Assembly: GCF_023701945.1 (NCBI RefSeq)
Contig: NZ_JABAEF010000012.1
Location: forward strand, 81,922 to 145,921
Direction of reading: 5' to 3'
Length of the DNA stretch: 64,000 nt
Origin: Rhizobium sp. CG5
GTDB lineage: Bacteria > Pseudomonadota > Alphaproteobacteria > Rhizobiales > Rhizobiaceae
The position numbers were made by a program, and so were the translations under genes. The notes beneath the pieces are model-generated. The model made no database searches, was not told the origin of the DNA, and saw only the letters and a program-made list of their open reading frames with translations. Positions 1-64,000 of the stretch are shown here, piece by piece; position 1 is the first letter of the stretch, and every line of letters starts with the position of its first letter.

Positions 1-150
1 GTTCTGGACGCGGCTAAAGCACGCGGCACTCAGAGAGTGGTCGACACCGACGGCAGATTTGACGTGACGTTCGTACCTGGGAAACGGACACTGGAAGAGT
101 TGTTCTCCCGTCCCGGTCCCCTTCCGGACGATGACGATATCAATCTCTAA
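1..150 (+). CDS. C-terminal end of an unrecognised protein (partial)
   Basis: Frame 1 is open from the window edge to a TAA at 148-150 and gives 49 residues ending in DDDDINL. The segment is polar and acidic at its end, and no family is recognisable from so short a piece. It lies on the same strand as the defence genes that follow, about 1 kb away, so it is probably the last gene of an upstream operon. Confidence 0.45.
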   Translation, partial: VLDAAKARGTQRVVDTDGRFDVTFVPGKRTLEELFSRPGPLPDDDDINL

Positions 151-689
151 TCAAGTTTTCTGCAACTACGGTGCGGAACCGTAACCGGCGATGGCAAAAC
201 CAACAAGATGGGGGGGGCGATTTTCGATTACTTCGGCCTACCGCACTGGTTGAAATGATTGAATCGTTGGCGCCGACGGTGACGGAAATTCGCAAAAGCA
301 CCGTACAAGCTTCTCGTTTGCAGGAGCAGCGCCATTACCGTCCCGTATCCTCACTTCCCTTACCGGAGGTGGGAGGGCTTTGCGCGGCTCAATCCGCCAC
401 AGCGAGCTGATGTCAGGGTGGCTCAGATGCGGCGCTCTGCGATTAGTCTCGTCAAGGAACAACGACCTGGATCGCGAAAATGGCGATGGGTAACGGTCGC
501 TGCTTCGAGGCTTGAACCGATCAGTTCCGCTGCGGCGCATCAAGGAAAGAAACTGAACTATGGCAAAGGCCTCAGATCAATCTGGGGGCAGTGAAGATAA
601 CGCAATCGATTGGAGATCTTTGGCATTGATGCTCCCCAGCGGGGTCAGCCGGTTGAAAGGAGTTATTCTATCCTTGTGCTAAAGGTATT

Positions 690-762
690 TAGAGCAATTC
701 CAGCAAAATTGGGATCCGGTTTCCCGTTCGGAATTGCGTTAAAACAAAGAGATAGAGCACTG
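690..762. repeat. Rhizobial intergenic palindromic repeat
   Basis: The segment starts with AGAGCAATTCCAGC and contains GGATCCGGTTT and GGAATTGCGTTAAAAC followed by AAAGAGATAGAGCA. The left AGCAATTCC and right GGAATTGCG form the arms of a palindrome around an ATCCGG centre. Short elements of this make-up are scattered between genes in many Rhizobiales genomes. Recognition is from memory of such repeats, and no second copy was noticed in this window. Confidence 0.55.
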
Positions 763-1119
763 CAGGCGCTTCTGTTTTCGCCGGAATTTCTCAAGTTGGC
801 CCCGTTGCAGGCGATTCCGTCGAGCGAGGAAGCCGGAGTTCTCCATGTCAGGGGTTGCTTCAGGCTGCATCCCATAATCGTGCCGGCGAGGCAGGATCGA
901 TCGGGATCCTTTTCGGACGATGCCGCGATGGATGGTCAATCCGCCGCGATGCGCGACCAGACATGAAAGCGAGATGGTTGCTACCGTCGGGATGTTGTAT
1001 CCCGGCTTCGCGTGCCTCAGGAAATTGCAGGCCCACAATTGACGTCCGTGAGTTTGTTCTCTATATGGTCCAGACATGAGAAAACTCCGAACCCTCACCC
1101 TCCGAATACGATGACGGAT

Positions 1120-1137
1120 CACGGGACCGATCCCGTG
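1120..1137. promoter_or_regulatory. Perfect inverted repeat upstream of the TnsA-like gene
   Basis: CACGGGA and TCCCGTG form a perfect 7-bp inverted repeat with a 4-base CCGA loop, 35 bp before the start at 1172. It could be an operator for the following two-gene operon or a terminator-like hairpin, but there is no T-run after it on either strand. Its function is unknown. Confidence 0.35.
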
Positions 1138-1171
1138 GAGCCACAAGTTCCGTATTCTTGGAGTGATGGTC

Positions 1172-1798
1172 ATGAAGACTGGATTCGCGCATGCCGCAGG
1201 CGATGATGCTTGCGATTTCCGCAATATTTACAAGCCCTACCCGCCATACCTGACTTTGAAATGCATCGGAGATCCGCTGTTCCGCAGCCAGCGTGTCCGA
1301 GATTACGCGTGCCTGCTCGACCTTGACCCGGACGTCATCTCCTGGAGATGCACGCCGGAAGCGATCGTCAACCAGAGCGGGGCCGCCCGGCCACGATGGT
1401 GGCATGTCGACCTGGCCGTCGAAACGTCGTCCGAGGCGCGCTTAGTCGAGATCTGGCAGACAAGTACCGGAGGACCCTCCTGGCTTCCAAGGGTCGCCGA
1501 ACAGATGGGCTACCGGCTCCAGCCCGTTTCGATGCTCGAGCTCGATCAGATTCGTCTCCAAAACTCCAAGGACCTTATGCGGTACGTCGGTTCCGAGGTG
1601 CCTCTCGGGGATCGCGTGCGAATCTTTGCCGCACTGGATGAGATGGGCACGCTGACCCTGACCGAATGCCTTTCCGCAATTCGCGAGAGCAAATCCATGC
1701 ACACCATCGCTTCGATGGTCCTTTCTGGACTTCTCGAAGTAGATCTTGATGCCGCGCTCATCGGTCCGGACACCGTGGTCCGCCGCGCCGCGAAGTAG
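1172..1798 (+). CDS. TnsA-like endonuclease-fold protein, probably catalytically degenerate
   Basis: This is a 208-residue protein. I chose the ATG at 1172 because GGAG lies 8 bases upstream; a GTG at 1163 and an ATG at 1166 are in frame. Residues about 40-65 (a VRDYACLLDLDPDV segment) and about 85-105 (WWHVDLAVE then RLVEIW) follow the layout of the TnsA N-terminal nuclease domain: a region mentioning the genomic or target context, then an Asp strand and a Glu-x-Lys strand. The expected Lys is replaced (EIW), so nuclease activity is doubtful. The C-terminal part is probably helical. The next gene, an AAA+/M41 protease, starts 10 bases later, so the two are almost certainly one operon. There is no tnsB or tnsC, which argues against a Tn7-like transposon. 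The fold assignment is inference. Confidence 0.5.
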   Translation: MKTGFAHAAGDDACDFRNIYKPYPPYLTLKCIGDPLFRSQRVRDYACLLDLDPDVISWRCTPEAIVNQSGAARPRWWHVDLAVETSSEARLVEIWQTSTGGPSWLPRVAEQMGYRLQPVSMLELDQIRLQNSKDLMRYVGSEVPLGDRVRIFAALDEMGTLTLTECLSAIRESKSMHTIASMVLSGLLEVDLDAALIGPDTVVRRAAK

Positions 1799-1808
1799 GG
1801 AGGCGGCC

Positions 1809-3668
1809 ATGTCCAGGACACCAGTCCAGCGTCCCGCGACGCTGGAAACCCTCACCTATGCCTACGCCATCCGTGTCGCCCTGCGGCGCTGCGGTATCTA
1901 TGTGAAGGTCTCGGAATCCGATCGGGGAGCGGCGATCGTGTTTCCACAGGACGCCAACTTCGAGGCCTATGAGGTCGCGCTCGGACAGGAGCTCAAGAAG
2001 TCGGGGCTTGCAGGCCAGTTCTCGATCGCACGGGTCGTGCTCGGCAAGCGTGGTGAAACCTATTCGGCCGAGGCGGCGCTGGAGGTATCGAGGGGTGGCT
2101 CGGTCATTGTCCTCGTGGAACACGGCGCAACGATTCCTCTCGAGATTCTCGTCGCCGTCGATCGTGTCGTCGAAGTCGGGCCGATCAGGCCAAGGCATTT
2201 GATCTCGGCCATCAAGGAGGCCTGGGGGACGATCGTCACGCCGGAGGCGGCTTGCGTCCTCTGCTCGCATCCGTCAAAGCTCCTCTTCGCCGCACTCCGG
2301 CGCGGCAGATCGATCGACGTCGTCCTCCGCAAGCTTTCGGTGTCGGAACCTCCTGCCGCTGACAGGTGGGAGCCGAGGGTTGAAGATCTCGAGGGCTATG
2401 GTCAGGCAAAGACGTGGGCGCTCGACCTTGTCCAGGATCTCGGCGCATGGCGGGAAGGGCGGCTTCGTTGGCGGGACGTGGATGCTGGGCTGCTGCTGTC
2501 CGGGCCGCCAGGGACGGGCAAGACCCTGTTCGCGAGCGCGATCGCCCGGTCATGTGGCGCGACCTTCATGCCGACGTCCAGCGGCCGATGGCAGTCGAAG
2601 GGCCACCTCGGTGATATGCTCGGAGCCATGAGAAAATCATTCCGGGATGCTGCGGAACAGGCCCCGACAATCCTATTCATTGACGAATTCGACTCCATCG
2701 GAGACCGTAGGACATTCCGCGGCGACAACGCGAACTACTCCCTGCAGGTGGTCAACGCCCTGCTGGAGCTTCTCGATGGCTCGGGAAGTCGGGAAGGCGT
2801 TGTCGTGATCGCCGCCAGCAACTATCCGGACAATATCGATCCCGCGCTCCGACGGCCCGGGCGACTGGATCGCCATGTGGCGATCGAACTGCCCGACAGG
2901 GCCGCCCGCCAGCAGATGCTGGGCCTGCATCTGGATAATGCCATTCCACAGAACCATCTCAAGGATATCGCCGCCGCAACCGCCGGATACTCGGGAGCCC
3001 ACATCGAACAGCTTGCCCGCGATGCTCGAAGGCTCGCTCGCCGGGCGGGTCGGGAAGTCGACACTGGTGATCTGCTCGGCCTCGTTCCACCCTCGATGCC
3101 AGTCCAAGGAGAACAACTCCGGGCCGCATGCGTGCACGAGGCGGGACATGCCGTCGTCGGTCTCGAGTTGATGATCGGCGAGATCGTCATGATCGTCGTA
3201 GCCCGCGAGATCGGGCATCACGAGGGAAGTGTTGGGCACGTGCAATGGCAGCGGGCGAGGGGAGGCAACCGCTCTCGCCAATCCTATCTCAATGAACTCG
3301 CGATGCTGTTGGCCGGGATGGCGGCCGAGCAGGTGATCCTGGGAGAGGTTTTCGATGGATCGGGTGGGGTGCCGGGTTCCGATCTTCAGCGGGCCGTCGA
3401 CATCGGAACACTCATGCTCGCCAACCTAGGTCTGGGCAGTCTGCAGTTCTTCGACGTTTCCACATCCGAGGAACTCGATGAACTGCGCCGTTCTGATCCT
3501 ACGCTCCGACGCCGGGTTGAGCGACTTCTCAAGGGGCAGCTCGCGCGGGCAGTGGAGATCATCCGGAGCCGCCGCGCAGATACGGAGGCGCTTATCGCGA
3601 TACTGAGCGAGCGAGAGGTAATGTCCGGACACGATGTCGCTCGACTGCTTGGACGCGCTCCCCGGTAA
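1809..3668 (+). CDS. Soluble FtsH-like AAA+ ATPase with M41 zinc protease domain
   Basis: This is a 619-residue protein. The ATG at 1809 follows GGGAGG by a few bases. About 190 N-terminal residues match no family I recognise. The AAA+ module follows, with Walker A GPPGTGKT near residue 236, Walker B ILFIDEFDSIG near 290, and an arginine-rich RRPGRLDRH segment near 345. The C-terminal part carries HEAGHAV, the HExxH zinc motif of peptidase M41, near residue 440. The order matches FtsH, but I see no N-terminal membrane segments, so the enzyme should be cytosolic. FtsH-family proteins unfold and degrade protein substrates using ATP. Paired with the TnsA-like gene at the edge of a defence island, it may be a defence protease; that role is inference. 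Confidence 0.75.
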   Translation: MSRTPVQRPATLETLTYAYAIRVALRRCGIYVKVSESDRGAAIVFPQDANFEAYEVALGQELKKSGLAGQFSIARVVLGKRGETYSAEAALEVSRGGSVIVLVEHGATIPLEILVAVDRVVEVGPIRPRHLISAIKEAWGTIVTPEAACVLCSHPSKLLFAALRRGRSIDVVLRKLSVSEPPAADRWEPRVEDLEGYGQAKTWALDLVQDLGAWREGRLRWRDVDAGLLLSGPPGTGKTLFASAIARSCGATFMPTSSGRWQSKGHLGDMLGAMRKSFRDAAEQAPTILFIDEFDSIGDRRTFRGDNANYSLQVVNALLELLDGSGSREGVVVIAASNYPDNIDPALRRPGRLDRHVAIELPDRAARQQMLGLHLDNAIPQNHLKDIAAATAGYSGAHIEQLARDARRLARRAGREVDTGDLLGLVPPSMPVQGEQLRAACVHEAGHAVVGLELMIGEIVMIVVAREIGHHEGSVGHVQWQRARGGNRSRQSYLNELAMLLAGMAAEQVILGEVFDGSGGVPGSDLQRAVDIGTLMLANLGLGSLQFFDVSTSEELDELRRSDPTLRRRVERLLKGQLARAVEIIRSRRADTEALIAILSEREVMSGHDVARLLGRAPR

Positions 3669-4245
3669 TCAGTCTGCGGCTTGAGATGATGCACGGAAAA
3701 CGGCACCTTCCGGTGCCGTTATGCCCCCAGCTCCATGGGTCGGGGAGCAAAGCTCTACGTGTTCCCACGTTCCGCGCGTGGGTGGGGACTGAGATAAAGT
3801 TCAGTGGCGCTGGCTACCTCACGCTCATCACTAGCGATCCGTTGCCTTTGTACTAGATGCCTTGTCTTCCGCAAACGCTGATGATCTCGGGACACGTGGT
3901 CGATCGTGGAGGGCACGCGGCCCTGAAGGCTACAAGCTCGTGCCGCCGTAGCCGTCTTCGTCCAACTTCGACAAGCAGTACCGATCCATTTAGTGGTTCG
4001 ATCGATCCAGCAATTGGTACAGTATGTTGCTGCTGGATTTCATGCTATCCGCATTTCAGCCGCTGGAATACGTCAGCGATCTCCCCGCGTAGTCTGATGA
4101 ACGGTACGAGGCGATGCACTTGCGCTTATCGTCGCATGTCTTTGACATACCGACGGTATTTGCGTGTAAAGTTCCTTCCAAGTCAACAAAACTGTCGCCG
4201 CATACGCGTTGTGTTGCTACTGTTGCTTCAATGTATGGGGGAATC
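3669..4245. other. 577-bp gap between the protease gene and the Druantia operon
   Basis: No credible gene is present; open frames here lack protein-like composition. The gap holds a hairpin at 3699-3720 and an imperfect palindrome near 3759-3793 (GTGTTCCCACG facing GCGTGGG). The AT-richer stretch from about 4130 to 4245 probably carries the promoter of the methyltransferase gene, although no clear -35/-10 pair could be assigned. Confidence 0.5.
3699..3720 (+). terminator. Hairpin after the AAA+ protease gene
   Basis: AACGGCACC and GGTGCCGTT form a 9-bp stem around a TTCC loop, 30 bp after the stop codon. The stem is strong, but only two T residues follow, so termination is plausible rather than certain. 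Confidence 0.5.
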
Positions 4246-6066
4246 ATGGGGCAGACAGCAATCGACCTTTATTCCGGCTGCGGCGGTATGTCGGCAGGCG
4301 CGTGCGCGGCGATACCGGATCTCGAAGTTAAATGGGCATTGGACATCGACACCGATGCGACCCGTACCTTCCGAAACAGCCATCCCGAAGCTCTGGTCGA
4401 CTGCTGCGACGTCTCGCTTGTCTCCGCCGCCGACGTCATCGAGCGGGCAGGGATCGACAAGATCGACTGGCTCTTCGCGGGGCCGACCTGCCAGGCGGTC
4501 AGCACGATGGGCGTGTTCCACCTCGATGATCCGCGCAACGCGCTGTTCGTCCACTTCATAAGACTACTGGACGGCTTCGCCGCCGTCGGCCGCAAGCCGC
4601 GCCGCGTCGTCATGGAGAACGTTCCCGGTGTAGTCTACGGAAAGAATCTCGTGATCGTGAAGGAGCTGTTCAAGCTCTTCGAGGAGAGGGGCTACAACGT
4701 GTTCGCCGATGTCGTGAACATGGCTGACTACGGACTGCCCCAGCTCCGCAACCGCTTCATCCTCGTCGCCACCCTTGACGCCCTTCCGGCGAACTTCCCG
4801 CTGCCGACGCATGCATCGGACGCATCCGGGACGCTGCCGGAATATGTGAACGTCCATGAGGCCATCTCCGACCTGACTGACTGCGACACGGATCGGTCTG
4901 CGGTCGCGTCGCTGGAGGCAGCCACCACGCTGACACCGTTTCAGAGGTTCGTGCGCGATGGCGCCGGAAAGGCGCCAAACCATCACGCCAACAATCTTTC
5001 CGAGATCAACAGGAAGCGGGTCTCGAAGGTTCCTCAGGGCGGCTGCTGGAAGGACATTCCTCCTGAGCTGCTTCCCGACCGCTTCCGCCGGGTCCGCCTC
5101 ACCGACTACGCCACTCTCTATGGACGGCTCCACGAGGCGGCTCCCGCCTATACGATCTCCGCCGGCTTCGCCAACGTGACTTCAGGATGCTTCACCCATC
5201 CGACGCATGATCGCGCGCTGACGGTCAGGGAAGGCGCCCGGCTTCAGGGGTTCAGGGATTCGTTCGAGTTCCTCGGTTCCCGGCACGCGCAATACCGTCA
5301 GGTGGGCAATGCGGTGCCGCCGTTCTTCATGATGCAGCTTGTGCGCCATCTCCTTGACGGCGCGCGAGACGGTGTACCCGCCAGAATGACATCCGAAGTG
5401 ATCGCAAGCGGCCGCAAGCTTCCCCCGATGGTCAAGCGCTACATGAACAAGAAGAACGACTCCGAGCGTTCCGGAGACGGATACGGCAGCGGCACGTACT
5501 GGCCGGCCGGATGGGGCGAGCCGATCCCGGCCGACGCGGTGGCCGCTAACGGATACCGTCTGAGCAACGCGACACCACGCTACCGCCGACGCGACGAGTG
5601 GCGCGCTTCCCGTGATAAGTTCACCGACCAGGATCTCGTTGCAGTATACGAGGAGCAGCAGCGCCGCGGCATCGACCCCGAAGGCATGATCGTGCTGCCG
5701 CTGACACGGGAAGGGGATGTCGACGCGATCGACCGGGCCATCGTCCAGCTCCTAGCCATACTGGGCTCCCGAGCAGGAATCATGAAACTTGACGTTCCCG
5801 TGCGCTATCTTCGTGCGCGCCTGAAGCTGCTGCATGACCAGCTCTCCGAACGACTGGTCTCGAACCTGCCCCCGCTTGCCATTCAGGAGGACGGCGCGGC
5901 TGTCCTGCTCGGAAGCGACAAGGGGACTCTCCTTCTCGCCCGGCTGACCTTCGAGGAGACGGACTTGTCGGAGCGCGCGTCGCTGAAGGCTCCGCATCTT
6001 GTCCTTCATCCCGAGCCGCCGCGACGGAAGATCAAAGCCGCAGCCGACCGCCATAGCTGCCGATAG
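4246..6066 (+). CDS. druM: DNA cytosine-5 methyltransferase, Druantia type II DruM
   Basis: This is a 606-residue protein. The ATG at 4246 has GGGGGA just upstream; an in-frame ATG at 4231 is the alternative. Motif I (AIDLYSGCGGMSAG) is at the N terminus, motif IV is GPTCQAVS with the catalytic Cys at 82, ENV is near 124, QLRNR near 165, and the motif X string RQVGNAVPP near 350. The residue before the catalytic Cys is Thr where C5 methyltransferases normally have Pro, and Ala replaces the usual Gly after Gln, so the active-site loop is atypical. About 230 residues follow motif X and resemble no domain I know. The gene is followed by two large unknown genes and a giant DUF1998 helicase, which is the Druantia type II layout. 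In such systems the methylase is expected to mark host DNA. Confidence 0.85.
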   Translation: MGQTAIDLYSGCGGMSAGACAAIPDLEVKWALDIDTDATRTFRNSHPEALVDCCDVSLVSAADVIERAGIDKIDWLFAGPTCQAVSTMGVFHLDDPRNALFVHFIRLLDGFAAVGRKPRRVVMENVPGVVYGKNLVIVKELFKLFEERGYNVFADVVNMADYGLPQLRNRFILVATLDALPANFPLPTHASDASGTLPEYVNVHEAISDLTDCDTDRSAVASLEAATTLTPFQRFVRDGAGKAPNHHANNLSEINRKRVSKVPQGGCWKDIPPELLPDRFRRVRLTDYATLYGRLHEAAPAYTISAGFANVTSGCFTHPTHDRALTVREGARLQGFRDSFEFLGSRHAQYRQVGNAVPPFFMMQLVRHLLDGARDGVPARMTSEVIASGRKLPPMVKRYMNKKNDSERSGDGYGSGTYWPAGWGEPIPADAVAANGYRLSNATPRYRRRDEWRASRDKFTDQDLVAVYEEQQRRGIDPEGMIVLPLTREGDVDAIDRAIVQLLAILGSRAGIMKLDVPVRYLRARLKLLHDQLSERLVSNLPPLAIQEDGAAVLLGSDKGTLLLARLTFEETDLSERASLKAPHLVLHPEPPRRKIKAAADRHSCR

Positions 6067-6116
6067 AGTAGGGGCGGGTTTCATATCAGGGATGTCTTAG
6101 GGAGGGGGAAGACATA

Positions 6117-8552
6117 TTGAGAAACTTCGAGGCGGAATGCATCGAAAGATATTTTCTGGCTCCTGGCAGCACTGGGCCTATAGCCAGCGTCTATGTCGCC
6201 GACGAGGACCTTCTCGATATCTTCGGCGTTGCAGATCTGGAAGAGGCCCGGAAGCGCCTCATCCGAAGCCTTCCGCACACTGATATCCTCAAGCAACGCT
6301 TTGCTGGAGATGTGGCGCCGCGAAAGGGGAATGCGCCGGACTATGTAAGGATCCTCGTATTCCTCTGCTGGATGCAGACGACCAAGACAAGACAGCCCGG
6401 GGACCGGGATTTCCGCGACGACCTCCTTGCGAAGCAGCTTAACGAGTACTTCACCGGGTTCCCGATGAACGGCCTCGATCTGATGTGGGAGCACCTGAAG
6501 GATTTTCTCTGGCAGGAACACCGGATTGAACTTGTGCTGCCTGAGAACATTCCCACTCACATTCGCCGGATCGGCCGCACGCTGCAGATGGCCTTTCCGA
6601 CCTGGCGCCACAAAGTGGAACTGCGAAAAGCAAGGGACATTATTCCTCCGGATAAACTTCTCGACCCCCTTACAGTCGCCAACAAGATCCAGACGTCGAA
6701 GATGCGCGGGGAGACGATGCAGTCGTTCGTGTACAACTTCGGAAAGTTCGATGACGCGTGGAAACGTGGCATGCGGGAATACATGGAAACGCCGTTCTGG
6801 CAGGCCTGGTATTCCATCGTGGCGGAACAGGCCGCACTTGAAGACATAGAGATTGCAGAAGGCGAATTCGGGGATCACGAGCTCTTCCGGGTCTCGCCAC
6901 TTGGCGACCGGGTGGCGATCTCGACCCCCGAGGAGGCGCTCAAGTTCATTCCCAAGCCTCTGGGAAAGCTCATTCGGAGCGGGATCGTCTTCCTCGAGAA
7001 TCTCGGCTTCGGCAGATACCGGGCAGCAACATCGCCGTCCAACATCCTCCTGATGAAGCGCGCGAGGCTCGCCGAATGCGCTTCCGAAGCGATCCGCTCC
7101 GCTGCCGGGTTGAACGCCGCATGGGTCGTGGCCCACTTCAGAAACCGCGTCGATGGCGGGGCCCAGACAGAAGGCATCCCGAGGGAATTCGGCTGGCGCG
7201 ATGGCATCAGGGTTGGCGGAGCCTACCTTGGCCGCTCGCCGCTCGCGCCAATGATCGAAGGCCCGTTGCCGGCGGCCATCCGCGTCGAGAAGAACGGCAA
7301 GCCGATTGACATGGTTCGGCACGAGAAAGGCCTGTCGTTTCCGGATGGCATCCATTCTGGAAGGTTCATCGCCCGCAGTCTCCGGGAAAACCGCGAGATT
7401 CTGCTTGTCCCGCGCGCCAACGAGGTAGGCGACGGCCGTCGCCTCGCCTTCGATTTCTCAAGGGAGATTTCGGAGGACGAGTTCCACCACGACACCGCGC
7501 CGTCCACCGCCATAAGCGTCGAAGAATGGAGCGGTACGCGCACTCCTCCCTGCGACGAACTGGTGACGATCGCGGAAGCGCTCTACGAGAGAACTGCGCG
7601 GGGGCTATCCTTCTCCGAAGCCGTCGAAATCATTCTGAGAGGCCTGCCCGCGGACGACCGCCCTTCCGAATGGGACATTCTTCGCTCGTTCGCCGACGCT
7701 GGCTGGCTGGAGCTGACCCTGCTGCGCCATTTTCCTGCGCGCAGGATACTGCAGCAGCCGCTGTCGGGTGAGTGCGTCGGCCCCGATCTCGTCAGGATCA
7801 GCGGCCCCACTCCCATTGCGGTGATTGAACGCCTCCATGCGGCTGCAGGAGCGGCCGGGGCCACCGTCGAGGCATGGAATGGCCTGTCGCGGTGGTCGCT
7901 GCCCCGCTACGTCGTCAGATCGCCCAGCGAGCGTGTGCGGCAGGAATTCATCAGAAGGATGGCCATCGCTGAAAAGCCCATCCCGACCCAGGCTGTCTCC
8001 GACGTGGGCGATCCCGACGGTGTCCACGGCTATCAGGTGATTGGCAGGCTGGACCAGGAACGCGGCTTCTTCGCCGTACGCTACGACGACAAAATTCCCG
8101 ACGGTCTCTACAGGCTCGAAAGGAAGGAATCCCACAATCCCTTCCTTTACCGCTCGGTCGTCTCTGGAAAGCCGACGCAGAACTACGTCTCACCGTCGGT
8201 GGCTATCCTTGCGCATCATCAGCGCGGTCGCGGCGCGCTGTTTCTGCATTACGACGGGATCCTGCAGGCCATGCGCGCCCGCGTTCTCCTTCCTTCGAGC
8301 TGGGCGCGATGGATTTCCGACAGGGTCCTCTGTAACGCGGCCCCCGGATTTTCCGAAGGAGCGTGGCGATACCAGTACGCCATCGGCGCTTCGTCGCTCG
8401 CCTCCATCACCCGCCTCGTCCCCGTCGAGGAGCACGCTGAAAAAGGCGGCTCGGAATGGATCGACAGATTTCTCGCATCGGCCGCCAACCGCGGCCGGGC
8501 GATCTATGACAGCAAGGCCCGGACGATACGCATCGCCCGAAGCATGTCCTGA
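6117..8552 (+). CDS. druF: Druantia type II protein DruF
   Basis: This is an 811-residue protein starting at TTG (6117), chosen because the strong Shine-Dalgarno GGAGGGGGAA lies about 6 bases upstream and because no ATG fits as well. I see no signal peptide, membrane segment or enzymatic motif. The N-terminal third is helical and charged. The name rests on position: it lies directly between the cytosine methyltransferase and the gene preceding a DUF1998 helicase, as druF does in Druantia type II. Proteins of this family have no assigned biochemical function. The stop is 13 bases before the next start, so translation is probably coupled. Confidence 0.7.
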   Translation: MRNFEAECIERYFLAPGSTGPIASVYVADEDLLDIFGVADLEEARKRLIRSLPHTDILKQRFAGDVAPRKGNAPDYVRILVFLCWMQTTKTRQPGDRDFRDDLLAKQLNEYFTGFPMNGLDLMWEHLKDFLWQEHRIELVLPENIPTHIRRIGRTLQMAFPTWRHKVELRKARDIIPPDKLLDPLTVANKIQTSKMRGETMQSFVYNFGKFDDAWKRGMREYMETPFWQAWYSIVAEQAALEDIEIAEGEFGDHELFRVSPLGDRVAISTPEEALKFIPKPLGKLIRSGIVFLENLGFGRYRAATSPSNILLMKRARLAECASEAIRSAAGLNAAWVVAHFRNRVDGGAQTEGIPREFGWRDGIRVGGAYLGRSPLAPMIEGPLPAAIRVEKNGKPIDMVRHEKGLSFPDGIHSGRFIARSLRENREILLVPRANEVGDGRRLAFDFSREISEDEFHHDTAPSTAISVEEWSGTRTPPCDELVTIAEALYERTARGLSFSEAVEIILRGLPADDRPSEWDILRSFADAGWLELTLLRHFPARRILQQPLSGECVGPDLVRISGPTPIAVIERLHAAAGAAGATVEAWNGLSRWSLPRYVVRSPSERVRQEFIRRMAIAEKPIPTQAVSDVGDPDGVHGYQVIGRLDQERGFFAVRYDDKIPDGLYRLERKESHNPFLYRSVVSGKPTQNYVSPSVAILAHHQRGRGALFLHYDGILQAMRARVLLPSSWARWISDRVLCNAAPGFSEGAWRYQYAIGASSLASITRLVPVEEHAEKGGSEWIDRFLASAANRGRAIYDSKARTIRIARSMS

Positions 8553-8565
8553 AAGAGATGGAAGC

Positions 8566-10596
8566 ATGTCAGTATCAAGCAAGACGGTTTACAGGGTAAG
8601 GCAGCTTGTCGGGCACGATGTCGCGATCATATCTGAAGTGAAGGATGGAGACGCTAACAGCGGCAAGGTCAAGGAGACCCGCGACAGCAGGATGGCGCTG
8701 TGGGGAACGGATTCCTTCTGGCTGGTCACTGGCGAGAAAAAGGAGCCGAAGATCCTTCTTCAGAAGGAAGATGCCATCAGCCCGGCATTCTCGATCGGTG
8801 TTTCACCGATGGCCGCCAGAATTCAGGCAAGCTCAATCTTCAAGGTTCCGAAGCTCGTCAACGAAAACGTTGTCCCCGGCAAATTCGACGCTGTCTCCTT
8901 TTCATCCGCGACAAAGCTTATCGTCGGCTACAGCCCTCCGGACGGCAGCAACGACGAGACGCTTACAGCGCTTTCCCAAGGCACGCTGCATATCCCGCTC
9001 GAAACCGCGGTTTCCGCAATCGAGGTGCGGCCCGGCCAGTGGCTGACATCGGGTTTCGATGCACTGCCATCGGGTAGATACGGTCTGAAGCGGGCGACGC
9101 TGCGATCTGTCGCGACGGTGGCGCTCGAAAATAGCCCCGAAATGATCAGGCTGGGCCATGGCCTCGTGGTTTTCGCCTCCAATCCCAAGTGGTCCGAGCC
9201 GAAATGCACGGATCTGCGCTCCGAGGAGGAGATCTTTCAGTCGGTTGAGCGATGGCTCTCCCGGACGACAGCGGCCCTCACCCTTCCGGCAGGCCCCATG
9301 GCTCCCACGGAACTCCTCCGCCTGCTGGCCGACAAGGCCGTCAGCGAGGAGGAGAAGGCCGATCTGGCCGCTGTGGCAGGACATCTGTCGATGCGCACCG
9401 AGCTTGCCGACATCCTGCCCAAAATCCTCGGGCGTGATGCTGCGTTCAAGGACATGATCGCAAGGTTCGGGGAAGCGGAGAAGATACGGCTGCGAGCGGA
9501 ACTGGAAGACCAGCTCCGCAGGGAGACGGAGGCCGACAGCGCCCGCCTGGCAGCGCTTCGGGAAGAAGTCGCCACCGCGGAAGCAAAACTCGCAATGTTC
9601 TCTCACCGAGAGGCCCTTCTCAGGACCGAGACTGAGAAGCACGAGGAGACCCTGCGCGACCGAATCGCGAGCGCCGCCGAAGGGATCAAGAGCGAATCCT
9701 CGCGAGATGCGGCCATGATCCGGGAAGAGGTCGCTCGCTTGCGCGACGATATGGCCCAGATCGCAGCCGCCGCTCCAGCGGCACCGATGCCAGTCGCGGC
9801 GCCCCAGGCGGAGGAAGCGGCTCCGACACCCCCTCGGCCGCCATTCGCTTCGGACGAGCAGAGGCAGAAGACCGTCCGCGAGCTGTCCGTCGCCACTGGC
9901 CTGACGCACCCCGAGGTCGCAGCCGTCATCGCACTGGGAATGGACGTGGTTCCTGTTCTGGTCGGACCCGACGCGGCTGCCGCTGTGGTCGACATCGCCA
10001 CGGCCATAGCCGGGGAGGATGCTGCGATCGTCTTCTGCGATCCCACCAGGCTCTCCCTTGCTGATATCCTCAACGACGAGAATTCGGGCTTCAAGGCCGC
10101 CATCGACATGGCGAGGGCACGCCCCGAAATGCTGGCCGCCGCTGCACTGTGCGGCATCACCAACGGCCCGTGCGAATACTGGCTCCCCCAGATTATCGAG
10201 ATGAGAAGGGTCGGCCGCCTTCCGCGCAACCTTACGCTGTTTGCAAGCGCTGGCACGGACGGGATGCGCATTTCGATCCCTGACACCGCGCTCCGACACC
10301 TGTTCCCCGTCGCGGCGGGGAAGTTGGCGCGCCCCGGCTCCGCAAAGTTCGAAGGGCTCTGGCCATCGGCCGGCTCAGATCCTGAACGGTTCCAGGAAGC
10401 GGTGGATATCCTCATCGACGGAGGACTTGAGGGCGTTGTCATGCAGAACGCCGCAAGGGCACTCGCGCGCACCCCGGCATGGATGAAGGTCGGGGACCTG
10501 AAGGATGTCTTCCTCCGGCAGGCGAAGTGGCTTTCGGCCACCGCCGCGGGCGACGAGCACGAACACAACAAATACTTCAAGAATATAGAGGGCTGA
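8566..10596 (+). CDS. druG: Druantia type II protein DruG, with coiled coil
   Basis: This is a 676-residue protein starting at ATG 8566 after AGAGATGGAAGC. Residues about 300-400 are a heptad-like, Glu/Arg/Ala-rich coiled coil (LRRETEADSARLAALREE and neighbouring heptads). An Ala/Pro-rich linker near 400-425 separates it from a C-terminal domain. No catalytic motif is visible. It sits between druF and druE, only 2 bases before the helicase start, which fits a subunit of the same complex. The name is assigned by operon order rather than by a recognised domain. Confidence 0.68.
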   Translation: MSVSSKTVYRVRQLVGHDVAIISEVKDGDANSGKVKETRDSRMALWGTDSFWLVTGEKKEPKILLQKEDAISPAFSIGVSPMAARIQASSIFKVPKLVNENVVPGKFDAVSFSSATKLIVGYSPPDGSNDETLTALSQGTLHIPLETAVSAIEVRPGQWLTSGFDALPSGRYGLKRATLRSVATVALENSPEMIRLGHGLVVFASNPKWSEPKCTDLRSEEEIFQSVERWLSRTTAALTLPAGPMAPTELLRLLADKAVSEEEKADLAAVAGHLSMRTELADILPKILGRDAAFKDMIARFGEAEKIRLRAELEDQLRRETEADSARLAALREEVATAEAKLAMFSHREALLRTETEKHEETLRDRIASAAEGIKSESSRDAAMIREEVARLRDDMAQIAAAAPAAPMPVAAPQAEEAAPTPPRPPFASDEQRQKTVRELSVATGLTHPEVAAVIALGMDVVPVLVGPDAAAAVVDIATAIAGEDAAIVFCDPTRLSLADILNDENSGFKAAIDMARARPEMLAAAALCGITNGPCEYWLPQIIEMRRVGRLPRNLTLFASAGTDGMRISIPDTALRHLFPVAAGKLARPGSAKFEGLWPSAGSDPERFQEAVDILIDGGLEGVVMQNAARALARTPAWMKVGDLKDVFLRQAKWLSATAAGDEHEHNKYFKNIEG

Positions 10597-10598
10597 AC

Positions 10599-13500
10599 AT
10601 GTTTGATCCGATTGGCGGCTTCAACAGGATGATCGATCAGTTCCTCGCGTACCTGGACACGGCGTACCGGATCGATGATCCGCGCGTGTCGGCGCTTAGG
10701 AGGAAACTGCTGTCCACGCCGGGTGAGCTTTCCCTCGATCCGATCTTCGAAGCCGTGGCGCGCTACAAGCCAGTCAAGTATGGGCTCGAGGGGCTGATCG
10801 ATGATCCCGAAGGACGGCTCCCGCATTTCTCGCGGAGCGAACGCCAGGCTTTCGTCGAACTTGCGCTCTCCGGCCTCTTCGACCGCGACAAGTCCAGCGG
10901 CGAATACAAGGGCGCCTACGCCCCCTATCTGCATCAGGTGCAGATGCTGGAAAAGGGTGCGCGGGACGGAACGCCCGGCATCGTCACCTCGGGCACGGGT
11001 TCCGGCAAGACGGAATCCTTCATGCTGCCGATCCTCGCCCAGCTCGCACGGGAGGCTACGTCATGGCCCGCCCCCCTGCAGCCGCTCGATGACTTGTGGC
11101 TCGAAAAGGGTCGCGAATTCCAGCCGCACCGCAGGAACGAGCATCCGGACAGGTCCAAGGCGGTCAGGGCGCTCATCCTCTATCCACTCAACGCGCTCGT
11201 TGAAGACCAGATGGTCCGCCTGCGCAAGGCGCTTGATTCCGACGAGGCGCAGGATGTCATGGCGCGTCATTTCAACGGCAACCGCGTCTTCTTCGGGCGA
11301 TACACGGGCAAGTCTCCGGTCACGGGCTTCCTGAGCCACCCGCGCAAGAGCAAGGACAAGACGTGGAAGGCGCGCAACACCCGAGCGCGCCGGGAGCTGA
11401 AGCAGCAACTGCAGCGCTACCAGTCGATCCAGCAGCGTCTGGCGGGCGATGCAGATCCTGACCTGCGGTACATCTTCCCCGCGACGGACGGCGGCGAACT
11501 GATATCGCGCTGGGACATGCAGGCTACCCCGCCGGACATCCTCGTCACCAACCAGTCGATCCTCAACGCAATGCTCGTCCGCGAAGTCGATGACCCGATC
11601 CTCACGCAGACCCGCGAATGGCTGACCGGGAACGACGATGCACGCTTCTTCCTCGTGCTCGACGAGCTTCACCTGATCCGCGGTTCGGCCGGTGCCGAAA
11701 TGGCGGGCCTTCTCAAGGTGCTTCTCGAGCGGCTCGGGCTGGCCGATCCGGCGAACGCCCACAAGCTCCGCATCCTGTCCTCGTCCGCGTCGCTTCCGAT
11801 GGACGACGAAAACGCCGCGGCCAGCATCGACTACCTCAAGAACATGTTTGGCGACGCGGGGACGGCGGGAGCCACAGATCTCGATGAAGCCTGGAAGCAG
11901 AGCGTTGTCCAAGGCGAGACCATCGAGGTCACGCGGCCCGACAGCATGCCGTCACGCGACAGTCTGGCCGAACTCGCACGCGCGCTGGAGAACCTCGACT
12001 ATCGCCGGAAACCCGGCGATCTTCTCGACCGCTTCCTCGCCGCGGCGGCGAGCATTCCGGGTTCTGCCGGAAAGACCCCTGCGGCGATGATGGAGGCGGC
12101 CACGGTGACGGCGGCCGCGATGCTCGACTACGCGCTGCAGGATCAGGACAAGCATGGATCCAAGCGGCCGCGCACGGTCGAGGATATCGGCAAGGTTCTG
12201 TTCGGAGCCGACGACAGAGAGGCCGTTCGTGGCCTGCTTGCCCTGAGGGCGATCCCGGATCTTCCCGGCCCCGACCATCCGATCCCCGTGCTGCCCGCCG
12301 AACTCGCGCCGCGACGGTCGATCGTCGCCTCGCTGCCGGGCTTCAGGATGCACTGCTTCGTCCGCAACATCGAAGGCCTGTTCGCCTCCATCCACAGGGA
12401 GGATGACGGTGCCGTCGTCTGGGGAACCCCCAGCATCGAGCGAGGCCAGAACTACGACGGAGAGAGCGATACGGAAGGCCGCAAGCGGCTGTTCGAGATG
12501 CTCTACTGCGAAGCGTGCGGGGATCTCTATCTCGGCGGTAAGCGCGGGGAGACCGATCCCGGCTCGTCGCGCCGCGTGTCGTTGCTTCCTGCCCCGCAGG
12601 AACTGGAGAAGCTTCCGGAGAGCGCCTCGTCGATCCGCTTCGAGGACGCCAGCTACCGTGAATTCGCCCTCTTCTGGCCGAGCCAGGGGCAGGCCGAAGT
12701 CGAGATCCGCACGGGCAGGACACCGTATCGATGGACGTTCGGCTACCTCAATCCCCGAACAGGTGTCGTTAGCGACAAGGAAGAGACGGGCGACGTTCCT
12801 GGCCATCTGCTTCGCTGGACCGGAACCGACGGGTTCCAAAGCCGCACGATGGAAGACGACGGCACCGCGGTTCCGTTCTGCTGCGCCAAGTGCGGCACGG
12901 ACTATTCAGGACGCTATCGACAGGCAAACTCGAAGAGGCGCGAGGGCCGCCTGTCGCCGATCAGAAGCTTCAGGACTGGTTTCGGCAAGACCTCACAGCT
13001 CCTCGCCACCGAACTGGTCGCATCCCTGAAGGCACAGGGCGGCGACGGCAAGCTGGTCGCCTTCTCCGACAGCCGCGAAGATGCGGCGAACCTCGCCCTC
13101 GAGGTCGAGGTGCAGCACCAGCGCGACCTACGCCGCGAGATCCTCATATCGGCCGCGACGCGCATCGCCGCCGAGCACACTTACACCGCGAATGACGAGG
13201 CCGAGTACCAACGCCTGAAGCGCGAAGTCGCCGACCTGATGATGGATGACAAGGACACCGATCATCTCCAGCCTCGGCTCAAGGCCCTTCAGAAGCGCAA
13301 GGCCGGGGCGGGGCAGCCTCCGAGCGTCCCGCTCAAGGACCTCTTCGAATTCGAGCGCGACAAGGCGGGCAACGCTACGCGGCCTATCCTGACCGAGCTG
13401 ATGAAGCTCGGCTCGACACCCGTCGAGGGAGCCGACACGATCCACACACGCATCCGCAACCGTAACTGGTACGAATTTTTCGAGATGGACGGCAACGGCC

Positions 13501-16475
13501 AGATATCGTGGAAGCACGATGTCACCGAAGAGCAGCTCAAGCTGATCCGCAAGGCGCGCGAGAAGGTTCAGGACGAGCAGCCGCCGGATGCCGCCGACCT
13601 GCTATTCAGCAAGACGTACTTCGCGCTGGAGGAGACGGGTCTCGGATGGCCGAGCTTCTACGGCCCAGAGGAATACACACCCGATAAGTCGCGCGACGAC
13701 GCGATGCTGCGCATCTTCGCCGATGCCTATCGGATCACGCCCAACCAGTTCCAGGAGGAGACGCGTACCGCCTGGAAGAACGCCTTCGACATGCTCGGCA
13801 GGGGCGACAACAGGCTGAGGCGCCTGATGTCGAAGATCCTTCAGCATCCGGAACAGGAATGTGACGCCTTCCTCGACAAGCTCAGGACCACCCTGCGCCA
13901 GACTCGCGGCGACGGGTCGATCGACATCAGCATGCTCTTCTTCCGCGCCGCCGACCCGTCCGCAGCCGCCTGGCGCTGCGGCCGCTGCGGACGCGTCCAT
14001 CTCCACACCGGGTTCGGGCGCTGCACCCGCTGCGGGGAGCCGCTGACCCGGCCCGAGGATCTGACGGCTGCGAAGATATCCGGAGAGAACTTCCTCGGAC
14101 GCAGGGTGATGCGCGCGATATCGAGCGGGGAGCCGCATTTCAGGCTCAAGTGCGAGGAGCTGACGGGCCAGACGAGCGATCCGGCCGGGCGGCTCCAGCA
14201 GTTTAAGGGAGTGTTCGTTAAGGAGGACGACGAGACCGACGAAGACTTCCGCTGGCGCAGACTCTTCGACACGTCCGACCTGCTTTCCGTCACGACGACT
14301 ATGGAAGTGGGTGTCGACATCGGCTCCCTGCAGGCGGTCTATCAGGGAAACATGCCGCCCCAGCGCTTTAACTATCAGCAGCGCGTGGGCCGTGCTGGCC
14401 GTCGTGGACAGGCGTTCTCGACCGTTCTTACCGTCTGCCGCAGCAAGAGCCACGACATCCACTACTTCCACAACCCGATCGAGATCACCGGATCGGCTCC
14501 GCCGCCGCCGTTCATCACGACCGGACTGACGGATATCCCGTGCCGTCTGCTGCGCAAGTTCTGGCTGGTCGAGGCCTTCCGCATTCTCCGCGAGGAAAGC
14601 GGTGGGACATGGGCGGGAGACGACCTCGTTCCCGGCGACATCCACGGCGAGTTCCTCTACTGCAGGGAATACTTCCGGCAGGACATGAACTGGCGGGATC
14701 GGCTGTCCGACGCGCTGGAGCGCACGGACCATCGGCGTGTCCGGCTGGCGACGATCCTCGCCGCCGTCTCGGACTGCGATTTGGAGAAGATCCTGGCGGC
14801 GGTCTCGGCGGACACCGTTCTCGCAGCCATCGACAGTCTCGAGGATGAGTTTGGCCTGCAGGCGATCGGCATAGCGGCGGCACTCGCGGAACGCGGTCTT
14901 GTTCCGCTTTATGGCATGCCCACGAGGTCGCGCAATCTCTACGTCGAGCTGAAGAAGACCAAGGGAAGCTTCGAGGCCGAATGGGACACCATCGACCGCG
15001 ACCAGGACATGGCGATCTTCGACTTCGCCCCCGGCAGTGTCCGCACGCGCGAGAAGCTGCGCCACCGCTGCATCGGGTTCACGGGCGTGATTCCCGACCC
15101 CGACGAGTTCGCCACCGATTTCGGTGCTCCCATGAGGCCGTTCTCGAACTGGTGGAAGGACGACTTCCATCTCCGCTTCTGCGGGCAGTGCGGCGCGTGG
15201 AGCAGGGGCACCGAACAAACCGTCGCCTGCCATGCGTGCGATGCGCCTCTGGCCGACACCGGGATCCGTTGCATCACGCCTGCTGCTTATCGGACGGAGC
15301 TTCGCCCGACTGACGAGAACCTCGCATCGAAGGTCGGCCAGCGCATGACCCTCGCCAGCCTCGGTAAGCCGGACAGGCAGACGACGGACGAGAACCTCAG
15401 CGTCAACTTCGCGGAGCAGTCGGAGATCTTCCTCGTCAACCCCGGCTTCAGGGACGACACGGACTTCACTGGCTTCGAAGTCCAGGAGGCTATCGACAAT
15501 GACGCGCAGCGCATATGGTGGTGGAAGGACAAGCCGCTTATGAAGCTTGCGGAACAGGCCATCGCCACCGATGCCCTCGCAGACGACCCGAACGGCCGCT
15601 ACCGGGCGGTGGAGGAACCCATCAGCGCATGGCTCGCCTCTACCAAGGTCACCAACTCGCTGCAGATCGGCCCCGTCAAGCTCAATCCGAACCTGCGACT
15701 GCTCGACATGGACATCGGCCTCTCCATGGGCCGTCGGGATCCGGCCCGCACGAGCGTGCGCGCCGCGGCGATATCGGCGACGGAGATCCTCGTCCAGCGC
15801 GCCGCGCTCGATCTCGACATCGCGCCGGAGGAGTTCGACGCGCTCGCGCCGAACATCATGGTCTCTCCGACCGGGGAGCGCCTGCCATACCTGCAGATAT
15901 CGGATGCGCTTCCAAACGGCTCAGGCTTCTGCCGGCATCTTCTGGGCGACAGTACCATCCCGGTCTCCGCTCTGATCGGCAGCATCCTCGACGGGGAGGG
16001 CGCATGGCCGAGAACTGACGTGGCCGATGCCGAACACATGAAGCGGTGCGGAGCCTCCTGCTACAGGTGCCTGCAGAGGTACAACAACAGGAACTTCCAC
16101 GGTCTGCTCGACTGGCGGCTCGGGCTCTCCTACCTGCGGGCGATGGTCGACCCCTGCTACGAGTGCGGGATCGACGGGAACTACGGCCACTTCGAACTCA
16201 GTGACTGGCCTGCGACCGCCAAGGAGCTTGCTCTCCAGACGAAGACATTCATTCCCGGCAACACGATCTCGAGCGTGAAGGGGAGGCCGGACATTCCGAC
16301 CTTTTCCCTCGATGAACGCAACAGTCGCTGGGGCGTGGTTGTCCATCCCTTATGGGACGCGGAGCGTCTATTAGATTCCTTGGGTCTGGATCAGCGTTAC
16401 GTCGCGATCGACAGTTTCGAATTGTCGCGACGCCCCCTTCATGTGCTGCAACGCGCTCGCTTGTCCTCGAGATGA
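10599..16475 (+). CDS. druE: Druantia helicase DruE: DEAD-like SF2 helicase with zinc ribbons and DUF1998
   Basis: This is a 1958-residue protein whose ATG at 10599 overlaps closely with the druG stop. The helicase core has Walker A GTGSGKTES near 131, the DELH box near 355, SSSAS near 395, and a C-terminal RecA half with motif VI VGRAGRRGQ near 1262. Two probable zinc ribbons lie between or after the core halves: CGRCG...CTRCG near 1127-1146 and CGQCG...CHACD near 1528-1546. The DUF1998 domain closes the protein with the cysteine cluster CGASCYRC near 1820 and the LDWRLGL string. One polypeptide with both helicase and DUF1998 at about 2000 residues is the hallmark of DruE. DISARM instead splits these between DrmA and DrmB. 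It is the likely motor that acts on phage DNA. Confidence 0.88.
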   Translation: MFDPIGGFNRMIDQFLAYLDTAYRIDDPRVSALRRKLLSTPGELSLDPIFEAVARYKPVKYGLEGLIDDPEGRLPHFSRSERQAFVELALSGLFDRDKSSGEYKGAYAPYLHQVQMLEKGARDGTPGIVTSGTGSGKTESFMLPILAQLAREATSWPAPLQPLDDLWLEKGREFQPHRRNEHPDRSKAVRALILYPLNALVEDQMVRLRKALDSDEAQDVMARHFNGNRVFFGRYTGKSPVTGFLSHPRKSKDKTWKARNTRARRELKQQLQRYQSIQQRLAGDADPDLRYIFPATDGGELISRWDMQATPPDILVTNQSILNAMLVREVDDPILTQTREWLTGNDDARFFLVLDELHLIRGSAGAEMAGLLKVLLERLGLADPANAHKLRILSSSASLPMDDENAAASIDYLKNMFGDAGTAGATDLDEAWKQSVVQGETIEVTRPDSMPSRDSLAELARALENLDYRRKPGDLLDRFLAAAASIPGSAGKTPAAMMEAATVTAAAMLDYALQDQDKHGSKRPRTVEDIGKVLFGADDREAVRGLLALRAIPDLPGPDHPIPVLPAELAPRRSIVASLPGFRMHCFVRNIEGLFASIHREDDGAVVWGTPSIERGQNYDGESDTEGRKRLFEMLYCEACGDLYLGGKRGETDPGSSRRVSLLPAPQELEKLPESASSIRFEDASYREFALFWPSQGQAEVEIRTGRTPYRWTFGYLNPRTGVVSDKEETGDVPGHLLRWTGTDGFQSRTMEDDGTAVPFCCAKCGTDYSGRYRQANSKRREGRLSPIRSFRTGFGKTSQLLATELVASLKAQGGDGKLVAFSDSREDAANLALEVEVQHQRDLRREILISAATRIAAEHTYTANDEAEYQRLKREVADLMMDDKDTDHLQPRLKALQKRKAGAGQPPSVPLKDLFEFERDKAGNATRPILTELMKLGSTPVEGADTIHTRIRNRNWYEFFEMDGNGQISWKHDVTEEQLKLIRKAREKVQDEQPPDAADLLFSKTYFALEETGLGWPSFYGPEEYTPDKSRDDAMLRIFADAYRITPNQFQEETRTAWKNAFDMLGRGDNRLRRLMSKILQHPEQECDAFLDKLRTTLRQTRGDGSIDISMLFFRAADPSAAAWRCGRCGRVHLHTGFGRCTRCGEPLTRPEDLTAAKISGENFLGRRVMRAISSGEPHFRLKCEELTGQTSDPAGRLQQFKGVFVKEDDETDEDFRWRRLFDTSDLLSVTTTMEVGVDIGSLQAVYQGNMPPQRFNYQQRVGRAGRRGQAFSTVLTVCRSKSHDIHYFHNPIEITGSAPPPPFITTGLTDIPCRLLRKFWLVEAFRILREESGGTWAGDDLVPGDIHGEFLYCREYFRQDMNWRDRLSDALERTDHRRVRLATILAAVSDCDLEKILAAVSADTVLAAIDSLEDEFGLQAIGIAAALAERGLVPLYGMPTRSRNLYVELKKTKGSFEAEWDTIDRDQDMAIFDFAPGSVRTREKLRHRCIGFTGVIPDPDEFATDFGAPMRPFSNWWKDDFHLRFCGQCGAWSRGTEQTVACHACDAPLADTGIRCITPAAYRTELRPTDENLASKVGQRMTLASLGKPDRQTTDENLSVNFAEQSEIFLVNPGFRDDTDFTGFEVQEAIDNDAQRIWWWKDKPLMKLAEQAIATDALADDPNGRYRAVEEPISAWLASTKVTNSLQIGPVKLNPNLRLLDMDIGLSMGRRDPARTSVRAAAISATEILVQRAALDLDIAPEEFDALAPNIMVSPTGERLPYLQISDALPNGSGFCRHLLGDSTIPVSALIGSILDGEGAWPRTDVADAEHMKRCGASCYRCLQRYNNRNFHGLLDWRLGLSYLRAMVDPCYECGIDGNYGHFELSDWPATAKELALQTKTFIPGNTISSVKGRPDIPTFSLDERNSRWGVVVHPLWDAERLLDSLGLDQRYVAIDSFELSRRPLHVLQRARLSSR

Positions 16476-16529
16476 GGTTGCGACGGCTCGAAGATTTTGG
16501 ACGGTCGAGGCTATCCTATCAGCGATGAC

Positions 16530-16898
16530 CTAGACCGGTTCATGCTCCCAGAAGCGCAATGTCGTCCATCCGATTTTTTCAAGATGCCCGCGCACACCGA
16601 TATCACGTGCCTGGTTTCGGGCGATCTTTTCCAGCCAGAAAACCCTGTTCTTCTTTACGGAAGGTGGATGCATGGTGCATCCGTGCCAAAAGCAGCCGTC
16701 TAGGAAAACAGCGATCTTCAGGCCGGGAACTGCGAGGTCGCAGGTGAAGCGTTTCATGCCCGGGATTGGGTAATGGATCCTGTAACGAATGCCCTTGGCA
16801 TAGACTCGTGATCTTACGGCGCGCTCGAACGGATTGTCGTGGCCGCGAGTTCTCTGCATTCGTCGGCGTACAGAAGAAGAGGGTCGTGTGTAATCCAT
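16530..16898 (-). CDS. vsr: Very short patch repair endonuclease Vsr, slightly truncated by an amber codon
   Basis: This 122-residue frame starts at ATG 16898; a GTG at 16919 is the alternative. It contains the Vsr signature: DNPFERAVRSRVYAKG, the metal Asp in CDLAV, the DGCFWHGC core and FWLEKIARNQARD, ending at FWEHEPV. Vsr nicks T:G mismatches left by deamination of 5-methylcytosine, so pairing with the adjacent cytosine methyltransferase makes sense. It faces druE tail to tail with 54 bases between the stops. The frame ends in TAG, and translation beyond it would read VIADRIASTVQNL, which looks like the usual Vsr C terminus. A GAG-to-TAG change probably removed the last 15 or so residues. 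The core catalytic residues are kept, so activity may survive. Confidence 0.82.
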   Translation of the reverse strand: MDYTRPSSSVRRRMQRTRGHDNPFERAVRSRVYAKGIRYRIHYPIPGMKRFTCDLAVPGLKIAVFLDGCFWHGCTMHPPSVKKNRVFWLEKIARNQARDIGVRGHLEKIGWTTLRFWEHEPV

Positions 16899-17668
16899 GC
16901 TTAATTTCTGCAGGTACACGTGGCATCAAAATGGCGAAGACACGCATTTCGGAGCAGTAAATTCGCGGTCGCCGTTTTTTCGTAGAGGTTCCTATTTGCG
17001 CCGCGATGGTAGCAGTATTGTCGAGGCGCAAATCCACTTAACAAAACGCCCGAAACTGTTCAGACAAACCGAGCCAGCTCTAGCCTCCCTTGTGGAAGGT
17101 AATGCGCGCCTCCTGGTAGGAATTCATGGGTTTCGGAGCCGGGGGGGCGATTCGGACCTTTCGACAACGGGGAGGCGACCTCCGGTCCCCACGCTTTGAC
17201 TCATTGGAGTTCGAATGATCCACTCGTCACCTGCCACCGGACTGGGATGGTTTCTAAGTCGATGCCATGATACCGCGCGATCCCCCCATCTTCGATATAC
17301 GTGATGCCACGGCATACACTTTTGTCGGGGAGGAGCGAGGGCAGCCGCGCGGACGCAAACCAGACAGTCTTGCTGACTTCGAATTACCGGAGCCTTTCGA
17401 GTATTGGCCCACCGCCACCCTCGTTGCTTCGGTCAGGACTTGGTTCGGGATCGGCGCCGGGATGCAGCGGAAAATTGAAATCCTTCCGCACCTGAGGTGG
17501 GATGAACTGCGCGATCCGAAAACATCTGCCACCCACCGCTCTCGTTTTGTCACTGTGCGTCTGCATTGAAGTATAAAGAGAATAATCGCTGAAGTTGCTC
17601 TCCCGCATCTGGACCTTAGCGCTTCCACTGTGCATCACTGCCTTCTGGGGAATTTAGGGGGAGTGCAT
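16899..17668. other. 770-bp gap between vsr and the Hhe-like gene
   Basis: No confident gene is present. One plus-strand frame at 17267-17569 has protein-like composition and is listed separately. A GC-rich patch near 17140-17200 contains a GGAGG/CCTCC hairpin. The last 30 bases carry the strong AGGGGGAG ribosome-binding site of the next gene. No terminator or repeat array was seen. Confidence 0.45.
17267..17569 (+). CDS. Possible small hypothetical protein or gene remnant
   Basis: This is a 100-residue frame starting at ATG 17267, whose codon overlaps a TGA of a preceding short frame. The composition looks like a folded protein (an FEYWPTATLVASVRTW stretch followed by RKIEILPHLRWDEL), but there is no good ribosome-binding site and no known family. 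An antisense frame covers the same region with less natural composition. It may be a fragment of a lost gene in the island. Confidence 0.3.
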   Translation: MIPRDPPIFDIRDATAYTFVGEERGQPRGRKPDSLADFELPEPFEYWPTATLVASVRTWFGIGAGMQRKIEILPHLRWDELRDPKTSATHRSRFVTVRLH

Positions 17669-20600
17669 ATGTCCGACGATGTAGCGACTGTTGGCGAAAT
17701 CGCCGAGCAATCGATCTTCCAGAGCAATCTCTCTGTTGAGGCAAAGATCGAACGAGCGCGAACCGAGCTTCTCGATCTTTCAGCAAGAAACCGACTTCTG
17801 AATGTGCCGCGGTTCTCCAAGAGCGCCAAGACGATCGACATTGTCGGGGAGCAGTCGTCGGAAGTCTTCAGGATCCTCGTCGCCGACGGAAAGGCGATGA
17901 CTTTCCTTGCAGGGGCGAAAGGACGCGAATCTAAGGATGGCGAGGATGCAGATGAGCTCATAGAATTAGCTCTGCCGGACGACGACGAACGCGATGAATC
18001 CGGTCGTCTTATAAGGCATCGCGACACCAAGCTTCAGACACGCATGACGCCTAACGCGCTGCAGAAGCGCCTTCTTGATCTCTATTTCGACGCGAGGACG
18101 CTCGAGGAGGAGCAGGGGGTAAACATCCTGTACCTCGGTCTTGGCACCCTGAAATGGATCGATCCCAACAATGCGGAGAACGTGCGGTACGCGCCGCTTA
18201 TCTTGGTGCCCGTGGTTCTGGAGCGGGGAAGCGCCGCAGAGCGTTTCAAGCTGCGAGCTCGTCAGGAGGACTTTGCATCGAACCTGTCCCTCGAGGCGTT
18301 CCTCGACCGGGTTCACAAGATCCGGATGCCGGAATTCGAAGCATCCGACGACTTCAATTTTGCATCCTATATCCAGCAGGTGGAGGCCGCAGTTTCGATA
18401 AAGCCGAACTGGTCAGTCCAGTCGGACGATATCGTCCTCGGCTTTTTCTCTTTCGCCAAGTTCCTGATGTATCGCGACCTCGACCCCGGACTGTGGCCCG
18501 CAGGCGCGAAATTCACTGACAGGCCGCTTATCACGTCATTGGTCTCGCATGGATTTTCCAGGTCCGACGCTTTGCTCCCGGACGATGAGAAGATCGACGC
18601 GCATATTTCTCCATCGGAGATGACGCACATCGTTGATGCCGACAGTTCGCAGACCGTCGCCATCCATGAAGCTCGCCGTGGACGCGACCTTGTCATCCAG
18701 GGTCCTCCTGGCACGGGAAAATCTCAAACCATCGCGAATATCATCGCGGCAGCCGTGGCCGACGGGAAGACCGTTCTATTCGTTGCTGAAAAAATGGCCG
18801 CACTCGAAGTGGTCAAGCGGCGCCTAGACCAGGCGGGGGTTGGGGACGCCTGTCTCGAGCTCCATTCGAACAAGGCGAACAAGCGCGCCGTCTTGGCCGA
18901 GCTGCAGCATGTCTGGGAACTGGGAGCGCCGAAGGGAGAGCAAGCGGATGCATTCGACCGACGGCTGCTCGAAGCCAGGGATGGCCTAAACGCGCATCCT
19001 GAACGGATTCATCGCATCTATGGGCCGTATGAGCTGACGCATTACCAAGTTGTCGGTCATCTGTCGCGGCTGCGGCGTATAGGCATGCCGCCATCCGACA
19101 TTGAGATTGCAGGGGCGCCGGGTTGGATACCGGAAGCACGAGAACGGATTACATCTGTTCTATCGGAGTTGGCGCAGCGTATCGACGACATCGGCTTGCC
19201 GTCACAGCATGCCTGGTACGGGGTCGGGCTGACTGGCATCACTCCGCTCGACCTTGAGCGGCTAACCAAGCGGCTTGCCGATGCATCCTCTGATCTGAAC
19301 GCACTGCGCGGGTCGATGAACGGTGTGACGGATGCTCTTCACCAGGCCACGGCGACGTCAGTCACGGATTTCGGCAAGGTAGGCTTGCTGTCCGACCGCA
19401 TTGCTGCATGTCCGGACGAGATCTCTTCGGAAGCGCTTGCTGCGGAGGTCTGGACTTCATCGCACCAGGATATCGCGAACGCCGTGCGGGACGGTCATGA
19501 GTTCCTGAGGCTATCGGGTCAGGTCGATGCGGTGATGACCGCGAGCGCGTGGGGAACCGATCCCCAGCCGGCGCTCGCATCGTTCAATCGGTTGCCGGGT
19601 TCATTCCCTGCCTCGACCTTCGCGGTTATCGCGCAGATCGACGCTCTTCTCCCGCGCTTCCTTCAGGCCGCCGCGTCGTTGAAGCAAATGCTCGGGATCA
19701 ACGCATCACCTACCATTGGATCGATCGGCAGGCTCGTCGCCATCGGTGAACGTGTTGCCGACGCTCCGGATGCAAGTCCGGATGCTTTCGTCGCCGCCAT
19801 CTGGGAGCGTGGCCTGGACCAGGCGAGCGATCTGGCCGATGCGGTCGCCACCTACAGGAAGATCAAGTCTGAGCTGTCGGGCAAGGTCGCTGACCAGGCG
19901 TGGGACATCGATCTCACCCAGGCCCGCACAGCAGTTGCGATGCACGGTCACAAGGCGCTGAAATTCCTGAGCGGGGACTGGCGCAAGGCGAAGGCCCTCC
20001 TGCGAACCGTAATGCCTGACGCGCCACCGGACGAGACGGTTCGCCTTCTTGATCTCCTTCACAGGGGCAAGCAGGCGAGAGCCACCATCAAGGATGGTGA
20101 CAGCCTCGGAAGAGGCGCATTCGGCGCGGACTGGCGCGGCGAGCGCTCCGACCCGACGCCGCTCGAAAGCCTCGTGCTCTGGATGCGCAGTCTGCGGGGG
20201 CTTGGCGCAGAAGCCCGGATGATCGCTAGCAGGCTCACTGACAAGCAGGCCGTGGCGTCACGGTGCGAGCAGGTCAGAGCGCTGCTGGAAGTGGCGAGGC
20301 GGCTGCTGGATCTCTTGTGGTCAGATCTCGGTGATCGCACCGCGGCTGTCTTCCAGAACGCAATCGCGCCGGATGAAGTCCTCCTCACCCAGGCCGCGGC
20401 GGTCCTCAAGGAAATCGCCGCAGCCGACGCCACCTTCGCAGCGGTGGTCCGTGCTCAGCCCGACGCGAACAGCGAACGTATCGCGTGGCTCGAGCGCTTG
20501 GTCGCGGCGCAGGAGCGCAAAAAATTCCTCGATGGCTCCGACCAACTCGGGAGGGCCGCTTTTGGCGCGCTCTGGAAGGGCGGTGCATCGGATTGGCCGA

Positions 20601-23227
20601 CGCTTTCCGGCATCGTGGACTGGATCTTCGAAAACGGCGACATTCGCGTCCTTGCGTCCCGGATTTCCGACAGAAGAAGTGTTTCCGCCCAAGCGCGGAA
20701 GACCACAAGCGACGCGGAACGGTTTGTCCGTGAAATCCGTGATATCCTGACATTCCTTCAGGCGACACCTGATGCATTGTTCGGTGCCGCCGAGGTCGTC
20801 GATGTCACGTTGAACCTGCTTGGGGAAAAGCTGGCCCGATGGATCGAGAACGAGGAACAACTCTCGAAGTTTGCCGCCTACAACGGGCGTGCGGAGGACG
20901 CCACGAAGCTCGGGGTAGGTCTGGTCGTGGACCGCCTGCAGGATGGACGGGTTCCGACCTCGGATGTCATCCAGTATTTCGAGATGGCATTCTACGAGGC
21001 GATTCTCAGGCACCAGCATGCCAGTGATCCGGAGCTTGCCCGGTTCGATGGTGAGGTCCATGGTAGGCTTGTCAGCGAGTTCGCCTCCCTCGACAAAGGT
21101 CGCATGCGGCTTTCGAGGCTAGAGGTCGTGAGGGCTCATCACCGGAGGATTCCCCAGGTCAGCGGCATCGGTCCAGTCGGCATACTTCGGGGCGAAATGG
21201 CTCGCAGACGCAACCACATGCCGATCCGGCAGCTCATGCAGAAGGCTTCTCCGGCCATCCAGGCGCTGAAGCCCGTGTTCATGATGAGTCCGCTTTCCAT
21301 CGCTCAGTTCCTGCCGCCGGGAGTGCTCGAGTTCGATATCCTTGTGATGGACGAGGCCAGTCAGATCCAGCCCGTCGATGCGTTGGGTGCCGTCGCCCGC
21401 GCGAGGCAGGTCGTGGTCGTCGGAGACGAGCGCCAGTTGCCGCCAACCAAATTCTTCTCGAAGATGACCTCGGGAGGCTCGGACGAGGACGATGACCACG
21501 ATGGCGCGCAGGTATCAGATATCGAAAGCATTCTAGGACTGTTTTCCGCAAGAGGACTGCCTGAAAAGATGCTCCGCTGGCACTACCGCAGCCGCCACCA
21601 GTCACTGATCGCGGTCTCGAACTCGCAGTTCTACGACAGCAAGCTGTTCATCGTACCAAGTCCCTACACCCAGGAAGCGGGCATGGGCCTTCGCTTCCAT
21701 CATGTGCCGGGCGGGATCTTTGAAGACGGCATGAACAAGGTGGAGGCAAAGGTCGTCGCGGAAGCGATCATCCGCCACGCCCTGCAGTCGCCCCAGCAGT
21801 CCCTCGGCGTTGCGGCTTTCTCGATCAAGCAGCGGCGCGAAATCCAGGACCAGCTCGAACTGCTGCGTCGTCTGAATCCTCAGACTGAGGAATTTTTCCA
21901 TGCCCATCCGCACGAGCCATTCTTCATCAAGAACCTGGAAAATGTACAGGGTGACGAGCGCGACGTGATCCTGATTTCGGTCGCCTACGCCAAGAACGCG
22001 CAGGGCTTCATGGGCATGCGCTTTGGACCTCTCGGTGCCGAGGGCGGTGAGCGCCGTCTCAACGTCCTGATCAGCCGCGCAAAGCGGCGGTGCGAGGTTT
22101 ATGCGTCGATCACCGACGAGGACATCGATCTCGAGCGCGGCAAGGGCAAGGGCGTATTTGCTTTCAAGCTCTTCCTCCATTTCGCACGCACGGGTCGGCT
22201 CTCGATGGCGCAGCGCGCCGACCGCGATATGGACAGCGTGTTCGAAGAGCAGGTGATGGCTGCTCTTCAGGAGCGCGGTTATCAGGTCCACCCACAGGTC
22301 GGGATCGCCGGGTTCTTCATCGATCTGGCGGTCGCTGACGAAGCCATTCCCGGACGATATCTGCTCGGGGTCGAGTGCGATGGCGCGTCGTATCACGACT
22401 CCAGATCGGCGCGCGACCGGGACCGTTTGCGGCAGGCCGTCTTGGAGGACCATGGATGGACGATACATCGAATCTGGAGCACGGACTGGTTCCAACGGCC
22501 GAAGGCGGAGCTGAATCGGTTGGTCGCGTCGATCGAGAAAGCCAAGGCGGATGCGCTCGCGAACGCGGATCTGCTGCAGATGCCGTCTCGAGCGGTTCCG
22601 TTTGAAGTCGTCACGATCGAGCGTGAGACGGTCACGGAAATCGGGCTTGAGCCCGTCTCTTACGACAGCTCGACGCCGGTCTACGAGGAAGTCGTCCTAA
22701 CACCGACCTTGAACCACGAGCTCCATGAAACACCCACGGGAATACTCGTAAATTTGGTCAAGGAAATGGTCGAGACCGAAGGTCCCGTTCACCGGGACGA
22801 AACAATCACCCGGATACGTAGCGCATGGGGGCTTCAACAGGCAGGGAGCAGGATAAAGGCCCATGTTGGAAATGCGATTGAAATCGCCGTGAACGGCGGT
22901 CATGTCTACCGCTCCGGGGATTTCCTTCTATGGCCGGGAGCCGAGGTCCGTCTGCGCGATCGAAGTGCAGTGGCCACCGTCAGCCTGCGAAGGATTGAGA
23001 TGATTCCGCCGACGGAAATCGATGCCGGACTGGTGTCGCTGATCGAGACGAGCTTCGGAGCAACGGAGGACGAGGCTGTCAATGCCATCTCCCGGGGGCT
23101 AGGCTTTAAATCGACCAGCAGCCAGTTGAGGGATCTGATCGTTTCGCGGATCGAGGCGTTGAAAGCGGAAGGAAGGTTTCAGTTGCGAGACGGCATGCTG
23201 ACCCTCGGGGTGGCGGCGGCGCATTGA
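17669..23227 (+). CDS. Hhe-like giant defence protein: DUF4011, SF1 helicase, REase-fold nuclease, DUF3320
   Basis: This is an 1852-residue protein. The ATG at 17669 follows AGGGGGAG by 5 bases; an upstream ATG at 17630 lacks such a site. Domains in order: DUF4011 at the N terminus (ELLDLSARNRLLNVPRF, about 25-45); Walker A QGPPGTGKSQT near 344; a long helical insert with an internal duplication (LGRGAFGADW near 812 and LGRAAFGALW near 957, each followed by similar sequence); Walker B VMDEASQIQP near 1227; helicase motifs WHYRSRHQS and RRLNVLISRAKRR; a restriction-like nuclease of the Vsr/MTES_1575 type with VECDGASYH near 1568; and DUF3320 near 1690-1755. The same architecture is reported as a single-gene anti-phage system (DUF4011-helicase-Vsr, Hhe). 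The next gene begins 12 bases later. Confidence 0.82.
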   Translation: MSDDVATVGEIAEQSIFQSNLSVEAKIERARTELLDLSARNRLLNVPRFSKSAKTIDIVGEQSSEVFRILVADGKAMTFLAGAKGRESKDGEDADELIELALPDDDERDESGRLIRHRDTKLQTRMTPNALQKRLLDLYFDARTLEEEQGVNILYLGLGTLKWIDPNNAENVRYAPLILVPVVLERGSAAERFKLRARQEDFASNLSLEAFLDRVHKIRMPEFEASDDFNFASYIQQVEAAVSIKPNWSVQSDDIVLGFFSFAKFLMYRDLDPGLWPAGAKFTDRPLITSLVSHGFSRSDALLPDDEKIDAHISPSEMTHIVDADSSQTVAIHEARRGRDLVIQGPPGTGKSQTIANIIAAAVADGKTVLFVAEKMAALEVVKRRLDQAGVGDACLELHSNKANKRAVLAELQHVWELGAPKGEQADAFDRRLLEARDGLNAHPERIHRIYGPYELTHYQVVGHLSRLRRIGMPPSDIEIAGAPGWIPEARERITSVLSELAQRIDDIGLPSQHAWYGVGLTGITPLDLERLTKRLADASSDLNALRGSMNGVTDALHQATATSVTDFGKVGLLSDRIAACPDEISSEALAAEVWTSSHQDIANAVRDGHEFLRLSGQVDAVMTASAWGTDPQPALASFNRLPGSFPASTFAVIAQIDALLPRFLQAAASLKQMLGINASPTIGSIGRLVAIGERVADAPDASPDAFVAAIWERGLDQASDLADAVATYRKIKSELSGKVADQAWDIDLTQARTAVAMHGHKALKFLSGDWRKAKALLRTVMPDAPPDETVRLLDLLHRGKQARATIKDGDSLGRGAFGADWRGERSDPTPLESLVLWMRSLRGLGAEARMIASRLTDKQAVASRCEQVRALLEVARRLLDLLWSDLGDRTAAVFQNAIAPDEVLLTQAAAVLKEIAAADATFAAVVRAQPDANSERIAWLERLVAAQERKKFLDGSDQLGRAAFGALWKGGASDWPTLSGIVDWIFENGDIRVLASRISDRRSVSAQARKTTSDAERFVREIRDILTFLQATPDALFGAAEVVDVTLNLLGEKLARWIENEEQLSKFAAYNGRAEDATKLGVGLVVDRLQDGRVPTSDVIQYFEMAFYEAILRHQHASDPELARFDGEVHGRLVSEFASLDKGRMRLSRLEVVRAHHRRIPQVSGIGPVGILRGEMARRRNHMPIRQLMQKASPAIQALKPVFMMSPLSIAQFLPPGVLEFDILVMDEASQIQPVDALGAVARARQVVVVGDERQLPPTKFFSKMTSGGSDEDDDHDGAQVSDIESILGLFSARGLPEKMLRWHYRSRHQSLIAVSNSQFYDSKLFIVPSPYTQEAGMGLRFHHVPGGIFEDGMNKVEAKVVAEAIIRHALQSPQQSLGVAAFSIKQRREIQDQLELLRRLNPQTEEFFHAHPHEPFFIKNLENVQGDERDVILISVAYAKNAQGFMGMRFGPLGAEGGERRLNVLISRAKRRCEVYASITDEDIDLERGKGKGVFAFKLFLHFARTGRLSMAQRADRDMDSVFEEQVMAALQERGYQVHPQVGIAGFFIDLAVADEAIPGRYLLGVECDGASYHDSRSARDRDRLRQAVLEDHGWTIHRIWSTDWFQRPKAELNRLVASIEKAKADALANADLLQMPSRAVPFEVVTIERETVTEIGLEPVSYDSSTPVYEEVVLTPTLNHELHETPTGILVNLVKEMVETEGPVHRDETITRIRSAWGLQQAGSRIKAHVGNAIEIAVNGGHVYRSGDFLLWPGAEVRLRDRSAVATVSLRRIEMIPPTEIDAGLVSLIETSFGATEDEAVNAISRGLGFKSTSSQLRDLIVSRIEALKAEGRFQLRDGMLTLGVAAAH

Positions 23228-23239
23228 AGGGAGGAGAAA

Positions 23240-25552
23240 ATGCTCGAAGAGATCTGCATTTCCAGTGTCGCGACTTATCCTGAAACTGCTCAGCGCCTCG
23301 AGGGATTGAAGCCGATTAACTTCGTCTTCGGAACCAACGGGTCGGGAAAAACTACGATCTCCAGGATATTGGCCGATACCGCAGCTTACCCCACTTGCAC
23401 TACTATTTGGTTCCGAGGTCGAACTGTCGAGACGCTTGTCTACAACAGCGATTTCGTCGAGAACAATTTCACGGAGCATCTCAAAGGCATTTTCACCCTC
23501 GGAGAGGTGGCAGCAGAAAAGCGTAAGCAGATCGAGGAGGCCAAGGCGAAGGTCGCAGACTACCTCGATCAGATCGACAAACTCAAACTCGCCCTGGGTT
23601 CAGAAGCAACCAGCACGGGGAAGCTGGGAGATCTCGGGCGGCTCAGGGCTGCGTTCGAAGAACGCTGCTGGCAAATCAAGTCAACGCATGACCGTGACTT
23701 CAAGCGAGCATTTGAAGGTGCGAGGAATTCAAAGGAGCGTTTCTGCGACCGTGTTCTGGCGGAAACCGCAGAGAACACCTCGGCGCTCTGCACGCTGGAG
23801 GATCTGCGCGCGAGAGCCGAGTCAGTCTTTGCGCAAGCTGTTGCAAAGGTGACTCCGATTACGACGTTCGACGGACGGCGTGTTCTCTCGCTGGGAGATG
23901 CAGCCATCCTGGAAAAACCTGTGGTCGGAAAACAGGATGTCGACCTTGCACCACTAATCAGCAGGCTGGGTAACAGCGACTGGGTAAGAGCCGGACTGCA
24001 TTTTGTCGAAGGCACTGGCGCACCTTGTCCATTTTGCCAGAAGGCAATGGAAGCAGAACTGCTTGATAGGCTCAAAGCGCTTTTTGATGAGGTCTATGTC
24101 GCAGACATTAAGGCGATCGAGGGTCTCAGGGATAGCTACGAGATAGAGGCGCAGGCGCTGCTCAACGTCTCGGACGCCGCGCTTTCTTCTGGAAGTCCTT
24201 ACATGGATGCTGTGACGCTTAGGCCCTTTATCGAGCGATTGCGGGCGGTACTTGAACTCAACAAAAGACATATAGAGAGGAAGCGGAACGAGCCTAGCTC
24301 TAGGGTTTGTCTGGAGCCGGTGTCTGAGGCAATCGAGGCTGTCGCTAGTTTCATTGAAAAGGCAAACGCCGCCGTTTCCCGGCATAATCAGCTTGTCGAA
24401 AATCTCGGTGCTGAGCGAGGGAGGCTGACATCCGAAATCTGGAAGCTAGTTTGCCACGACAACAAGTCGGCTATTGACTCTTACCTTTCCGAAAAGACGA
24501 GCCTCGACAAGGCGGTCGATGGAATGCGAGCGGGTCTCAAAGACAAAAACGAGCGCCTCGCAACAGCAAGGACGACACTGGCCGACCTTGAGAGAAGCGT
24601 GACCAGTGTCAGGCCGACCGTCAACGAGATAAACGGAATTCTTGCCTCGTTTGGCTTTACCAGCTTTAAATTGGAAACAGCAGGAGACAGAGATGAATCC
24701 TATGCGATCGTCCGAAGCGATGGGAGTAGTGCGCGCAATACGCTGAGTGAGGGAGAGCGGAGCTTCATCTCCTTCCTGTATTTTTACCATCTCATCCGTG
24801 GCAGTACAAACTCCGCAGAGATCAGCGGGAACCGGGTGGTGGTCTTCGACGATCCGGTATCCAGTCTCGACAGCGACGTCCTGTTCATCGTCAGTGCGCT
24901 TATAAAGCGGGTGCTTTCCGAAGCTTGTTCAGGCAAGGGCGCTATCAAGCAGGTCTTCGTAATGACCCACAACATCTACTTTCACAAGGAAGTGACGTTC
25001 GACCCCGATCGGAAAACCGACAAACGTGCCCACGAGACATTCTGGATCGTCCGGAAGACGAACGAGGGAAGTCAACTCGAGGGTTTCGCACACAATCCCA
25101 TCCGCACGTCGTACGAGTTATTGTGGGAGGAGATCCGTCGCCCCAGCCGTCCGGCAGTGACGATACAGAACGTGATGCGTCGCATCCTCGAGCACTACTT
25201 CACGATTCTGGGGAACATGGACAAGGACTCGATCATCGAGAAGTTCGAGGGTCGCGACCAGCAGGTGTGCGCATCGCTTTTCTCTTGGATCAACGACGGA
25301 TCACACAACTTCAGCGACGAACTTTATGCCAGCCTGGATGCCACGACTGTCGACAAGTATCTGGTCGTCTTCGAGCGCATTTTTGGTGTCACGGGGCACG
25401 GTGCGCATTATGCGATGATGCGGGGGCCAGTGCCAATTACCGCGGAAGATAAGGAGATTCCAGCCGAGGTTGTTGCAACAGCAACGGAGATGCTGGAAGA
25501 GTCTGGCGTACTTTCGGTTGAGCCCAGCGGCTTCCCAGCGATTCCGGCTTGA
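23240..25552 (+). CDS. RloC-like ATPase with zinc hook and candidate anticodon nuclease
   Basis: This is a 770-residue protein starting at ATG 23240 after GGGAGGAG. The N terminus has an ABC/SMC-type Walker A (GTNGSGKT near 32-39). Coiled-coil arms flank a CPFC zinc hook near 262. The C-terminal ATPase half carries the signature LSEGERSF, the Walker B FDDPVSSLDSD and an MTHN H-loop. After it, Arg647 and Glu651 (in MRRILEHYF) and His689 (in DGSHNF) match in order and roughly in spacing the Arg-Glu-His triad known for PrrC and RloC tRNA anticodon nucleases. RloC senses DNA damage or phage takeover and cleaves tRNA to stop translation. The close coupling to the Hhe-like gene suggests one transcript. 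The triad call is by eye; a generic AAA_13 ATPase is the fallback. Confidence 0.72.
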   Translation: MLEEICISSVATYPETAQRLEGLKPINFVFGTNGSGKTTISRILADTAAYPTCTTIWFRGRTVETLVYNSDFVENNFTEHLKGIFTLGEVAAEKRKQIEEAKAKVADYLDQIDKLKLALGSEATSTGKLGDLGRLRAAFEERCWQIKSTHDRDFKRAFEGARNSKERFCDRVLAETAENTSALCTLEDLRARAESVFAQAVAKVTPITTFDGRRVLSLGDAAILEKPVVGKQDVDLAPLISRLGNSDWVRAGLHFVEGTGAPCPFCQKAMEAELLDRLKALFDEVYVADIKAIEGLRDSYEIEAQALLNVSDAALSSGSPYMDAVTLRPFIERLRAVLELNKRHIERKRNEPSSRVCLEPVSEAIEAVASFIEKANAAVSRHNQLVENLGAERGRLTSEIWKLVCHDNKSAIDSYLSEKTSLDKAVDGMRAGLKDKNERLATARTTLADLERSVTSVRPTVNEINGILASFGFTSFKLETAGDRDESYAIVRSDGSSARNTLSEGERSFISFLYFYHLIRGSTNSAEISGNRVVVFDDPVSSLDSDVLFIVSALIKRVLSEACSGKGAIKQVFVMTHNIYFHKEVTFDPDRKTDKRAHETFWIVRKTNEGSQLEGFAHNPIRTSYELLWEEIRRPSRPAVTIQNVMRRILEHYFTILGNMDKDSIIEKFEGRDQQVCASLFSWINDGSHNFSDELYASLDATTVDKYLVVFERIFGVTGHGAHYAMMRGPVPITAEDKEIPAEVVATATEMLEESGVLSVEPSGFPAIPA

Positions 25553-25628
25553 TAGAGGTTGCGCAGATGGGTGATTCTCGATGGCTGGGACGATACGAAA
25601 TGAAATATTGCGATGAGGGCTTAGGAAA

Positions 25629-26840
25629 TTGAACCGCTCGCTTGTAGTCAACGTCGATCGTAGAACCTGGCCGCCGCGGGGCACTCTGCCTCGCTTCCCG
25701 CGCACTTTCCACCGGGGCGCGGCGACGCAGCAAATCAATATACCGGCGATGCTGCTGCTGATTGGCTATCTGACTACCCCCACCTCGACTACTGGCGTTT
25801 CGTTGAGTGAGTTCTGGGCATGGGTTCGTTATCTTGCAGCCATCGCGGACGATGATGATCTTCGACTCACGCGAGGTTTCGCGACCCTCGATGGTCACCA
25901 GAAGACTATTCTCAGTGACGACTTCGGCATGGGTCTCCCGATGTTGTGGCTTGGCGACCGCCTTTCGTTCGATCGACAGCTTGACGGATACTACTTCATG
26001 CATCGCATTGCTGCCTCCGTGGGTGCTGTACAAAGAAGGTCCGCAAAGCGCGGTCCAAACAAAACACCTGACTTCGTTGCCCGCGATACCAGAGGTGTCT
26101 GGCATGTGGTCGAATGCAAGGGAACGCAGTCCGGTTTGGACTATAGCCTGCGTCAGTTAGGATCTAACGGTCCGCCTCCAAGTGGAGGGGTCGCGCAAAA
26201 GCGCGCGATCGTGTTTCCTGCCCGTCACACTGGCCAACGTCTGGTGTGCGGGTTGAGCATTGGAGTGGAAGGCGGCGCCGGAACGCGCCTGACCATTATC
26301 GATCCTGAACCGAAAGAGCCCTTTGTTCTACGTCAAGATCAATTATATCTAGCCGACGACGCAGCAACCAGAGGCGTGCTCTCGAAAACACTGCGGCTGA
26401 GCGGTTTCGAGATAGCCGCTGAAGCAACGGCATCGCCTCTTGGACGTCACCCATCCGCAACCAGATATTCCACGCGCTCTGCGGAACAGGCAAGAGAGGA
26501 ATTGGTTTCCGCGCGGGATGCGCGTGCTCGAGAAGAACTGCAGAACTCTCTTGGTCGGACGCAGATCTTTGGAGGAGAATTCACGGGCCGCGAGCTAAGA
26601 TTTGATCTACCTCGGCCTATCTCTCTCAACGGGGATAGGATAACGAGAGCGATTGTCAGACAGGGTGTCAACAAGGAGGTCTTGTTGCAGCTTCAAGAGC
26701 GCCCCACGATTCCGGAACCTATTTTTGACAGTCAGTTCAGTTGGACGGCCGAGATGGGGCTTAACACTGCCAAGGGCGACGAACGGACTGCATCCTTCCA
26801 GATAGGTCAGGTCTTTCGTTCGGAGTTGATCTTGGAGTGA
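25629..26840 (+). CDS. Predicted PD-(D/E)XK nuclease of unknown family
   Basis: This is a 403-residue protein starting at TTG 25629, with AGGAAA directly upstream and GAGG a little further; no ATG occurs before residue 42. Residues 147-164 read PDF, then a short strand, then VVECKG. This places Asp148, Glu162 and Lys164 as a PD-(D/E)XK active site, as in restriction-like nucleases. The segments before and after match nothing I know, and the C-terminal third is charged and probably helical. The gene follows the RloC-like gene by 76 bases on the same strand, so it is likely a third member of the same transcript. Function in defence is inferred from motif and neighbours. Confidence 0.6.
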   Translation: MNRSLVVNVDRRTWPPRGTLPRFPRTFHRGAATQQINIPAMLLLIGYLTTPTSTTGVSLSEFWAWVRYLAAIADDDDLRLTRGFATLDGHQKTILSDDFGMGLPMLWLGDRLSFDRQLDGYYFMHRIAASVGAVQRRSAKRGPNKTPDFVARDTRGVWHVVECKGTQSGLDYSLRQLGSNGPPPSGGVAQKRAIVFPARHTGQRLVCGLSIGVEGGAGTRLTIIDPEPKEPFVLRQDQLYLADDAATRGVLSKTLRLSGFEIAAEATASPLGRHPSATRYSTRSAEQAREELVSARDARAREELQNSLGRTQIFGGEFTGRELRFDLPRPISLNGDRITRAIVRQGVNKEVLLQLQERPTIPEPIFDSQFSWTAEMGLNTAKGDERTASFQIGQVFRSELILE

Positions 26841-27346
26841 CCTCCGATGGATCCCGTTGGAATGCATTTATCGCAGGGCTTTAAAGTGCGCAAAATTCGA
26901 TAGCCCATGAATGACTACCTAGGGAATATTCGACCTATTCTATGCGATGTCCGGTGCAGATGCTGTCGGCTGGGACGCGTGCATTCGATGGATGTCTGGC
27001 TAGGACAATATTTCCATGGCCCCCGTGGTTGTCAGTCGTAGTTTCAGAGCTGGATCCGCATCTACAAGTGCATCGGTCAACGCCTTCAGCGAAGCAAGAT
27101 AGTGGCTGAAAATATTTATTCTAAAGAACTAGGGATCGCACCAAGAGGGACGCACGTCGTCGTGATATCAGATCGTCCGTCGCCTTGAAGCGTCGGAATG
27201 AAGGCGAGCCGCGCCCCCGGTTTCGGGAACAAGCGGATGAAGATGAACCGCCTGATTACGGATCGGATACTGGGGGTGGTGGACCAGAGGTATAGTGTTC
27301 ATCTCGTGATAAAGCACAGAATGCGCGCTTCAATTCAGAAACATGC
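26841..27346. other. 506-bp gap between convergent defence operons
   Basis: This stretch separates the plus-strand Hhe/RloC/nuclease run from the minus-strand Pycsar-like operon, which converge here. It is less GC-rich than the genes around it. No gene, tRNA or strong terminator hairpin with a T-run was seen. Small plus-strand frames near its right end run antisense into the neighbouring gene and are not convincing. Confidence 0.45.
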
Positions 27347-28465
27347 TTACTCATTCGACATCCGAACCTCGATTATGTCGTCGTCTGTGATAACGGGCAT
27401 GTCGCTGTTCAACCCGGAAATCTCGGCGAGGCAGTGAAACAGCTTGATGACGCGTTGATACTGTCGGACGATGAGATCCAGAATGTCTTCGCCTGCGTTG
27501 GTCTCAAATGGCCGGCGATATCGGTAGAATTGGCCTGCCGCAGAGAGTTGGACGGCCATGCCGGAATGCTCGGCGTGACGGCTTCCGTAGGGGCGCCTGT
27601 GGGTGAATGTATTCCGAAGCTCGGTTAGATCCCACATCCAGTCACCTGTTTGCCATTGTCCCTTCTGCTTGGATTCTTTGATGAGGCCGCGCGTAATAAG
27701 TTCAGCGAGCATGGGGTCGGCATCAAGGTGGCGGGTCCTGAGCTTCTTGCAAAGTGATTTGAACGAGTCGATCTTGCCTGGGTCCTCGCCGACCTTTAAC
27801 GCGATGAAGGATCCCAGATAGTCCCGCGCCGCTCCGGCATGCATGAAGAAGGAATGAACGTGCGTATTCAGCACCTGATCCAGCGTTCCTGAAACCCGAT
27901 CATTCTCCAATCTATCGGTAGCCATCAGGTCAACGAGTTGCTCGTGGTAGAAGGCTGCGATCTCCTCAACACTGATATCCATCCCGCGTAGGCTCAACGC
28001 GATGAACTGGGCCAGCCTCTCGTCGGGCTGCTGGTCATCGATGATCGCCGCTAATTCCTCATGACTGGCATCCTTGAGCGCATCCAGCCGTGGGCCTCGC
28101 CGCTCGTCCCCGATGCGGCTAGAGATATTTCGCCAGAGATCCGATGCGCCAATCATGTGGTTCGACTGCCCAGGAACAATCGGAATCCAGTTGCTGTAGT
28201 AGGATCCATTGTTCCACCCGGCGTGTTGAAAAGCGATTGGCGTGACACCGAGGAAGTGTCCGATCTTCCAGATGTCCGTTCTCGCGAAGTTGCCGAATGA
28301 GGCGGGCCGACTGTGTGAGAGAACGGGCTCGATCGCCCAGCGGTCATCAAGAATACGTCCGGCCCGTATCCCTCCCGAAAAGTGGAGGTAGAAGCTTTCC
28401 CCATCCTTGAGGCGGGGGATCCAGCGCACCGGCTGGCCGTCCATGCGAGGTTCTTGTTCTGTCAT
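27347..28465 (-). CDS. Hypothetical protein with RX4H (HEPN-type) motif, last gene of the Pycsar-like operon
   Basis: This is a 372-residue protein with no signal peptide or membrane segment. I recognise no full-length family. Arg284 to His289 (RNTFTH, followed by RRPYG) is an RX4H motif in a helical region near the C terminus, the pattern used by HEPN ribonucleases. The N-terminal part (FYLHFSGGIRAGRI) looks like a beta-rich domain. The start is 9 bases after the stop of the membrane effector gene, so it belongs to the same four-gene transcript. It could be an additional RNase effector or an accessory subunit. The HEPN reading rests on a short motif and is tentative. Confidence 0.5.
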   Translation of the reverse strand: MTEQEPRMDGQPVRWIPRLKDGESFYLHFSGGIRAGRILDDRWAIEPVLSHSRPASFGNFARTDIWKIGHFLGVTPIAFQHAGWNNGSYYSNWIPIVPGQSNHMIGASDLWRNISSRIGDERRGPRLDALKDASHEELAAIIDDQQPDERLAQFIALSLRGMDISVEEIAAFYHEQLVDLMATDRLENDRVSGTLDQVLNTHVHSFFMHAGAARDYLGSFIALKVGEDPGKIDSFKSLCKKLRTRHLDADPMLAELITRGLIKESKQKGQWQTGDWMWDLTELRNTFTHRRPYGSRHAEHSGMAVQLSAAGQFYRYRRPFETNAGEDILDLIVRQYQRVIKLFHCLAEISGLNSDMPVITDDDIIEVRMSNE

Positions 28466-28474
28466 CGCTCGCCC

Positions 28475-29041
28475 TTAACAGTCTAGTTGGCTGATTGCCC
28501 ATCGGGCACAGGCGAACACCAGAGGAACTACCATGCAGGCGAAAGCCGCCAAGACGAATGACCCCGCCCAGTTGAACATCCTGAATTTCCTATGTGCTAT
28601 CCTTGCATGGATCGCGGTTTGTACCGCGAGGTCATGGAGATAGGTCGCCGTCGCGGAGTCGCTTTCGGTTGGCAAATACAGCTCAGCCGCCATGTTGGGA
28701 TAGGCCGCGGTTCCCGCCCTGTCGATGTCTCCGAAATAGAGAAGGTTCTTGTAGTCGTCCTCCCGCTTGTGCATTTGGTCAAGAAACTTTGGCATCAAGG
28801 ATTTCAGGCTGATCACGGCGGCGATGAAGAGAAGCGGCAAGGCCGCTGTAAACGCGTAGCAGTAGCCGAAAGGAAGCTCGCCTGGAGCTCTTAGGAGTGT
28901 GATGATAGCTCCCATCCAGACTGAACAGAAGGTAAGGAGGGCAGCATTCTTGGCCTCGGCAAACTTACCGAAGTCGATCATCCTGCCGTGATTGGCAGCG
29001 AGCAACTTCTCATATGCTTCCTGCTGGTCGTTCTTGGCCAT
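28475..29041 (-). CDS. Pycsar-type transmembrane effector (PycTM-like)
   Basis: This is a 188-residue protein. The ATG at 29041 is preceded by GAGGAAAAGAAG; the longer upstream frame overlaps the previous gene and has no such site. A soluble N-terminal helix pair is followed by hydrophobic segments near residues 32-50, 57-80 and 163-182, with a charged cytoplasmic region between (DQMHKREDDYKNLLYFGDI). This arrangement matches the small membrane effectors of Pycsar, which bind cyclic pyrimidine nucleotides and damage the inner membrane to abort infection. It sits downstream of a class III-type cyclase in one operon, which is the main support for the assignment. Confidence 0.72.
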   Translation of the reverse strand: MAKNDQQEAYEKLLAANHGRMIDFGKFAEAKNAALLTFCSVWMGAIITLLRAPGELPFGYCYAFTAALPLLFIAAVISLKSLMPKFLDQMHKREDDYKNLLYFGDIDRAGTAAYPNMAAELYLPTESDSATATYLHDLAVQTAIHARIAHRKFRMFNWAGSFVLAAFACMVVPLVFACARWAISQLDC

Positions 29042-29051
29042 CTTCTTTTCC

Positions 29052-29849
29052 TCAGCCAGAAACCCGCGCAAGCGGGCACTCGTCCATGGTGCCGCAGCAG
29101 ACCTGACGGCTGGCGCGCAAATACGTGTAGAAGTCGGCTTCTGCCTTTCGCCAGCCGTCCATGTTAAGGACAAGTTCGGCAATCAGCCGCGCGTGGTCAC
29201 CACACGAGGCCAGCGGGAGACGACGAACATCAGCATGATCGCATTTGCATCTTTGACGCAGCGTCATCACACGTCGCACGGCTGGCACGACGGTGACCAC
29301 TCGTCGGCCGTCCTGGAGAAGTGCGATGCGATCTCGGCGGCGCCCGCGACCCAGGCGGAGGCGATCGTCTCTCAGCAAGGCTACGAACTTGGGACCAAGT
29401 GCCGCGGCATTCTGTTCCGCCATCGCCTGCAAATGTGCAGCCTCCGAGCCATGCGCACGAGCGTCAGCCTTGCCCGGCCAGCGCCGCAGCGCGGCTGCTG
29501 AACGTTGGCGGAGCAGAAAGGTCAGAAGCTTTCCCCACCAAGCCTCCGCCTCCTCGTGGTCCTCGATCTGTGTCGGTTCGACTTCACCCCAGTTGAGGCA
29601 GAACGTGCCGCCTGGATTGATGTGCCGCTCTGCGCAGAAAGACGGCAGGAGGGTCGCCTCCGCCTCTTTTACAGACACCCTCTCTCCCTCACGTGAGATT
29701 TCCAGGATGAACTCGGGTGAGGGAGCGCCGGATGCGCTGGGCGGACAGACTCCGTATATCGCTCGCTCATCGTTTCCCGAGATGAGCCGGGCGTGGTTCT
29801 TATGTGCCACGCTGTGAAGATGTTCGATAGGTGACAACGCTGGCCTCAA
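29052..29849 (-). CDS. Cysteine-rich protein resembling the E2 domain-associated family
   Basis: This is a 265-residue protein. The likely start is TTG at 29849, which overlaps the cyclase TGA (TTGA), implying translational coupling; a GTG about 40 bases downstream is possible. The middle contains CAERHINPGGTFCLNWG and an AWWGKLLTFL segment followed by RRWPGKADARAHG, a pattern I associate with proteins found beside prokaryotic E2/ubiquitin-like modules. The C-terminal 60 residues carry six cysteines (CKC, SCG, VCCG, EC), a probable metal-binding region. No E1 or canonical E2 catalytic gene is nearby. Presence between a Pycsar cyclase and its membrane effector is unusual and suggests a regulatory or processing role. 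Family identity is from memory. Confidence 0.55.
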   Translation of the reverse strand: MRPALSPIEHLHSVAHKNHARLISGNDERAIYGVCPPSASGAPSPEFILEISREGERVSVKEAEATLLPSFCAERHINPGGTFCLNWGEVEPTQIEDHEEAEAWWGKLLTFLLRQRSAAALRRWPGKADARAHGSEAAHLQAMAEQNAAALGPKFVALLRDDRLRLGRGRRRDRIALLQDGRRVVTVVPAVRRVMTLRQRCKCDHADVRRLPLASCGDHARLIAELVLNMDGWRKAEADFYTYLRASRQVCCGTMDECPLARVSG

Positions 29850-31372
29850 TCGATCTTCGCATGCGGGCGGAAGGGTGTCTCTGCCGCTCGAGCAATGGCA
29901 GGACTCGCCGCCGCATAGAGCACGGCCCGCGCCGCCTTTGCTGTGCTATCATCCTCGGCGGCAAGTGCTTCGAGCGCGACATCGTAGGTCAGGTTAGCGA
30001 CCCGGCGGGACGAGCCGAAGAGCTTCCGTACCGACGACGGCCCGTCATCGTAGGCCGACTGGCCGATTGCCGTTTGCGTTCCGTTGCACCGCTTTTGTTC
30101 GGCCTCGGAAAGCAGCACCGAGCGGCCGGTGGAGCAACGAACGCGGCTCCCCTGCATTCCAAGGCGCGTGATCGAACCCGGGCCAAAGTCGAAGCCGATG
30201 GCAAGGCCCAGATCGTCTGTGTCCACGCCATTATCCTGAAGGCGTTCGAGAGCAAGATCGAAACTGCTACGAAGTCCGCCGGCACAGAGTACCGCCGTGG
30301 AGATGGTGGCATCGGTGTCAGTGGTGTAGGCGGTGCCCTCGAGGAGGTGACCATGGACGCAGTCGCCGATGAAGCGAATCCGGCGCCCGGAGAAATCCGA
30401 GGTGACAACACGATCAAGTTCTGCGCGGATTACATGAAGGCAGCGGACGACGTCTTCCGCATCATCATCGATGTGGGAGTCGACGTAAGCGGTGAAATTA
30501 TCCACATCGGCGTAGATCGAGACCATGTCCATACGGCGAGAGTTACCCGGTGTAAGAACGGTGATATCCAGGTTCTTCAAGGGAGGTGTCGCTCGAGAGA
30601 AAGAGAATGACCCGATGGGATTGTTCTCGTTGTCCTTTCTCCACTCCTTCACGATCGAATCCTTGCTCAGACCGAGCTGGGCATTGTCTGCGCACTGTGC
30701 GATTTCATCGTCCGTGAGCTTTGTCTTCGCAGGTACATCAACGGTGTCGAGATCGATCGCATCGCGGGCCTCGTTGCTCAGATAGATCCCGACCGCCTTG
30801 TTGTTCGAGGCGAGCTTTGCGGCAATGTTTGCCGGACGACCGAGAAAAAGCGGCTCGCGGTATCCATTGCGCCCGTTGTTTACGGCCAGTGCCTTCCCGG
30901 TGTCGATGCCGACGCGCACCTTCGCGTTAGGGATATTCTCGTCATTGTCCCCGGTCTCGGCAAGAACATCCACGATCAGCTTGGCTATCGCCACCGCGCG
31001 GTCCACACGGTCACCCGTCGCATCCGTCCCGTAGGGCTTGGCGATGACTGCGTGCAGGCGCTGGTTATGGAAGTCCACCCGGATGGCATCTGCGTCGGCA
31101 AGGATCCGGTGCACTGCTCGGTAATGGAGGTTCAGGAACCGGAGCGCGCGCTTGTGGGAAGTTTCTCCTTCGGTATCCGTCGACCAGAGCATCTCTTCGA
31201 AGTTGACGATGTCGATGTAGAGATGAACGCCGTCCAGGCGATAGGCCTTGTTCGTTGGGATCGACTGAAGCGAGGTGGTTCGTGTGTAGTCGACCACCGT
31301 TACGTTTTCGACGTCCTTGATGCGTGCGTCGATTGCGGTTTTGGCGCGGTCGTGCTTCCAGGTATTTGCCAT
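29846..31372 (-). CDS. pycC: Pycsar nucleotide cyclase (PycC-like, class III cyclase fold)
   Basis: This is a 508-residue protein starting at ATG 31372. The C-terminal half holds a class III cyclase domain with metal-binding aspartates in YADVDNF (Asp289 or Asp291) and FIGDCVHG (Asp337). The N-terminal half repeats the theme with YIDIVNFEEM near 53 and a second beta strand near 95, so the protein appears to contain two cyclase-like halves, of which the second looks catalytic. Such cyclases make cCMP or cUMP when phage infect and activate a partner effector. The genes downstream in the same operon include a small membrane effector, as expected for Pycsar. Which pyrimidine nucleotide is used cannot be told from the sequence. 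Confidence 0.8.
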   Translation of the reverse strand: MANTWKHDRAKTAIDARIKDVENVTVVDYTRTTSLQSIPTNKAYRLDGVHLYIDIVNFEEMLWSTDTEGETSHKRALRFLNLHYRAVHRILADADAIRVDFHNQRLHAVIAKPYGTDATGDRVDRAVAIAKLIVDVLAETGDNDENIPNAKVRVGIDTGKALAVNNGRNGYREPLFLGRPANIAAKLASNNKAVGIYLSNEARDAIDLDTVDVPAKTKLTDDEIAQCADNAQLGLSKDSIVKEWRKDNENNPIGSFSFSRATPPLKNLDITVLTPGNSRRMDMVSIYADVDNFTAYVDSHIDDDAEDVVRCLHVIRAELDRVVTSDFSGRRIRFIGDCVHGHLLEGTAYTTDTDATISTAVLCAGGLRSSFDLALERLQDNGVDTDDLGLAIGFDFGPGSITRLGMQGSRVRCSTGRSVLLSEAEQKRCNGTQTAIGQSAYDDGPSSVRKLFGSSRRVANLTYDVALEALAAEDDSTAKAARAVLYAAASPAIARAAETPFRPHAKID

Positions 31373-31456
31373 TGCTACTCAACTCCAGGATTTCCGTGCA
31401 TTTCGGACGGTGTCCAACTCACGCGATTGTTTCACTGTTTGTTCTGAGGGGCATTT

Positions 31457-31556
31457 TCCGGACACTTTTCAGTGCCCGGAGGAAGTCAGATGTTGGGTTG
31501 GCCAATTCTAGGTTCCAAAATGGCCAATATTAGAGCCGATTGGCCAGTACTAGCTT
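31457..31556. repeat. Inverted repeat plus three direct repeats at the island/core junction
   Basis: At 31457-31480 TCCGGACAC faces GTGCCCGGA (8 of 9 match). It is followed by three copies of a TGGCCA-N-T-N-CTAG-type unit beginning at 31499, 31521 and 31541, spaced 22 and 20 bp. They lie upstream of pycC and downstream of nrdJ, exactly where the defence island meets core genes. Repeated sites like these occur at the ends of some insertion sequences (IS21 family) and also as operators. No transposase gene is present, so this could be a leftover element end or a binding array controlling pycC. Confidence 0.45.
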
Positions 31557-31593
31557 CGGTTTCTCACGAAATTTCCACTTTACCCTGTAATGA

Positions 31594-34500
31594 TCAGCTG
31601 CACCCACTCGTTGAGCCACACGTGTCGCACTTCTCGCACGTGCCATTGCGCACCATCGTAAAGTTCTGGCATTCCAGGCACATGTTGCCGGTATAGCCTT
31701 GCGCGATGGAGCGCATGCGGCGTTCGCTTTCCTTCTTTTTGGCGTCTGCCTTGGCGGCTGCCGCGTCGGCTTCGGCCTTGTCGGTGAACAGGCCCTGGCT
31801 TTCGACGGCTTCGGCCAGTTCCTCGGCATATTCCTCGACGAGTGCCGCGGCGCGTTCCTCGTAGTCGCGCTTGAAGGACACCACTTCCGAGGTCGAGATG
31901 GCCATGACCGGTTCGATCTTGCGCACCGTATTGCCGACGATCGCCGTGACCGTGGCGCCGACTGAGGCCTTGGCAGGTGCTGCACTTGCGGCACCCTTGG
32001 GCTCCAGGCCGGCGGCGGCCGCGCCGTGGCCGGAGACCAGGACCGGCTTGTAGCCGCGGGTCAGGCCCTTGGACACGGCGTCGGCCTTGCCTTCCTTCAT
32101 GCCGCGGCCAAGCGCGGTATTGCCGAAGTCGGAGGTGTCGACATGGGCGAGATCGTGGCGGCCGAGATAGGAGATCGCCAGTTCGCGGAAGACGTAGTCG
32201 AGGATCGATGTCGCGTTCTTGATCGCATCATTGCCCTGGACCATGCCGGCCGGCTCGAACTTGGTGAAGGTGAAGGCGTCGACATATTCCTCGAGCGGCA
32301 CGCCATATTGCAGGCCGAGCGAGACGGAGATGGCAAAATTGTTGATCAGCGCGCGCAGCGCAGAGCCTTCCTTGTTCATGTCGAGGAAGATTTCACCAAG
32401 CCGGCCGTCGTCATATTCGCCGGTGCGCAGGAAGATGGTGTGGCCGCCGATCTTGGCCTTCTGGGTATAGCCCTTGCGGCGGGTCGGCAGCTTTTCCTGT
32501 TCGCGCACCAGACGCTCGACGATGCGCTCGACGATCTTCTCGGTGACGATCACGGCTTGAGCGGCGGCCGGGGCCTGCAGCAATTCTTCCAGGGCGTCGT
32601 CGTCGCTATCGTCCTCGATCAGCGAGGCATTGAGCGGCTGGCTGAGCTTGGAGCCGTCGCGGTAAAGCGCATTGGCCTTGAGGGCGAGCTTCCAGGACAG
32701 CATGTAGGCCGCACCGCAATCCTCGACGGTCGCCTCGTTCGGCATGTTGATCGTCTTGGAAATGGCACCCGAGATGAACGGCTGGGCCGCGGCCATCATG
32801 CGGATATGGCTTTCGACCGACAGATAACGCTTGCCGATCTTGCCGCATGGATTGGCGCAATCGAACACCGGCAGGTGCTCGGCCTTGAGGAACGGAGCGC
32901 CTTCCAGCGTCATCGCACCGCAGACATGGATATTGGCCGCTTCGATCTCTTTCTTCGAGAAGCCGATATGCTCAAGCAAGTTGAAGCTGATGTCGGACAG
33001 CTGCTCCTCGGAGACCTTCAGCGTATCGCGCAGGAAGTCGATGCCGAGCGTCCACTGGTTGAACACGAACTTGATGTCGAAGGCCGCCTTGGTGGCGCCG
33101 TTGATCGCTTCGATCTTCTCGTCGGTAAAGCCCTTGGCCTTCAGCGAGCCGGGATTGACGCCCGGTGCCTGGTTGATATTGCCGTGGCCGACGGCATAGG
33201 CCTCGATCTCGGCAAGCTGGCTTTCGCTGTAGCCGAGCGCCCGCAGCGCTTCCGGCACGGCGCCGTTGATGATCTTGAAATAGCCGCCGCCGGCCAGCTT
33301 CTTGAACTTCACCAAGGCAAAATCGGGCTCGATGCCGGTCGTGTCGCAATCCATGACCAGGCCGATCGTGCCGGTCGGGGCAATGACCGAGACCTGCGCA
33401 TTGCGGTAGCCGTGCTTCTCGCCAAGCTCCAGCGCCTTGTCCCAGGCAGCTTTCGCATGGGCGACCAGTGCTGGATCCGTGCAATCTTCATGGATCAGGG
33501 CGACCGGATCGACCGACAGGCCTTCATAGCCCACCGTCTCACCATGGGCGGCGCGGCGATGGTTGCGGATGACCCGCAGCATGTTGTCGCGGTTCGGCGC
33601 AAAGTTGGGGAAGGGGCCGAGCTCTGCGGCCATTTCGGCCGAGGTGGCATAGGATACGCCGGTCATGATGGCGGTCAGGCTGCCGGCAATGGCGCGGCCT
33701 TCGTCGCTGTCATAGGGAATGCCGGTCGACATCAGCAGGCCGCCGATATTGGCATAGCCGAGGCCCAGCGTGCGATATTCGTAGGACCGTTCGGCAATCT
33801 GGCGCGACGGGAACTGCGCCATCATGACGGAGATTTCGAGAACCACCGTCCACAGGCGGACGGCATGCTCGTAATCAGCAATGTGGATCTTCTTGGTCTT
33901 GGCATCCTTGAACTGCAAGAGGTTCAGCGAGGCCAGATTGCAGGCCGTGTCGTCGAGGAACATGTATTCCGAGCACGGATTGGAGGCACGGATCGGGCCG
34001 GCGGCCGGGCAGGTGTGCCAGTCGTTCATGGTCGAGTTGAAATGCAGGCCCGGATCGGCCGATGCCCAGGCGGCATAGGAGATCTTTTCCCAGAGGTCGC
34101 GGGCCTTCAGCGTCTTCATGACGCGGCCGTCCTTGCGGGCGGTCAGGTTCCAGTCGCCATCCTGCTCCACGGCGCGCAGGAAGTCGTCCTTGAGCGAAAC
34201 GGAATTGTTGGAGTTCTGGCCGGACACGGTCAGATAGGCTTCCGAATCCCAGTCCGTGTCATAGGTCTTGAATTCCATGTCCTTGTAGCCCTGCTGGGCG
34301 AACTGGATGACCCGCTTGACGTAGCTTTCCGGAACCTGGTCCTTCTTGGCGGCCTTGATCTCGCGCTTCAGCGCCGGGTTCTGGTTGGGGTCGAAGCAGG
34401 CATCGTTGTCGGCCGTGCAATTGACGCAGGCCTTCATGATCGCCTTCAGATGCCGGGCAACCACCTTCGATCCGGTGACAAGCGCTGCCACCTTCTGCTC

Positions 34501-35400
34501 TTCCTTGACCTTCCAGTTGATATATTCCTCGATATCCGGATGGTCGATATCGACCACCACCATCTTGGCGGCGCGGCGCGTCGTGCCGCCGGACTTGATG
34601 GCGCCGGCCGCCCGGTCGCCGATCTTCAGGAAGCTCATCAGGCCGGAAGAGCGACCGCCGCCGGACAGCTTTTCGCCTTCGCCACGCAGATGGGAGAAGT
34701 TGGAGCCGGTGCCGGAACCGTACTTGAACAGGCGGGCTTCGCGAACCCACAGGTCCATGATGCCGCCTTCGTTGACGAGATCGTCCTCGACCGACTGGAT
34801 GAAGCAGGCATGCGGCTGCGGATGCTCATAGGCCGACTTCGACTTGACCAGTTTGCCGGTGAAGGGGTCGACATAGAAATGGCCCTGGCCGGGACCGTCG
34901 ATGCCATAGGCCCAGTGCATGCCGGTGTTGAACCATTGCGGGCTGTTCGGCGCAACGCGCTGGGTGGCCAGCATATAGGCAAGCTCGTCCTTGAAAGCGG
35001 AAGCATCCTCTTCGGAGGTGAAATAGCCGCCCTTCCAGCCCCAATAGGTCCAGGTGCCGGCCAGCCGGTCGAAAACCTGGCGGGCATCGGTTTCCGAGCC
35101 GTATTGTTCGTCCTTCGGCAGCGCCTTCAGGGCTTCCATGTCGGGAACCGAGCGCCAGAGGAACGAGGGCACATCGTTTTCTTCGACCTTCTTCAGGCGA
35201 GCCGGAACGCCGGCCTTGCGGAAATATTTCTGGGCGAGGATGTCGGCGGCAACCTGGGAGAACTGCGCCGGCACGTCGATGTCGGCCAGCCGGAAAACGA
35301 TCGAGCCGTCCGGGTTGCGGATCTCGCTGATCGCCTTGCGGAATTCGATGTCCGCATAAGCGCTCTGGCCTGGCTTGGTGAAGTGACGTTCGATGCGCAT
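31594..35400 (-). CDS. nrdJ: Vitamin B12-dependent (class II) ribonucleoside-diphosphate reductase
   Basis: This is a 1268-residue protein. I chose the ATG at 35400 because AAAGG precedes it and the protein then begins [20 protein letters not shown], typical of rhizobial NrdJ. It reduces ribonucleotides to deoxyribonucleotides using adenosylcobalamin. [20 protein letters not shown] near residue 480 carries the class II active-site Cys and Asn; the C terminus has a CxxC-rich metal-binding tail (CLEC, CEKCDTC). The length fits the long NrdJ class of alphaproteobacteria. It is the first core gene right of the defence island, and two NrdR-like boxes lie 124 bp upstream. Confidence 0.97.
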
Positions 35401-35523
35401 TTGCCTTTGTCCCTCGTAAACTCGTGCCCCCGAAAGGCACATAAATATCCGTCCGGCGGCATCACCATGGATGCAGCCAGCCTTTCGCCCGCTCTTTTGA
35501 GAGGAATCATCATCTGATGACCA

Positions 35524-35539
35524 ACTCTGTATCTTGTGG
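35524..35539. promoter_or_regulatory. NrdR-like box 1 upstream of nrdJ
   Basis: ACTCTGTATCTTGTGG matches the NrdR box pattern ACACWATATATWGTGT at 12 of 16 positions by my alignment. Its start is exactly 31 bp from the start of the second box, three helical turns, the spacing expected for paired NrdR sites. It lies 124 bp before the nrdJ start. NrdR represses ribonucleotide reductase genes when dNTP or ATP signals are high. Confidence 0.6.
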
Positions 35540-35554
35540 TGATGGTGGCTGCAA

Positions 35555-35570
35555 ACACTAAATATAGTAT
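35555..35570. promoter_or_regulatory. NrdR-like box 2 upstream of nrdJ
   Basis: ACACTAAATATAGTAT matches the NrdR pattern at 14 of 16 positions and is a near-perfect palindrome. Together with box 1 it makes a classic paired NrdR operator and supports regulation of nrdJ by NrdR. Confidence 0.7.
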
Positions 35571-36059
35571 TAACAGATTATTGCCGCCAGTCCCAGTGCA
35601 GCTTTTGGCAGCCAAAAATCATAAAAAAAGCGCATGCCATGGGGAAAGAGCCGATCATCGGCATCTCCGCCACTCGCCTTGGTGATTTTTTGAAACGAAC
35701 CGGTCTCGTACTCGTCCGGTTCAGCCGCCGCCGCAACTGATCACATTAAGTTTGAAACGACTGATTCCGTCAAGGGCTGGTTTGTGTCCAAAATATTAAT
35801 ACAACATCTTGTGGCGCCACGCTGTGGAAAACGGGGAAAGATGGGTCGTTTAGGAATTTCAGTCATTTGCACGGGAAGCTTGATATGCCGTACCCCGTCG
35901 CGCGGCTCGGCTCATGTAAGGCGTTAAGGGATTTTATCGCGGAAAACCACCCGATTTGGGTGAGGCCGGCAGAAGCGGGCGGCCCATTGGCGCGAATCGT
36001 TTCGGGTCGGACCGATCCTCGAAACGTTGCCCGAGACAGCAGCCTGCGCCGCTTGGCGC

Positions 36060-36098
36060 AAAAAAAGAGACCGGAACGCGCTGTCGCGTCCCGGTCTC
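36060..36098 (-). terminator. Rho-independent terminator after the periplasmic sensor gene
   Basis: On the minus strand, a 14-bp stem (GAGACCGGGACGCG facing CGCGTTCCGGTCTC, one mismatch) with a 4-base loop is followed by seven T residues. It lies 25 bp past the stop of the gene ending at 36123. Confidence 0.88.
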
Positions 36099-36122
36099 GG
36101 GTTCGGCAGTGCTGGAAATTTG

Positions 36123-36707
36123 TCAGAGCGCGTCGAGGTTGACGCCTACGGTGATTGCGCCGATCGGATTGCCAGCCTCGTCGCTGATCGTCATCGAGGC
36201 CTGTGACTGCAGCGCCTGGGTCGATTCGTCCTTCTCGATCTCGTCGACGAATACGGCATCCTTGCCCGCACCAAAGGACTTCTGGAACTTCGCCTCGTCG
36301 CCCTGCCAATAGTCGGAGGTGGCGTCGCTCTGGCCGACATTCAGGCCCTTGTTGTCCATCACGAAGACCTCGGAAATCGTGCCGCCCGATGCAGCCTGCT
36401 TTTCCTGAAGCAGTTTCGAGACGGCATTGGCGAGAATGCCGTCGATCATGGCGCGGTCGGAACCGTCGACCTCAGCGCGCCATTTCTTGTCGAGTGCGTC
36501 TATATCGGCGTCCGTGAGGCTGGCATGGGCGGCGTTCTGGGCCTTGATCGCCTCGATGATCACCGGATCGTTCAGCCAGGGCGCGACATTGGTCTGAACA
36601 AATTCGGTGACCGGGGCGACATGGGCTTCCTGGGCCGATGCGGCGCCAGCCGTCAGGCCAAGGCCGGAGACGGATGCAATGAGAAGGACTGCGAGATGTC
36701 TTTTCAT
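36123..36707 (-). CDS. Secreted PDC/cache-like sensor domain protein
   Basis: This is a 194-residue protein with a clear signal peptide (MKRHLAVLLIASV, cleavage near ASAQ|E). The mature part is a single domain with the pattern of periplasmic PDC/Cache sensor domains: long N-terminal helices, then VFVMDNKGLNVGQSDATSDYWQGDE and a C-terminal GAITVGVNLD strand. It has no membrane anchor or signalling domain of its own. It lies 59 bp downstream of a chemoreceptor on the same strand and may supply ligand sensing to it. A terminator follows. The exact ligand cannot be predicted. Confidence 0.7.
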   Translation of the reverse strand: MKRHLAVLLIASVSGLGLTAGAASAQEAHVAPVTEFVQTNVAPWLNDPVIIEAIKAQNAAHASLTDADIDALDKKWRAEVDGSDRAMIDGILANAVSKLLQEKQAASGGTISEVFVMDNKGLNVGQSDATSDYWQGDEAKFQKSFGAGKDAVFVDEIEKDESTQALQSQASMTISDEAGNPIGAITVGVNLDAL

Positions 36708-36766
36708 GGTTGTTTCCTCATTTTGCTGGTTTCAATTATGGTTTCCGAACGGGGCGTTGCCCGATT

Positions 36767-38683
36767 TCAGAATTCTTCCCAGGACTGGGCGAGGGCGGTA
36801 TTGCCGGCGGTGCGCGGCCGGCCGGCCGCGGACAGGGGCACCGAGCCGCTTGCCGGCGATGGCGCGCGCGTATGGGACACGGTTCCGGTGCGAAAAGAAG
36901 ATGCCGCCGTGCCGGCCGGCGCACGGCGCGCCATCGCGTCGGCGATCTGGAACCGGCCCGAAGCGGTCTGCAGCAGGCGGCTCTGCGACAGCAAATCGTG
37001 GCAGGCGGCACTGGTTTCCTCCACCATTGCAGCGTTCTGCTGCGTCATCTGGTCCATGCTGTTGATGGCCGTGCTGATTTCCTGAAGGCCCGTTGACTGC
37101 TCCTGGTAGGAGGAGACGATCGAGATGATGCTGTCATTGATCTGGTTGATCTGCTTTTCGATGGTCAGGAGTGCGTCGCCGGTCTGATTGACGAGCGCGA
37201 CGCCCGCGGCCACTTCGCTGTCGGAAGCGCTGATCAACGCCTTGATTTCCTTGGCAGCATTGGCCGAGCGCTGTGCCAGTTCGCGCACTTCCTGGGCGAC
37301 CACGGCAAAGCCCTTGCCGGCATCGCCGGCCCGTGCCGCCTCGACTCCGGCATTGAGCGCCAGGAGGTTGGTCTGGAAGGCGATTTCGTCGATGACGCCA
37401 ATGATCTGGCCGATCTGGGCGGAGGACTGCTGGATGCGGCCCATCGCGCCGATGGCATTGCGCACGACGGTTGCCGATGTCTGCGCGCCGGCCTTGGCAT
37501 CGCTCGTCAACTGGCCCGCATCTTCAGCATTGTGGGCCGAGGTACGCACGGTCGTCGTCACCTCGTTAAGGGCCGCGGCGGTTTCCTCAAGCGAGGCGGC
37601 CTGCTGTTCCGTGCGCTTGGCAAGCTGGTCGGTCGATTTTGTCAGCTCCCCTGAGCCGTTCTCGACGGCGATGGTGGCCTGCTTGATTTCGATGATCGCT
37701 GCGGCGACCGCGTCGACCATGCCGTTAAAGTCGCCCTGAAGCTTTGTGTACTCCGGTCCGAGCCCGGTCAGATGCGTGGAAAAATCGCCGCTCGCCAGTC
37801 TCTCCAGAGCGCGGGCCAGCGCATCCATGACGGTGCGCTGGGACAGAGCGGTCCGCTCGGTCATTTCCGAGTTGCGAGCCCGCTCGCTGTTGAGCGACAG
37901 ACGCTGCAGCTCGTTCACCCGCTCCTGCTCGATCTTGGCTATGGCGTCATTGCGAAAGACCTCGAGCGCGCGCGCCAGAAAGCCTATCTCGTCGCCGTTC
38001 GCCTGATAGACGACTGGCGCATCGAGATCGCCCTGCTGCAGGGCCGAGATCCGATCCGACAGCACGCGCAACGGCTGGCCGACCAGCTTGCGCATGGCGA
38101 AGAGGAACGCGATGACGGCGATGGTAATGGCCAGAGACTGCATGGCGAGTGCAAACAGCGCCTTGCTGCGGGCTGCGGTGAATATGTTGGACGCACTCCA
38201 ACTGGTGGCCACGTAGCCGCTGACCTTTCCCGCCTTGTCCAGCGGCAGAGGCGAAATGATGGTGAAATATCCCTCATTGATCCGGCCGTCGTCGACGATG
38301 CTCTTTTCCGGCTTGCGCGCGACCCTTTCGGCAAGCTCGGACTGGGTGAAAATCCCGCTGACAGCATCGCGATCCCAAGTGTCGATGGCTTTCAGGTCGG
38401 CATTAAACGCGGCGAACTGCACGAGGTTGAGGGACGAATCGTCGCGATAGAGCGCGTAAGCCTCCCGCACGGCTGCGGACTTGCCCCATTTCACGCCGCC
38501 GGCAGCCAGCGAGGCAAACTGCTCGGTGTCCTTGCGCCAGCTATCTTCGGCGATGTTGAGCATGCCTTCGATTTCATTGTTCAGGTTGTAAACGGCAAGA
38601 CCGGCAATGCCAAAGGCATTGATTGCAACGATCATGGCGGCAAGTTTGACGGTAAGCGATAGTCTGCGAATGAAACTGGGCAT
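36767..38683 (-). CDS. Methyl-accepting chemotaxis protein
   Basis: This is a protein of 638 residues from ATG 38683; an in-frame TTG at 38695 is a weaker choice. A first membrane helix near 12-30 and a second near 185-205 bracket a periplasmic domain of about 150 residues. A HAMP domain follows ([18 protein letters not shown]), then a long coiled-coil signalling domain whose tip reads [20 protein letters not shown] and [10 protein letters not shown]. The last four residues, WEEF, fit the xWxxF tether used by CheR and CheB. It binds chemical cues in the periplasm and signals to CheA/CheW. The next gene encodes a free periplasmic sensor-like protein. Confidence 0.93.
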
Positions 38684-39152
38684 GTGTTGAGGCAACCTTC
38701 ATGGGCGTCAAGCGGAGCCGGGCACCGGTCAATGCATCGGATGGTAAAAATGCATCATACGCCTCAGGTCCACAGGCCTTCATGCCTGTTCCATCTTTGA
38801 ATGGTGTAACGTACGGAACGATCTTGCGACTAAAATATTAATGAATGCTAAAGTAGAAAGATATGTTGCGCTTGGCAATAGCCCACGCCACGCCGGCCGT
38901 TCGCGGTTTCGAACCCCGATCGACTTGCCTCGAAAAACAAAGCGCTTGTGCCAAGCATTTGGTAAACCATATCAAGTAAAGACGGCGATCCGGGCGAATG
39001 GATCTATGTATCACAACCGATTTTGGTCGATTGATTGGCTGGAATCGGGTTTATCTTCTGTCTCAACTAGTCTAGGTTCGAATTGCGGGATGTATGGGTC
39101 TGCTGCACAGCCCGTGTGCGATGACGGGATTTGACATTCAAGGGAGTTATCG
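38684..39152. other. Gap between the chemoreceptor and the protease locus
   Basis: This 469-bp stretch lies between divergent transcripts. It includes AT-rich sequence near 38830-38860 (AAAATATTAATGAATGC) that may hold promoters. A short plus-strand frame at 38841-39134 has unnatural composition and is not reported as a gene. Nothing else was recognised. Confidence 0.45.
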
Positions 39153-39416
39153 GTGGGCGACGTGCGCGGCACGACATGGCTGGTTGCGGTTCGGGCACTT
39201 TCCCTGCTTCTCATCGTGACAGGCCCCCTGACGGAAGATGTCTGGGCACTGCCGCGCAATCCGGAGCGACCGCTGCGGGAGACAACCTGTGCGCAGGCCA
39301 CGGCCCGCTACCACGAGGCCCTGAGCGGAAGTTCGCTCGTCTCGCGCCAGCGCAACGCGGAACTGGCGGAACAGGCGCGGCTGGCGATGATCCGGCTGTG
39401 CGGCGAGGACAAGTGA
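39153..39416 (+). CDS. Small secreted hypothetical protein
   Basis: This is an 87-residue protein starting at GTG 39153, with AGGGAG 6 bases upstream. The N-terminal 30 residues form a signal peptide (VRALSLLLIVTG), leaving a mature part of about 57 residues with two cysteines (TTCAQA and RLCGED) that could form a disulphide. No family is recognised. It ends 66 bp before the serralysin gene on the same strand. A role as inhibitor or chaperone of the protease is possible, but nothing in the sequence shows it. Confidence 0.55.
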   Translation: MGDVRGTTWLVAVRALSLLLIVTGPLTEDVWALPRNPERPLRETTCAQATARYHEALSGSSLVSRQRNAELAEQARLAMIRLCGEDK

Positions 39417-39482
39417 TCGAATCAGGATGCTTGCCGGACAATCCGGTGGCACCGAAAAGAGACGGGGAAGGGGGACGATACC

Positions 39483-41288
39483 ATGCCGAATATCACAGAG
39501 ACCACGGACGCCCTGGCGTCGACGGGAACGACCTATCGATTGGGGATCGGCCAGACGGCGCAGGGCACAATCAGCAGCGCAGCGGATGCCGATTGGTTCC
39601 GTGTCTCGCTGACAGCCGGGCAAACCTACACCTTTGCCTTGGTCGGCACCGGCGGTAGCGGGGTTACCGATGCCTATCTGCGGCTTCTCAATGCATCTGG
39701 CGTGGAAGTCACGTATAACGACGACGGCGGTCCGGGGTTCAATTCCAGCATCACCTTTACCGTGACCACATCGGGCACCTACTATCTGGAGGCCAGCGGC
39801 CTGGGTGACGCGACGGGGCAATATGGCCTGTCGGCCACGGCCGGCAGCCGCGCCCATTACGACTACATGATGGGGGCCGGCAACCTGATCCGCGAAGGCG
39901 ATAGCTGGGCCTCCGCGCCCAGCACCGCCGTCACTGTCACCTATTCCTTCGACACGTCGAATTCGGACCAGACCGATGCCAGCGGCGCTTCCACCGCCTT
40001 CATCGCATTGACGGCCGGACAGCAGACGGCGGCGCGGCAAAGCTTGGCGCTGTTTTCCGAGGTTGGCAACGTCACCTTCACCCAGGCTTCGGCCAATACC
40101 GGCACGATGCGCTTCTCCGCCTACAATTCCACCACGGACGGCGCCGGCGCTTACGCCTATTTCCCGGGCGGCACGGGCGCCGATGATACGGCAGGCGACG
40201 TCAACCTCAACAATGACAGCATCTCGACCGGCAGCATTGCCCGTGGCAGCTATTCCTTCTTCGCCATGCTGCATGAAATCGGCCATGCCATGGGCCTTTC
40301 CCATCCCGGCGACTACAATGCCAGTGCAGGCGTCGACATTACCTATGATAACGATGCCCAGTTCACGGAAGATTCCCACCAATATTCCGTGATGAGCTAT
40401 TTCGACGAAGACAACACGACGGACAGCTTCGACAGCTATCCCGACACTTTGCTGATGTTCGATATCCTGGCAGTCCAGCAATTGTACGGCGTCAATCGCA
40501 ACACGCGGTCCGGTGATTCCGTTTATGGTTTCAACGCCAATACCGGCTCCGTTTACAATTTCGAGACCAACACCGACCCGGTCTTCTGCATCTGGGACGG
40601 CCGTGGCAACGACACGATCGATGCCTCGGAATATTCCATGGCTCAGCGGATCAATCTCGCAGCTGCCTCCTTCTCCAATATTGGCGGATTCTCGGGCAAT
40701 GTCTCGATTGCCGTCGGTGCATCGATCGAAAATGCCAAGGGTGGCTCTGGCAACGACACCGTCTACGGCAACAGTCTGGCGAACCGCCTTTGGGGCAATG
40801 GCGGCAATGACAAGCTGACCGGCTATTCGGGCAGTGACGTGATGAGCGGTGGCAATGGCAATGACCAGTTTTTCGGAGGACTGGGCAGCGATCGCGTCTT
40901 CGGTGGCAATGGCAATGACCGGCTTTATGGCGGTCTCGGCAATGACCGCCTGATCGGCGGTGCGGGAGCCGACAAGTTCGTATTCAACACGACGCTGAAC
41001 GGCAGTACCAATGTCGATACGATCGACGACTTCAGTGTTGTCAGCGACTTCGTGGTGCTGGAAAACGCCATCTTCACCCGGGCCGGCGCGGCCGGAACCC
41101 TGTCGTCCGCAGCCTTCCGCAAGAATGCTACCGGCTTGGCGGGCGATAGCAGCGACCGGATCATTTACGAGACCGATACCGGCAATCTTTTCTATGACTC
41201 GAATGGAACGGGTTCGGGAGGGCGCGTCAGGATCGCCCATCTCGACGCCGGCCTGTCGATGACCCATCAGGATTTCCTGATCATCTGA
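39483..41288 (+). CDS. Serralysin-type (M10) metalloprotease with PPC-like domain and RTX repeats
   Basis: This is a 601-residue protein. The N-terminal 100 residues form a pre-peptidase C-like beta domain (RLGIGQTAQGTISSAADADWF). The catalytic domain has HEIGHAMGLSH from His264, a zinc site of the HExxHxxGxxH type, followed by the Met-turn VMSYF. The C-terminal part has RTX calcium-binding repeats (GGNGNDQFFGG, GGNGNDRLYGG, GGAGADKF) and a terminal beta region. There is no N-terminal signal peptide, as expected for type I secretion through a C-terminal signal. No secretion genes are beside it. A terminator follows. Confidence 0.92.
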   Translation: MPNITETTDALASTGTTYRLGIGQTAQGTISSAADADWFRVSLTAGQTYTFALVGTGGSGVTDAYLRLLNASGVEVTYNDDGGPGFNSSITFTVTTSGTYYLEASGLGDATGQYGLSATAGSRAHYDYMMGAGNLIREGDSWASAPSTAVTVTYSFDTSNSDQTDASGASTAFIALTAGQQTAARQSLALFSEVGNVTFTQASANTGTMRFSAYNSTTDGAGAYAYFPGGTGADDTAGDVNLNNDSISTGSIARGSYSFFAMLHEIGHAMGLSHPGDYNASAGVDITYDNDAQFTEDSHQYSVMSYFDEDNTTDSFDSYPDTLLMFDILAVQQLYGVNRNTRSGDSVYGFNANTGSVYNFETNTDPVFCIWDGRGNDTIDASEYSMAQRINLAAASFSNIGGFSGNVSIAVGASIENAKGGSGNDTVYGNSLANRLWGNGGNDKLTGYSGSDVMSGGNGNDQFFGGLGSDRVFGGNGNDRLYGGLGNDRLIGGAGADKFVFNTTLNGSTNVDTIDDFSVVSDFVVLENAIFTRAGAAGTLSSAAFRKNATGLAGDSSDRIIYETDTGNLFYDSNGTGSGGRVRIAHLDAGLSMTHQDFLII

Positions 41289-41324
41289 CGTCGGTTGCGG
41301 GCTGTCCGGTTACCGGTTTGAAAC

Positions 41325-41352
41325 AAAAAGGCGCCTCCCGGGCGCCTTTTTT
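41325..41352 (+). terminator. Terminator after the serralysin gene
   Basis: GGCGCC at 41330-41335 pairs with GGCGCC at 41341-41346 around a TCCCG loop, flanked by A-runs upstream and T-runs downstream, so it could also stop transcription from the opposite strand (gpt). Confidence 0.85.
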
Positions 41353-41424
41353 CGTCGACATGCGTGCCGGTCGTTTCAGATCCGGGGTGCCGGATGGCGG
41401 GCCCCAGCAGGGGGCGCCAAGCTC

Positions 41425-41922
41425 TCAGCCGCGCGCACCCTTGGCGATCGGCTCCTGATAGGTGAAGCCCATGTCCCAGGGGAAATAGATCCAGGTATCC
41501 TGGCTGACTTCGGTGACGAAGGTGTCGATCACCGGCACGCCCTTCGGCTTGGCATAGACGCAGGCGAAATGGGCTTTCGGCAGCATGGCGCGCACCTCGG
41601 TTGCCGTCTTGCCGGTATCGGTCAGGTCGTCGACCACCAGCACGCCGGCGCCGCCTTCGCTGGTCAGTTCCGGAGAAATGCCCTTCAAGAGGTTCATCTC
41701 GCCCTGATTGACGTAATCATGATAGGAGGCGATGCATACCGTTTCGATCAGCCGGATGTTCAACTCGCGCGAGATGATGGCGGCCGGCACCAGGCCGCCG
41801 CGGGTGATGCAGACGATCGCCCGAAAATCCTGGCCACTGCCGGCCAGCCGCCAGGCCAGCGCCCGGGCGTCGCGGTGAAACTGATCCCAGGAAACGGGAA
41901 AGGCTTTTTCGGGAAGGGACAT
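41425..41922 (-). CDS. gpt: Xanthine phosphoribosyltransferase
   Basis: This is a 165-residue protein. I chose the ATG at 41922, giving [24 protein letters not shown], the usual beginning and length of rhizobial Gpt; the frame is open 39 codons further upstream. It converts xanthine or guanine plus PRPP to the nucleotide in purine salvage. The PRPP-binding loop is [17 protein letters not shown], and the N-terminal [19 protein letters not shown] strand fits the fold. It is cytosolic. Confidence 0.93.
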
Positions 41923-42148
41923 GGGTCTGGGCTCCGCAGGACAAAGGTTTGGCATTGCGCCGGCATCCGGCGTGTTCAACAAGGCAGGGAGCGTGCGGGA
42001 GAGGCCATGCCGCGTTCCAGGCGCTGCCGCCAAAAACACGTTTCGCGCGAACGGCGTCGCGCGAAAGCAGCCCGCAGGGGCGATCTGTCTTTGGCCATTG
42101 CTATTAGCGGCAATCGTGGGCTCTAGGCAAGCCCGGATATCAAGGCGA

Positions 42149-42991
42149 TCAGCGCGACAGCAGGGTCAGCGCGGTCATCGAATCGAGTACCGTGCGGGTC
42201 ACGCCGCCAAACAGCGTTTCCCACCAGCGCTTGTGGCCATAGGCGCCCATGACCAGCAGATCGATGCTGCTGTCGGCCAGCCGGTTCTCGATGGCAGCCG
42301 ACGCCGACATCTTATCGGTCTCCTGGTGTGCCACCATCACCTTGACGCCATGGCGGGCCAGCGTCGCGGCGATTTCGGCACCGGCCATGTCAGGCGACTG
42401 GGTGTTGGTTTCCGGCGGATCGACGGAAAACACCTCGACCGAATCCGCAGCCTTCAGGAAGGGCAGGGCGTCGAAGGTGGCGCGCGCCGCCTCCCGCGAA
42501 CCGTTCCAGGCGATCAGCACCCGCTTGATCGGCTTCGGCGCCTTGAGGATATAGGGAACGAGAAGCACCGGGCGACCGCTTTCAAACAGGAAGTTTTCCA
42601 GATCGGCCCGGCTTTCCGACAGCAACGAATTGTCACCCTGTGCCGCGATCACCAGATCGACGGTCCGGGCGCTGTCGACCAATGACCCCGAGCTGTAGCC
42701 GGCCGAGGACAGGAAGCTGCGCCATTCATGGGAGGCGCCGTTGCGTTCGGCCAGACCCCGGAAGATCTGCTCGACATTGACCGTTTCGGTATGGGCCATG
42801 TCCTGCAGCGCCTGAACCGTGGCCGGATCGGGGATCTCCATCGGTGCAACCAGCGGCACGGCGGCAATGGTTTCGGCATGCAGGCCGACGATATGGGATT
42901 GGAAGGTGTCGGCCAGCGCAATCGAGAATTCGCTAATCTGGTGCGCGTTCTTGGGCGTGTCCAAGACGGCTAGAATGGTTTTGTAGCCCAT
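42149..42991 (-). CDS. Universal stress protein with two tandem UspA domains
   Basis: This is a 280-residue protein starting at ATG 42991 after GAGGAGAAG. The first UspA domain begins [18 protein letters not shown], the second [18 protein letters not shown] near residue 155. The C-terminal domain has the ATP-binding pattern [18 protein letters not shown], which matches GxxGHxxxxxxxGGV, so nucleotide binding is likely. It probably acts in general stress tolerance. Confidence 0.9.
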
Positions 42992-43102
42992 GATCTTCTC
43001 CTCAGCGGTATCTGTGATGTGCCCGCCTTGTGACTGTATGCGCGCAACCCTCTGCCCTTCCTTGACTTCGGTCAACCCCGCGGCAATCCCCGGTCGGCTG
43101 TC

Positions 43103-43870
43103 TCAAGGGTTTCCAGAGCCAGCCGCGCGGCTGGCCGCCAGGTCGGCGATCATGGCCTCAATGGCCGCAGCGGCTGCCTCCAGCGGCGCTTCGCTGCGGG
43201 CCCGCACGACCAGCTCCGTGCTGAAGCTGCGCCCGTCGAAGCGCGGATAGGAGCCGATGCTGGTGTCGGGATGCTCTTTCTGGATGGCGGCCAGCAAGGT
43301 GCCGATATCGCCTTCGCCGAACGGGCAGGCGAGCGCCCGCGACAGCAACTTGCTGCCAGCCGGCAATTGATCGATCACCGCGTTCAGCATGGCCTGGAAG
43401 ACCTGCGGCACGCCGGCCATGACGAAGACATTGCCGATCTGGAAACCCGGCGCGGTCGAGACCGGGTTGGCGATATGGATGCTGCCTTCCGGCATGCGCG
43501 CCATGCGCTTGCGCGCTTCGGTAAACTCCATGGCGCGGCGGCTGTACATCTCGCCGAGCAGTTCCATCGCCTTGTCGTCATGGATGCAGGCAAGGCCAAA
43601 AGCCTTCGAGACGGCATCGGCGGTGATGTCATCATGGGTCGGGCCGATACCGCCGGAGGTGAAGACATAGTCGTAACGACCGCGCAGCGCGTTCAGCGCT
43701 TCGACGATCGCCTCCTCCTCGTCCGCCACGATCCGCACTTCCTTGAGGTCGATCCCGGCCAGCGTCAGCATGTCGGCGAGATGGCCGATATTCTTGTCCT
43801 TCGTCCGTCCGGACAGCAGTTCGTCGCCGATGGCGAGCATGGCTGCCGTGACGATGGTGGCGTGGGTCAT
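43103..43870 (-). CDS. CinA-like molybdopterin-binding domain protein
   Basis: This is a 255-residue protein consisting of the N-terminal MoCF/CinA domain alone ([18 protein letters not shown], then [14 protein letters not shown]). It lacks the C-terminal nicotinamide-nucleotide amidase domain of full CinA, so it should be one of the short, stand-alone forms common in alphaproteobacteria. The related domain binds molybdopterin or acts as an ADP-ribose pyrophosphatase. Its exact reaction is not determined by the sequence. Confidence 0.88.
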
Positions 43871-44096
43871 GGAGATGTTCCTGAATGCTGTTGGTCGCTC
43901 ACTACTTAGCGCCGTTCAGCGCCAAAGCAAATGCTGCTTGGCACAGGTTTGCGTCGCGCGAATGTCAGGAGCAGGGCGCAGGCGCAGCGCGCTTGTGAAC
44001 AGTCCGTCTTCGCTCGGTAGGCTAGCCCTGTGCGCCAAGAGCGCTACATATGCATCCGACGCTCTACATTATCCCCTGAACGAACGGAGACATATC

Positions 44097-44696
44097 ATGG
44101 CTAAGGTTCTGGTTCTTTATTATTCGGCTTATGGCCACATTGAAACGATGGCTTACGCTGTGGCCGAAGGCGCGAAGTCGGCAGGCGCCGACGTTACCGT
44201 CAAGCGCGTTCCCGAACTGGTGCCGGAAGAGGTCGCCAAGGCCTCGCACTTCAAGATGGACCAGAAGGCCGAAATCGCCACCGTCGAGGAACTGGCCGAG
44301 TACGACGCCATCATTGTCGGCGCCGGTACGCGCTTCGGCACGGTCGCATCGCAGATGCGCAATTTCTGGGACCAGACCGGTGGCCTGTGGTTCGCCGGCA
44401 AGCTGGTCGGCAAGGTCGGCTCGGTGTTCACCTCGTCGGCAACCCAGCATGGCGGCCAGGAATCGACCATTCTCGGCTTCATCCCGACCCTGCTGCATCA
44501 TGGTCTCGTCGTCGTCGGCCTGCCCTATGCCTTCCAGGGCCAGATGGGCGTTGAAGCCGTCAAGGGCGGTTCGCCCTACGGCGCGTCGACGATCACCGAT
44601 GGCGATGGTTCGCGCATGCCGTCCGAGATCGAACTCGACGCTGCCAAGTTCCAGGGCGCCCATGTCGCCAAGATTGCCGCCAAGCTGTCGGCATAA
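44097..44696 (+). CDS. wrbA: NAD(P)H:quinone oxidoreductase WrbA
   Basis: This is a 199-residue flavodoxin-like protein starting at ATG 44097 ([19 protein letters not shown]) after ACGGAGAC. FMN-binding loops are visible as SAYGHIE near 10 and [22 protein letters not shown] near 78. It reduces quinones by two electrons and protects against oxidative stress. A terminator follows. Confidence 0.95.
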
Positions 44697-44728
44697 GAAA
44701 ACGGCCACCAAAGAGGTGAGTCTGAGGA

Positions 44729-44755
44729 AGCGCGGCCCTGTGGGTCGCGCTTTTT
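44729..44755 (+). terminator. Terminator after wrbA
   Basis: AGCGCGGCCC and GGGTCGCGCT form a stem with a TGT loop (one mismatch), followed by a run of T residues. It begins about 30 bp after the wrbA stop. Confidence 0.85.
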
Positions 44756-44888
44756 CGTGTTGGGAACCGGCCGCTGCGCGCGTTGCTGCCAAGCCAATCT
44801 GCTATAGGTCCCTAATTGTTCCTTGACCTTTTTTCCCTAGCCTTGGCGGGCGCCAGCGGCGTTTTCCGCTGGGTGAAGGATAACGGTT

Positions 44889-45134
44889 ATGGAAGAACGA
44901 CGAAAGGCAACCCGGTCGCGCGCGCTGAAGGCAGGACGCGTGGTGTCCAACAATGGTTACTCGACCCACAACTGCATCGTCCGCAATATAACGGCTCAGG
45001 GCGCAAAGCTGGTCTTCGAGACCACCATCGATATTCCGGATCAGTTTCAACTGCGCCTGGAGGACGGCGTGCAGCACGCCTGCACGGTGCGCTGGCGCAC
45101 GATGAAGGACATCGGCGTTTCGTTCGACAGCTGA
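44889..45134 (+). CDS. PilZ domain protein
   Basis: This is an 81-residue single-domain protein. It begins MEERRKATRSRALKAG, giving an RRxxxR-type c-di-GMP motif, and later RNITAQGAKLVF, a variant of the (D/N)xSxxG motif with Thr for Ser. PilZ proteins bind c-di-GMP and adjust motility or exopolysaccharide. Two GGDEF/EAL-related features in this window (the transporter fusion and another PilZ gene) make c-di-GMP control plausible. Whether this variant binds the ligand is uncertain. Confidence 0.8.
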   Translation: MEERRKATRSRALKAGRVVSNNGYSTHNCIVRNITAQGAKLVFETTIDIPDQFQLRLEDGVQHACTVRWRTMKDIGVSFDS

Positions 45135-45138
45135 TCGA

Positions 45139-45196
45139 GTGGCGGCTGCGCGCAAACAAAAGCGCAGGGTGGTGTGGCGGCTGCGCGCAAACAAAA
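45139..45196. repeat. Two exact 23-bp direct repeats beside the tRNA gene
   Basis: Copies at 45139-45161 and 45174-45196 are identical. Each begins GTGGCGGCTGCGCGC and ends in ACAAAA, and they are offset by 35 bp. They fill the space between the PilZ gene stop and the 3' end of the tRNA-Leu gene. They may be a local duplication; no other copy was noticed. Confidence 0.85.
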
Positions 45197-45197
45197 A

Positions 45198-45282
45198 TGG
45201 TGCGGGCGGCGGGGGTCGAACCCGCACAGCCGAGGCCGAGGGATTTTAAGTCCCTTGCGTCTACCAGTTTCGCCACGCCCGC
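45198..45282 (-). tRNA. tRNA-Leu (anticodon UAA)
   Basis: The minus strand reads GCGGGCG as the acceptor, a D-arm GCGAAACTGGTAGACGC, an anticodon arm AGGGACTTAAAATCCCT with anticodon TAA, a variable arm of leucine type and the GGTTCGACC T-arm, and ends in TGCGGGC-type acceptor pairing with CCA encoded. The total of 85 nt fits tRNA-Leu. Confidence 0.97.
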
Positions 45283-45354
45283 GCGGCCCTTGTTTCAACC
45301 AGTTGCGGAGGCGCGTCAAGGGCGGCGTTACGGCTTTGTGACGCTTGCCGTTTG

Positions 45355-45960
45355 TTATTTCAGCACGGTGAATGGTTGCTCGAAGGCGGTGACCTTTTGG
45401 CCGACATTGTCGTTGATCGTATAATGCAGCACGTAGTCGCCGGGCTCGGCGCCGGTGATGTCAAGCGTCAGATGGGTGTAGATTTCCTGGTTGGCGACAA
45501 AGCCGGTGAAGCTGAAGCTTCCGAATCCCTTTTGCGCGGCAAGGGTCTCGCCCCCCTTGTCCTTCAGTTCCAGGTCGACGCTGAAATTGGATTGCTGCTG
45601 TCCTTCGCCGATATCCTTCCAGGATAGGCCGATCAGTTCGACATAGGTGACCAGCGGCTCGCCGGGGGCGAAGGTCGAACCCTTGCGCGGCGTATACGCG
45701 CCATAGGCCTTGGGTTTGTCCGAGACGAAGACCGCCGTTTTCACGGAAAAGGGCAGGGTGGCGGCAAAGGCGGCAAAGGCTTGGGCCGCCGCATCATAGG
45801 CGCCGAGCGGATCGCCAGCCGCCGCCTTTTGTTCGGCAGTGGCCGCGGCATCGGCAAGCGGTCCGGCCTTGCCTTCGGCGGCCGTCGCGGCGGCGATGAC
45901 CGCCGCCACCCATGCGACACGTTGCATGCGCCTGCCAAACCGTGTGCTGATCTGGTTCAT
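45355..45960 (-). CDS. Exported hypothetical protein
   Basis: This is a 201-residue protein starting at ATG 45960 after GGGAGG. A signal peptide is visible (MQRVAWVAAVIAAATAAEGKAG). The mature part begins with an Ala-rich helix and continues with beta strands (TYVELIGLSWKD, SVDLELKDKGGETLA, TLDITGAEPGDYVLHYTIND), suggesting an immunoglobulin-like domain exposed in the periplasm. No function can be given. Confidence 0.7.
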   Translation of the reverse strand: MNQISTRFGRRMQRVAWVAAVIAAATAAEGKAGPLADAAATAEQKAAAGDPLGAYDAAAQAFAAFAATLPFSVKTAVFVSDKPKAYGAYTPRKGSTFAPGEPLVTYVELIGLSWKDIGEGQQQSNFSVDLELKDKGGETLAAQKGFGSFSFTGFVANQEIYTHLTLDITGAEPGDYVLHYTINDNVGQKVTAFEQPFTVLK

Positions 45961-46032
45961 TGTCCGGCCTCCCTTGCCCATCCCCCTGGCGACAATTTCA
46001 AGCAACGACCGGGACAGTCAAGGGGCCAGGCG

Positions 46033-47487
46033 TCAGGTTTTCCAGAACATCGGCATCAGCAGCACCATTACGGACAGCACTTCGAGGCGGCCGAGCAGCA
46101 TCATCAGCGACAGCAGATAAAGGGCCGGATCGCTGATCGTCGAAAAGTTGCCGACAGGCCCGATGATCGGGCCGATGCCGGGGCCGACATTCGACAGGGC
46201 GGTGATGACGGCCGATGTCGATGTCTCGATATCATAGCCCAGCAAGCCCATAACAAGGCTGCCGACCACCCACAGGAAGATATAGGCGGTGGTGAAAAGG
46301 ATGACCGTGGACTGGGTCTCCGTATCGACCGTTTTCCGACCGTAGCGAACCGAATAGACGGCGTTCGGATAGATGAGCTTCTTCAACCCTGTCGTGATGA
46401 TGCTGGCCAGGATGACGAAGCGATAGGCCTTGATACCGCCGGCTGTCGACCCCGAGCAGCCGCCCATGAAGGTGGCAAACAGGGCCAGCAACACCACGAA
46501 AGGGCCCCATGCGATATAATTGTCGCTGGCAAATCCGGTTGTCGACAGGATGGAGGAGATATTGAAGAAGGAATGGGTGAGCGCCGTGGTCAGTTCGACA
46601 TCGTTGCGCAGGTGATGGTAGACCGCCACCGCCACCGAAAAGGCGCAGAGATAGCCGATGAAGACGCTGATTTGAGGATCGCGCAGGGCATCCAACCGTT
46701 TGCGCACGATGAAGACGATGAGGATCGAGAAGGGCAGGCTCGAGATCGTCATGAAGAAAGTCGAGACCCACAACAGGGCGTCGTTCCGGAAAAAACCAAA
46801 CGAGGCATCATGGGTGGAGAAGCCGGCCGTCGCCACGGTGGCCATGGCATGGTTGATCGCATCGAAATGGCCCATGCCGGCAAAATCATAGGCCACGGCG
46901 CAGCAGAGCGTGATGCCGACATAGACCGCGACAAAGGCCCTTGTGAAGCTTGCCAGCCGCGCGAAGGGTTTGTCGTTGGTGTCGGAGGATTCCATCTTGA
47001 AGAAGGCCATGCCGCCGACCCTCAGGAACGGCAGCACGAACAGGCCGAGCGCGACGATGCCGATGCCGCCCAGCCAGCACAGCAGCGACCGCCAGAGCAG
47101 CAGCCCCGGCGGCATATCATCCAGGCCGACCAGCACGGTCGATCCGGTCGTGGTGATGCCGGAAATACACTCGAACAGCGCCTGGGCGAAGGTTAGCCCC
47201 TGGCCGGAGAAATAGATCGGCACGGCGCCGACCAGCGAAAACACCGCCCACAGCAGGTTGACCAGGACGAAGCCGAGCCGCTTGGTAAATGTCGGTGGCG
47301 CGCCGCGCGTCGCCATGGCGGTCATCAGCGACAACCCGCCAACCATGAAGGCGCAGATCGCGAAGATCTCCCAGTCCTCATGGCCGTAATAAAGGTCGAT
47401 CATCGCCGGAACGACCATCGCCGTCGCCAGATAGAGCCCGCACAGGGCGGCGATGTAAATGGCGAAGCGGAGGAGGTTGGCGTTCAA
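46033..47487 (-). CDS. trkH: Trk-type potassium uptake channel subunit TrkH
   Basis: This is a polytopic membrane protein of about 484 residues. I take TTG at 47487 (MNANLLRFAIYIAALCG, the usual beginning and length) over TTG at 47508, since no ATG is available and AGGAAC lies upstream. Selectivity-filter-like segments are seen as ISGITTTGSTVL, ATVATAGFSTHD, SILSTTGFASDNY and TALSNVGPGIGP, the four-fold repeat of the Trk/Ktr superfamily. It moves K+ with a TrkA partner, which is not in this window. It is transcribed divergently from ilvA. Confidence 0.92.
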   Translation of the reverse strand: MNANLLRFAIYIAALCGLYLATAMVVPAMIDLYYGHEDWEIFAICAFMVGGLSLMTAMATRGAPPTFTKRLGFVLVNLLWAVFSLVGAVPIYFSGQGLTFAQALFECISGITTTGSTVLVGLDDMPPGLLLWRSLLCWLGGIGIVALGLFVLPFLRVGGMAFFKMESSDTNDKPFARLASFTRAFVAVYVGITLCCAVAYDFAGMGHFDAINHAMATVATAGFSTHDASFGFFRNDALLWVSTFFMTISSLPFSILIVFIVRKRLDALRDPQISVFIGYLCAFSVAVAVYHHLRNDVELTTALTHSFFNISSILSTTGFASDNYIAWGPFVVLLALFATFMGGCSGSTAGGIKAYRFVILASIITTGLKKLIYPNAVYSVRYGRKTVDTETQSTVILFTTAYIFLWVVGSLVMGLLGYDIETSTSAVITALSNVGPGIGPIIGPVGNFSTISDPALYLLSLMMLLGRLEVLSVMVLLMPMFWKT

Positions 47488-47580
47488 GGACGAGACGTTC
47501 CTGTACAAAATGTCGCGGAAAAGCGCTTTGTTTCCACCTGTTCGTTATGCCATAGCGGGAGCCATGGCAAAATTCAATGG

Positions 47581-48837
47581 ATGGACGATGTGACCCGACA
47601 GACCGTAGTGCAGGCGACCGAGGCGATGCGGGAGATTTTCCCGGCGACGCCGCTGCAGCTGAACGAGCATCTGAGCGCCCGCTACGGTGCAAACGTCTAT
47701 CTGAAACGCGAGGACCTCTCGCCGGTGCGCTCCTACAAGATCCGCGGCGCCTTCAATTTCTTCCGCAAGGTGATTGCCGGCGGCGGAACCGACAAGACCT
47801 TCATCTGCGCATCTGCCGGCAATCATGCCCAGGGTTTCGCCTTTGTCTGCCGGCATTTCGGGGTCAAGGGTATCGTCTTCATGCCGGTGACCACGCCGCA
47901 GCAGAAGATCGACAAGACGCGGATATTTGGCGGCGAGTTCATCACCATCCGCCTGTTCGGCGATATCTTCGACCAGTGCTATGCGGCGGCCCGCGAGCAT
48001 GTCGAGGCGATCGGCGGCTATATGGTGCCGCCCTTCGATCACGCCGATATCATCGAGGGACAGGCGACCGTCGCCGCTGAAATTCTCGACCAACTGCCCG
48101 ATGGCGAAAGCCCCGATCTGGTGATCATGCCGGTCGGTGGCGGCGGTCTGTCGGCGGGCATGACCGGCTATATGACGGATATGGCGGCCGACGGATTCGT
48201 CTTTGCCGAGCCGTCCGGCGCCCCGAGCCTGAAGCGCAGCCTGGAGGCGGGCGCCATCGTCACGCTGCCGAAAGTCGACAATTTCGTCGATGGAGCAGCC
48301 GTTGCCCGGATCGGCGACCTGAATTTCGAAGCTTTGCGCGGCTTTCCGGCCAATCAGGTCCTGCTGATCGCCGAAAACGCCATCTGCGTGACGATCACCG
48401 AGATGCTCAATGTCGAAGGCGTGGTGCTGGAGCCGGCCGGCGCACTGGCTATTGCCGCGCTGGAGGAACTAGGGCCGGAGCGATTGCAGGGCAAGACCGT
48501 CATCGCGGTGGTCTCGGGCGGCAATTTCGATTTCGAGCGGCTGCCGGATGTCAAGGAGCGCGCCATGCGCCATGCCGGGCTGAAGAAATATTTCATCCTG
48601 CGCCTGCCGCAGCGCCCGGGCGCGCTGCGCGACTTCCTCAATCTGCTCGGGCCGGATGACGATATCGCCCGGTTCGAATACCTGAAGAAGTCGGCCCGCA
48701 ATTTCGGCTCGATCCTGATCGGCATCGAAACCAAGCAACGCGGCCATTTTTCAGGACTGATGGCCCGTTTCGAGGCGGCAGGGCTCGGCTACGAGGACAT
48801 TACCGAAAACGAGATCCTCGCCAACCTGATCATCTGA
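47581..48837 (+). CDS. ilvA: Threonine ammonia-lyase
   Basis: This is a 418-residue protein starting at ATG 47581. It carries the PLP lysine in SYKIRGAFNF, the phosphate-binding SAGNHAQGFA and the MPVGGGGLSAGM glycine loop. A C-terminal regulatory ACT-like domain is present (KYFILRLPQRPGALRDFLNLL). The enzyme deaminates threonine to 2-oxobutanoate, feeding isoleucine synthesis. Its end overlaps the convergent hydrolase gene by 8 bases. Confidence 0.94.
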   Translation: MDDVTRQTVVQATEAMREIFPATPLQLNEHLSARYGANVYLKREDLSPVRSYKIRGAFNFFRKVIAGGGTDKTFICASAGNHAQGFAFVCRHFGVKGIVFMPVTTPQQKIDKTRIFGGEFITIRLFGDIFDQCYAAAREHVEAIGGYMVPPFDHADIIEGQATVAAEILDQLPDGESPDLVIMPVGGGGLSAGMTGYMTDMAADGFVFAEPSGAPSLKRSLEAGAIVTLPKVDNFVDGAAVARIGDLNFEALRGFPANQVLLIAENAICVTITEMLNVEGVVLEPAGALAIAALEELGPERLQGKTVIAVVSGGNFDFERLPDVKERAMRHAGLKKYFILRLPQRPGALRDFLNLLGPDDDIARFEYLKKSARNFGSILIGIETKQRGHFSGLMARFEAAGLGYEDITENEILANLII

Positions 48838-49813
48838 TCGCCGGCTGGTCCCTGAGCCATGCGGTAATGCGAGCGGCCAGCGGCTGCGTCGTCGAGGGCG
48901 ACAAAGCGTCGCCGGCAATGACGTGGTGGTTGGGATCCTCGACGGCACCGGGATCGATGATCTGCGCCGGAGCGCCCCAGCGCACAGCGATCATGGCCGT
49001 CAGGTCGGGCCTGACCACCGTGTCCTGCGGCGAATAGAGAAAAAGCGCCGGCGTATCGATCGTCTCGACCGGCACGCGTGCCGCAAGGCGCACCAGATGC
49101 GCCATGGGGATCAGGGCGTCGACCGGGTATTCGGTCGTCCAGAATGCGGCATGCAATTCGTTGCGGGGTTCGAAACCGCGGCGCGCGCCGATAACCAGCC
49201 GGGCAATCTGCCGGCCGAATGGCATGGCGAGCAGAAACGAGCCCGTCGCCTGCAGCCCGTAATTGGGCGACAGCAGAACGACCGCCGCGATGCGGTCGCG
49301 GTAAAGCGGCTGCGCCAGCGCCCAGGTGACCAGAGCGCCGCCGGTCGAGGTGGCCATGACCACGGTTCTGTCGCCGAGGCGCTCACCGATGGCAAGGGCT
49401 TCGGAAAAATCGGCGATCCAGTCCGAGACGCTGGCCTCGGCGAGCGCATCGCCGCTTTGTCCGTGGCCGGTCAGGCGGGTGAAATAGAGATTGGCGCCGA
49501 GATCCCGCGCCACCAGATCCGGCAGCGGTCGGACTTCGCCGGCCGACGCGGAGAAGCCATGGATATAGACCAGCACGACGGGCGTCCTTGCCCGGCTGAC
49601 CGGATCGGCCCAGACGATCTGCTTCTGCGCACCGGGGCGCACATGGCCGGCTTTGGCTTCGGTATTCGCGAGATAAAGGTCCGGATCGTCGCCGATAACG
49701 CGGGGATTGAAGGGGGCAGGGGCTGACGGCGGCATGCGGCCGGTCACGAGCGCAAGGCCGGCCAGGGCGACTGCCGCGACGACGACCGAAACAGCGATAA
49801 GTGTATACGGCAT
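48830..49813 (-). CDS. Membrane-anchored alpha/beta hydrolase
   Basis: This is a 327-residue protein. An N-terminal hydrophobic helix (LIAVSVVVAAVALAGLALVTG) probably anchors it. The fold is of the serine-aminopeptidase/monoacylglycerol-lipase type: the oxyanion region VLVYIHGFSASAGE, the nucleophile elbow VMATSTGGALVTW (Ser in TST, with Ala where Gly usually starts the GxSxG box), the Asp in LFLYSPQDTVV and the His in DPNHHVI. The substrate is unknown. Confidence 0.85.
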   Translation of the reverse strand: MPYTLIAVSVVVAAVALAGLALVTGRMPPSAPAPFNPRVIGDDPDLYLANTEAKAGHVRPGAQKQIVWADPVSRARTPVVLVYIHGFSASAGEVRPLPDLVARDLGANLYFTRLTGHGQSGDALAEASVSDWIADFSEALAIGERLGDRTVVMATSTGGALVTWALAQPLYRDRIAAVVLLSPNYGLQATGSFLLAMPFGRQIARLVIGARRGFEPRNELHAAFWTTEYPVDALIPMAHLVRLAARVPVETIDTPALFLYSPQDTVVRPDLTAMIAVRWGAPAQIIDPGAVEDPNHHVIAGDALSPSTTQPLAARITAWLRDQPAIR

Positions 49814-49987
49814 CGATCTCCCCGGAGCCAGGATCGTCGGCAGTGTTCCGCATTCGTCTCAAATCCGTGCCAACGTAACGCGACGGCCATTGCCGCGATA
49901 GGGCAAGATATCGATGCCCCGTGGAAATCGGGCATTTCGATGAAACGGGGACTTCAGTGCGCCGGACAGATATGCTAGGCACACCGC

Positions 49988-50326
49988 ATGGCTTCGTTTC
50001 TGTCGAATATCATTTCTATGTTTTCCGGTGCACCCAAGTCGGGCACCGCCAAGGCTGGTTCTGTGGCAAAGCTTGCCGCCGAGCCGCAGGTTCATGGCGA
50101 CTGCACGATTTTTGCCGAGCCGATCCGCGAGGGAAACCAGTTCCGGCTGGCCGGACGCATCGAGAAGGTCGTCGAGGGCGAAACCCTGGAGCGGGTGTTC
50201 ATCCGCGCCGACGTCTTCTCCTCAGCCGACGATGCACTGGATGGCACCTTTCGCAAGGCCCGCCAGATCATCGACCAGAACGGCGCTTCGCTGTTTTCGG
50301 ACGGCGCGAAGTCGCGTTCCGCCTGA
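49988..50326 (+). CDS. HlyU family protein
   Basis: This is a 112-residue protein. After a short N-terminal region (MASFLSNIISMFSG) it carries the HlyU domain (IFAEPIREGNQFRLAGRIEK, VFIRADVFSS, FRKARQIIDQNG). Such proteins are annotated as HlyU-like transcriptional regulators, but the alphaproteobacterial members have no defined target. It has its own start with an unclear ribosome-binding site. Confidence 0.85.
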   Translation: MASFLSNIISMFSGAPKSGTAKAGSVAKLAAEPQVHGDCTIFAEPIREGNQFRLAGRIEKVVEGETLERVFIRADVFSSADDALDGTFRKARQIIDQNGASLFSDGAKSRSA

Positions 50327-50504
50327 GCGGCGCAAGGGTGCCGCATGCTCTTTTTGCACGTCATGATGGTGCAGCGCCAAAATACACTCTTTCTGCTTGA
50401 AAAGATTGAATTATTCCGTGTCCCGCGGTGGCCTCTTTTACCTTAAAAAGCACGTCAAATGATCACTCAATTTTAAGTGATTGCCGATCATATGGCCTTA
50501 AAGC

Positions 50505-53500
50505 TTGGTTCGGGATGTGCGGGTGAAATTCAGGTTTTCGCTATTTGTGAACAGCCATCTGTCGAGATTTCTGGGAGCGGCAGTCGCATTCTGCGCTCTG
50601 CCGCCGGCTGCGATGGCCGCTGATACCTCTGCCGCCACGGTCGCCGGCAATCTCGATCTCGTCTGGATCCTGGTCGCAGCCGGTTTGGTCATGATGATGC
50701 AGGTCGGTTTTCTGCTGCTCGAAGCCGGCATGGTGCGCTCCAAGAATTCCATCAATGTCGCCCAGAAGAACTTGCTGGATTTTGTCTTTGGCGTTGTGGC
50801 CTTTGCCGGCATCGGTTTCATGATCGCCTTTGGAGCGTCCGACGGCTTCATCGTCGGGATCGAAAGTGACCTCTATTTCCTGCACGATCTGACCACCTGG
50901 GAAAGCGGCTTCTTCGTCTTCCAGGTGATGTTCTGCGGAACGGCGGCAACGATCGTGTCCGGTGCGGTTGCCGAGCGGATGAAGCTGGCGGCCTATGTAT
51001 TCGGTTCGCTGTTTCTGTCGGGCATCATCTACCCGGTCTTCGTGCACTGGGCCTGGGGCTCCGCGCTCACGCCCAATTCGAGTGCTTTCCTGGCCAATCT
51101 CGGCTTTGTCGATTTCGCCGGCTCGACAGTCGTTCATGCCACCGGCGGCTGGATTTCGCTGGCCGCCTGCATGGTCATCGGCCCGCGTATGGGGCGCTTC
51201 GACGAAAACGGCAATGTCGTGCGGATCGCCGGCCATAATCCTGTCCTGTCCACGACTGGTGCCCTGTTGCTGTTCATCGGCTGGATCGGCTTCAACGGCG
51301 GCTCGACGGCAAAGGCATCCGCCGATGTCGCGCCGATCATCCTGAATACGGTTCTGGCCGGCGGCATGGCCACCTGTGTCGGCTATGTGCTCGGCTATTT
51401 CCGCGATGGTTTCGTGTTGCCGGAAAAGGCGCTGTGCGGCATGCTGGGCGGCCTGGTGGCCGTCACTGCCGGCTGCCATGTGCTGGACCCGTCCGGCGCC
51501 CTGATCATCGGCGCCTTGGGTGCCGTGGTGGCCATTTACGGCAACGAGTTCGTCGAGCAGAAGCTGAAGATCGATGATGCGGTCGGCGCGATTGGCGTTC
51601 ATGCCTTTGCCGGCGTGGCGGGTACGCTGGCGCTGGCCTTTCTGGCGCCGGTCGAGACGCTGCCGGCCGGCGGACGGTTTGCGCAATTCTACATCCAGGC
51701 CTTCGGCTCGCTCTTGAACTTCTACTGGGCCTTCGGTCTCGGCTATGCCTTCTTCTGGCTTCTCGATCGCGTCATGACGGTGCGGGTGTCCGTCGAAGAT
51801 GAAGAGGTGGGGCTGAACGTCGCCGAGCACGCGACAAGGCTCGGTGTCGGCCATGTCGAGGACGCTCTCTCGGGACTGGTCAACGGCACGGCCGATCTGA
51901 CCCATCGACTGCCGGTTGTCAGCGGCGACGAGGCGGAAAAACTCACCGGCCTGTTCAACCGCCTGATGGACAATATCGAAGCGGAAGAAAAGAACCGTGG
52001 CGAGCTTACGGCCAAGCGCCGCGACGACGAAGAGGCAGAGCGAGTGGCAACCATCGCCAACGCCACCTTCGAAGCGATCGTCATGTATCATGACGGCATC
52101 ATCGTCGACGGCAACGAGCAACTGGCGAGACTCGTGGGATTGCCGCTGACAGCCCTGGTCGGGCGGTCGATTTACGACTTTCTATCGCCGGACGATGGCG
52201 CGGTGCTACAGGAGCAGTCGCACAGCGGCGTGGATACGACCTTCGAGCTGTCGGTGCGGACGCAGGGCGGGGAACAGATCCCGGTCGAGACCCGCGGTCG
52301 CGATATCGTCTACCGCGGCAAGACGATGCGGGTCGGCTGCCTCGTCGACCTGCGCGAGCGCCGGGAAGCCGAGCAGCATATCCGGCATCTCGCCTTGCAC
52401 GATCCGCTGACGGGCCTTGCCAACCGGACGCTGTTTGCCGAGCATCTCGCCGCAAGCGTCGACCGGGCCAATGCCGGCTGGGGCTGCGCCGTCATCCTCG
52501 TCGATCTCGATCACTTCAAGGATATCAATGATATCTACGGTCATCCGGCCGGCGACGCGGTGATCCGCGAAACCGCCCGGCGGTTGACGGCCTCTCTCGG
52601 ACGCCAAGACTTCGCCGCGCGTCTCGGCGGCGACGAATTTGCCGTTATCCTGTCCAACGCCTTCTTCGAGGCGCAGATCGAGGATTTCAGCCGGCGTCTG
52701 ATCGCGGCGTTCCGCAAGCCCTTCGAGACGGGGCGGGGCGAGACGATCAAATGCGGCATCAGCGTCGGTGCGGCTCTCTGCCCGGAACATGCCTCTACGT
52801 CTGAGGAACTGATCAACCGCGCCGATGTCGCCCTGTATCAGGCCAAGAATTCCGGCCGCAACACCTGGCAGATCTTCCGCCCCGGCATGAACGAGTTGAT
52901 CGAGAAGCGGCGGGCGCTGGAAGCCGACATGGAGCAGGCGCTGCAGCGCGACGAGTTCGAACTGTATCTGCAGCCGCGCATCCAGGCCGCCACCGCACAG
53001 ATCGTCTCCTATGAGGCACTGATCCGCTGGCACCATCCCGAGCGCGGTATTGTCGGGCCAGCTGAGTTCATCCCGGTTGCGGAAGCCTCCGGCAAGATCA
53101 TCGCCATCGGCGAATGGGTCGTCAAACAAGCCTGTCGGCTCCTGCAGGATGAGGTGGCCGAGGGTCACCTCAGCGTCAATGTCAGCACGGTGCAGTTTCG
53201 CCATCCCGATTTCCTGCATAATCTGAGGGCTATCGTTCAGCGGTCCGGCATCGATGCGTCGCGGCTGGAACTCGAAATCACCGAAAGTGTCCTGATCGAC
53301 AACGACAAGCGGGCCCTGGATATCCTGGTGGCACTGAAGAAATCCGGCTTCCGCATCGCCCTGGACGATTTCGGCACAGGCTACTCGTCGTTGAGTTACC
53401 TCAGCCACTACCCGTTCGATGCCATCAAGATCGACCAGGGTTTTGTCAGCAGTCTGGGTGTCGAGGACAATGCCGCAACGATTGTCCGGACCATCATCGA

Positions 53501-53738
53501 TCTGGGGGCAGGGCTCGGTATGAAGGTCGTCGCCGAGGGTGTCGAGACGATCGAGCAGGCGCTGTTCCTGACGCAGTCGGGATGCGACGAGTTGCAGGGC
53601 TATCTCCTGGGAAGACCCGTGCCGGCGCGCAGCATTCTGCGGGAGATCGACCCGGCCGTTGCCGTCCAGCTCAAAGGCATGCCAGGCGTTGCGGCGCGCA
53701 GGGCAATGCCGCCACCGGCGCGACGGACGAAAGCATAG
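50505..53738 (+). CDS. Ammonium transporter fused to HAMP-like, PAS, GGDEF and EAL domains
   Basis: This is a protein of about 1077 residues. The start is uncertain: TTG 50505 or GTG 50517 or 50523. A signal-like segment ends near ALPPAAMA. Residues about 45-440 are an Amt/Rh ammonium channel, including the two pore histidines (STVVHATGG and GVHAFAGVAG). A HAMP-like linker follows (near 450-495), then a PAS domain (near 510-605), GGDEF (RLGGDEF near 708) and EAL (YEALIRW near 837, with EITES, DDFGTG, IKID and AEGVET all intact). It should couple ammonium sensing or transport to making or breaking c-di-GMP. The RxxD inhibitory site is not canonical. It stands alone, without the usual glnK neighbour. 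Confidence 0.9.
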   Translation: MVRDVRVKFRFSLFVNSHLSRFLGAAVAFCALPPAAMAADTSAATVAGNLDLVWILVAAGLVMMMQVGFLLLEAGMVRSKNSINVAQKNLLDFVFGVVAFAGIGFMIAFGASDGFIVGIESDLYFLHDLTTWESGFFVFQVMFCGTAATIVSGAVAERMKLAAYVFGSLFLSGIIYPVFVHWAWGSALTPNSSAFLANLGFVDFAGSTVVHATGGWISLAACMVIGPRMGRFDENGNVVRIAGHNPVLSTTGALLLFIGWIGFNGGSTAKASADVAPIILNTVLAGGMATCVGYVLGYFRDGFVLPEKALCGMLGGLVAVTAGCHVLDPSGALIIGALGAVVAIYGNEFVEQKLKIDDAVGAIGVHAFAGVAGTLALAFLAPVETLPAGGRFAQFYIQAFGSLLNFYWAFGLGYAFFWLLDRVMTVRVSVEDEEVGLNVAEHATRLGVGHVEDALSGLVNGTADLTHRLPVVSGDEAEKLTGLFNRLMDNIEAEEKNRGELTAKRRDDEEAERVATIANATFEAIVMYHDGIIVDGNEQLARLVGLPLTALVGRSIYDFLSPDDGAVLQEQSHSGVDTTFELSVRTQGGEQIPVETRGRDIVYRGKTMRVGCLVDLRERREAEQHIRHLALHDPLTGLANRTLFAEHLAASVDRANAGWGCAVILVDLDHFKDINDIYGHPAGDAVIRETARRLTASLGRQDFAARLGGDEFAVILSNAFFEAQIEDFSRRLIAAFRKPFETGRGETIKCGISVGAALCPEHASTSEELINRADVALYQAKNSGRNTWQIFRPGMNELIEKRRALEADMEQALQRDEFELYLQPRIQAATAQIVSYEALIRWHHPERGIVGPAEFIPVAEASGKIIAIGEWVVKQACRLLQDEVAEGHLSVNVSTVQFRHPDFLHNLRAIVQRSGIDASRLELEITESVLIDNDKRALDILVALKKSGFRIALDDFGTGYSSLSYLSHYPFDAIKIDQGFVSSLGVEDNAATIVRTIIDLGAGLGMKVVAEGVETIEQALFLTQSGCDELQGYLLGRPVPARSILREIDPAVAVQLKGMPGVAARRAMPPPARRTKA

Positions 53739-53832
53739 GCGCGCTTAGGCCCCACAGAGCTCGATTGCCGCCGGCCGCATGCACGAAGACCGCAGCTGAT
53801 CCCGGCTCGTCTTGTCCTTGACCCCACGGCAA

Positions 53833-53862
53833 TAAAAAATCCGGCCGCTGTCGCGACCGGAT
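53833..53862 (-). terminator. Terminator after azoR
   Basis: On the minus strand ATCCGGTCGC and GCGGCCGGAT form a stem with a 4-base loop, followed by six T residues, 25 bp past the azoR stop. Confidence 0.85.
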
Positions 53863-53887
53863 CCTGTCTTCATGCAAACTCTGGTGT

Positions 53888-54502
53888 TCAGGCAGCCTGG
53901 GCCAGTTCGGCAGCTTTTGCGCGGGCCGCCGCAATCGCCTTTTCGGCGGCTTCCGGACCATAGGCCAGGCCTTCGACATAGATGGTCTCGACGTCGGTGA
54001 TGCCCATGAAGCCGAGAACCGTTTTCAGGTAAGGAACGGCATGGTTCATCGGGACGGCGGGACCGCTGGAATAAACGCCGCCGGAGGCCAGCACCACATA
54101 AGCCTTCTTGCCGGTCACAAGGCCGACCGGACCGGATTCGGTGTATTTGAAGGTGAGGCCGGCACGGGCCACATGGTCGATCCAGGTCTTCAGCGCCGAA
54201 TAGATGTTGAAGTTGATCAGGCCGGTGCCGATCACCAGCGTATCGGCGGCCAGCAGTTCCTGGACCAGTTGATCGGAGACAACCGCGGCTTCGGCTTCGG
54301 CCGGCGTACGATCGGCCGCCGGCTTGCGGATGGCGGCGGTGAAGGTGCCGTCCATATGGGAGAGCGGATGGGCGGCCAGGTCGCGATGCACGATCTGCGC
54401 GCCGGTCTGCGCCTTCAGCTTTTCGGCAAGGTCGGTGGCAACGCTGCTGGACTGGGATTCGGCGCCGCGCGGGCTCGAAGTGATCAGAAGAATGGAGGAC
54501 AT
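53888..54502 (-). CDS. azoR: FMN-dependent NADH-azoreductase
   Basis: This is a 204-residue flavodoxin-like reductase starting MSSILLITSSPRGAESQSS, the FMN phosphate-binding loop. Later it has DTLVIGTGLINFNIYSALKTWIDHVARAGLTFKY, typical of AzoR. It reduces quinones and azo compounds with NADH. It is divergent from a LysR regulator whose start is 134 bp away, and probably controlled by it. Confidence 0.93.
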   Translation of the reverse strand: MSSILLITSSPRGAESQSSSVATDLAEKLKAQTGAQIVHRDLAAHPLSHMDGTFTAAIRKPAADRTPAEAEAAVVSDQLVQELLAADTLVIGTGLINFNIYSALKTWIDHVARAGLTFKYTESGPVGLVTGKKAYVVLASGGVYSSGPAVPMNHAVPYLKTVLGFMGITDVETIYVEGLAYGPEAAEKAIAAARAKAAELAQAA

Positions 54503-54636
54503 GGCAGTTCCTTATCGTGTTGGCTCAGCGGCCGGGCAGGGAGAACCTCGCCGCTGTGGTCCGACAGATAGGCCGTTGCTGCCATCGAAAAAACCATGAT
54601 AATGTCGATTGGAGCTATCGAAATATTGGATAAGAC

Positions 54637-55596
54637 ATGGACGCCAATCCGACCCTCGACCAGTTGCAGGTCTTTCTCGCCGTGGCCGATGCCGGCAGCT
54701 TTTCCGCCGCCGCCCGCATGCTCAACCGGGCCCAGTCGGTGATCAGCTACACGATCGGCAATCTGGAGGCGCAGCTCGACGTGTCGCTGTTCGAGCGCAA
54801 TGGCGCGCGGCAGCCGAAACTGACCGATGCCGGCAAGGCGATGCTGGCGGATGCAAGGCGCATCGTCGGCGACCTGCAGGTCATGCGGGCACGCGCCACC
54901 AGCATGAAGCAGGGCCTGGAGGCGGAAGTGTCGGTCGCGATCAGCGTCATGGTGCCGACCGAAGCCATGGTCGCCGTGCTCAAGGAATTCCGCAATACAT
55001 TTCCATCGGTGGCCCTGCGCCTCGATGTCGGTGAACTCGGCCGGATCATGGAACTGGTTATGACCGGACGCTCGTCGATCGGCATTGGTGGTGCCCTGAT
55101 GCGGCAGGACGATTCGTTGCAGGTCGAGCGGATCGGCCATAATTTCCTGCTGCCGGTGGCCGCAGCCACCCACCCGCTGGCGCAGATCGCCGGACCGCTG
55201 ACGCTGGCCGACGTTCGGGAGGAAGTCCAGCTCGTGGTCACCGATGCATCGGACCTGACCACGGGACGCGATTTCAACGTGCTGTCCTACAAGACCTGGC
55301 GGGTCAGCGATATCGCCACCAAGCATCATCTGATCCGCGGCGGGCTCGGCTGGGGCGGCTTGCCGGCCTCCGTCATCCACGACGACATCCTGTCGGGTCG
55401 CCTGGTTCATCTCAATCTGGAGGCCTATGAGCAGGGCCATTACTCGATCTACGCGATCCGCAAGACGGCATCGCCGCCAGGACCGGCGGCTGCCTGGCTG
55501 ATCGAGGCCTTCCGCCAGAAACTGTCCTCCTGTCCGGCTCATTTTCCGGGTGAAGTGCTTGATTCAGTTCGCCAGGATCTGGCGCTACGGGCTTGA
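54637..55596 (+). CDS. LysR family transcriptional regulator
   Basis: This is a 319-residue protein. The N-terminal winged helix-turn-helix is clear (LDQLQVFLAVADAGSFSAAARMLNRAQSVISYTIGNLE). The C-terminal effector domain follows. It is transcribed away from azoR across a shared 134-bp region, so azoR is its likely target. Confidence 0.92.
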   Translation: MDANPTLDQLQVFLAVADAGSFSAAARMLNRAQSVISYTIGNLEAQLDVSLFERNGARQPKLTDAGKAMLADARRIVGDLQVMRARATSMKQGLEAEVSVAISVMVPTEAMVAVLKEFRNTFPSVALRLDVGELGRIMELVMTGRSSIGIGGALMRQDDSLQVERIGHNFLLPVAAATHPLAQIAGPLTLADVREEVQLVVTDASDLTTGRDFNVLSYKTWRVSDIATKHHLIRGGLGWGGLPASVIHDDILSGRLVHLNLEAYEQGHYSIYAIRKTASPPGPAAAWLIEAFRQKLSSCPAHFPGEVLDSVRQDLALRA

Positions 55597-55628
55597 ATCG
55601 ATTCAGGCAAATGGGAGTCGGAAATAGA

Positions 55629-55656
55629 GAACCCGCAGCCTGGTGGCCGCGGGTTC
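55629..55656. terminator. Bidirectional hairpin between lysR and cpdB
   Basis: GAACCCGC and GCGGGTTC form an 8-bp stem between the converging lysR and cpdB genes, with short T-rich sequence on the cpdB side (TCTATTT on the minus strand). Confidence 0.7.
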
Positions 55657-55680
55657 GCTAAGAAATCGGTAGACTGGAGT

Positions 55681-57666
55681 CTACAGCAGCAGCCGGAACT
55701 TGGCAAAGCCATCGGCACCATCGCCGGCATCCTCGATCTTGGCGCCCTTCACATCGCCGATGAACGCGCGGGCCTTCGGGCCGGTCTCGAAAATCGCCGT
55801 GGCGCCGTCGACCGGCGCAAAGCTCCAGTTGTCGTCAGCCGACGGATTGATCGTGCCCTGATCGATGATGTAGCGCACGATCACGTCGCGATTGGTATCG
55901 GGTGCCACGAAGATCACCTTGTCGCTGGCAATCTCGGGGAATTTACCGCCGCCGCCAGCCCGGTAATTGTTGGTCGCCACGACGAAACGCTGTGAGGGAT
56001 CAATGGGCTGGCCGAAGACGCTGAGCTTCTTGATACGGCTTGATTCCGGATTGACGGCCTTTCCGTCCTTGTCGTATTTCGCCGGAACCGACAGGTCGAT
56101 CTGGTAGGTCACGCCATCGATGACGTCGAAATTGTAGGATGGGAAATCCGGGTTCAGCAGCGGCACGTCCTTGGCGCCGGCCGCCACCTGGTTGAACATG
56201 CCGGCCGACATTTCCAGCCAGTTCTTGACCTGCTCTCCGGTGATCAGCACGGCCTGCACGGTATTGGGATAGAGGTAGAGATCGGCGACATTCTTGATGG
56301 CAATGTCACCCGCCGCCACATCGGTATAAAAGTCGGCGCCGCCACGGCCGCCTGCCTTGAAGGGCGCCGCTGCCGAGAGGATCGGCAGATCCTTGTACTC
56401 TGTCTCCTTCAGCATGTCGCGCAGGTACCAGGTCTGCGCGTTGGACACGATCTGCACCGACGGATCGTCGGCCACCAGCGCAAAATAGGAGTAGAGCGGC
56501 GCCGAGGTCTTGCCGACCGGCGTGCGGACATAGTCGAGCGTCGCCTGGTGCTCCTCGGCGACCGAAGCCACCACCTCCGGCTTGTCGGCGGTGTCGGCGA
56601 CGATCTTGCGGTTCTCGTCGCGGTGATAGATCGGTCGCGCCTCGCAGGTGAAGTCGACGATCTTCCAGCTCTGGCCGTCCTTTTCGATCAAAAGGTCGAT
56701 GAGGCCCATATGCGAGCCCCAGAAGCCGGCCATGACAGCCGGCTTGCCGAGCAGCGTGCCCTTGACCGGATCGGCGCCGGGCACGTCGTCAAAACTCTTC
56801 GGGCCGGGGAAGACCAGATGCTGGTGGCCGGTGAAGACCGCATCGATGCCCTCGACTCCGGCGAGATAGAGCGAGGCGTTTTCCATACGGTCGGTCTGGC
56901 CGTGGCCGTCAATGCCGGAATGGGAGAGCGCCACGATGATATCGGCGCCTTGCTCCTTCATGACCGGCACCCAGGCGCGGGCCGCGGCAACGATATCACG
57001 GGTCTGCGCCCGGCCTTCGAGATTCTTGGCGTCCCACAGCATGACCTGCGGCGGCACGAAACCGATGAAGCCGATCTTGATCGGGTTCTCGTTGCCGGCG
57101 CCGTCCTTGATCATCCTGTCGAGAATGACATAAGGCTTGAAAAACAGCTGGTCCTGCTTGGCGTCTTCCGCCAGTTCGCCTTTGGTCAGGTTGGCACAGA
57201 CGATCGGAAACTGCGCGCCGCCCAGCGTGTTGAACATGAAGTCCAGGCCGTAGTTGAATTCGTGGTTGCCGAGCGTGCCGCAATCGTAGCCGAGCACGTT
57301 CATCGCCTTGATGATGGGGTGCAGGTCGCCGGCCTTCATGCCCTTCTTGTAGGCCATGTAATCGCCCATCGGATTGCCCTGCAGCAGGTCGCCATTGTCG
57401 ATCAGCAGGGAGTTGCCGGCCTCGGCGCGGATGGCGTCGATCAGGCTTGCGGTGCGCGCCAGACCCATCGTGTCATTGGGCTTGTCGGCATAGTAGTCGT
57501 AGGGCATCACATTGACGTGGATATCGGTGGTTTCCATCAGCCGCAGATGGGCCTGGGCGGCATTGGCGCGGGCGGCGAAGGGATGCAGGACGACAAGAGC
57601 CGAAGTCGCGGCGAAGCCGGTCAGAAGAGAGCGACGGGAAATGGGGTGCAGGTCTATCAGCGACAT
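55681..57666 (-). CDS. cpdB: 2',3'-cyclic-nucleotide 2'-phosphodiesterase/3'-nucleotidase, Tat-exported
   Basis: This is a 661-residue protein. The N terminus has a twin-arginine signal (SRRSLLTGFAATSALVVLHPFAARA). The metallophosphatase domain carries TTDIHVN, NGDLLQGN, GNHEFNYG and ALSHSGID, all metal-site blocks. The C-terminal 5'-nucleotidase domain (near 380-640) supplies substrate binding. It degrades 2',3'-cyclic nucleotides in the periplasm to release phosphate and nucleosides. Confidence 0.94.
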   Translation of the reverse strand: MSLIDLHPISRRSLLTGFAATSALVVLHPFAARANAAQAHLRLMETTDIHVNVMPYDYYADKPNDTMGLARTASLIDAIRAEAGNSLLIDNGDLLQGNPMGDYMAYKKGMKAGDLHPIIKAMNVLGYDCGTLGNHEFNYGLDFMFNTLGGAQFPIVCANLTKGELAEDAKQDQLFFKPYVILDRMIKDGAGNENPIKIGFIGFVPPQVMLWDAKNLEGRAQTRDIVAAARAWVPVMKEQGADIIVALSHSGIDGHGQTDRMENASLYLAGVEGIDAVFTGHQHLVFPGPKSFDDVPGADPVKGTLLGKPAVMAGFWGSHMGLIDLLIEKDGQSWKIVDFTCEARPIYHRDENRKIVADTADKPEVVASVAEEHQATLDYVRTPVGKTSAPLYSYFALVADDPSVQIVSNAQTWYLRDMLKETEYKDLPILSAAAPFKAGGRGGADFYTDVAAGDIAIKNVADLYLYPNTVQAVLITGEQVKNWLEMSAGMFNQVAAGAKDVPLLNPDFPSYNFDVIDGVTYQIDLSVPAKYDKDGKAVNPESSRIKKLSVFGQPIDPSQRFVVATNNYRAGGGGKFPEIASDKVIFVAPDTNRDVIVRYIIDQGTINPSADDNWSFAPVDGATAIFETGPKARAFIGDVKGAKIEDAGDGADGFAKFRLLL

Positions 57667-57809
57667 GGCAATCTCCTACGTAAAGCTGGCCTAATGGCGA
57701 ACAGAGATAAGGCCAATTGCGAAGATGTGCATCCGGAAAATGACAAGGGTATGATGTTGAGCGGCACGCGCTGCCCGCAATGGCGAGGAATTGTCCCGAT
57801 CTGATCCGC

Positions 57810-58148
57810 CTATCGGCAGAGAACCGGCCGGACCTCTCGATGGAAGTGTCGGAAATAGGCTGACATCTGCGCCAGTGAATTGCTGGTCTGCTTGATCTGG
57901 ATGCCGAGCCTGCCGTCGCGGCGCCAGCGCACGGTGCCCTCGATCAGGCCGATATCGTCATTTTCGATGACGATATTGCTACCGGTCGCCGCATGGAACC
58001 TGCCGCTGAGCTCGACAGCGATGCCCGTCCGCGACACGTTCAGGACGCGGCCGACAGCCTGCTGGTTGAGGTATTTGACGGTGCTGTCGATGCGGCAGCG
58101 GTTGCGCTGCACTTTTCGGCCATCCATCTTCAAATTGCTTTGCATCAT
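57810..58148 (-). CDS. PilZ domain protein
   Basis: This is a 112-residue protein starting at the double ATG 58148/58145 after GAGGGGAG. DGRKVQRNRCR gives the Arg-rich motif and NVSRTGIAVEL the NxSxxG motif, so c-di-GMP binding is plausible. The rest is a beta barrel (IVIENDDIGLIEGTVRWRR). No membrane or effector domain is attached. Confidence 0.85.
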   Translation of the reverse strand: MMQSNLKMDGRKVQRNRCRIDSTVKYLNQQAVGRVLNVSRTGIAVELSGRFHAATGSNIVIENDDIGLIEGTVRWRRDGRLGIQIKQTSNSLAQMSAYFRHFHREVRPVLCR

Positions 58149-58248
58149 CGCTCCCCTCAAAAGACCTGTCTCCGAATGTGACAAGTCTATGAGGCATTGG
58201 TTGCAAGCAGCTGAAACGATTCACTCAATTTGCAATGACCGGTGCATT

Positions 58249-58710
58249 TCAAAGCCCGACATTCGGCCGGTCGATGATTTCGCGCAGCGCGAAGCTGGAA
58301 TTGATCTTGACGACATGGGGCAGGGCCGAAAGCCAGTCCCGGTGGATGCGCTCGTAATCCTCCAGATCCTTGGCGGCGACCCGCAGGATGTAATCGTATT
58401 CGCCCGACATCAGGTAACAGACGAGAACATTGGGACAGAGTTTCACCGCCGCCTCGAATTCCGTCAGGGTCTTGGCGAACTGCCCCGACAGCGAGATGTG
58501 GACGATCACCATCATCTTGTAGTCCAGCGCCTTGTGGGAGAGCCGCGCGTGATAGCCGCTGATCACACCGGTCCGCTCCAGGATATCGAGCCGCCGTGAA
58601 CAGGCCGAGGCCGACAGCCCGACCCGTTCGGCAAGCTCCGCATTGGAGATCCGGCCCTCAGCCTGCAATGTCTTCATGATGGCAAGATCAATGGTATCGG
58701 GCTGCGCCAT
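58249..58710 (-). CDS. Lrp/AsnC family regulator, probable regulator of alanine dehydrogenase
   Basis: This is a 153-residue protein. I chose the ATG at 58710 (MAQPDTIDLAIMKTLQAEGR) as in other Lrp proteins; the frame is open 45 codons further upstream. It has the AsnC-type helix-turn-helix (NAELAERVGLSASACSRRLDILE) and the RAM ligand domain (GEYDYILRVAAKDLEDYERI). It is divergent from ald across 157 bp, as AldR-type regulators usually are. Confidence 0.93.
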   Translation of the reverse strand: MAQPDTIDLAIMKTLQAEGRISNAELAERVGLSASACSRRLDILERTGVISGYHARLSHKALDYKMMVIVHISLSGQFAKTLTEFEAAVKLCPNVLVCYLMSGEYDYILRVAAKDLEDYERIHRDWLSALPHVVKINSSFALREIIDRPNVGL

Positions 58711-58867
58711 GCGTGGAACCTTCGAAAACTGGAGAATAAGCGCAATGATCGTCGAAAATCGGCGGTTCTGCAATCGCTCTTCGCAAGGACATTCGGCGCA
58801 AATTCTGGTTTCTTTTCGCAGGTGGAAAAAGACGGCGAAAGCCATTCAAACGTGAGAGGAACGCTAA

Positions 58868-59986
58868 ATGCGTGTCGGTTGCCCGAAGGAAATCAAAAAC
58901 CATGAATATCGTGTTGGGCTGACGCCCGGCGCCGTCCGGGAATATGTGGCCCATGGCCATGAGGTTCTGATCGAGACGGGAGCGGGAGCCGGCATCGGCG
59001 CGGACGATGGCGCCTATAGGGCTGCCGGCGCGAAGATTGCCGCGACCGCGAGGGATGTCTTTGCCAAGTCCGACATGGTGGTCAAGGTCAAGGAACCGCA
59101 GCCGTCCGAATGGGCGCAGCTGCGCGACGGCCAGATCCTCTATACCTATTTGCACCTCGCCCCCGATCCGGAACAGACCAGGGGCCTTTTGGAGAGCGGC
59201 GTGACCGCCATCGCCTATGAAACCGTCACCGACGAGCGCGGCGGCTTGCCGCTGCTGGCGCCGATGTCGGAAGTCGCCGGCCGCCTGGCCATCCAGGCCG
59301 GCGCGACGGCGCTGCAGAAGGCCTATGGCGGCCGTGGCATCCTGCTCGGTGGCGTTCCGGGCGTTCTGCCGGCCAAGGTCACGGTCATCGGCGGCGGCGT
59401 CGTCGGCCTGCATGCGGCCCGCATGGCCGCCGGCCTTGGCGCCGATGTCACCATCCTCGACCGCTCGCTGCCGCGCCTGCGCCAGCTCGACGATCTCTTT
59501 GCCGGCCGGGTTCACACCGTCTATTCGACCATCGACGCGCTGGAGCGGGAAGTCTTTGCCGCCGACCTGGTGATCGGTGCCGTGCTGATCCCCGGCGCTG
59601 CGGCTCCGAAGCTGGTCACCCGCGAAATGCTGTCCGGCATGCAGAAGGGCGCCGTCATCGTCGACGTGGCGATCGACCAGGGCGGCTGCTTCGAGACCTC
59701 CCATGCCACGACCCATTCCGAACCGACCTATGAGGTCGACGGCATCGTGCATTATTGCGTGGCCAATATGCCGGGTGCCGTGCCGGTCACCTCCACCCAG
59801 GCGCTGAACAACGCGACGCTGGTGCATGGCCTGGCGCTCGCCGATCGCGGCCTGCGCGCCATCGCCGAGGATCGCCATCTGCGCAATGGTCTCAATGTCC
59901 ACAAGGGCCGGATCACCAACCAGCCGGTGGCAGAGGCGCTCGGCTATGAAGCCCTCAGCCCGGAAAGCGTCCTGAACGTTGCCTGA
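58868..59986 (+). CDS. ald: Alanine dehydrogenase
   Basis: This is a 372-residue protein starting [21 protein letters not shown]. The NAD-binding [20 protein letters not shown] and the substrate region [11 protein letters not shown] are both typical. It interconverts L-alanine and pyruvate plus ammonia with NAD. The divergent Lrp gene is the probable activator in response to alanine. A terminator follows. Confidence 0.96.
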
Positions 59987-60060
59987 CGCGGCGTGAAGTC
60001 TTTCAGGGCGCATCCCGTAGAGTCAGGTCCAAAAACAATGCGGTGATGCGTCTGTTCAGG

Positions 60061-60094
60061 GCCGGCCAGCTTCGTCTGGCCGGCTCTCTTTATT
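60061..60094 (+). terminator. Terminator after ald
   Basis: GCCGGCCAG and CTGGCCGGC form a perfect 9-bp stem around a CTTCGT loop, followed by a T-rich tail (TCTCTTTATTT). Confidence 0.88.
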
Positions 60095-60100
60095 TCAATC

Positions 60101-60574
60101 TCAGGCCCGGTCGATGCGGCACTGGTAACAATTGTTGCGGGCCGAGCGCACATGCACATAGGCGATATCGTCGCGCGCCAGCAGGTGCGCGGCGCGGGTC
60201 TCGATATTCTCGGTGAGCGTCACGGCGCCCGTTCCATAGACGATCCGGTCATCGTGACCGTAACCGCGCAGGATATAGTCCGGGCTGGTCTCAAGGATCG
60301 GTGCGGGAACCTCGGTTGCCGCATAGCGCGGGCAGGGCTCGGCATGCAGGAAGATCGGCCCGGTCTCGGCATAGGGCTGCAGGGACGGGAAGGGCCGGTA
60401 GGCGAGGACCAGATAATGTTCGCCTTCGCCGATCTCGGCCAGGCAATGGCGGCAGGGCAGGCCGCTGCCGGCAGCGATCTTTCGCTCAGGCGTCAGGCCA
60501 TAAGCATCGGGTGCGCCGTCCCAGTATTGCTCTGCGGTCTCAGTGGGCATGGCGGTAAAACGGATATCGGACAT
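60101..60574 (-). CDS. DUF1203 family protein
   Basis: This is a 157-residue protein starting at ATG 60574 (MSDIRFTAMPTETAEQYWDG); the longer upstream frame overlaps the divergent gene's region and has poor composition. It carries two CxxC pairs, CRHC near 43 and CYQC near the C terminus, which may bind zinc. The LAYRPFPSLQPYAETGPIFLH and VHVRSARNNCYQC segments are typical of DUF1203. Function is unknown. Confidence 0.88.
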   Translation of the reverse strand: MSDIRFTAMPTETAEQYWDGAPDAYGLTPERKIAAGSGLPCRHCLAEIGEGEHYLVLAYRPFPSLQPYAETGPIFLHAEPCPRYAATEVPAPILETSPDYILRGYGHDDRIVYGTGAVTLTENIETRAAHLLARDDIAYVHVRSARNNCYQCRIDRA

Positions 60575-60740
60575 GGGGTTCTCCTTGGAAGCTGCCCCAT
60601 TGTCACCGGCAGCCATCGCCCAAGCCACCCGAAACCTGCGCATCCCAGCGAATTCGCCCAATCTTGGCGTTTTATCTCCTCTCGCGGCTCCGCTAACCTG
60701 GCGGTGCCTTGCACGACGCCGGCGGGAAACGGGGGTTTTC

Positions 60741-61568
60741 ATGAGAACGCGGATCATCGCACTGGTTGCCGCTCTGGGGTTGTGGGGAGCGCTGTCGGCG
60801 GCACCGGCCGGAGCGGTCGGCAACAGCGACGGACCGACGCCGGAGCAGGCGGCCGAGGCCCGCACCTTCATCGTCAACAATGCGATCTTCGTGCTGTTTC
60901 ACGAAGCCGGCCATATGTTGATCTCGGAATTCGCACTGCCGGTGCTCGGTCGCGAGGAGGACGCCGTCGACGCCCTGTCGGCCATCCTGATGCTCGAAAG
61001 CGACACCGACGAATTCGACCAGGCGATCCAGGATGCCGCCGACGGCTGGTTACTGCTGGATGACAGCAAGGAGGTCTTCGTCGAGAGCGAGTTCCTCGAT
61101 ACGCACGCGCTGGACCGGCAGCGCGCCTATCAGATTCTCTGCATGATGACCGGCGCCGATGCCGAGTATTTCAAGGTGTTTGCCGATTCGATGGATTTCC
61201 CGCAATCCCGCCGCGAGGAATGCGTTGTCGAATATGAGCGGACCAAGGCCAGCTGGGCAAGCCTGCTGGAGCCCCATCTGGCTAGGAAGGGCAAGGTCGC
61301 AAACTTCGATATCCGCTACGAGCCGGCCGGCGAGGAAGCGCTGCAGATGTTCGCCGACGTGCTGCAGGAGGCAAAGGTGCTGGAGATCGTCGCAGAGAGT
61401 TTTTCAGGCACCTACGCCTTCAATGACGGCATCACGCTCGCGGCAAAAAGCTGTGGCGAACCCAACGCCTACTGGCATCCGCAGGAGCGGCAATTGACGC
61501 TGTGCTACGAGCTGGCGGTCCAGCATGTCTCCCTGATCGACGGCTATTTCAAGAACCAGAAGAAATAG
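60741..61568 (+). CDS. DUF4344 family putative metallopeptidase, exported
   Basis: This is a 275-residue protein starting at ATG 60741 (MRTRIIALVAALGLWGALSAAPAGA, a signal peptide). The mature domain has LFHEAGHMLISEF near residue 53, an HExxH zinc motif, and the DALSAILML segment that follows it in DUF4344 proteins. Cysteines at MM and REEC positions may form a disulphide. The substrate is unknown. Confidence 0.88.
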   Translation: MRTRIIALVAALGLWGALSAAPAGAVGNSDGPTPEQAAEARTFIVNNAIFVLFHEAGHMLISEFALPVLGREEDAVDALSAILMLESDTDEFDQAIQDAADGWLLLDDSKEVFVESEFLDTHALDRQRAYQILCMMTGADAEYFKVFADSMDFPQSRREECVVEYERTKASWASLLEPHLARKGKVANFDIRYEPAGEEALQMFADVLQEAKVLEIVAESFSGTYAFNDGITLAAKSCGEPNAYWHPQERQLTLCYELAVQHVSLIDGYFKNQKK

Positions 61569-61598
61569 CCGTCGCAAATCAGATGGAAGCGGGTCAGA

Positions 61599-63032
61599 TC
61601 AAAGCGAGGCGCGATCGCGCCGCATCATCTGCAGGAGTTCGGCTTCCGAGACCGGCTCGACCAGCGCGTCATAGGTATTGACCGGCGAGAAGCCGAAGCG
61701 CTGGTAGAGTTGCAGGGCGCGGGGATGATCCAGCGTATTGGTGGTGACCGTGACCTTCTGCGGATTGCTCTGCCAGGCGGCATAGAGCGCCTGCAGCAGG
61801 AACCATTTGCCAAGCCCCATGCCGAGCGCATGTTCGAACAGCCCGAAATAGGAAAGCTCGACCAGTTCTTCGCTGACCTGCGCAAATTCGTAGAAACCGG
61901 CCGGTGCGCCGTTCACGTAGAGCACGCTGATCGACACCTTGGGACTGTGGACGATGGCCTTCAGCTCGGCATCGCTCATCCGCAGCCGCTGATACCAGTG
62001 CCAGCGCGCCCCGACCTGACGGTGCAGGAAGCGGTAGAACGGCAGCGGAATGTCGACCGTGCGCATGATCGCCGTCTGGATATTGACCGGCACCGGCAGG
62101 CTCGCCTTGGGCGCTGCCGTCATCTCCAGCTGCGTGACATGGGCCTGCAGCGGTCCATGCGGTGCATGCACCACATCGTCCGGCGGGCCGGTGACGACGG
62201 GCGTCTCCGTCCGGCTTCCCCATTCCGACCACGAGCCGTCATAGAGCGTATTGTCGTGATGGCCGAGCGATTCCAGCGCCAGGGTGATGACCGCGGCGGT
62301 GACGCCGGAGCCACAGCTGGTGACGACCGGCTTCGAAAGGTCGATCTCGGCGGCGTTGAAGATCGAGCGCAGTGCTGCGAGATCTTTCAGCTGGCCGTTT
62401 TCGGAGAGAATGCCGGCCGGAACGCTGCGGGCGCCGGGCATATGGCCTGAGCGCATGCCCTCGCGCGGCTCGGGCTCGTCGCCGGTAAAGCGGCCTGCCG
62501 GCCGTGCGTCGGCGATCTGCCGTGTGCCCGCTTCGACGATCTCCATCATGTTGGCAAAGGATGTGATGCGGCTGCGGTCGAAGGCGACGTCGAATGTCGT
62601 GGTGGCCGGCTCCGGCAGGTCGGTCTGCAACGGCCGGCCGTCCTTCTTCCAGCCGTCCAGGCCGCCTTCGAGAATGTAGACGCTCTGAGCGCCCATGACG
62701 CGCAGCATCCACCAGACGCGTGGCGCCGAAAAGAAACCGGGGCCGTCATGGACGACGATCGTGTCCGTGACGCTCAACCCCAGTTTTCCCATTTCGGCGG
62801 CGAAGAATTCCGGCGAGGGCAGGGAGTGGGGAAGATTGGTCGTGTGATCGGCAATAGCGTCCTGGTCGAAGAACACAGCGCCGGGAATATGGCCCGCGGC
62901 GTATTCCAGTGCACCATTGCGCTTGTGGGCCGGCAGATACCAGGAGGCGTCGACGATTTTGAACTCCGGCGCGCCGAGCTGCTTCTCCACCCAGTCGGCA
63001 GATACGACAAAACGGCTTTTTTCCGCTGGCAT
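61599..63032 (-). CDS. sseA: 3-mercaptopyruvate sulfurtransferase fused to a GNAT acetyltransferase
   Basis: This is a 477-residue protein. The first 280 residues are two rhodanese domains; the second has the persulfide Cys in SCGSGVTAAVITLALESLG near 241. From about 315 a GNAT domain follows (SVLYVNGAPAGFYEFAQV, then LGMGLGKWFLLQAL, the acetyl-CoA loop, and ALQLYQRFGF). Usually SseA and such acetyltransferases are separate genes, often side by side, so this looks like a gene fusion. It should transfer sulfur from mercaptopyruvate. The acetyl acceptor is unknown. It is 23 bp after alaX in one operon. Confidence 0.92.
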   Translation of the reverse strand: MPAEKSRFVVSADWVEKQLGAPEFKIVDASWYLPAHKRNGALEYAAGHIPGAVFFDQDAIADHTTNLPHSLPSPEFFAAEMGKLGLSVTDTIVVHDGPGFFSAPRVWWMLRVMGAQSVYILEGGLDGWKKDGRPLQTDLPEPATTTFDVAFDRSRITSFANMMEIVEAGTRQIADARPAGRFTGDEPEPREGMRSGHMPGARSVPAGILSENGQLKDLAALRSIFNAAEIDLSKPVVTSCGSGVTAAVITLALESLGHHDNTLYDGSWSEWGSRTETPVVTGPPDDVVHAPHGPLQAHVTQLEMTAAPKASLPVPVNIQTAIMRTVDIPLPFYRFLHRQVGARWHWYQRLRMSDAELKAIVHSPKVSISVLYVNGAPAGFYEFAQVSEELVELSYFGLFEHALGMGLGKWFLLQALYAAWQSNPQKVTVTTNTLDHPRALQLYQRFGFSPVNTYDALVEPVSEAELLQMMRRDRASL

Positions 63033-63055
63033 GCTATTCTCCCTTGGGCCTTGCG

Positions 63056-63793
63056 TCAGGCAGGTTCGGCCGGGGCTCCAAAGCGAATGCGGAACCGCCG
63101 GTTTTCCTTACCCTTCTTTTCGATTTTGGCGATGTGAATCGCGCCGACCTCTTGGGTCTCGGATACATGTGTGCCGCCGCAGGGCTGGCTGTCAACGGCG
63201 GAATTCTCGCCGATGCAGACCAGGCTGACGCGGCCAAGGCCGATCGGCGGGCGGACATTCTTCGATTTGACGATGCCCGGATTGGCGATCAACTCGTCGT
63301 CGGTGATCCATTGCAGCGTGATCGGATGGTTCTGCTCGACCAGTTTCATTAGCTCGGCGGTAACCTGGTCCTTGTCGATCGTCTCCGACATGTCGAAATC
63401 GACCCGGCTTTCCTCCTCGCCGACCGCCGCACCGGTGATCGGATAGGAGCAGACCACCGACAGAAGATGGCAGGCGGTGTGCATGCGCATCAGCCTGTAG
63501 CGCCGCGCCCAGTCGACATGCAGCACCAGCTTTTCACCGACCGCGGGCAGGACCTCGCCGTCGAGCGGAACATGCACGATGATGTCCTTGGTCTGGCCGT
63601 GCCGGGTCTGGCCGAGTGCGATCTTCGCCCCGTCGGCCCGTTCCAGAAAGCCGGTATCGCCGGGCTGGCCGCCGGATGTGGCGTAAAAGCAGGTCTGGTC
63701 GAGTTCGATGCCGCCATCGTCATGCACCGCCGTCACCACGGCCTCGCAGGTCGCCAGGTAGAAGTCGTCGCGGTAAAGGGCGTTGGTCGGCAT
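63056..63793 (-). CDS. alaX: Alanyl-tRNA editing protein AlaX
   Basis: This is a 245-residue protein starting at ATG 63793; a TTG at 63811 would overlap cysK. It carries the editing-domain zinc ligands HTACH near 107-111 and CGGTH near 209-213. It hydrolyses mischarged Ser-tRNA(Ala). It lies between cysK (10 bp upstream) and sseA, implying one transcript. Confidence 0.93.
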   Translation of the reverse strand: MPTNALYRDDFYLATCEAVVTAVHDDGGIELDQTCFYATSGGQPGDTGFLERADGAKIALGQTRHGQTKDIIVHVPLDGEVLPAVGEKLVLHVDWARRYRLMRMHTACHLLSVVCSYPITGAAVGEEESRVDFDMSETIDKDQVTAELMKLVEQNHPITLQWITDDELIANPGIVKSKNVRPPIGLGRVSLVCIGENSAVDSQPCGGTHVSETQEVGAIHIAKIEKKGKENRRFRIRFGAPAEPA

Positions 63794-63803
63794 CGGGTCT
63801 GTC

Positions 63804-64000
63804 TCAGGCAATCTCGAGGGGCAGGGCGTAATCGGTCACATGCGCCAGCCATTCCGGCTTCGGCAGGCCCTTGGAGGCCAGGAAATCCGGGTTGAACAGT
63901 TTCGACTGGTAGCGATTGCCGTAGTCGCAGAGGATGGTGACGATCGTATGCCCGGGGCCGAGATCGCGCGCCAGGCGGATCGCACCGGCAATGTTGATGC
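63804..64000 (-). CDS. cysK: Cysteine synthase, C-terminal part (runs off the window)
   Basis: The frame enters from the right edge and ends in TGA at 63804-63806. Its 64 residues (INIAGAIRLARDLGPGHTI, then CDYGNRYQSKLFNPDFLASKGLP) match the end of rhizobial cysteine synthase A. The enzyme makes cysteine from O-acetylserine and sulfide. It heads the alaX-sseA operon. Confidence 0.9.
   Translation of the reverse strand, partial: INIAGAIRLARDLGPGHTIVTILCDYGNRYQSKLFNPDFLASKGLPKPEWLAHVTDYALPLEIA

Follow-up and report, generated by a model that had tools for sequence, protein, structure and literature searches.

According to PMC11224242 a Pycsar system pairs a cyclase with a receptor, and clade A, to which PaPycC (6yii_A) belongs, is defined by two consecutive cyclase domains. 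In type II CBASS the cyclase is adjoined by a single E2 (short form, as in Serratia marcescens) or by an E1-E2 with or without a JAB protein (long form; Cap2 is the E1-E2 and Cap3 the JAB). In systems with both Cap2 and Cap3 the last residue of cGAS is Gly or Ala (PMC10097602).

The locus described here lies in a window of 64,000 nt, the whole stretch of DNA that was analysed, from Rhizobium sp. CG5 (NZ_JABAEF010000012.1, 81,922-145,921); all gene coordinates are window-based. Four genes occupy positions 27347-31372, all on the minus strand:

29846..31372, minus strand: PycC cyclase, 508 aa, ATG start
29052..29849, minus strand: E2-ntca plus E2-Crich protein (gene 2), 265 aa, a single gene, TTG start
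28475..29041, minus strand: PycTM membrane effector, 188 aa, ATG start
27347..28465, minus strand: HEPN-motif protein (gene 4), 372 aa, ATG start

Their presence and spacing were confirmed by reading the open reading frames. Gene 2 starts at a TTG inside the stop codon of PycC, so that the two genes overlap by 4 bp (TTGA), 10 bp separate the gene 2 stop from PycTM, and the PycTM stop is followed after 9 bp by the HEPN gene; these coordinates agree with the first-pass annotation, which had listed a cyclase, a cysteine-rich protein, a membrane effector and a fourth gene with the same overlap and gaps. The profile searches that it proposed as a check matched the PycC, E2-ntca/E2-Crich and PycTM families but gave no convincing match for gene 4. 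The recurring unit consists of three genes, those for the two-domain PycC, the E2 plus cysteine-rich protein and PycTM. As a whole, the operon is probably an anti-phage Pycsar system of E2 type that has had an independent HEPN-motif gene swapped in at its 3' end.

PycC matched the PADLOC model PDLC00762 (E 9.2e-237, 785 bits), and Pfam placed PF00211 on it in two stretches, i.e. the two consecutive cyclase domains of clade A. Residues D289 and D337, which we take to be the metal ligands of the catalytic site, are invariant in 10 aligned PycCs, as in a class III cyclase of the Pycsar type. Residues 1-506 matched 6yii_A over the full length (E 1.5e-194); we attribute this clade A structure, PDB 6YII, to Tal et al. 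2021. The window's PycC is 61% identical over residues 1-464 to a plasmid-borne P. aeruginosa PycC, and a recognised effector family lies downstream in the operon: PycTM matched PF18967 (41.4 bits, 2e-10; cut-off 27.2), a Pycsar receptor-effector, and the PADLOC 2TM effector (2.5e-84). The operon differs from the described clade A systems by the E2-Crich gene between cyclase and effector. The P. aeruginosa pycC also adjoins an E2 reading frame, at a place where PLSDB's incomplete table has no gene. PycC would respond to infection by making a cyclic pyrimidine (probably cUMP, the product reported for clade A), and this would activate PycTM in the membrane so that the infected cell is halted. 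No PycC was found in phage records.

Gene 2 showed both E2-ntca (86.5 bits) and E2-Crich (93.1 bits), above the Pfam cut-offs; these are the Pfam names, the NCBI name being E2 domain-associated cysteine-rich protein. The first-pass label of an E2-associated cysteine-rich protein needs correction: by the E2-ntca match the protein has an E2 domain of its own, and a protein lacking one is rejected. Its E2-like site reads H76-x-N78...F83-C84-L85, and all 28 aligned relatives keep both H76 and C84:

29598..29600, minus strand: Cys84 codon (within HINPGGTFCL), the candidate active-site cysteine of the E2, unchanged in all 28 relatives

The region around Cys84 presumably resembles the eukaryotic HPN...CL site. 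Six cysteines of the C-terminal domain (C201, C203, C216, C251, C252, C258) are likewise invariant throughout the 28 relatives. In a fold comparison the protein was closest, by a small margin, to the CBASS E2s (Cap2 and the CdnG-partner E2), and a sequence search of the E2 alignment against solved structures returned nothing at E 1. An E2-fold protein with a candidate active-site cysteine thus adjoins the cyclase, as in type II CBASS. The operon differs from CBASS in that PycC, instead of being a CD-NTase, belongs to the class III cyclases, whose fold is unrelated and whose products are cyclic mononucleotides, and in that the window's E2 carries the C-terminal cysteine-rich domain. Pfam gave no ThiF match in the four operon genes, and hence no sign there of the E1 of the long form; the operon's own genes therefore do not account for E2 charging by the ordinary ATP-dependent route. 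Work on the Serratia E2 reportedly points to an E1-independent route. No E2 was found in viral contigs.

The association of this PycC type with E2 is regular. In all 17 other genomes that gave a clear E2 match, PycC adjoins the E2 (17/17); this set excludes two weak matches, G084 (E 9.6e-4, broken frame) and G411 (E 1.4e-5); no PycC was found in the DNA of the G411 locus (L060). Every plasmid record with a relative of this PycC has an E2-type partner (28/28; 23 with a single E2 and five with an E1-E2, three of the five accompanied by JAB), which parallels the short and long forms of type II CBASS. Loci L008, L037, L038, L061, L062 and L069 are repeats of genomes already counted. The E2 is therefore a regular partner and no oddity, and it is the likely regulator of PycC, in keeping with the first-pass suggestion that an extra gene regulates the cyclase. 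Among the literature matches listed, no E2 or E1-E2 in Pycsar was recognised; a prior description is possible.

The C-terminal tail of PycC offers a candidate site for this regulation:

29861..29866, minus strand: P503-H504 dyad in the tail FRPHAKID, a proposed site of recognition or processing by the E2, from comparison of tails

A dyad [PAS][HYF] occurs within the last 14 PycC residues at 29 of 29 E2-linked loci versus none of the five E1-E2-linked loci, the dyad having been defined after inspection of the tails, the relatives compared being kin and the counts ignoring kinship. The window's PycC is uncounted among the 29, and the L081 PycC, interrupted by IS elements, was left out. Among the PycC homologues listed, 119 of 120 have the dyad, the window's own included. 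PycCs linked to an E1-E2 with JAB end in GFS/GFA, a small residue at the end, like the cGAS of systems with Cap2 and Cap3. The E1-E2-linked PycCs of L036 (57%) and L072 (54%) lack the dyad, yet are nearer to the window's PycC than the dyad-bearing L074 (45%) and L078 (39%). As judged from these sequences, the tail type tracks the partner enzyme and not ancestry, and since it does so, the E2 probably acts on the PycC tail. The L050 and L092 PycCs are identical in their last 30 residues.

Via Cys84 the E2 would bind the C-terminal tail and covalently process or conjugate it, and its action may set how active or poised PycC is, like that of the conjugating enzymes on CD-NTases in type II CBASS. 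We tentatively extend this to a more general model, which we hold with rather less confidence than its starting point: two-domain Pycsar cyclases might themselves serve as ubiquitin-like modifiers in a conjugation pathway of their own, with E2-Crich, or an E1-E2 fusion together with a JAB isopeptidase, acting at a partner-specific tail signature ([PAS][HYF] close to the C-terminus, or a terminal GFS/GFA). If true, E2 control arose on two unrelated cyclase folds, the CD-NTases of CBASS and the class III cyclases of Pycsar. If this PycC group travels with E2 or E1-E2 and a matching tail, activation can be put to a direct test with mutations in a single cysteine or in a few residues of the tail. 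Alternatively, the E2 could be a structural partner of PycC (e.g. a sensor or inhibitor) with no enzymatic role, and the dyad a plain docking motif. An operon without an E1 gene would suit such a partner, of which the cysteine-rich domain with its six invariant cysteines could be the working part, but the invariance of Cys84 and His76 in all 28 relatives exceeds the needs of a scaffold, and PycCs of the same family elsewhere come with E1-E2 and JAB, implying catalysis at least there. We consider a purely structural role unlikely and favour an E2 that acts on the tail.

The fourth gene encodes a protein with a conserved R-x4-6-H motif:

27599..27616, minus strand: R284-x4-H289 motif (RNTFTH), from the sequence and the alignment of relatives

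Conservation in 43 aligned relatives is 42/43 for R284, 40/43 for N285, 43/43 for H289 and 41/43 for Y293, and R-N-x3-H is, we assume, a HEPN-type pattern. An AlphaFold2 model (pLDDT 91.9, pTM 0.89) showed an N-terminal beta part and a helical bundle, with Arg284 and His289 both on one predicted helix (275-290). The same two-part protein, 37-81% identical in a protein search, is found in an unnamed family of alphaproteobacterial HEPN-motif proteins. The RX4H and possible RNase motif of the first reading is thus borne out as a conserved motif but finds no HEPN family or fold match. Family searches with the protein gave Pfam Pkip-1 (E 0.3), PADLOC SduA (E 0.014, residues 269-305) and nothing in NCBIfam. 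Foldseek returned no match at E 0.001, the VIA rows were unspecific helical proteins (GPCRs, vinculin tails), and HEPN was absent among the matches listed. Only weak unrelated matches came from a sequence search of the alignment against solved structures, and PHROGs gave no informative match for five relatives.

The HEPN-motif protein would be a further toxin acting on its own, probably as an RNase, and would share the transcript with PycTM but not the signal. That it is no RNase, the motif being structural only and the protein having another role in the defence island, appears unlikely. Such a role would agree with the lack of a HEPN family match above cut-off and of a specific fold match, and with weak matches that point elsewhere (SduA as above; the PADLOC JetD model, touched by 5 of the 43 relatives, best E 0.00097). 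Set against it are the HEPN-type pattern that we believe the motif to be, with H289 invariant and R284 nearly so, the public name of relative P0006 (Apea-like HEPN domain-containing), and the weak match of one of the 43 relatives to Pfam HEPN_Cthe2314 (E 0.006).

How the putative RNase gene relates to the operon can be seen from its junction:

28471..28487, no strand: junction at the PycTM stop codon, where blastn homology with the two closest of the operons compared ends

In blastn of the window, homology to L092 ends at 28471 (90.0%) and to L050 at 28487 (88.7%), and in one of these two sister operons a second cyclase and PycTIR fill the slot held here by the HEPN gene. Neither the 17 other genomic PycC-E2 loci nor the plasmid records yielded the HEPN gene, and the count of HEPN relatives in the genus of G385 was 0/140. 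Eighteen other HEPN loci have no PycC, E2 or TM gene within the DNA compared, whereas here the gene is the last of a Pycsar operon; 17 of them are distant relatives (35-44% identical), and L020 is 61% identical with only 375 bp upstream covered. At two of the 18, both in viral contigs, it has an integrase-like neighbour. At least one of the loci, L086, is packed with other genes of no named family, the L088 and L089 proteins are 96% identical, and a fragment of 50 residues (G464) was left out. At least three HEPN relatives of 63-80% identity lie on the same contig as PycC or E2, as inferred from equal contig sizes, a lower bound obtained with the best 120 of 141 E2 and the best 120 of 1302 PycC relatives:

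contig of 20377: HEPN, E2 and PycC
contig of 47913: HEPN and PycC
contig of 71256: HEPN and E2, same strain name

Linkage to Pycsar within the close HEPN subfamily is therefore possible. At least ten PycC clusters are 95-97% identical to the window's, and among the matches listed none is on a contig equal in size to that of a HEPN cluster.

Taken together, the HEPN gene looks like exchangeable cargo at the operon's 3' end, with relatives that mostly lack Pycsar genes. The expanded Pycsar architecture first proposed survives in that the operon exceeds a cyclase plus effector, but a conserved four-gene Pycsar is rejected, as the HEPN gene is missing at the 17 genomic loci and in the plasmid records; of the two extra genes for which a neighbourhood survey had been suggested, the inner one (E2, on some plasmids E1-E2) is constant in both sets and the outer one occurs in neither. 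A system with two effectors under PycC, PycTM and a HEPN RNase that responds to the same signal, is improbable, the least likely of the alternatives: the 9-bp spacing on one strand, the absence of any promoter-like or terminator-like match on the minus strand between the two genes and the shared contigs speak for it, but against it stand the loci at which either partner occurs alone (including L020 and the two viral contigs), the absence of a Pfam match to a cyclic-nucleotide-binding domain in the HEPN-motif protein, and the module swap at the junction. The swap into the 3' end, as we read it, shows defence operons trading modules with the core undisturbed.

At its other end the operon is bounded by a flanking gene:

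31594..35442, minus strand: nrdJ (vitamin B12-dependent ribonucleotide reductase), named by annotated matches

Over 17 kb compared with the sibling genome G709, the match to the window starts only at 31600 (94% DNA), and the island begins at the nrdJ stop codon. The idea that the nrdJ 3' end recurs in the window as an attachment site was discarded, as only short chance matches turned up. In 10 of the 18 genomes whose DNA was compared, nrdJ likewise lies upstream of the operon.

The four minus-strand genes at 27347–31372 are tightly packed, with the spacing read in the first-pass annotation borne out by the sequence. No E1 gene is present among the four, which are as follows.

29846–31372, minus strand: PycC, the two-domain Pycsar cyclase, 508 aa; PADLOC PycC, 785 bits; 6yii_A, residues 1–506, E 1.5e-194
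29052–29849, minus strand: gene 2, E2-Crich, 265 aa; Pfam E2-ntca and E2-Crich
28475–29041, minus strand: gene 3, the membrane effector PycTM, 188 aa; Pfam
27347–28465, minus strand: gene 4, HEPN-motif protein, 372 aa; weak matches alone, to Pfam Pkip-1 (E 0.3) and PADLOC SduA (E 0.014)

An excerpt of PMC11224242 gives 6yii_A as a clade A PycC of Pseudomonas aeruginosa. The product of gene 2 had been taken for a Cys-rich protein associated with an E2; the Cys-rich domain is there, but the protein is not merely E2-associated, since Pfam finds an E2-ntca domain in it as well.

Whole-genome searches with the E2 alignment gave matches in 8 of 397 genomes at order level, in 12 of 394 at family level and in 4 of 63 at genus level, each set including the window's genome and some other genomes recurring across sets. 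PycC directly adjoins E2 in all 17 E2-bearing genomes besides the window's own (two weak matches, G084 and G411, the latter with no PycC in its fetched DNA, were set aside), and the claim of an expanded operon thus holds for its inner extra gene. A PycTM homologue was detected beside E2 in nine of these genomes (L050–L054, L057, L058 and L092 by tblastn, L059 by Pfam). A tblastn search of 72,556 plasmid records with PycC returned 28, several near-identical, every one with a ubiquitin-type partner beside PycC. The partner is a single E2 in 23 records, 13 of them fetched regions and 10 judged by adjoining match coordinates (H20, H21, H23, H25, H35, H38, H40, H41, H43 and H45), in four of which the match spans just the E2 part of the query, without the Cys-rich domain. 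E2 and Crich are separate genes in an Acinetobacter plasmid record. In P. aeruginosa plasmid p382, annotated as pycTIR-pycC, an E2-Crich reading frame follows pycC (5542–6315 of fetched region L034), at a place where the incomplete gene table of PLSDB has no gene. The remaining five records carry an E1-E2 gene (ThiF or E2/E1) next to PycC, accompanied by a JAB isopeptidase gene in three.

PMC10097602 and PMC11153139 describe Cap2 (E1-E2) and Cap3 (isopeptidase) of type II CBASS as acting on the cyclase. The regular partnering of PycC by E2 or E1-E2 resembles that of the CBASS cyclase with Cap2/Cap3, and the loci L036, L072 and L095, where a PycC with a GFS or GFA C-terminus occurs with E1-E2 (ThiF) and JAB genes, resemble Cap2/Cap3 as a long form of Pycsar.

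PycCs beside a single E2 have no terminal residue in common. The dyad [PAS][HYF], in which an aromatic residue or His comes after a small one, occurs within the last 14 residues at 29 of 29 complete single-E2 loci (as RPH, RPY, APY or RAH), in a motif widened after inspection of the tails and among relatives that are not independent; when these tails were shuffled 2000 times, 12.6 of 29 had it on average and 22 at most. It is found in 119 of the best 120 of 1302 PycC homologues (the window's own included, partner genes not checked), the frequency in 14-residue stretches elsewhere in these proteins being 20%. With an earlier, narrower motif, 22 of 30 E2 loci matched, as did 109 of the best 120 of 1302 homologues. 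None of the five E1-E2-linked PycC loci, a small set of four distinct proteins, has the dyad: the three JAB-bearing ones end in GFS, GFS and GFA, and two Agrobacterium records with one protein accession end in RHA. Identity to the window's PycC is 57% and 54% for two E1-E2-linked PycCs, against 45% and 39% for two E2-linked ones that keep the dyad. As proteins without the dyad are closer to the window's than some that keep it, the tail goes with the partner enzyme rather than with ancestry, and it is on this tail that E2 would act. In CBASS, according to an excerpt of PMC10097602, the C-terminal residue of cGAS is Gly or Ala in systems with full Cap2 and Cap3, with no such conservation otherwise.

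The outer extra gene, proposed as part of an expanded Pycsar architecture, is not a conserved member of the operon: the HEPN gene was found in none of the 17 genomic PycC-E2 loci and in none of the plasmid records searched, and genome G782 carries it on a contig other than that of its PycC-E2 locus. The closest fetched operons, L050 and L092 (PycC 95–96%, E2 89–90% and TM 82–88% identical), match the window at 89–90% DNA identity up to the TM stop codon, where the match ends (28487 and 28471). In the slot 3' of TM where the window has the HEPN gene, L050 encodes an additional small cyclase together with a TIR effector that binds cNMPs (Pfam CAP12-PCTIR_TIR); of that cyclase, L092 keeps just 39 residues (49% identity, E 5e-7). 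No PycC, E2 or TM was found in the available DNA of 18 other distinct HEPN-relative loci (13 from one search plus L009 and L086–L089), four of which have little flanking DNA (L020, L022, L023, L024). Other genes are packed against the HEPN relative in L086. In two IMG/VR viral contigs the relatives (L088 8001–9149 and L089 7938–9149, 96% identical to each other) lie immediately downstream of a gene labelled integrase-like from inspection of its sequence, a placement suggesting that prophages can carry the family as cargo.

Seventeen of the 18 loci hold distant relatives (35–44% identical), and the lone close one, L020 (61%), has just 375 bp of upstream DNA. At least 3 of 46 HEPN protein clusters (the window's own aside), 63–80% identical, share a contig with a PycC or E2 cluster as judged from equal contig size (20377, 47913 and 71256), many contigs being short; one such pair has the same strain name and locus tags 20 apart. 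Linkage to Pycsar thus recurs within the close subfamily without being required. The HEPN gene is probably cargo rather than core of the operon.

The fourth protein is likeliest a putative HEPN-type RNase, which would act as an independent toxin. Its R284-N285-x3-H289 motif is conserved among 43 aligned relatives (Arg284 in 42, Asn285 in 40, His289 in 43, and Tyr293 in 41). The confident AlphaFold2 model (pLDDT 91.9, pTM 0.89) comprises a six-stranded N-terminal part plus helices, of which helix 275–290 carries the motif. One of the 43 relatives matched a HEPN profile (E 0.006) and no other HEPN profile matched; the public record of relative P0006 is named Apea-like HEPN domain-containing.

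The start of the operon lies 221 bp past the stop codon of nrdJ. In the sibling genome G709, whose nrdJ protein is 98% identical, the fetched DNA matches the window just from 31600, the end of nrdJ. No PycC, E2, TM or HEPN gene lies downstream of nrdJ in the fetched DNA of 16 other same-genus genomes (1.3 kb only in one), where short variable genes stand instead. In 10 of the 18 E2-bearing genomes, the window's included, nrdJ is upstream of the operon in the fetched DNA, with a cyclase gene intervening in L055 and about 3 kb in L058. The DNA directly downstream of nrdJ (window position 31594; L051–L055, L057, L058, L092 and L093) looks like an insertion hotspot for PycC-E2 systems and other variable genes in the family.

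The best-supported reading of the system is an E2-regulated Pycsar; operon composition, regular partnership, partner-specific tail signature and module swap are read directly from sequence. The signal would be cUMP, with PycTM acting on the membrane. A single CBASS E2 from Serratia reportedly works on its cyclase, and is the nearest precedent for this operon, which is without an E1. Each part of the system is already known, E2-Crich even having a Pfam entry. Among the papers listed by the literature searches, which did not extend to the primary Pycsar paper, none was recognised as describing E2 or E1-E2 genes as regular components of Pycsar, nor the tail signatures.

Two Pycsar pairs per operon were observed at L050 1837–3479, L051 5097–6715 and L058 8454–10075, where PycC, E2 and TM precede a further cyclase, of a single domain, and a PycTIR-like TIR effector that binds cNMPs (Pfam for L050). 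Just upstream of PycC, a fusion of a cyclic-nucleotide-binding domain with a cyclase is encoded in L055 (10155–11345, Pfam) and, by tblastn, in L056 (9680–10852), L065 (9909–11063), and L075 and L083 (2794–3879). E2 or E1-E2 lies downstream of PycC at these loci and no effector was noticed nearby; possibly, a cyclase is switched there by the product of another cyclase.

More defence-island-like genes, the first two with putative labels, lie at 1746–26840 of the window.

1746–3668, plus strand: AAA+ protease-like
4114–6066, plus strand: cytosine methyltransferase-like
10479–16475, plus strand: DEAD helicase, 83% DNA identity to L092
17630–23227, plus strand: DUF4011 helicase with MTES_1575 nuclease domain
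23240–25552, plus strand: AAA_13/PDC-S06
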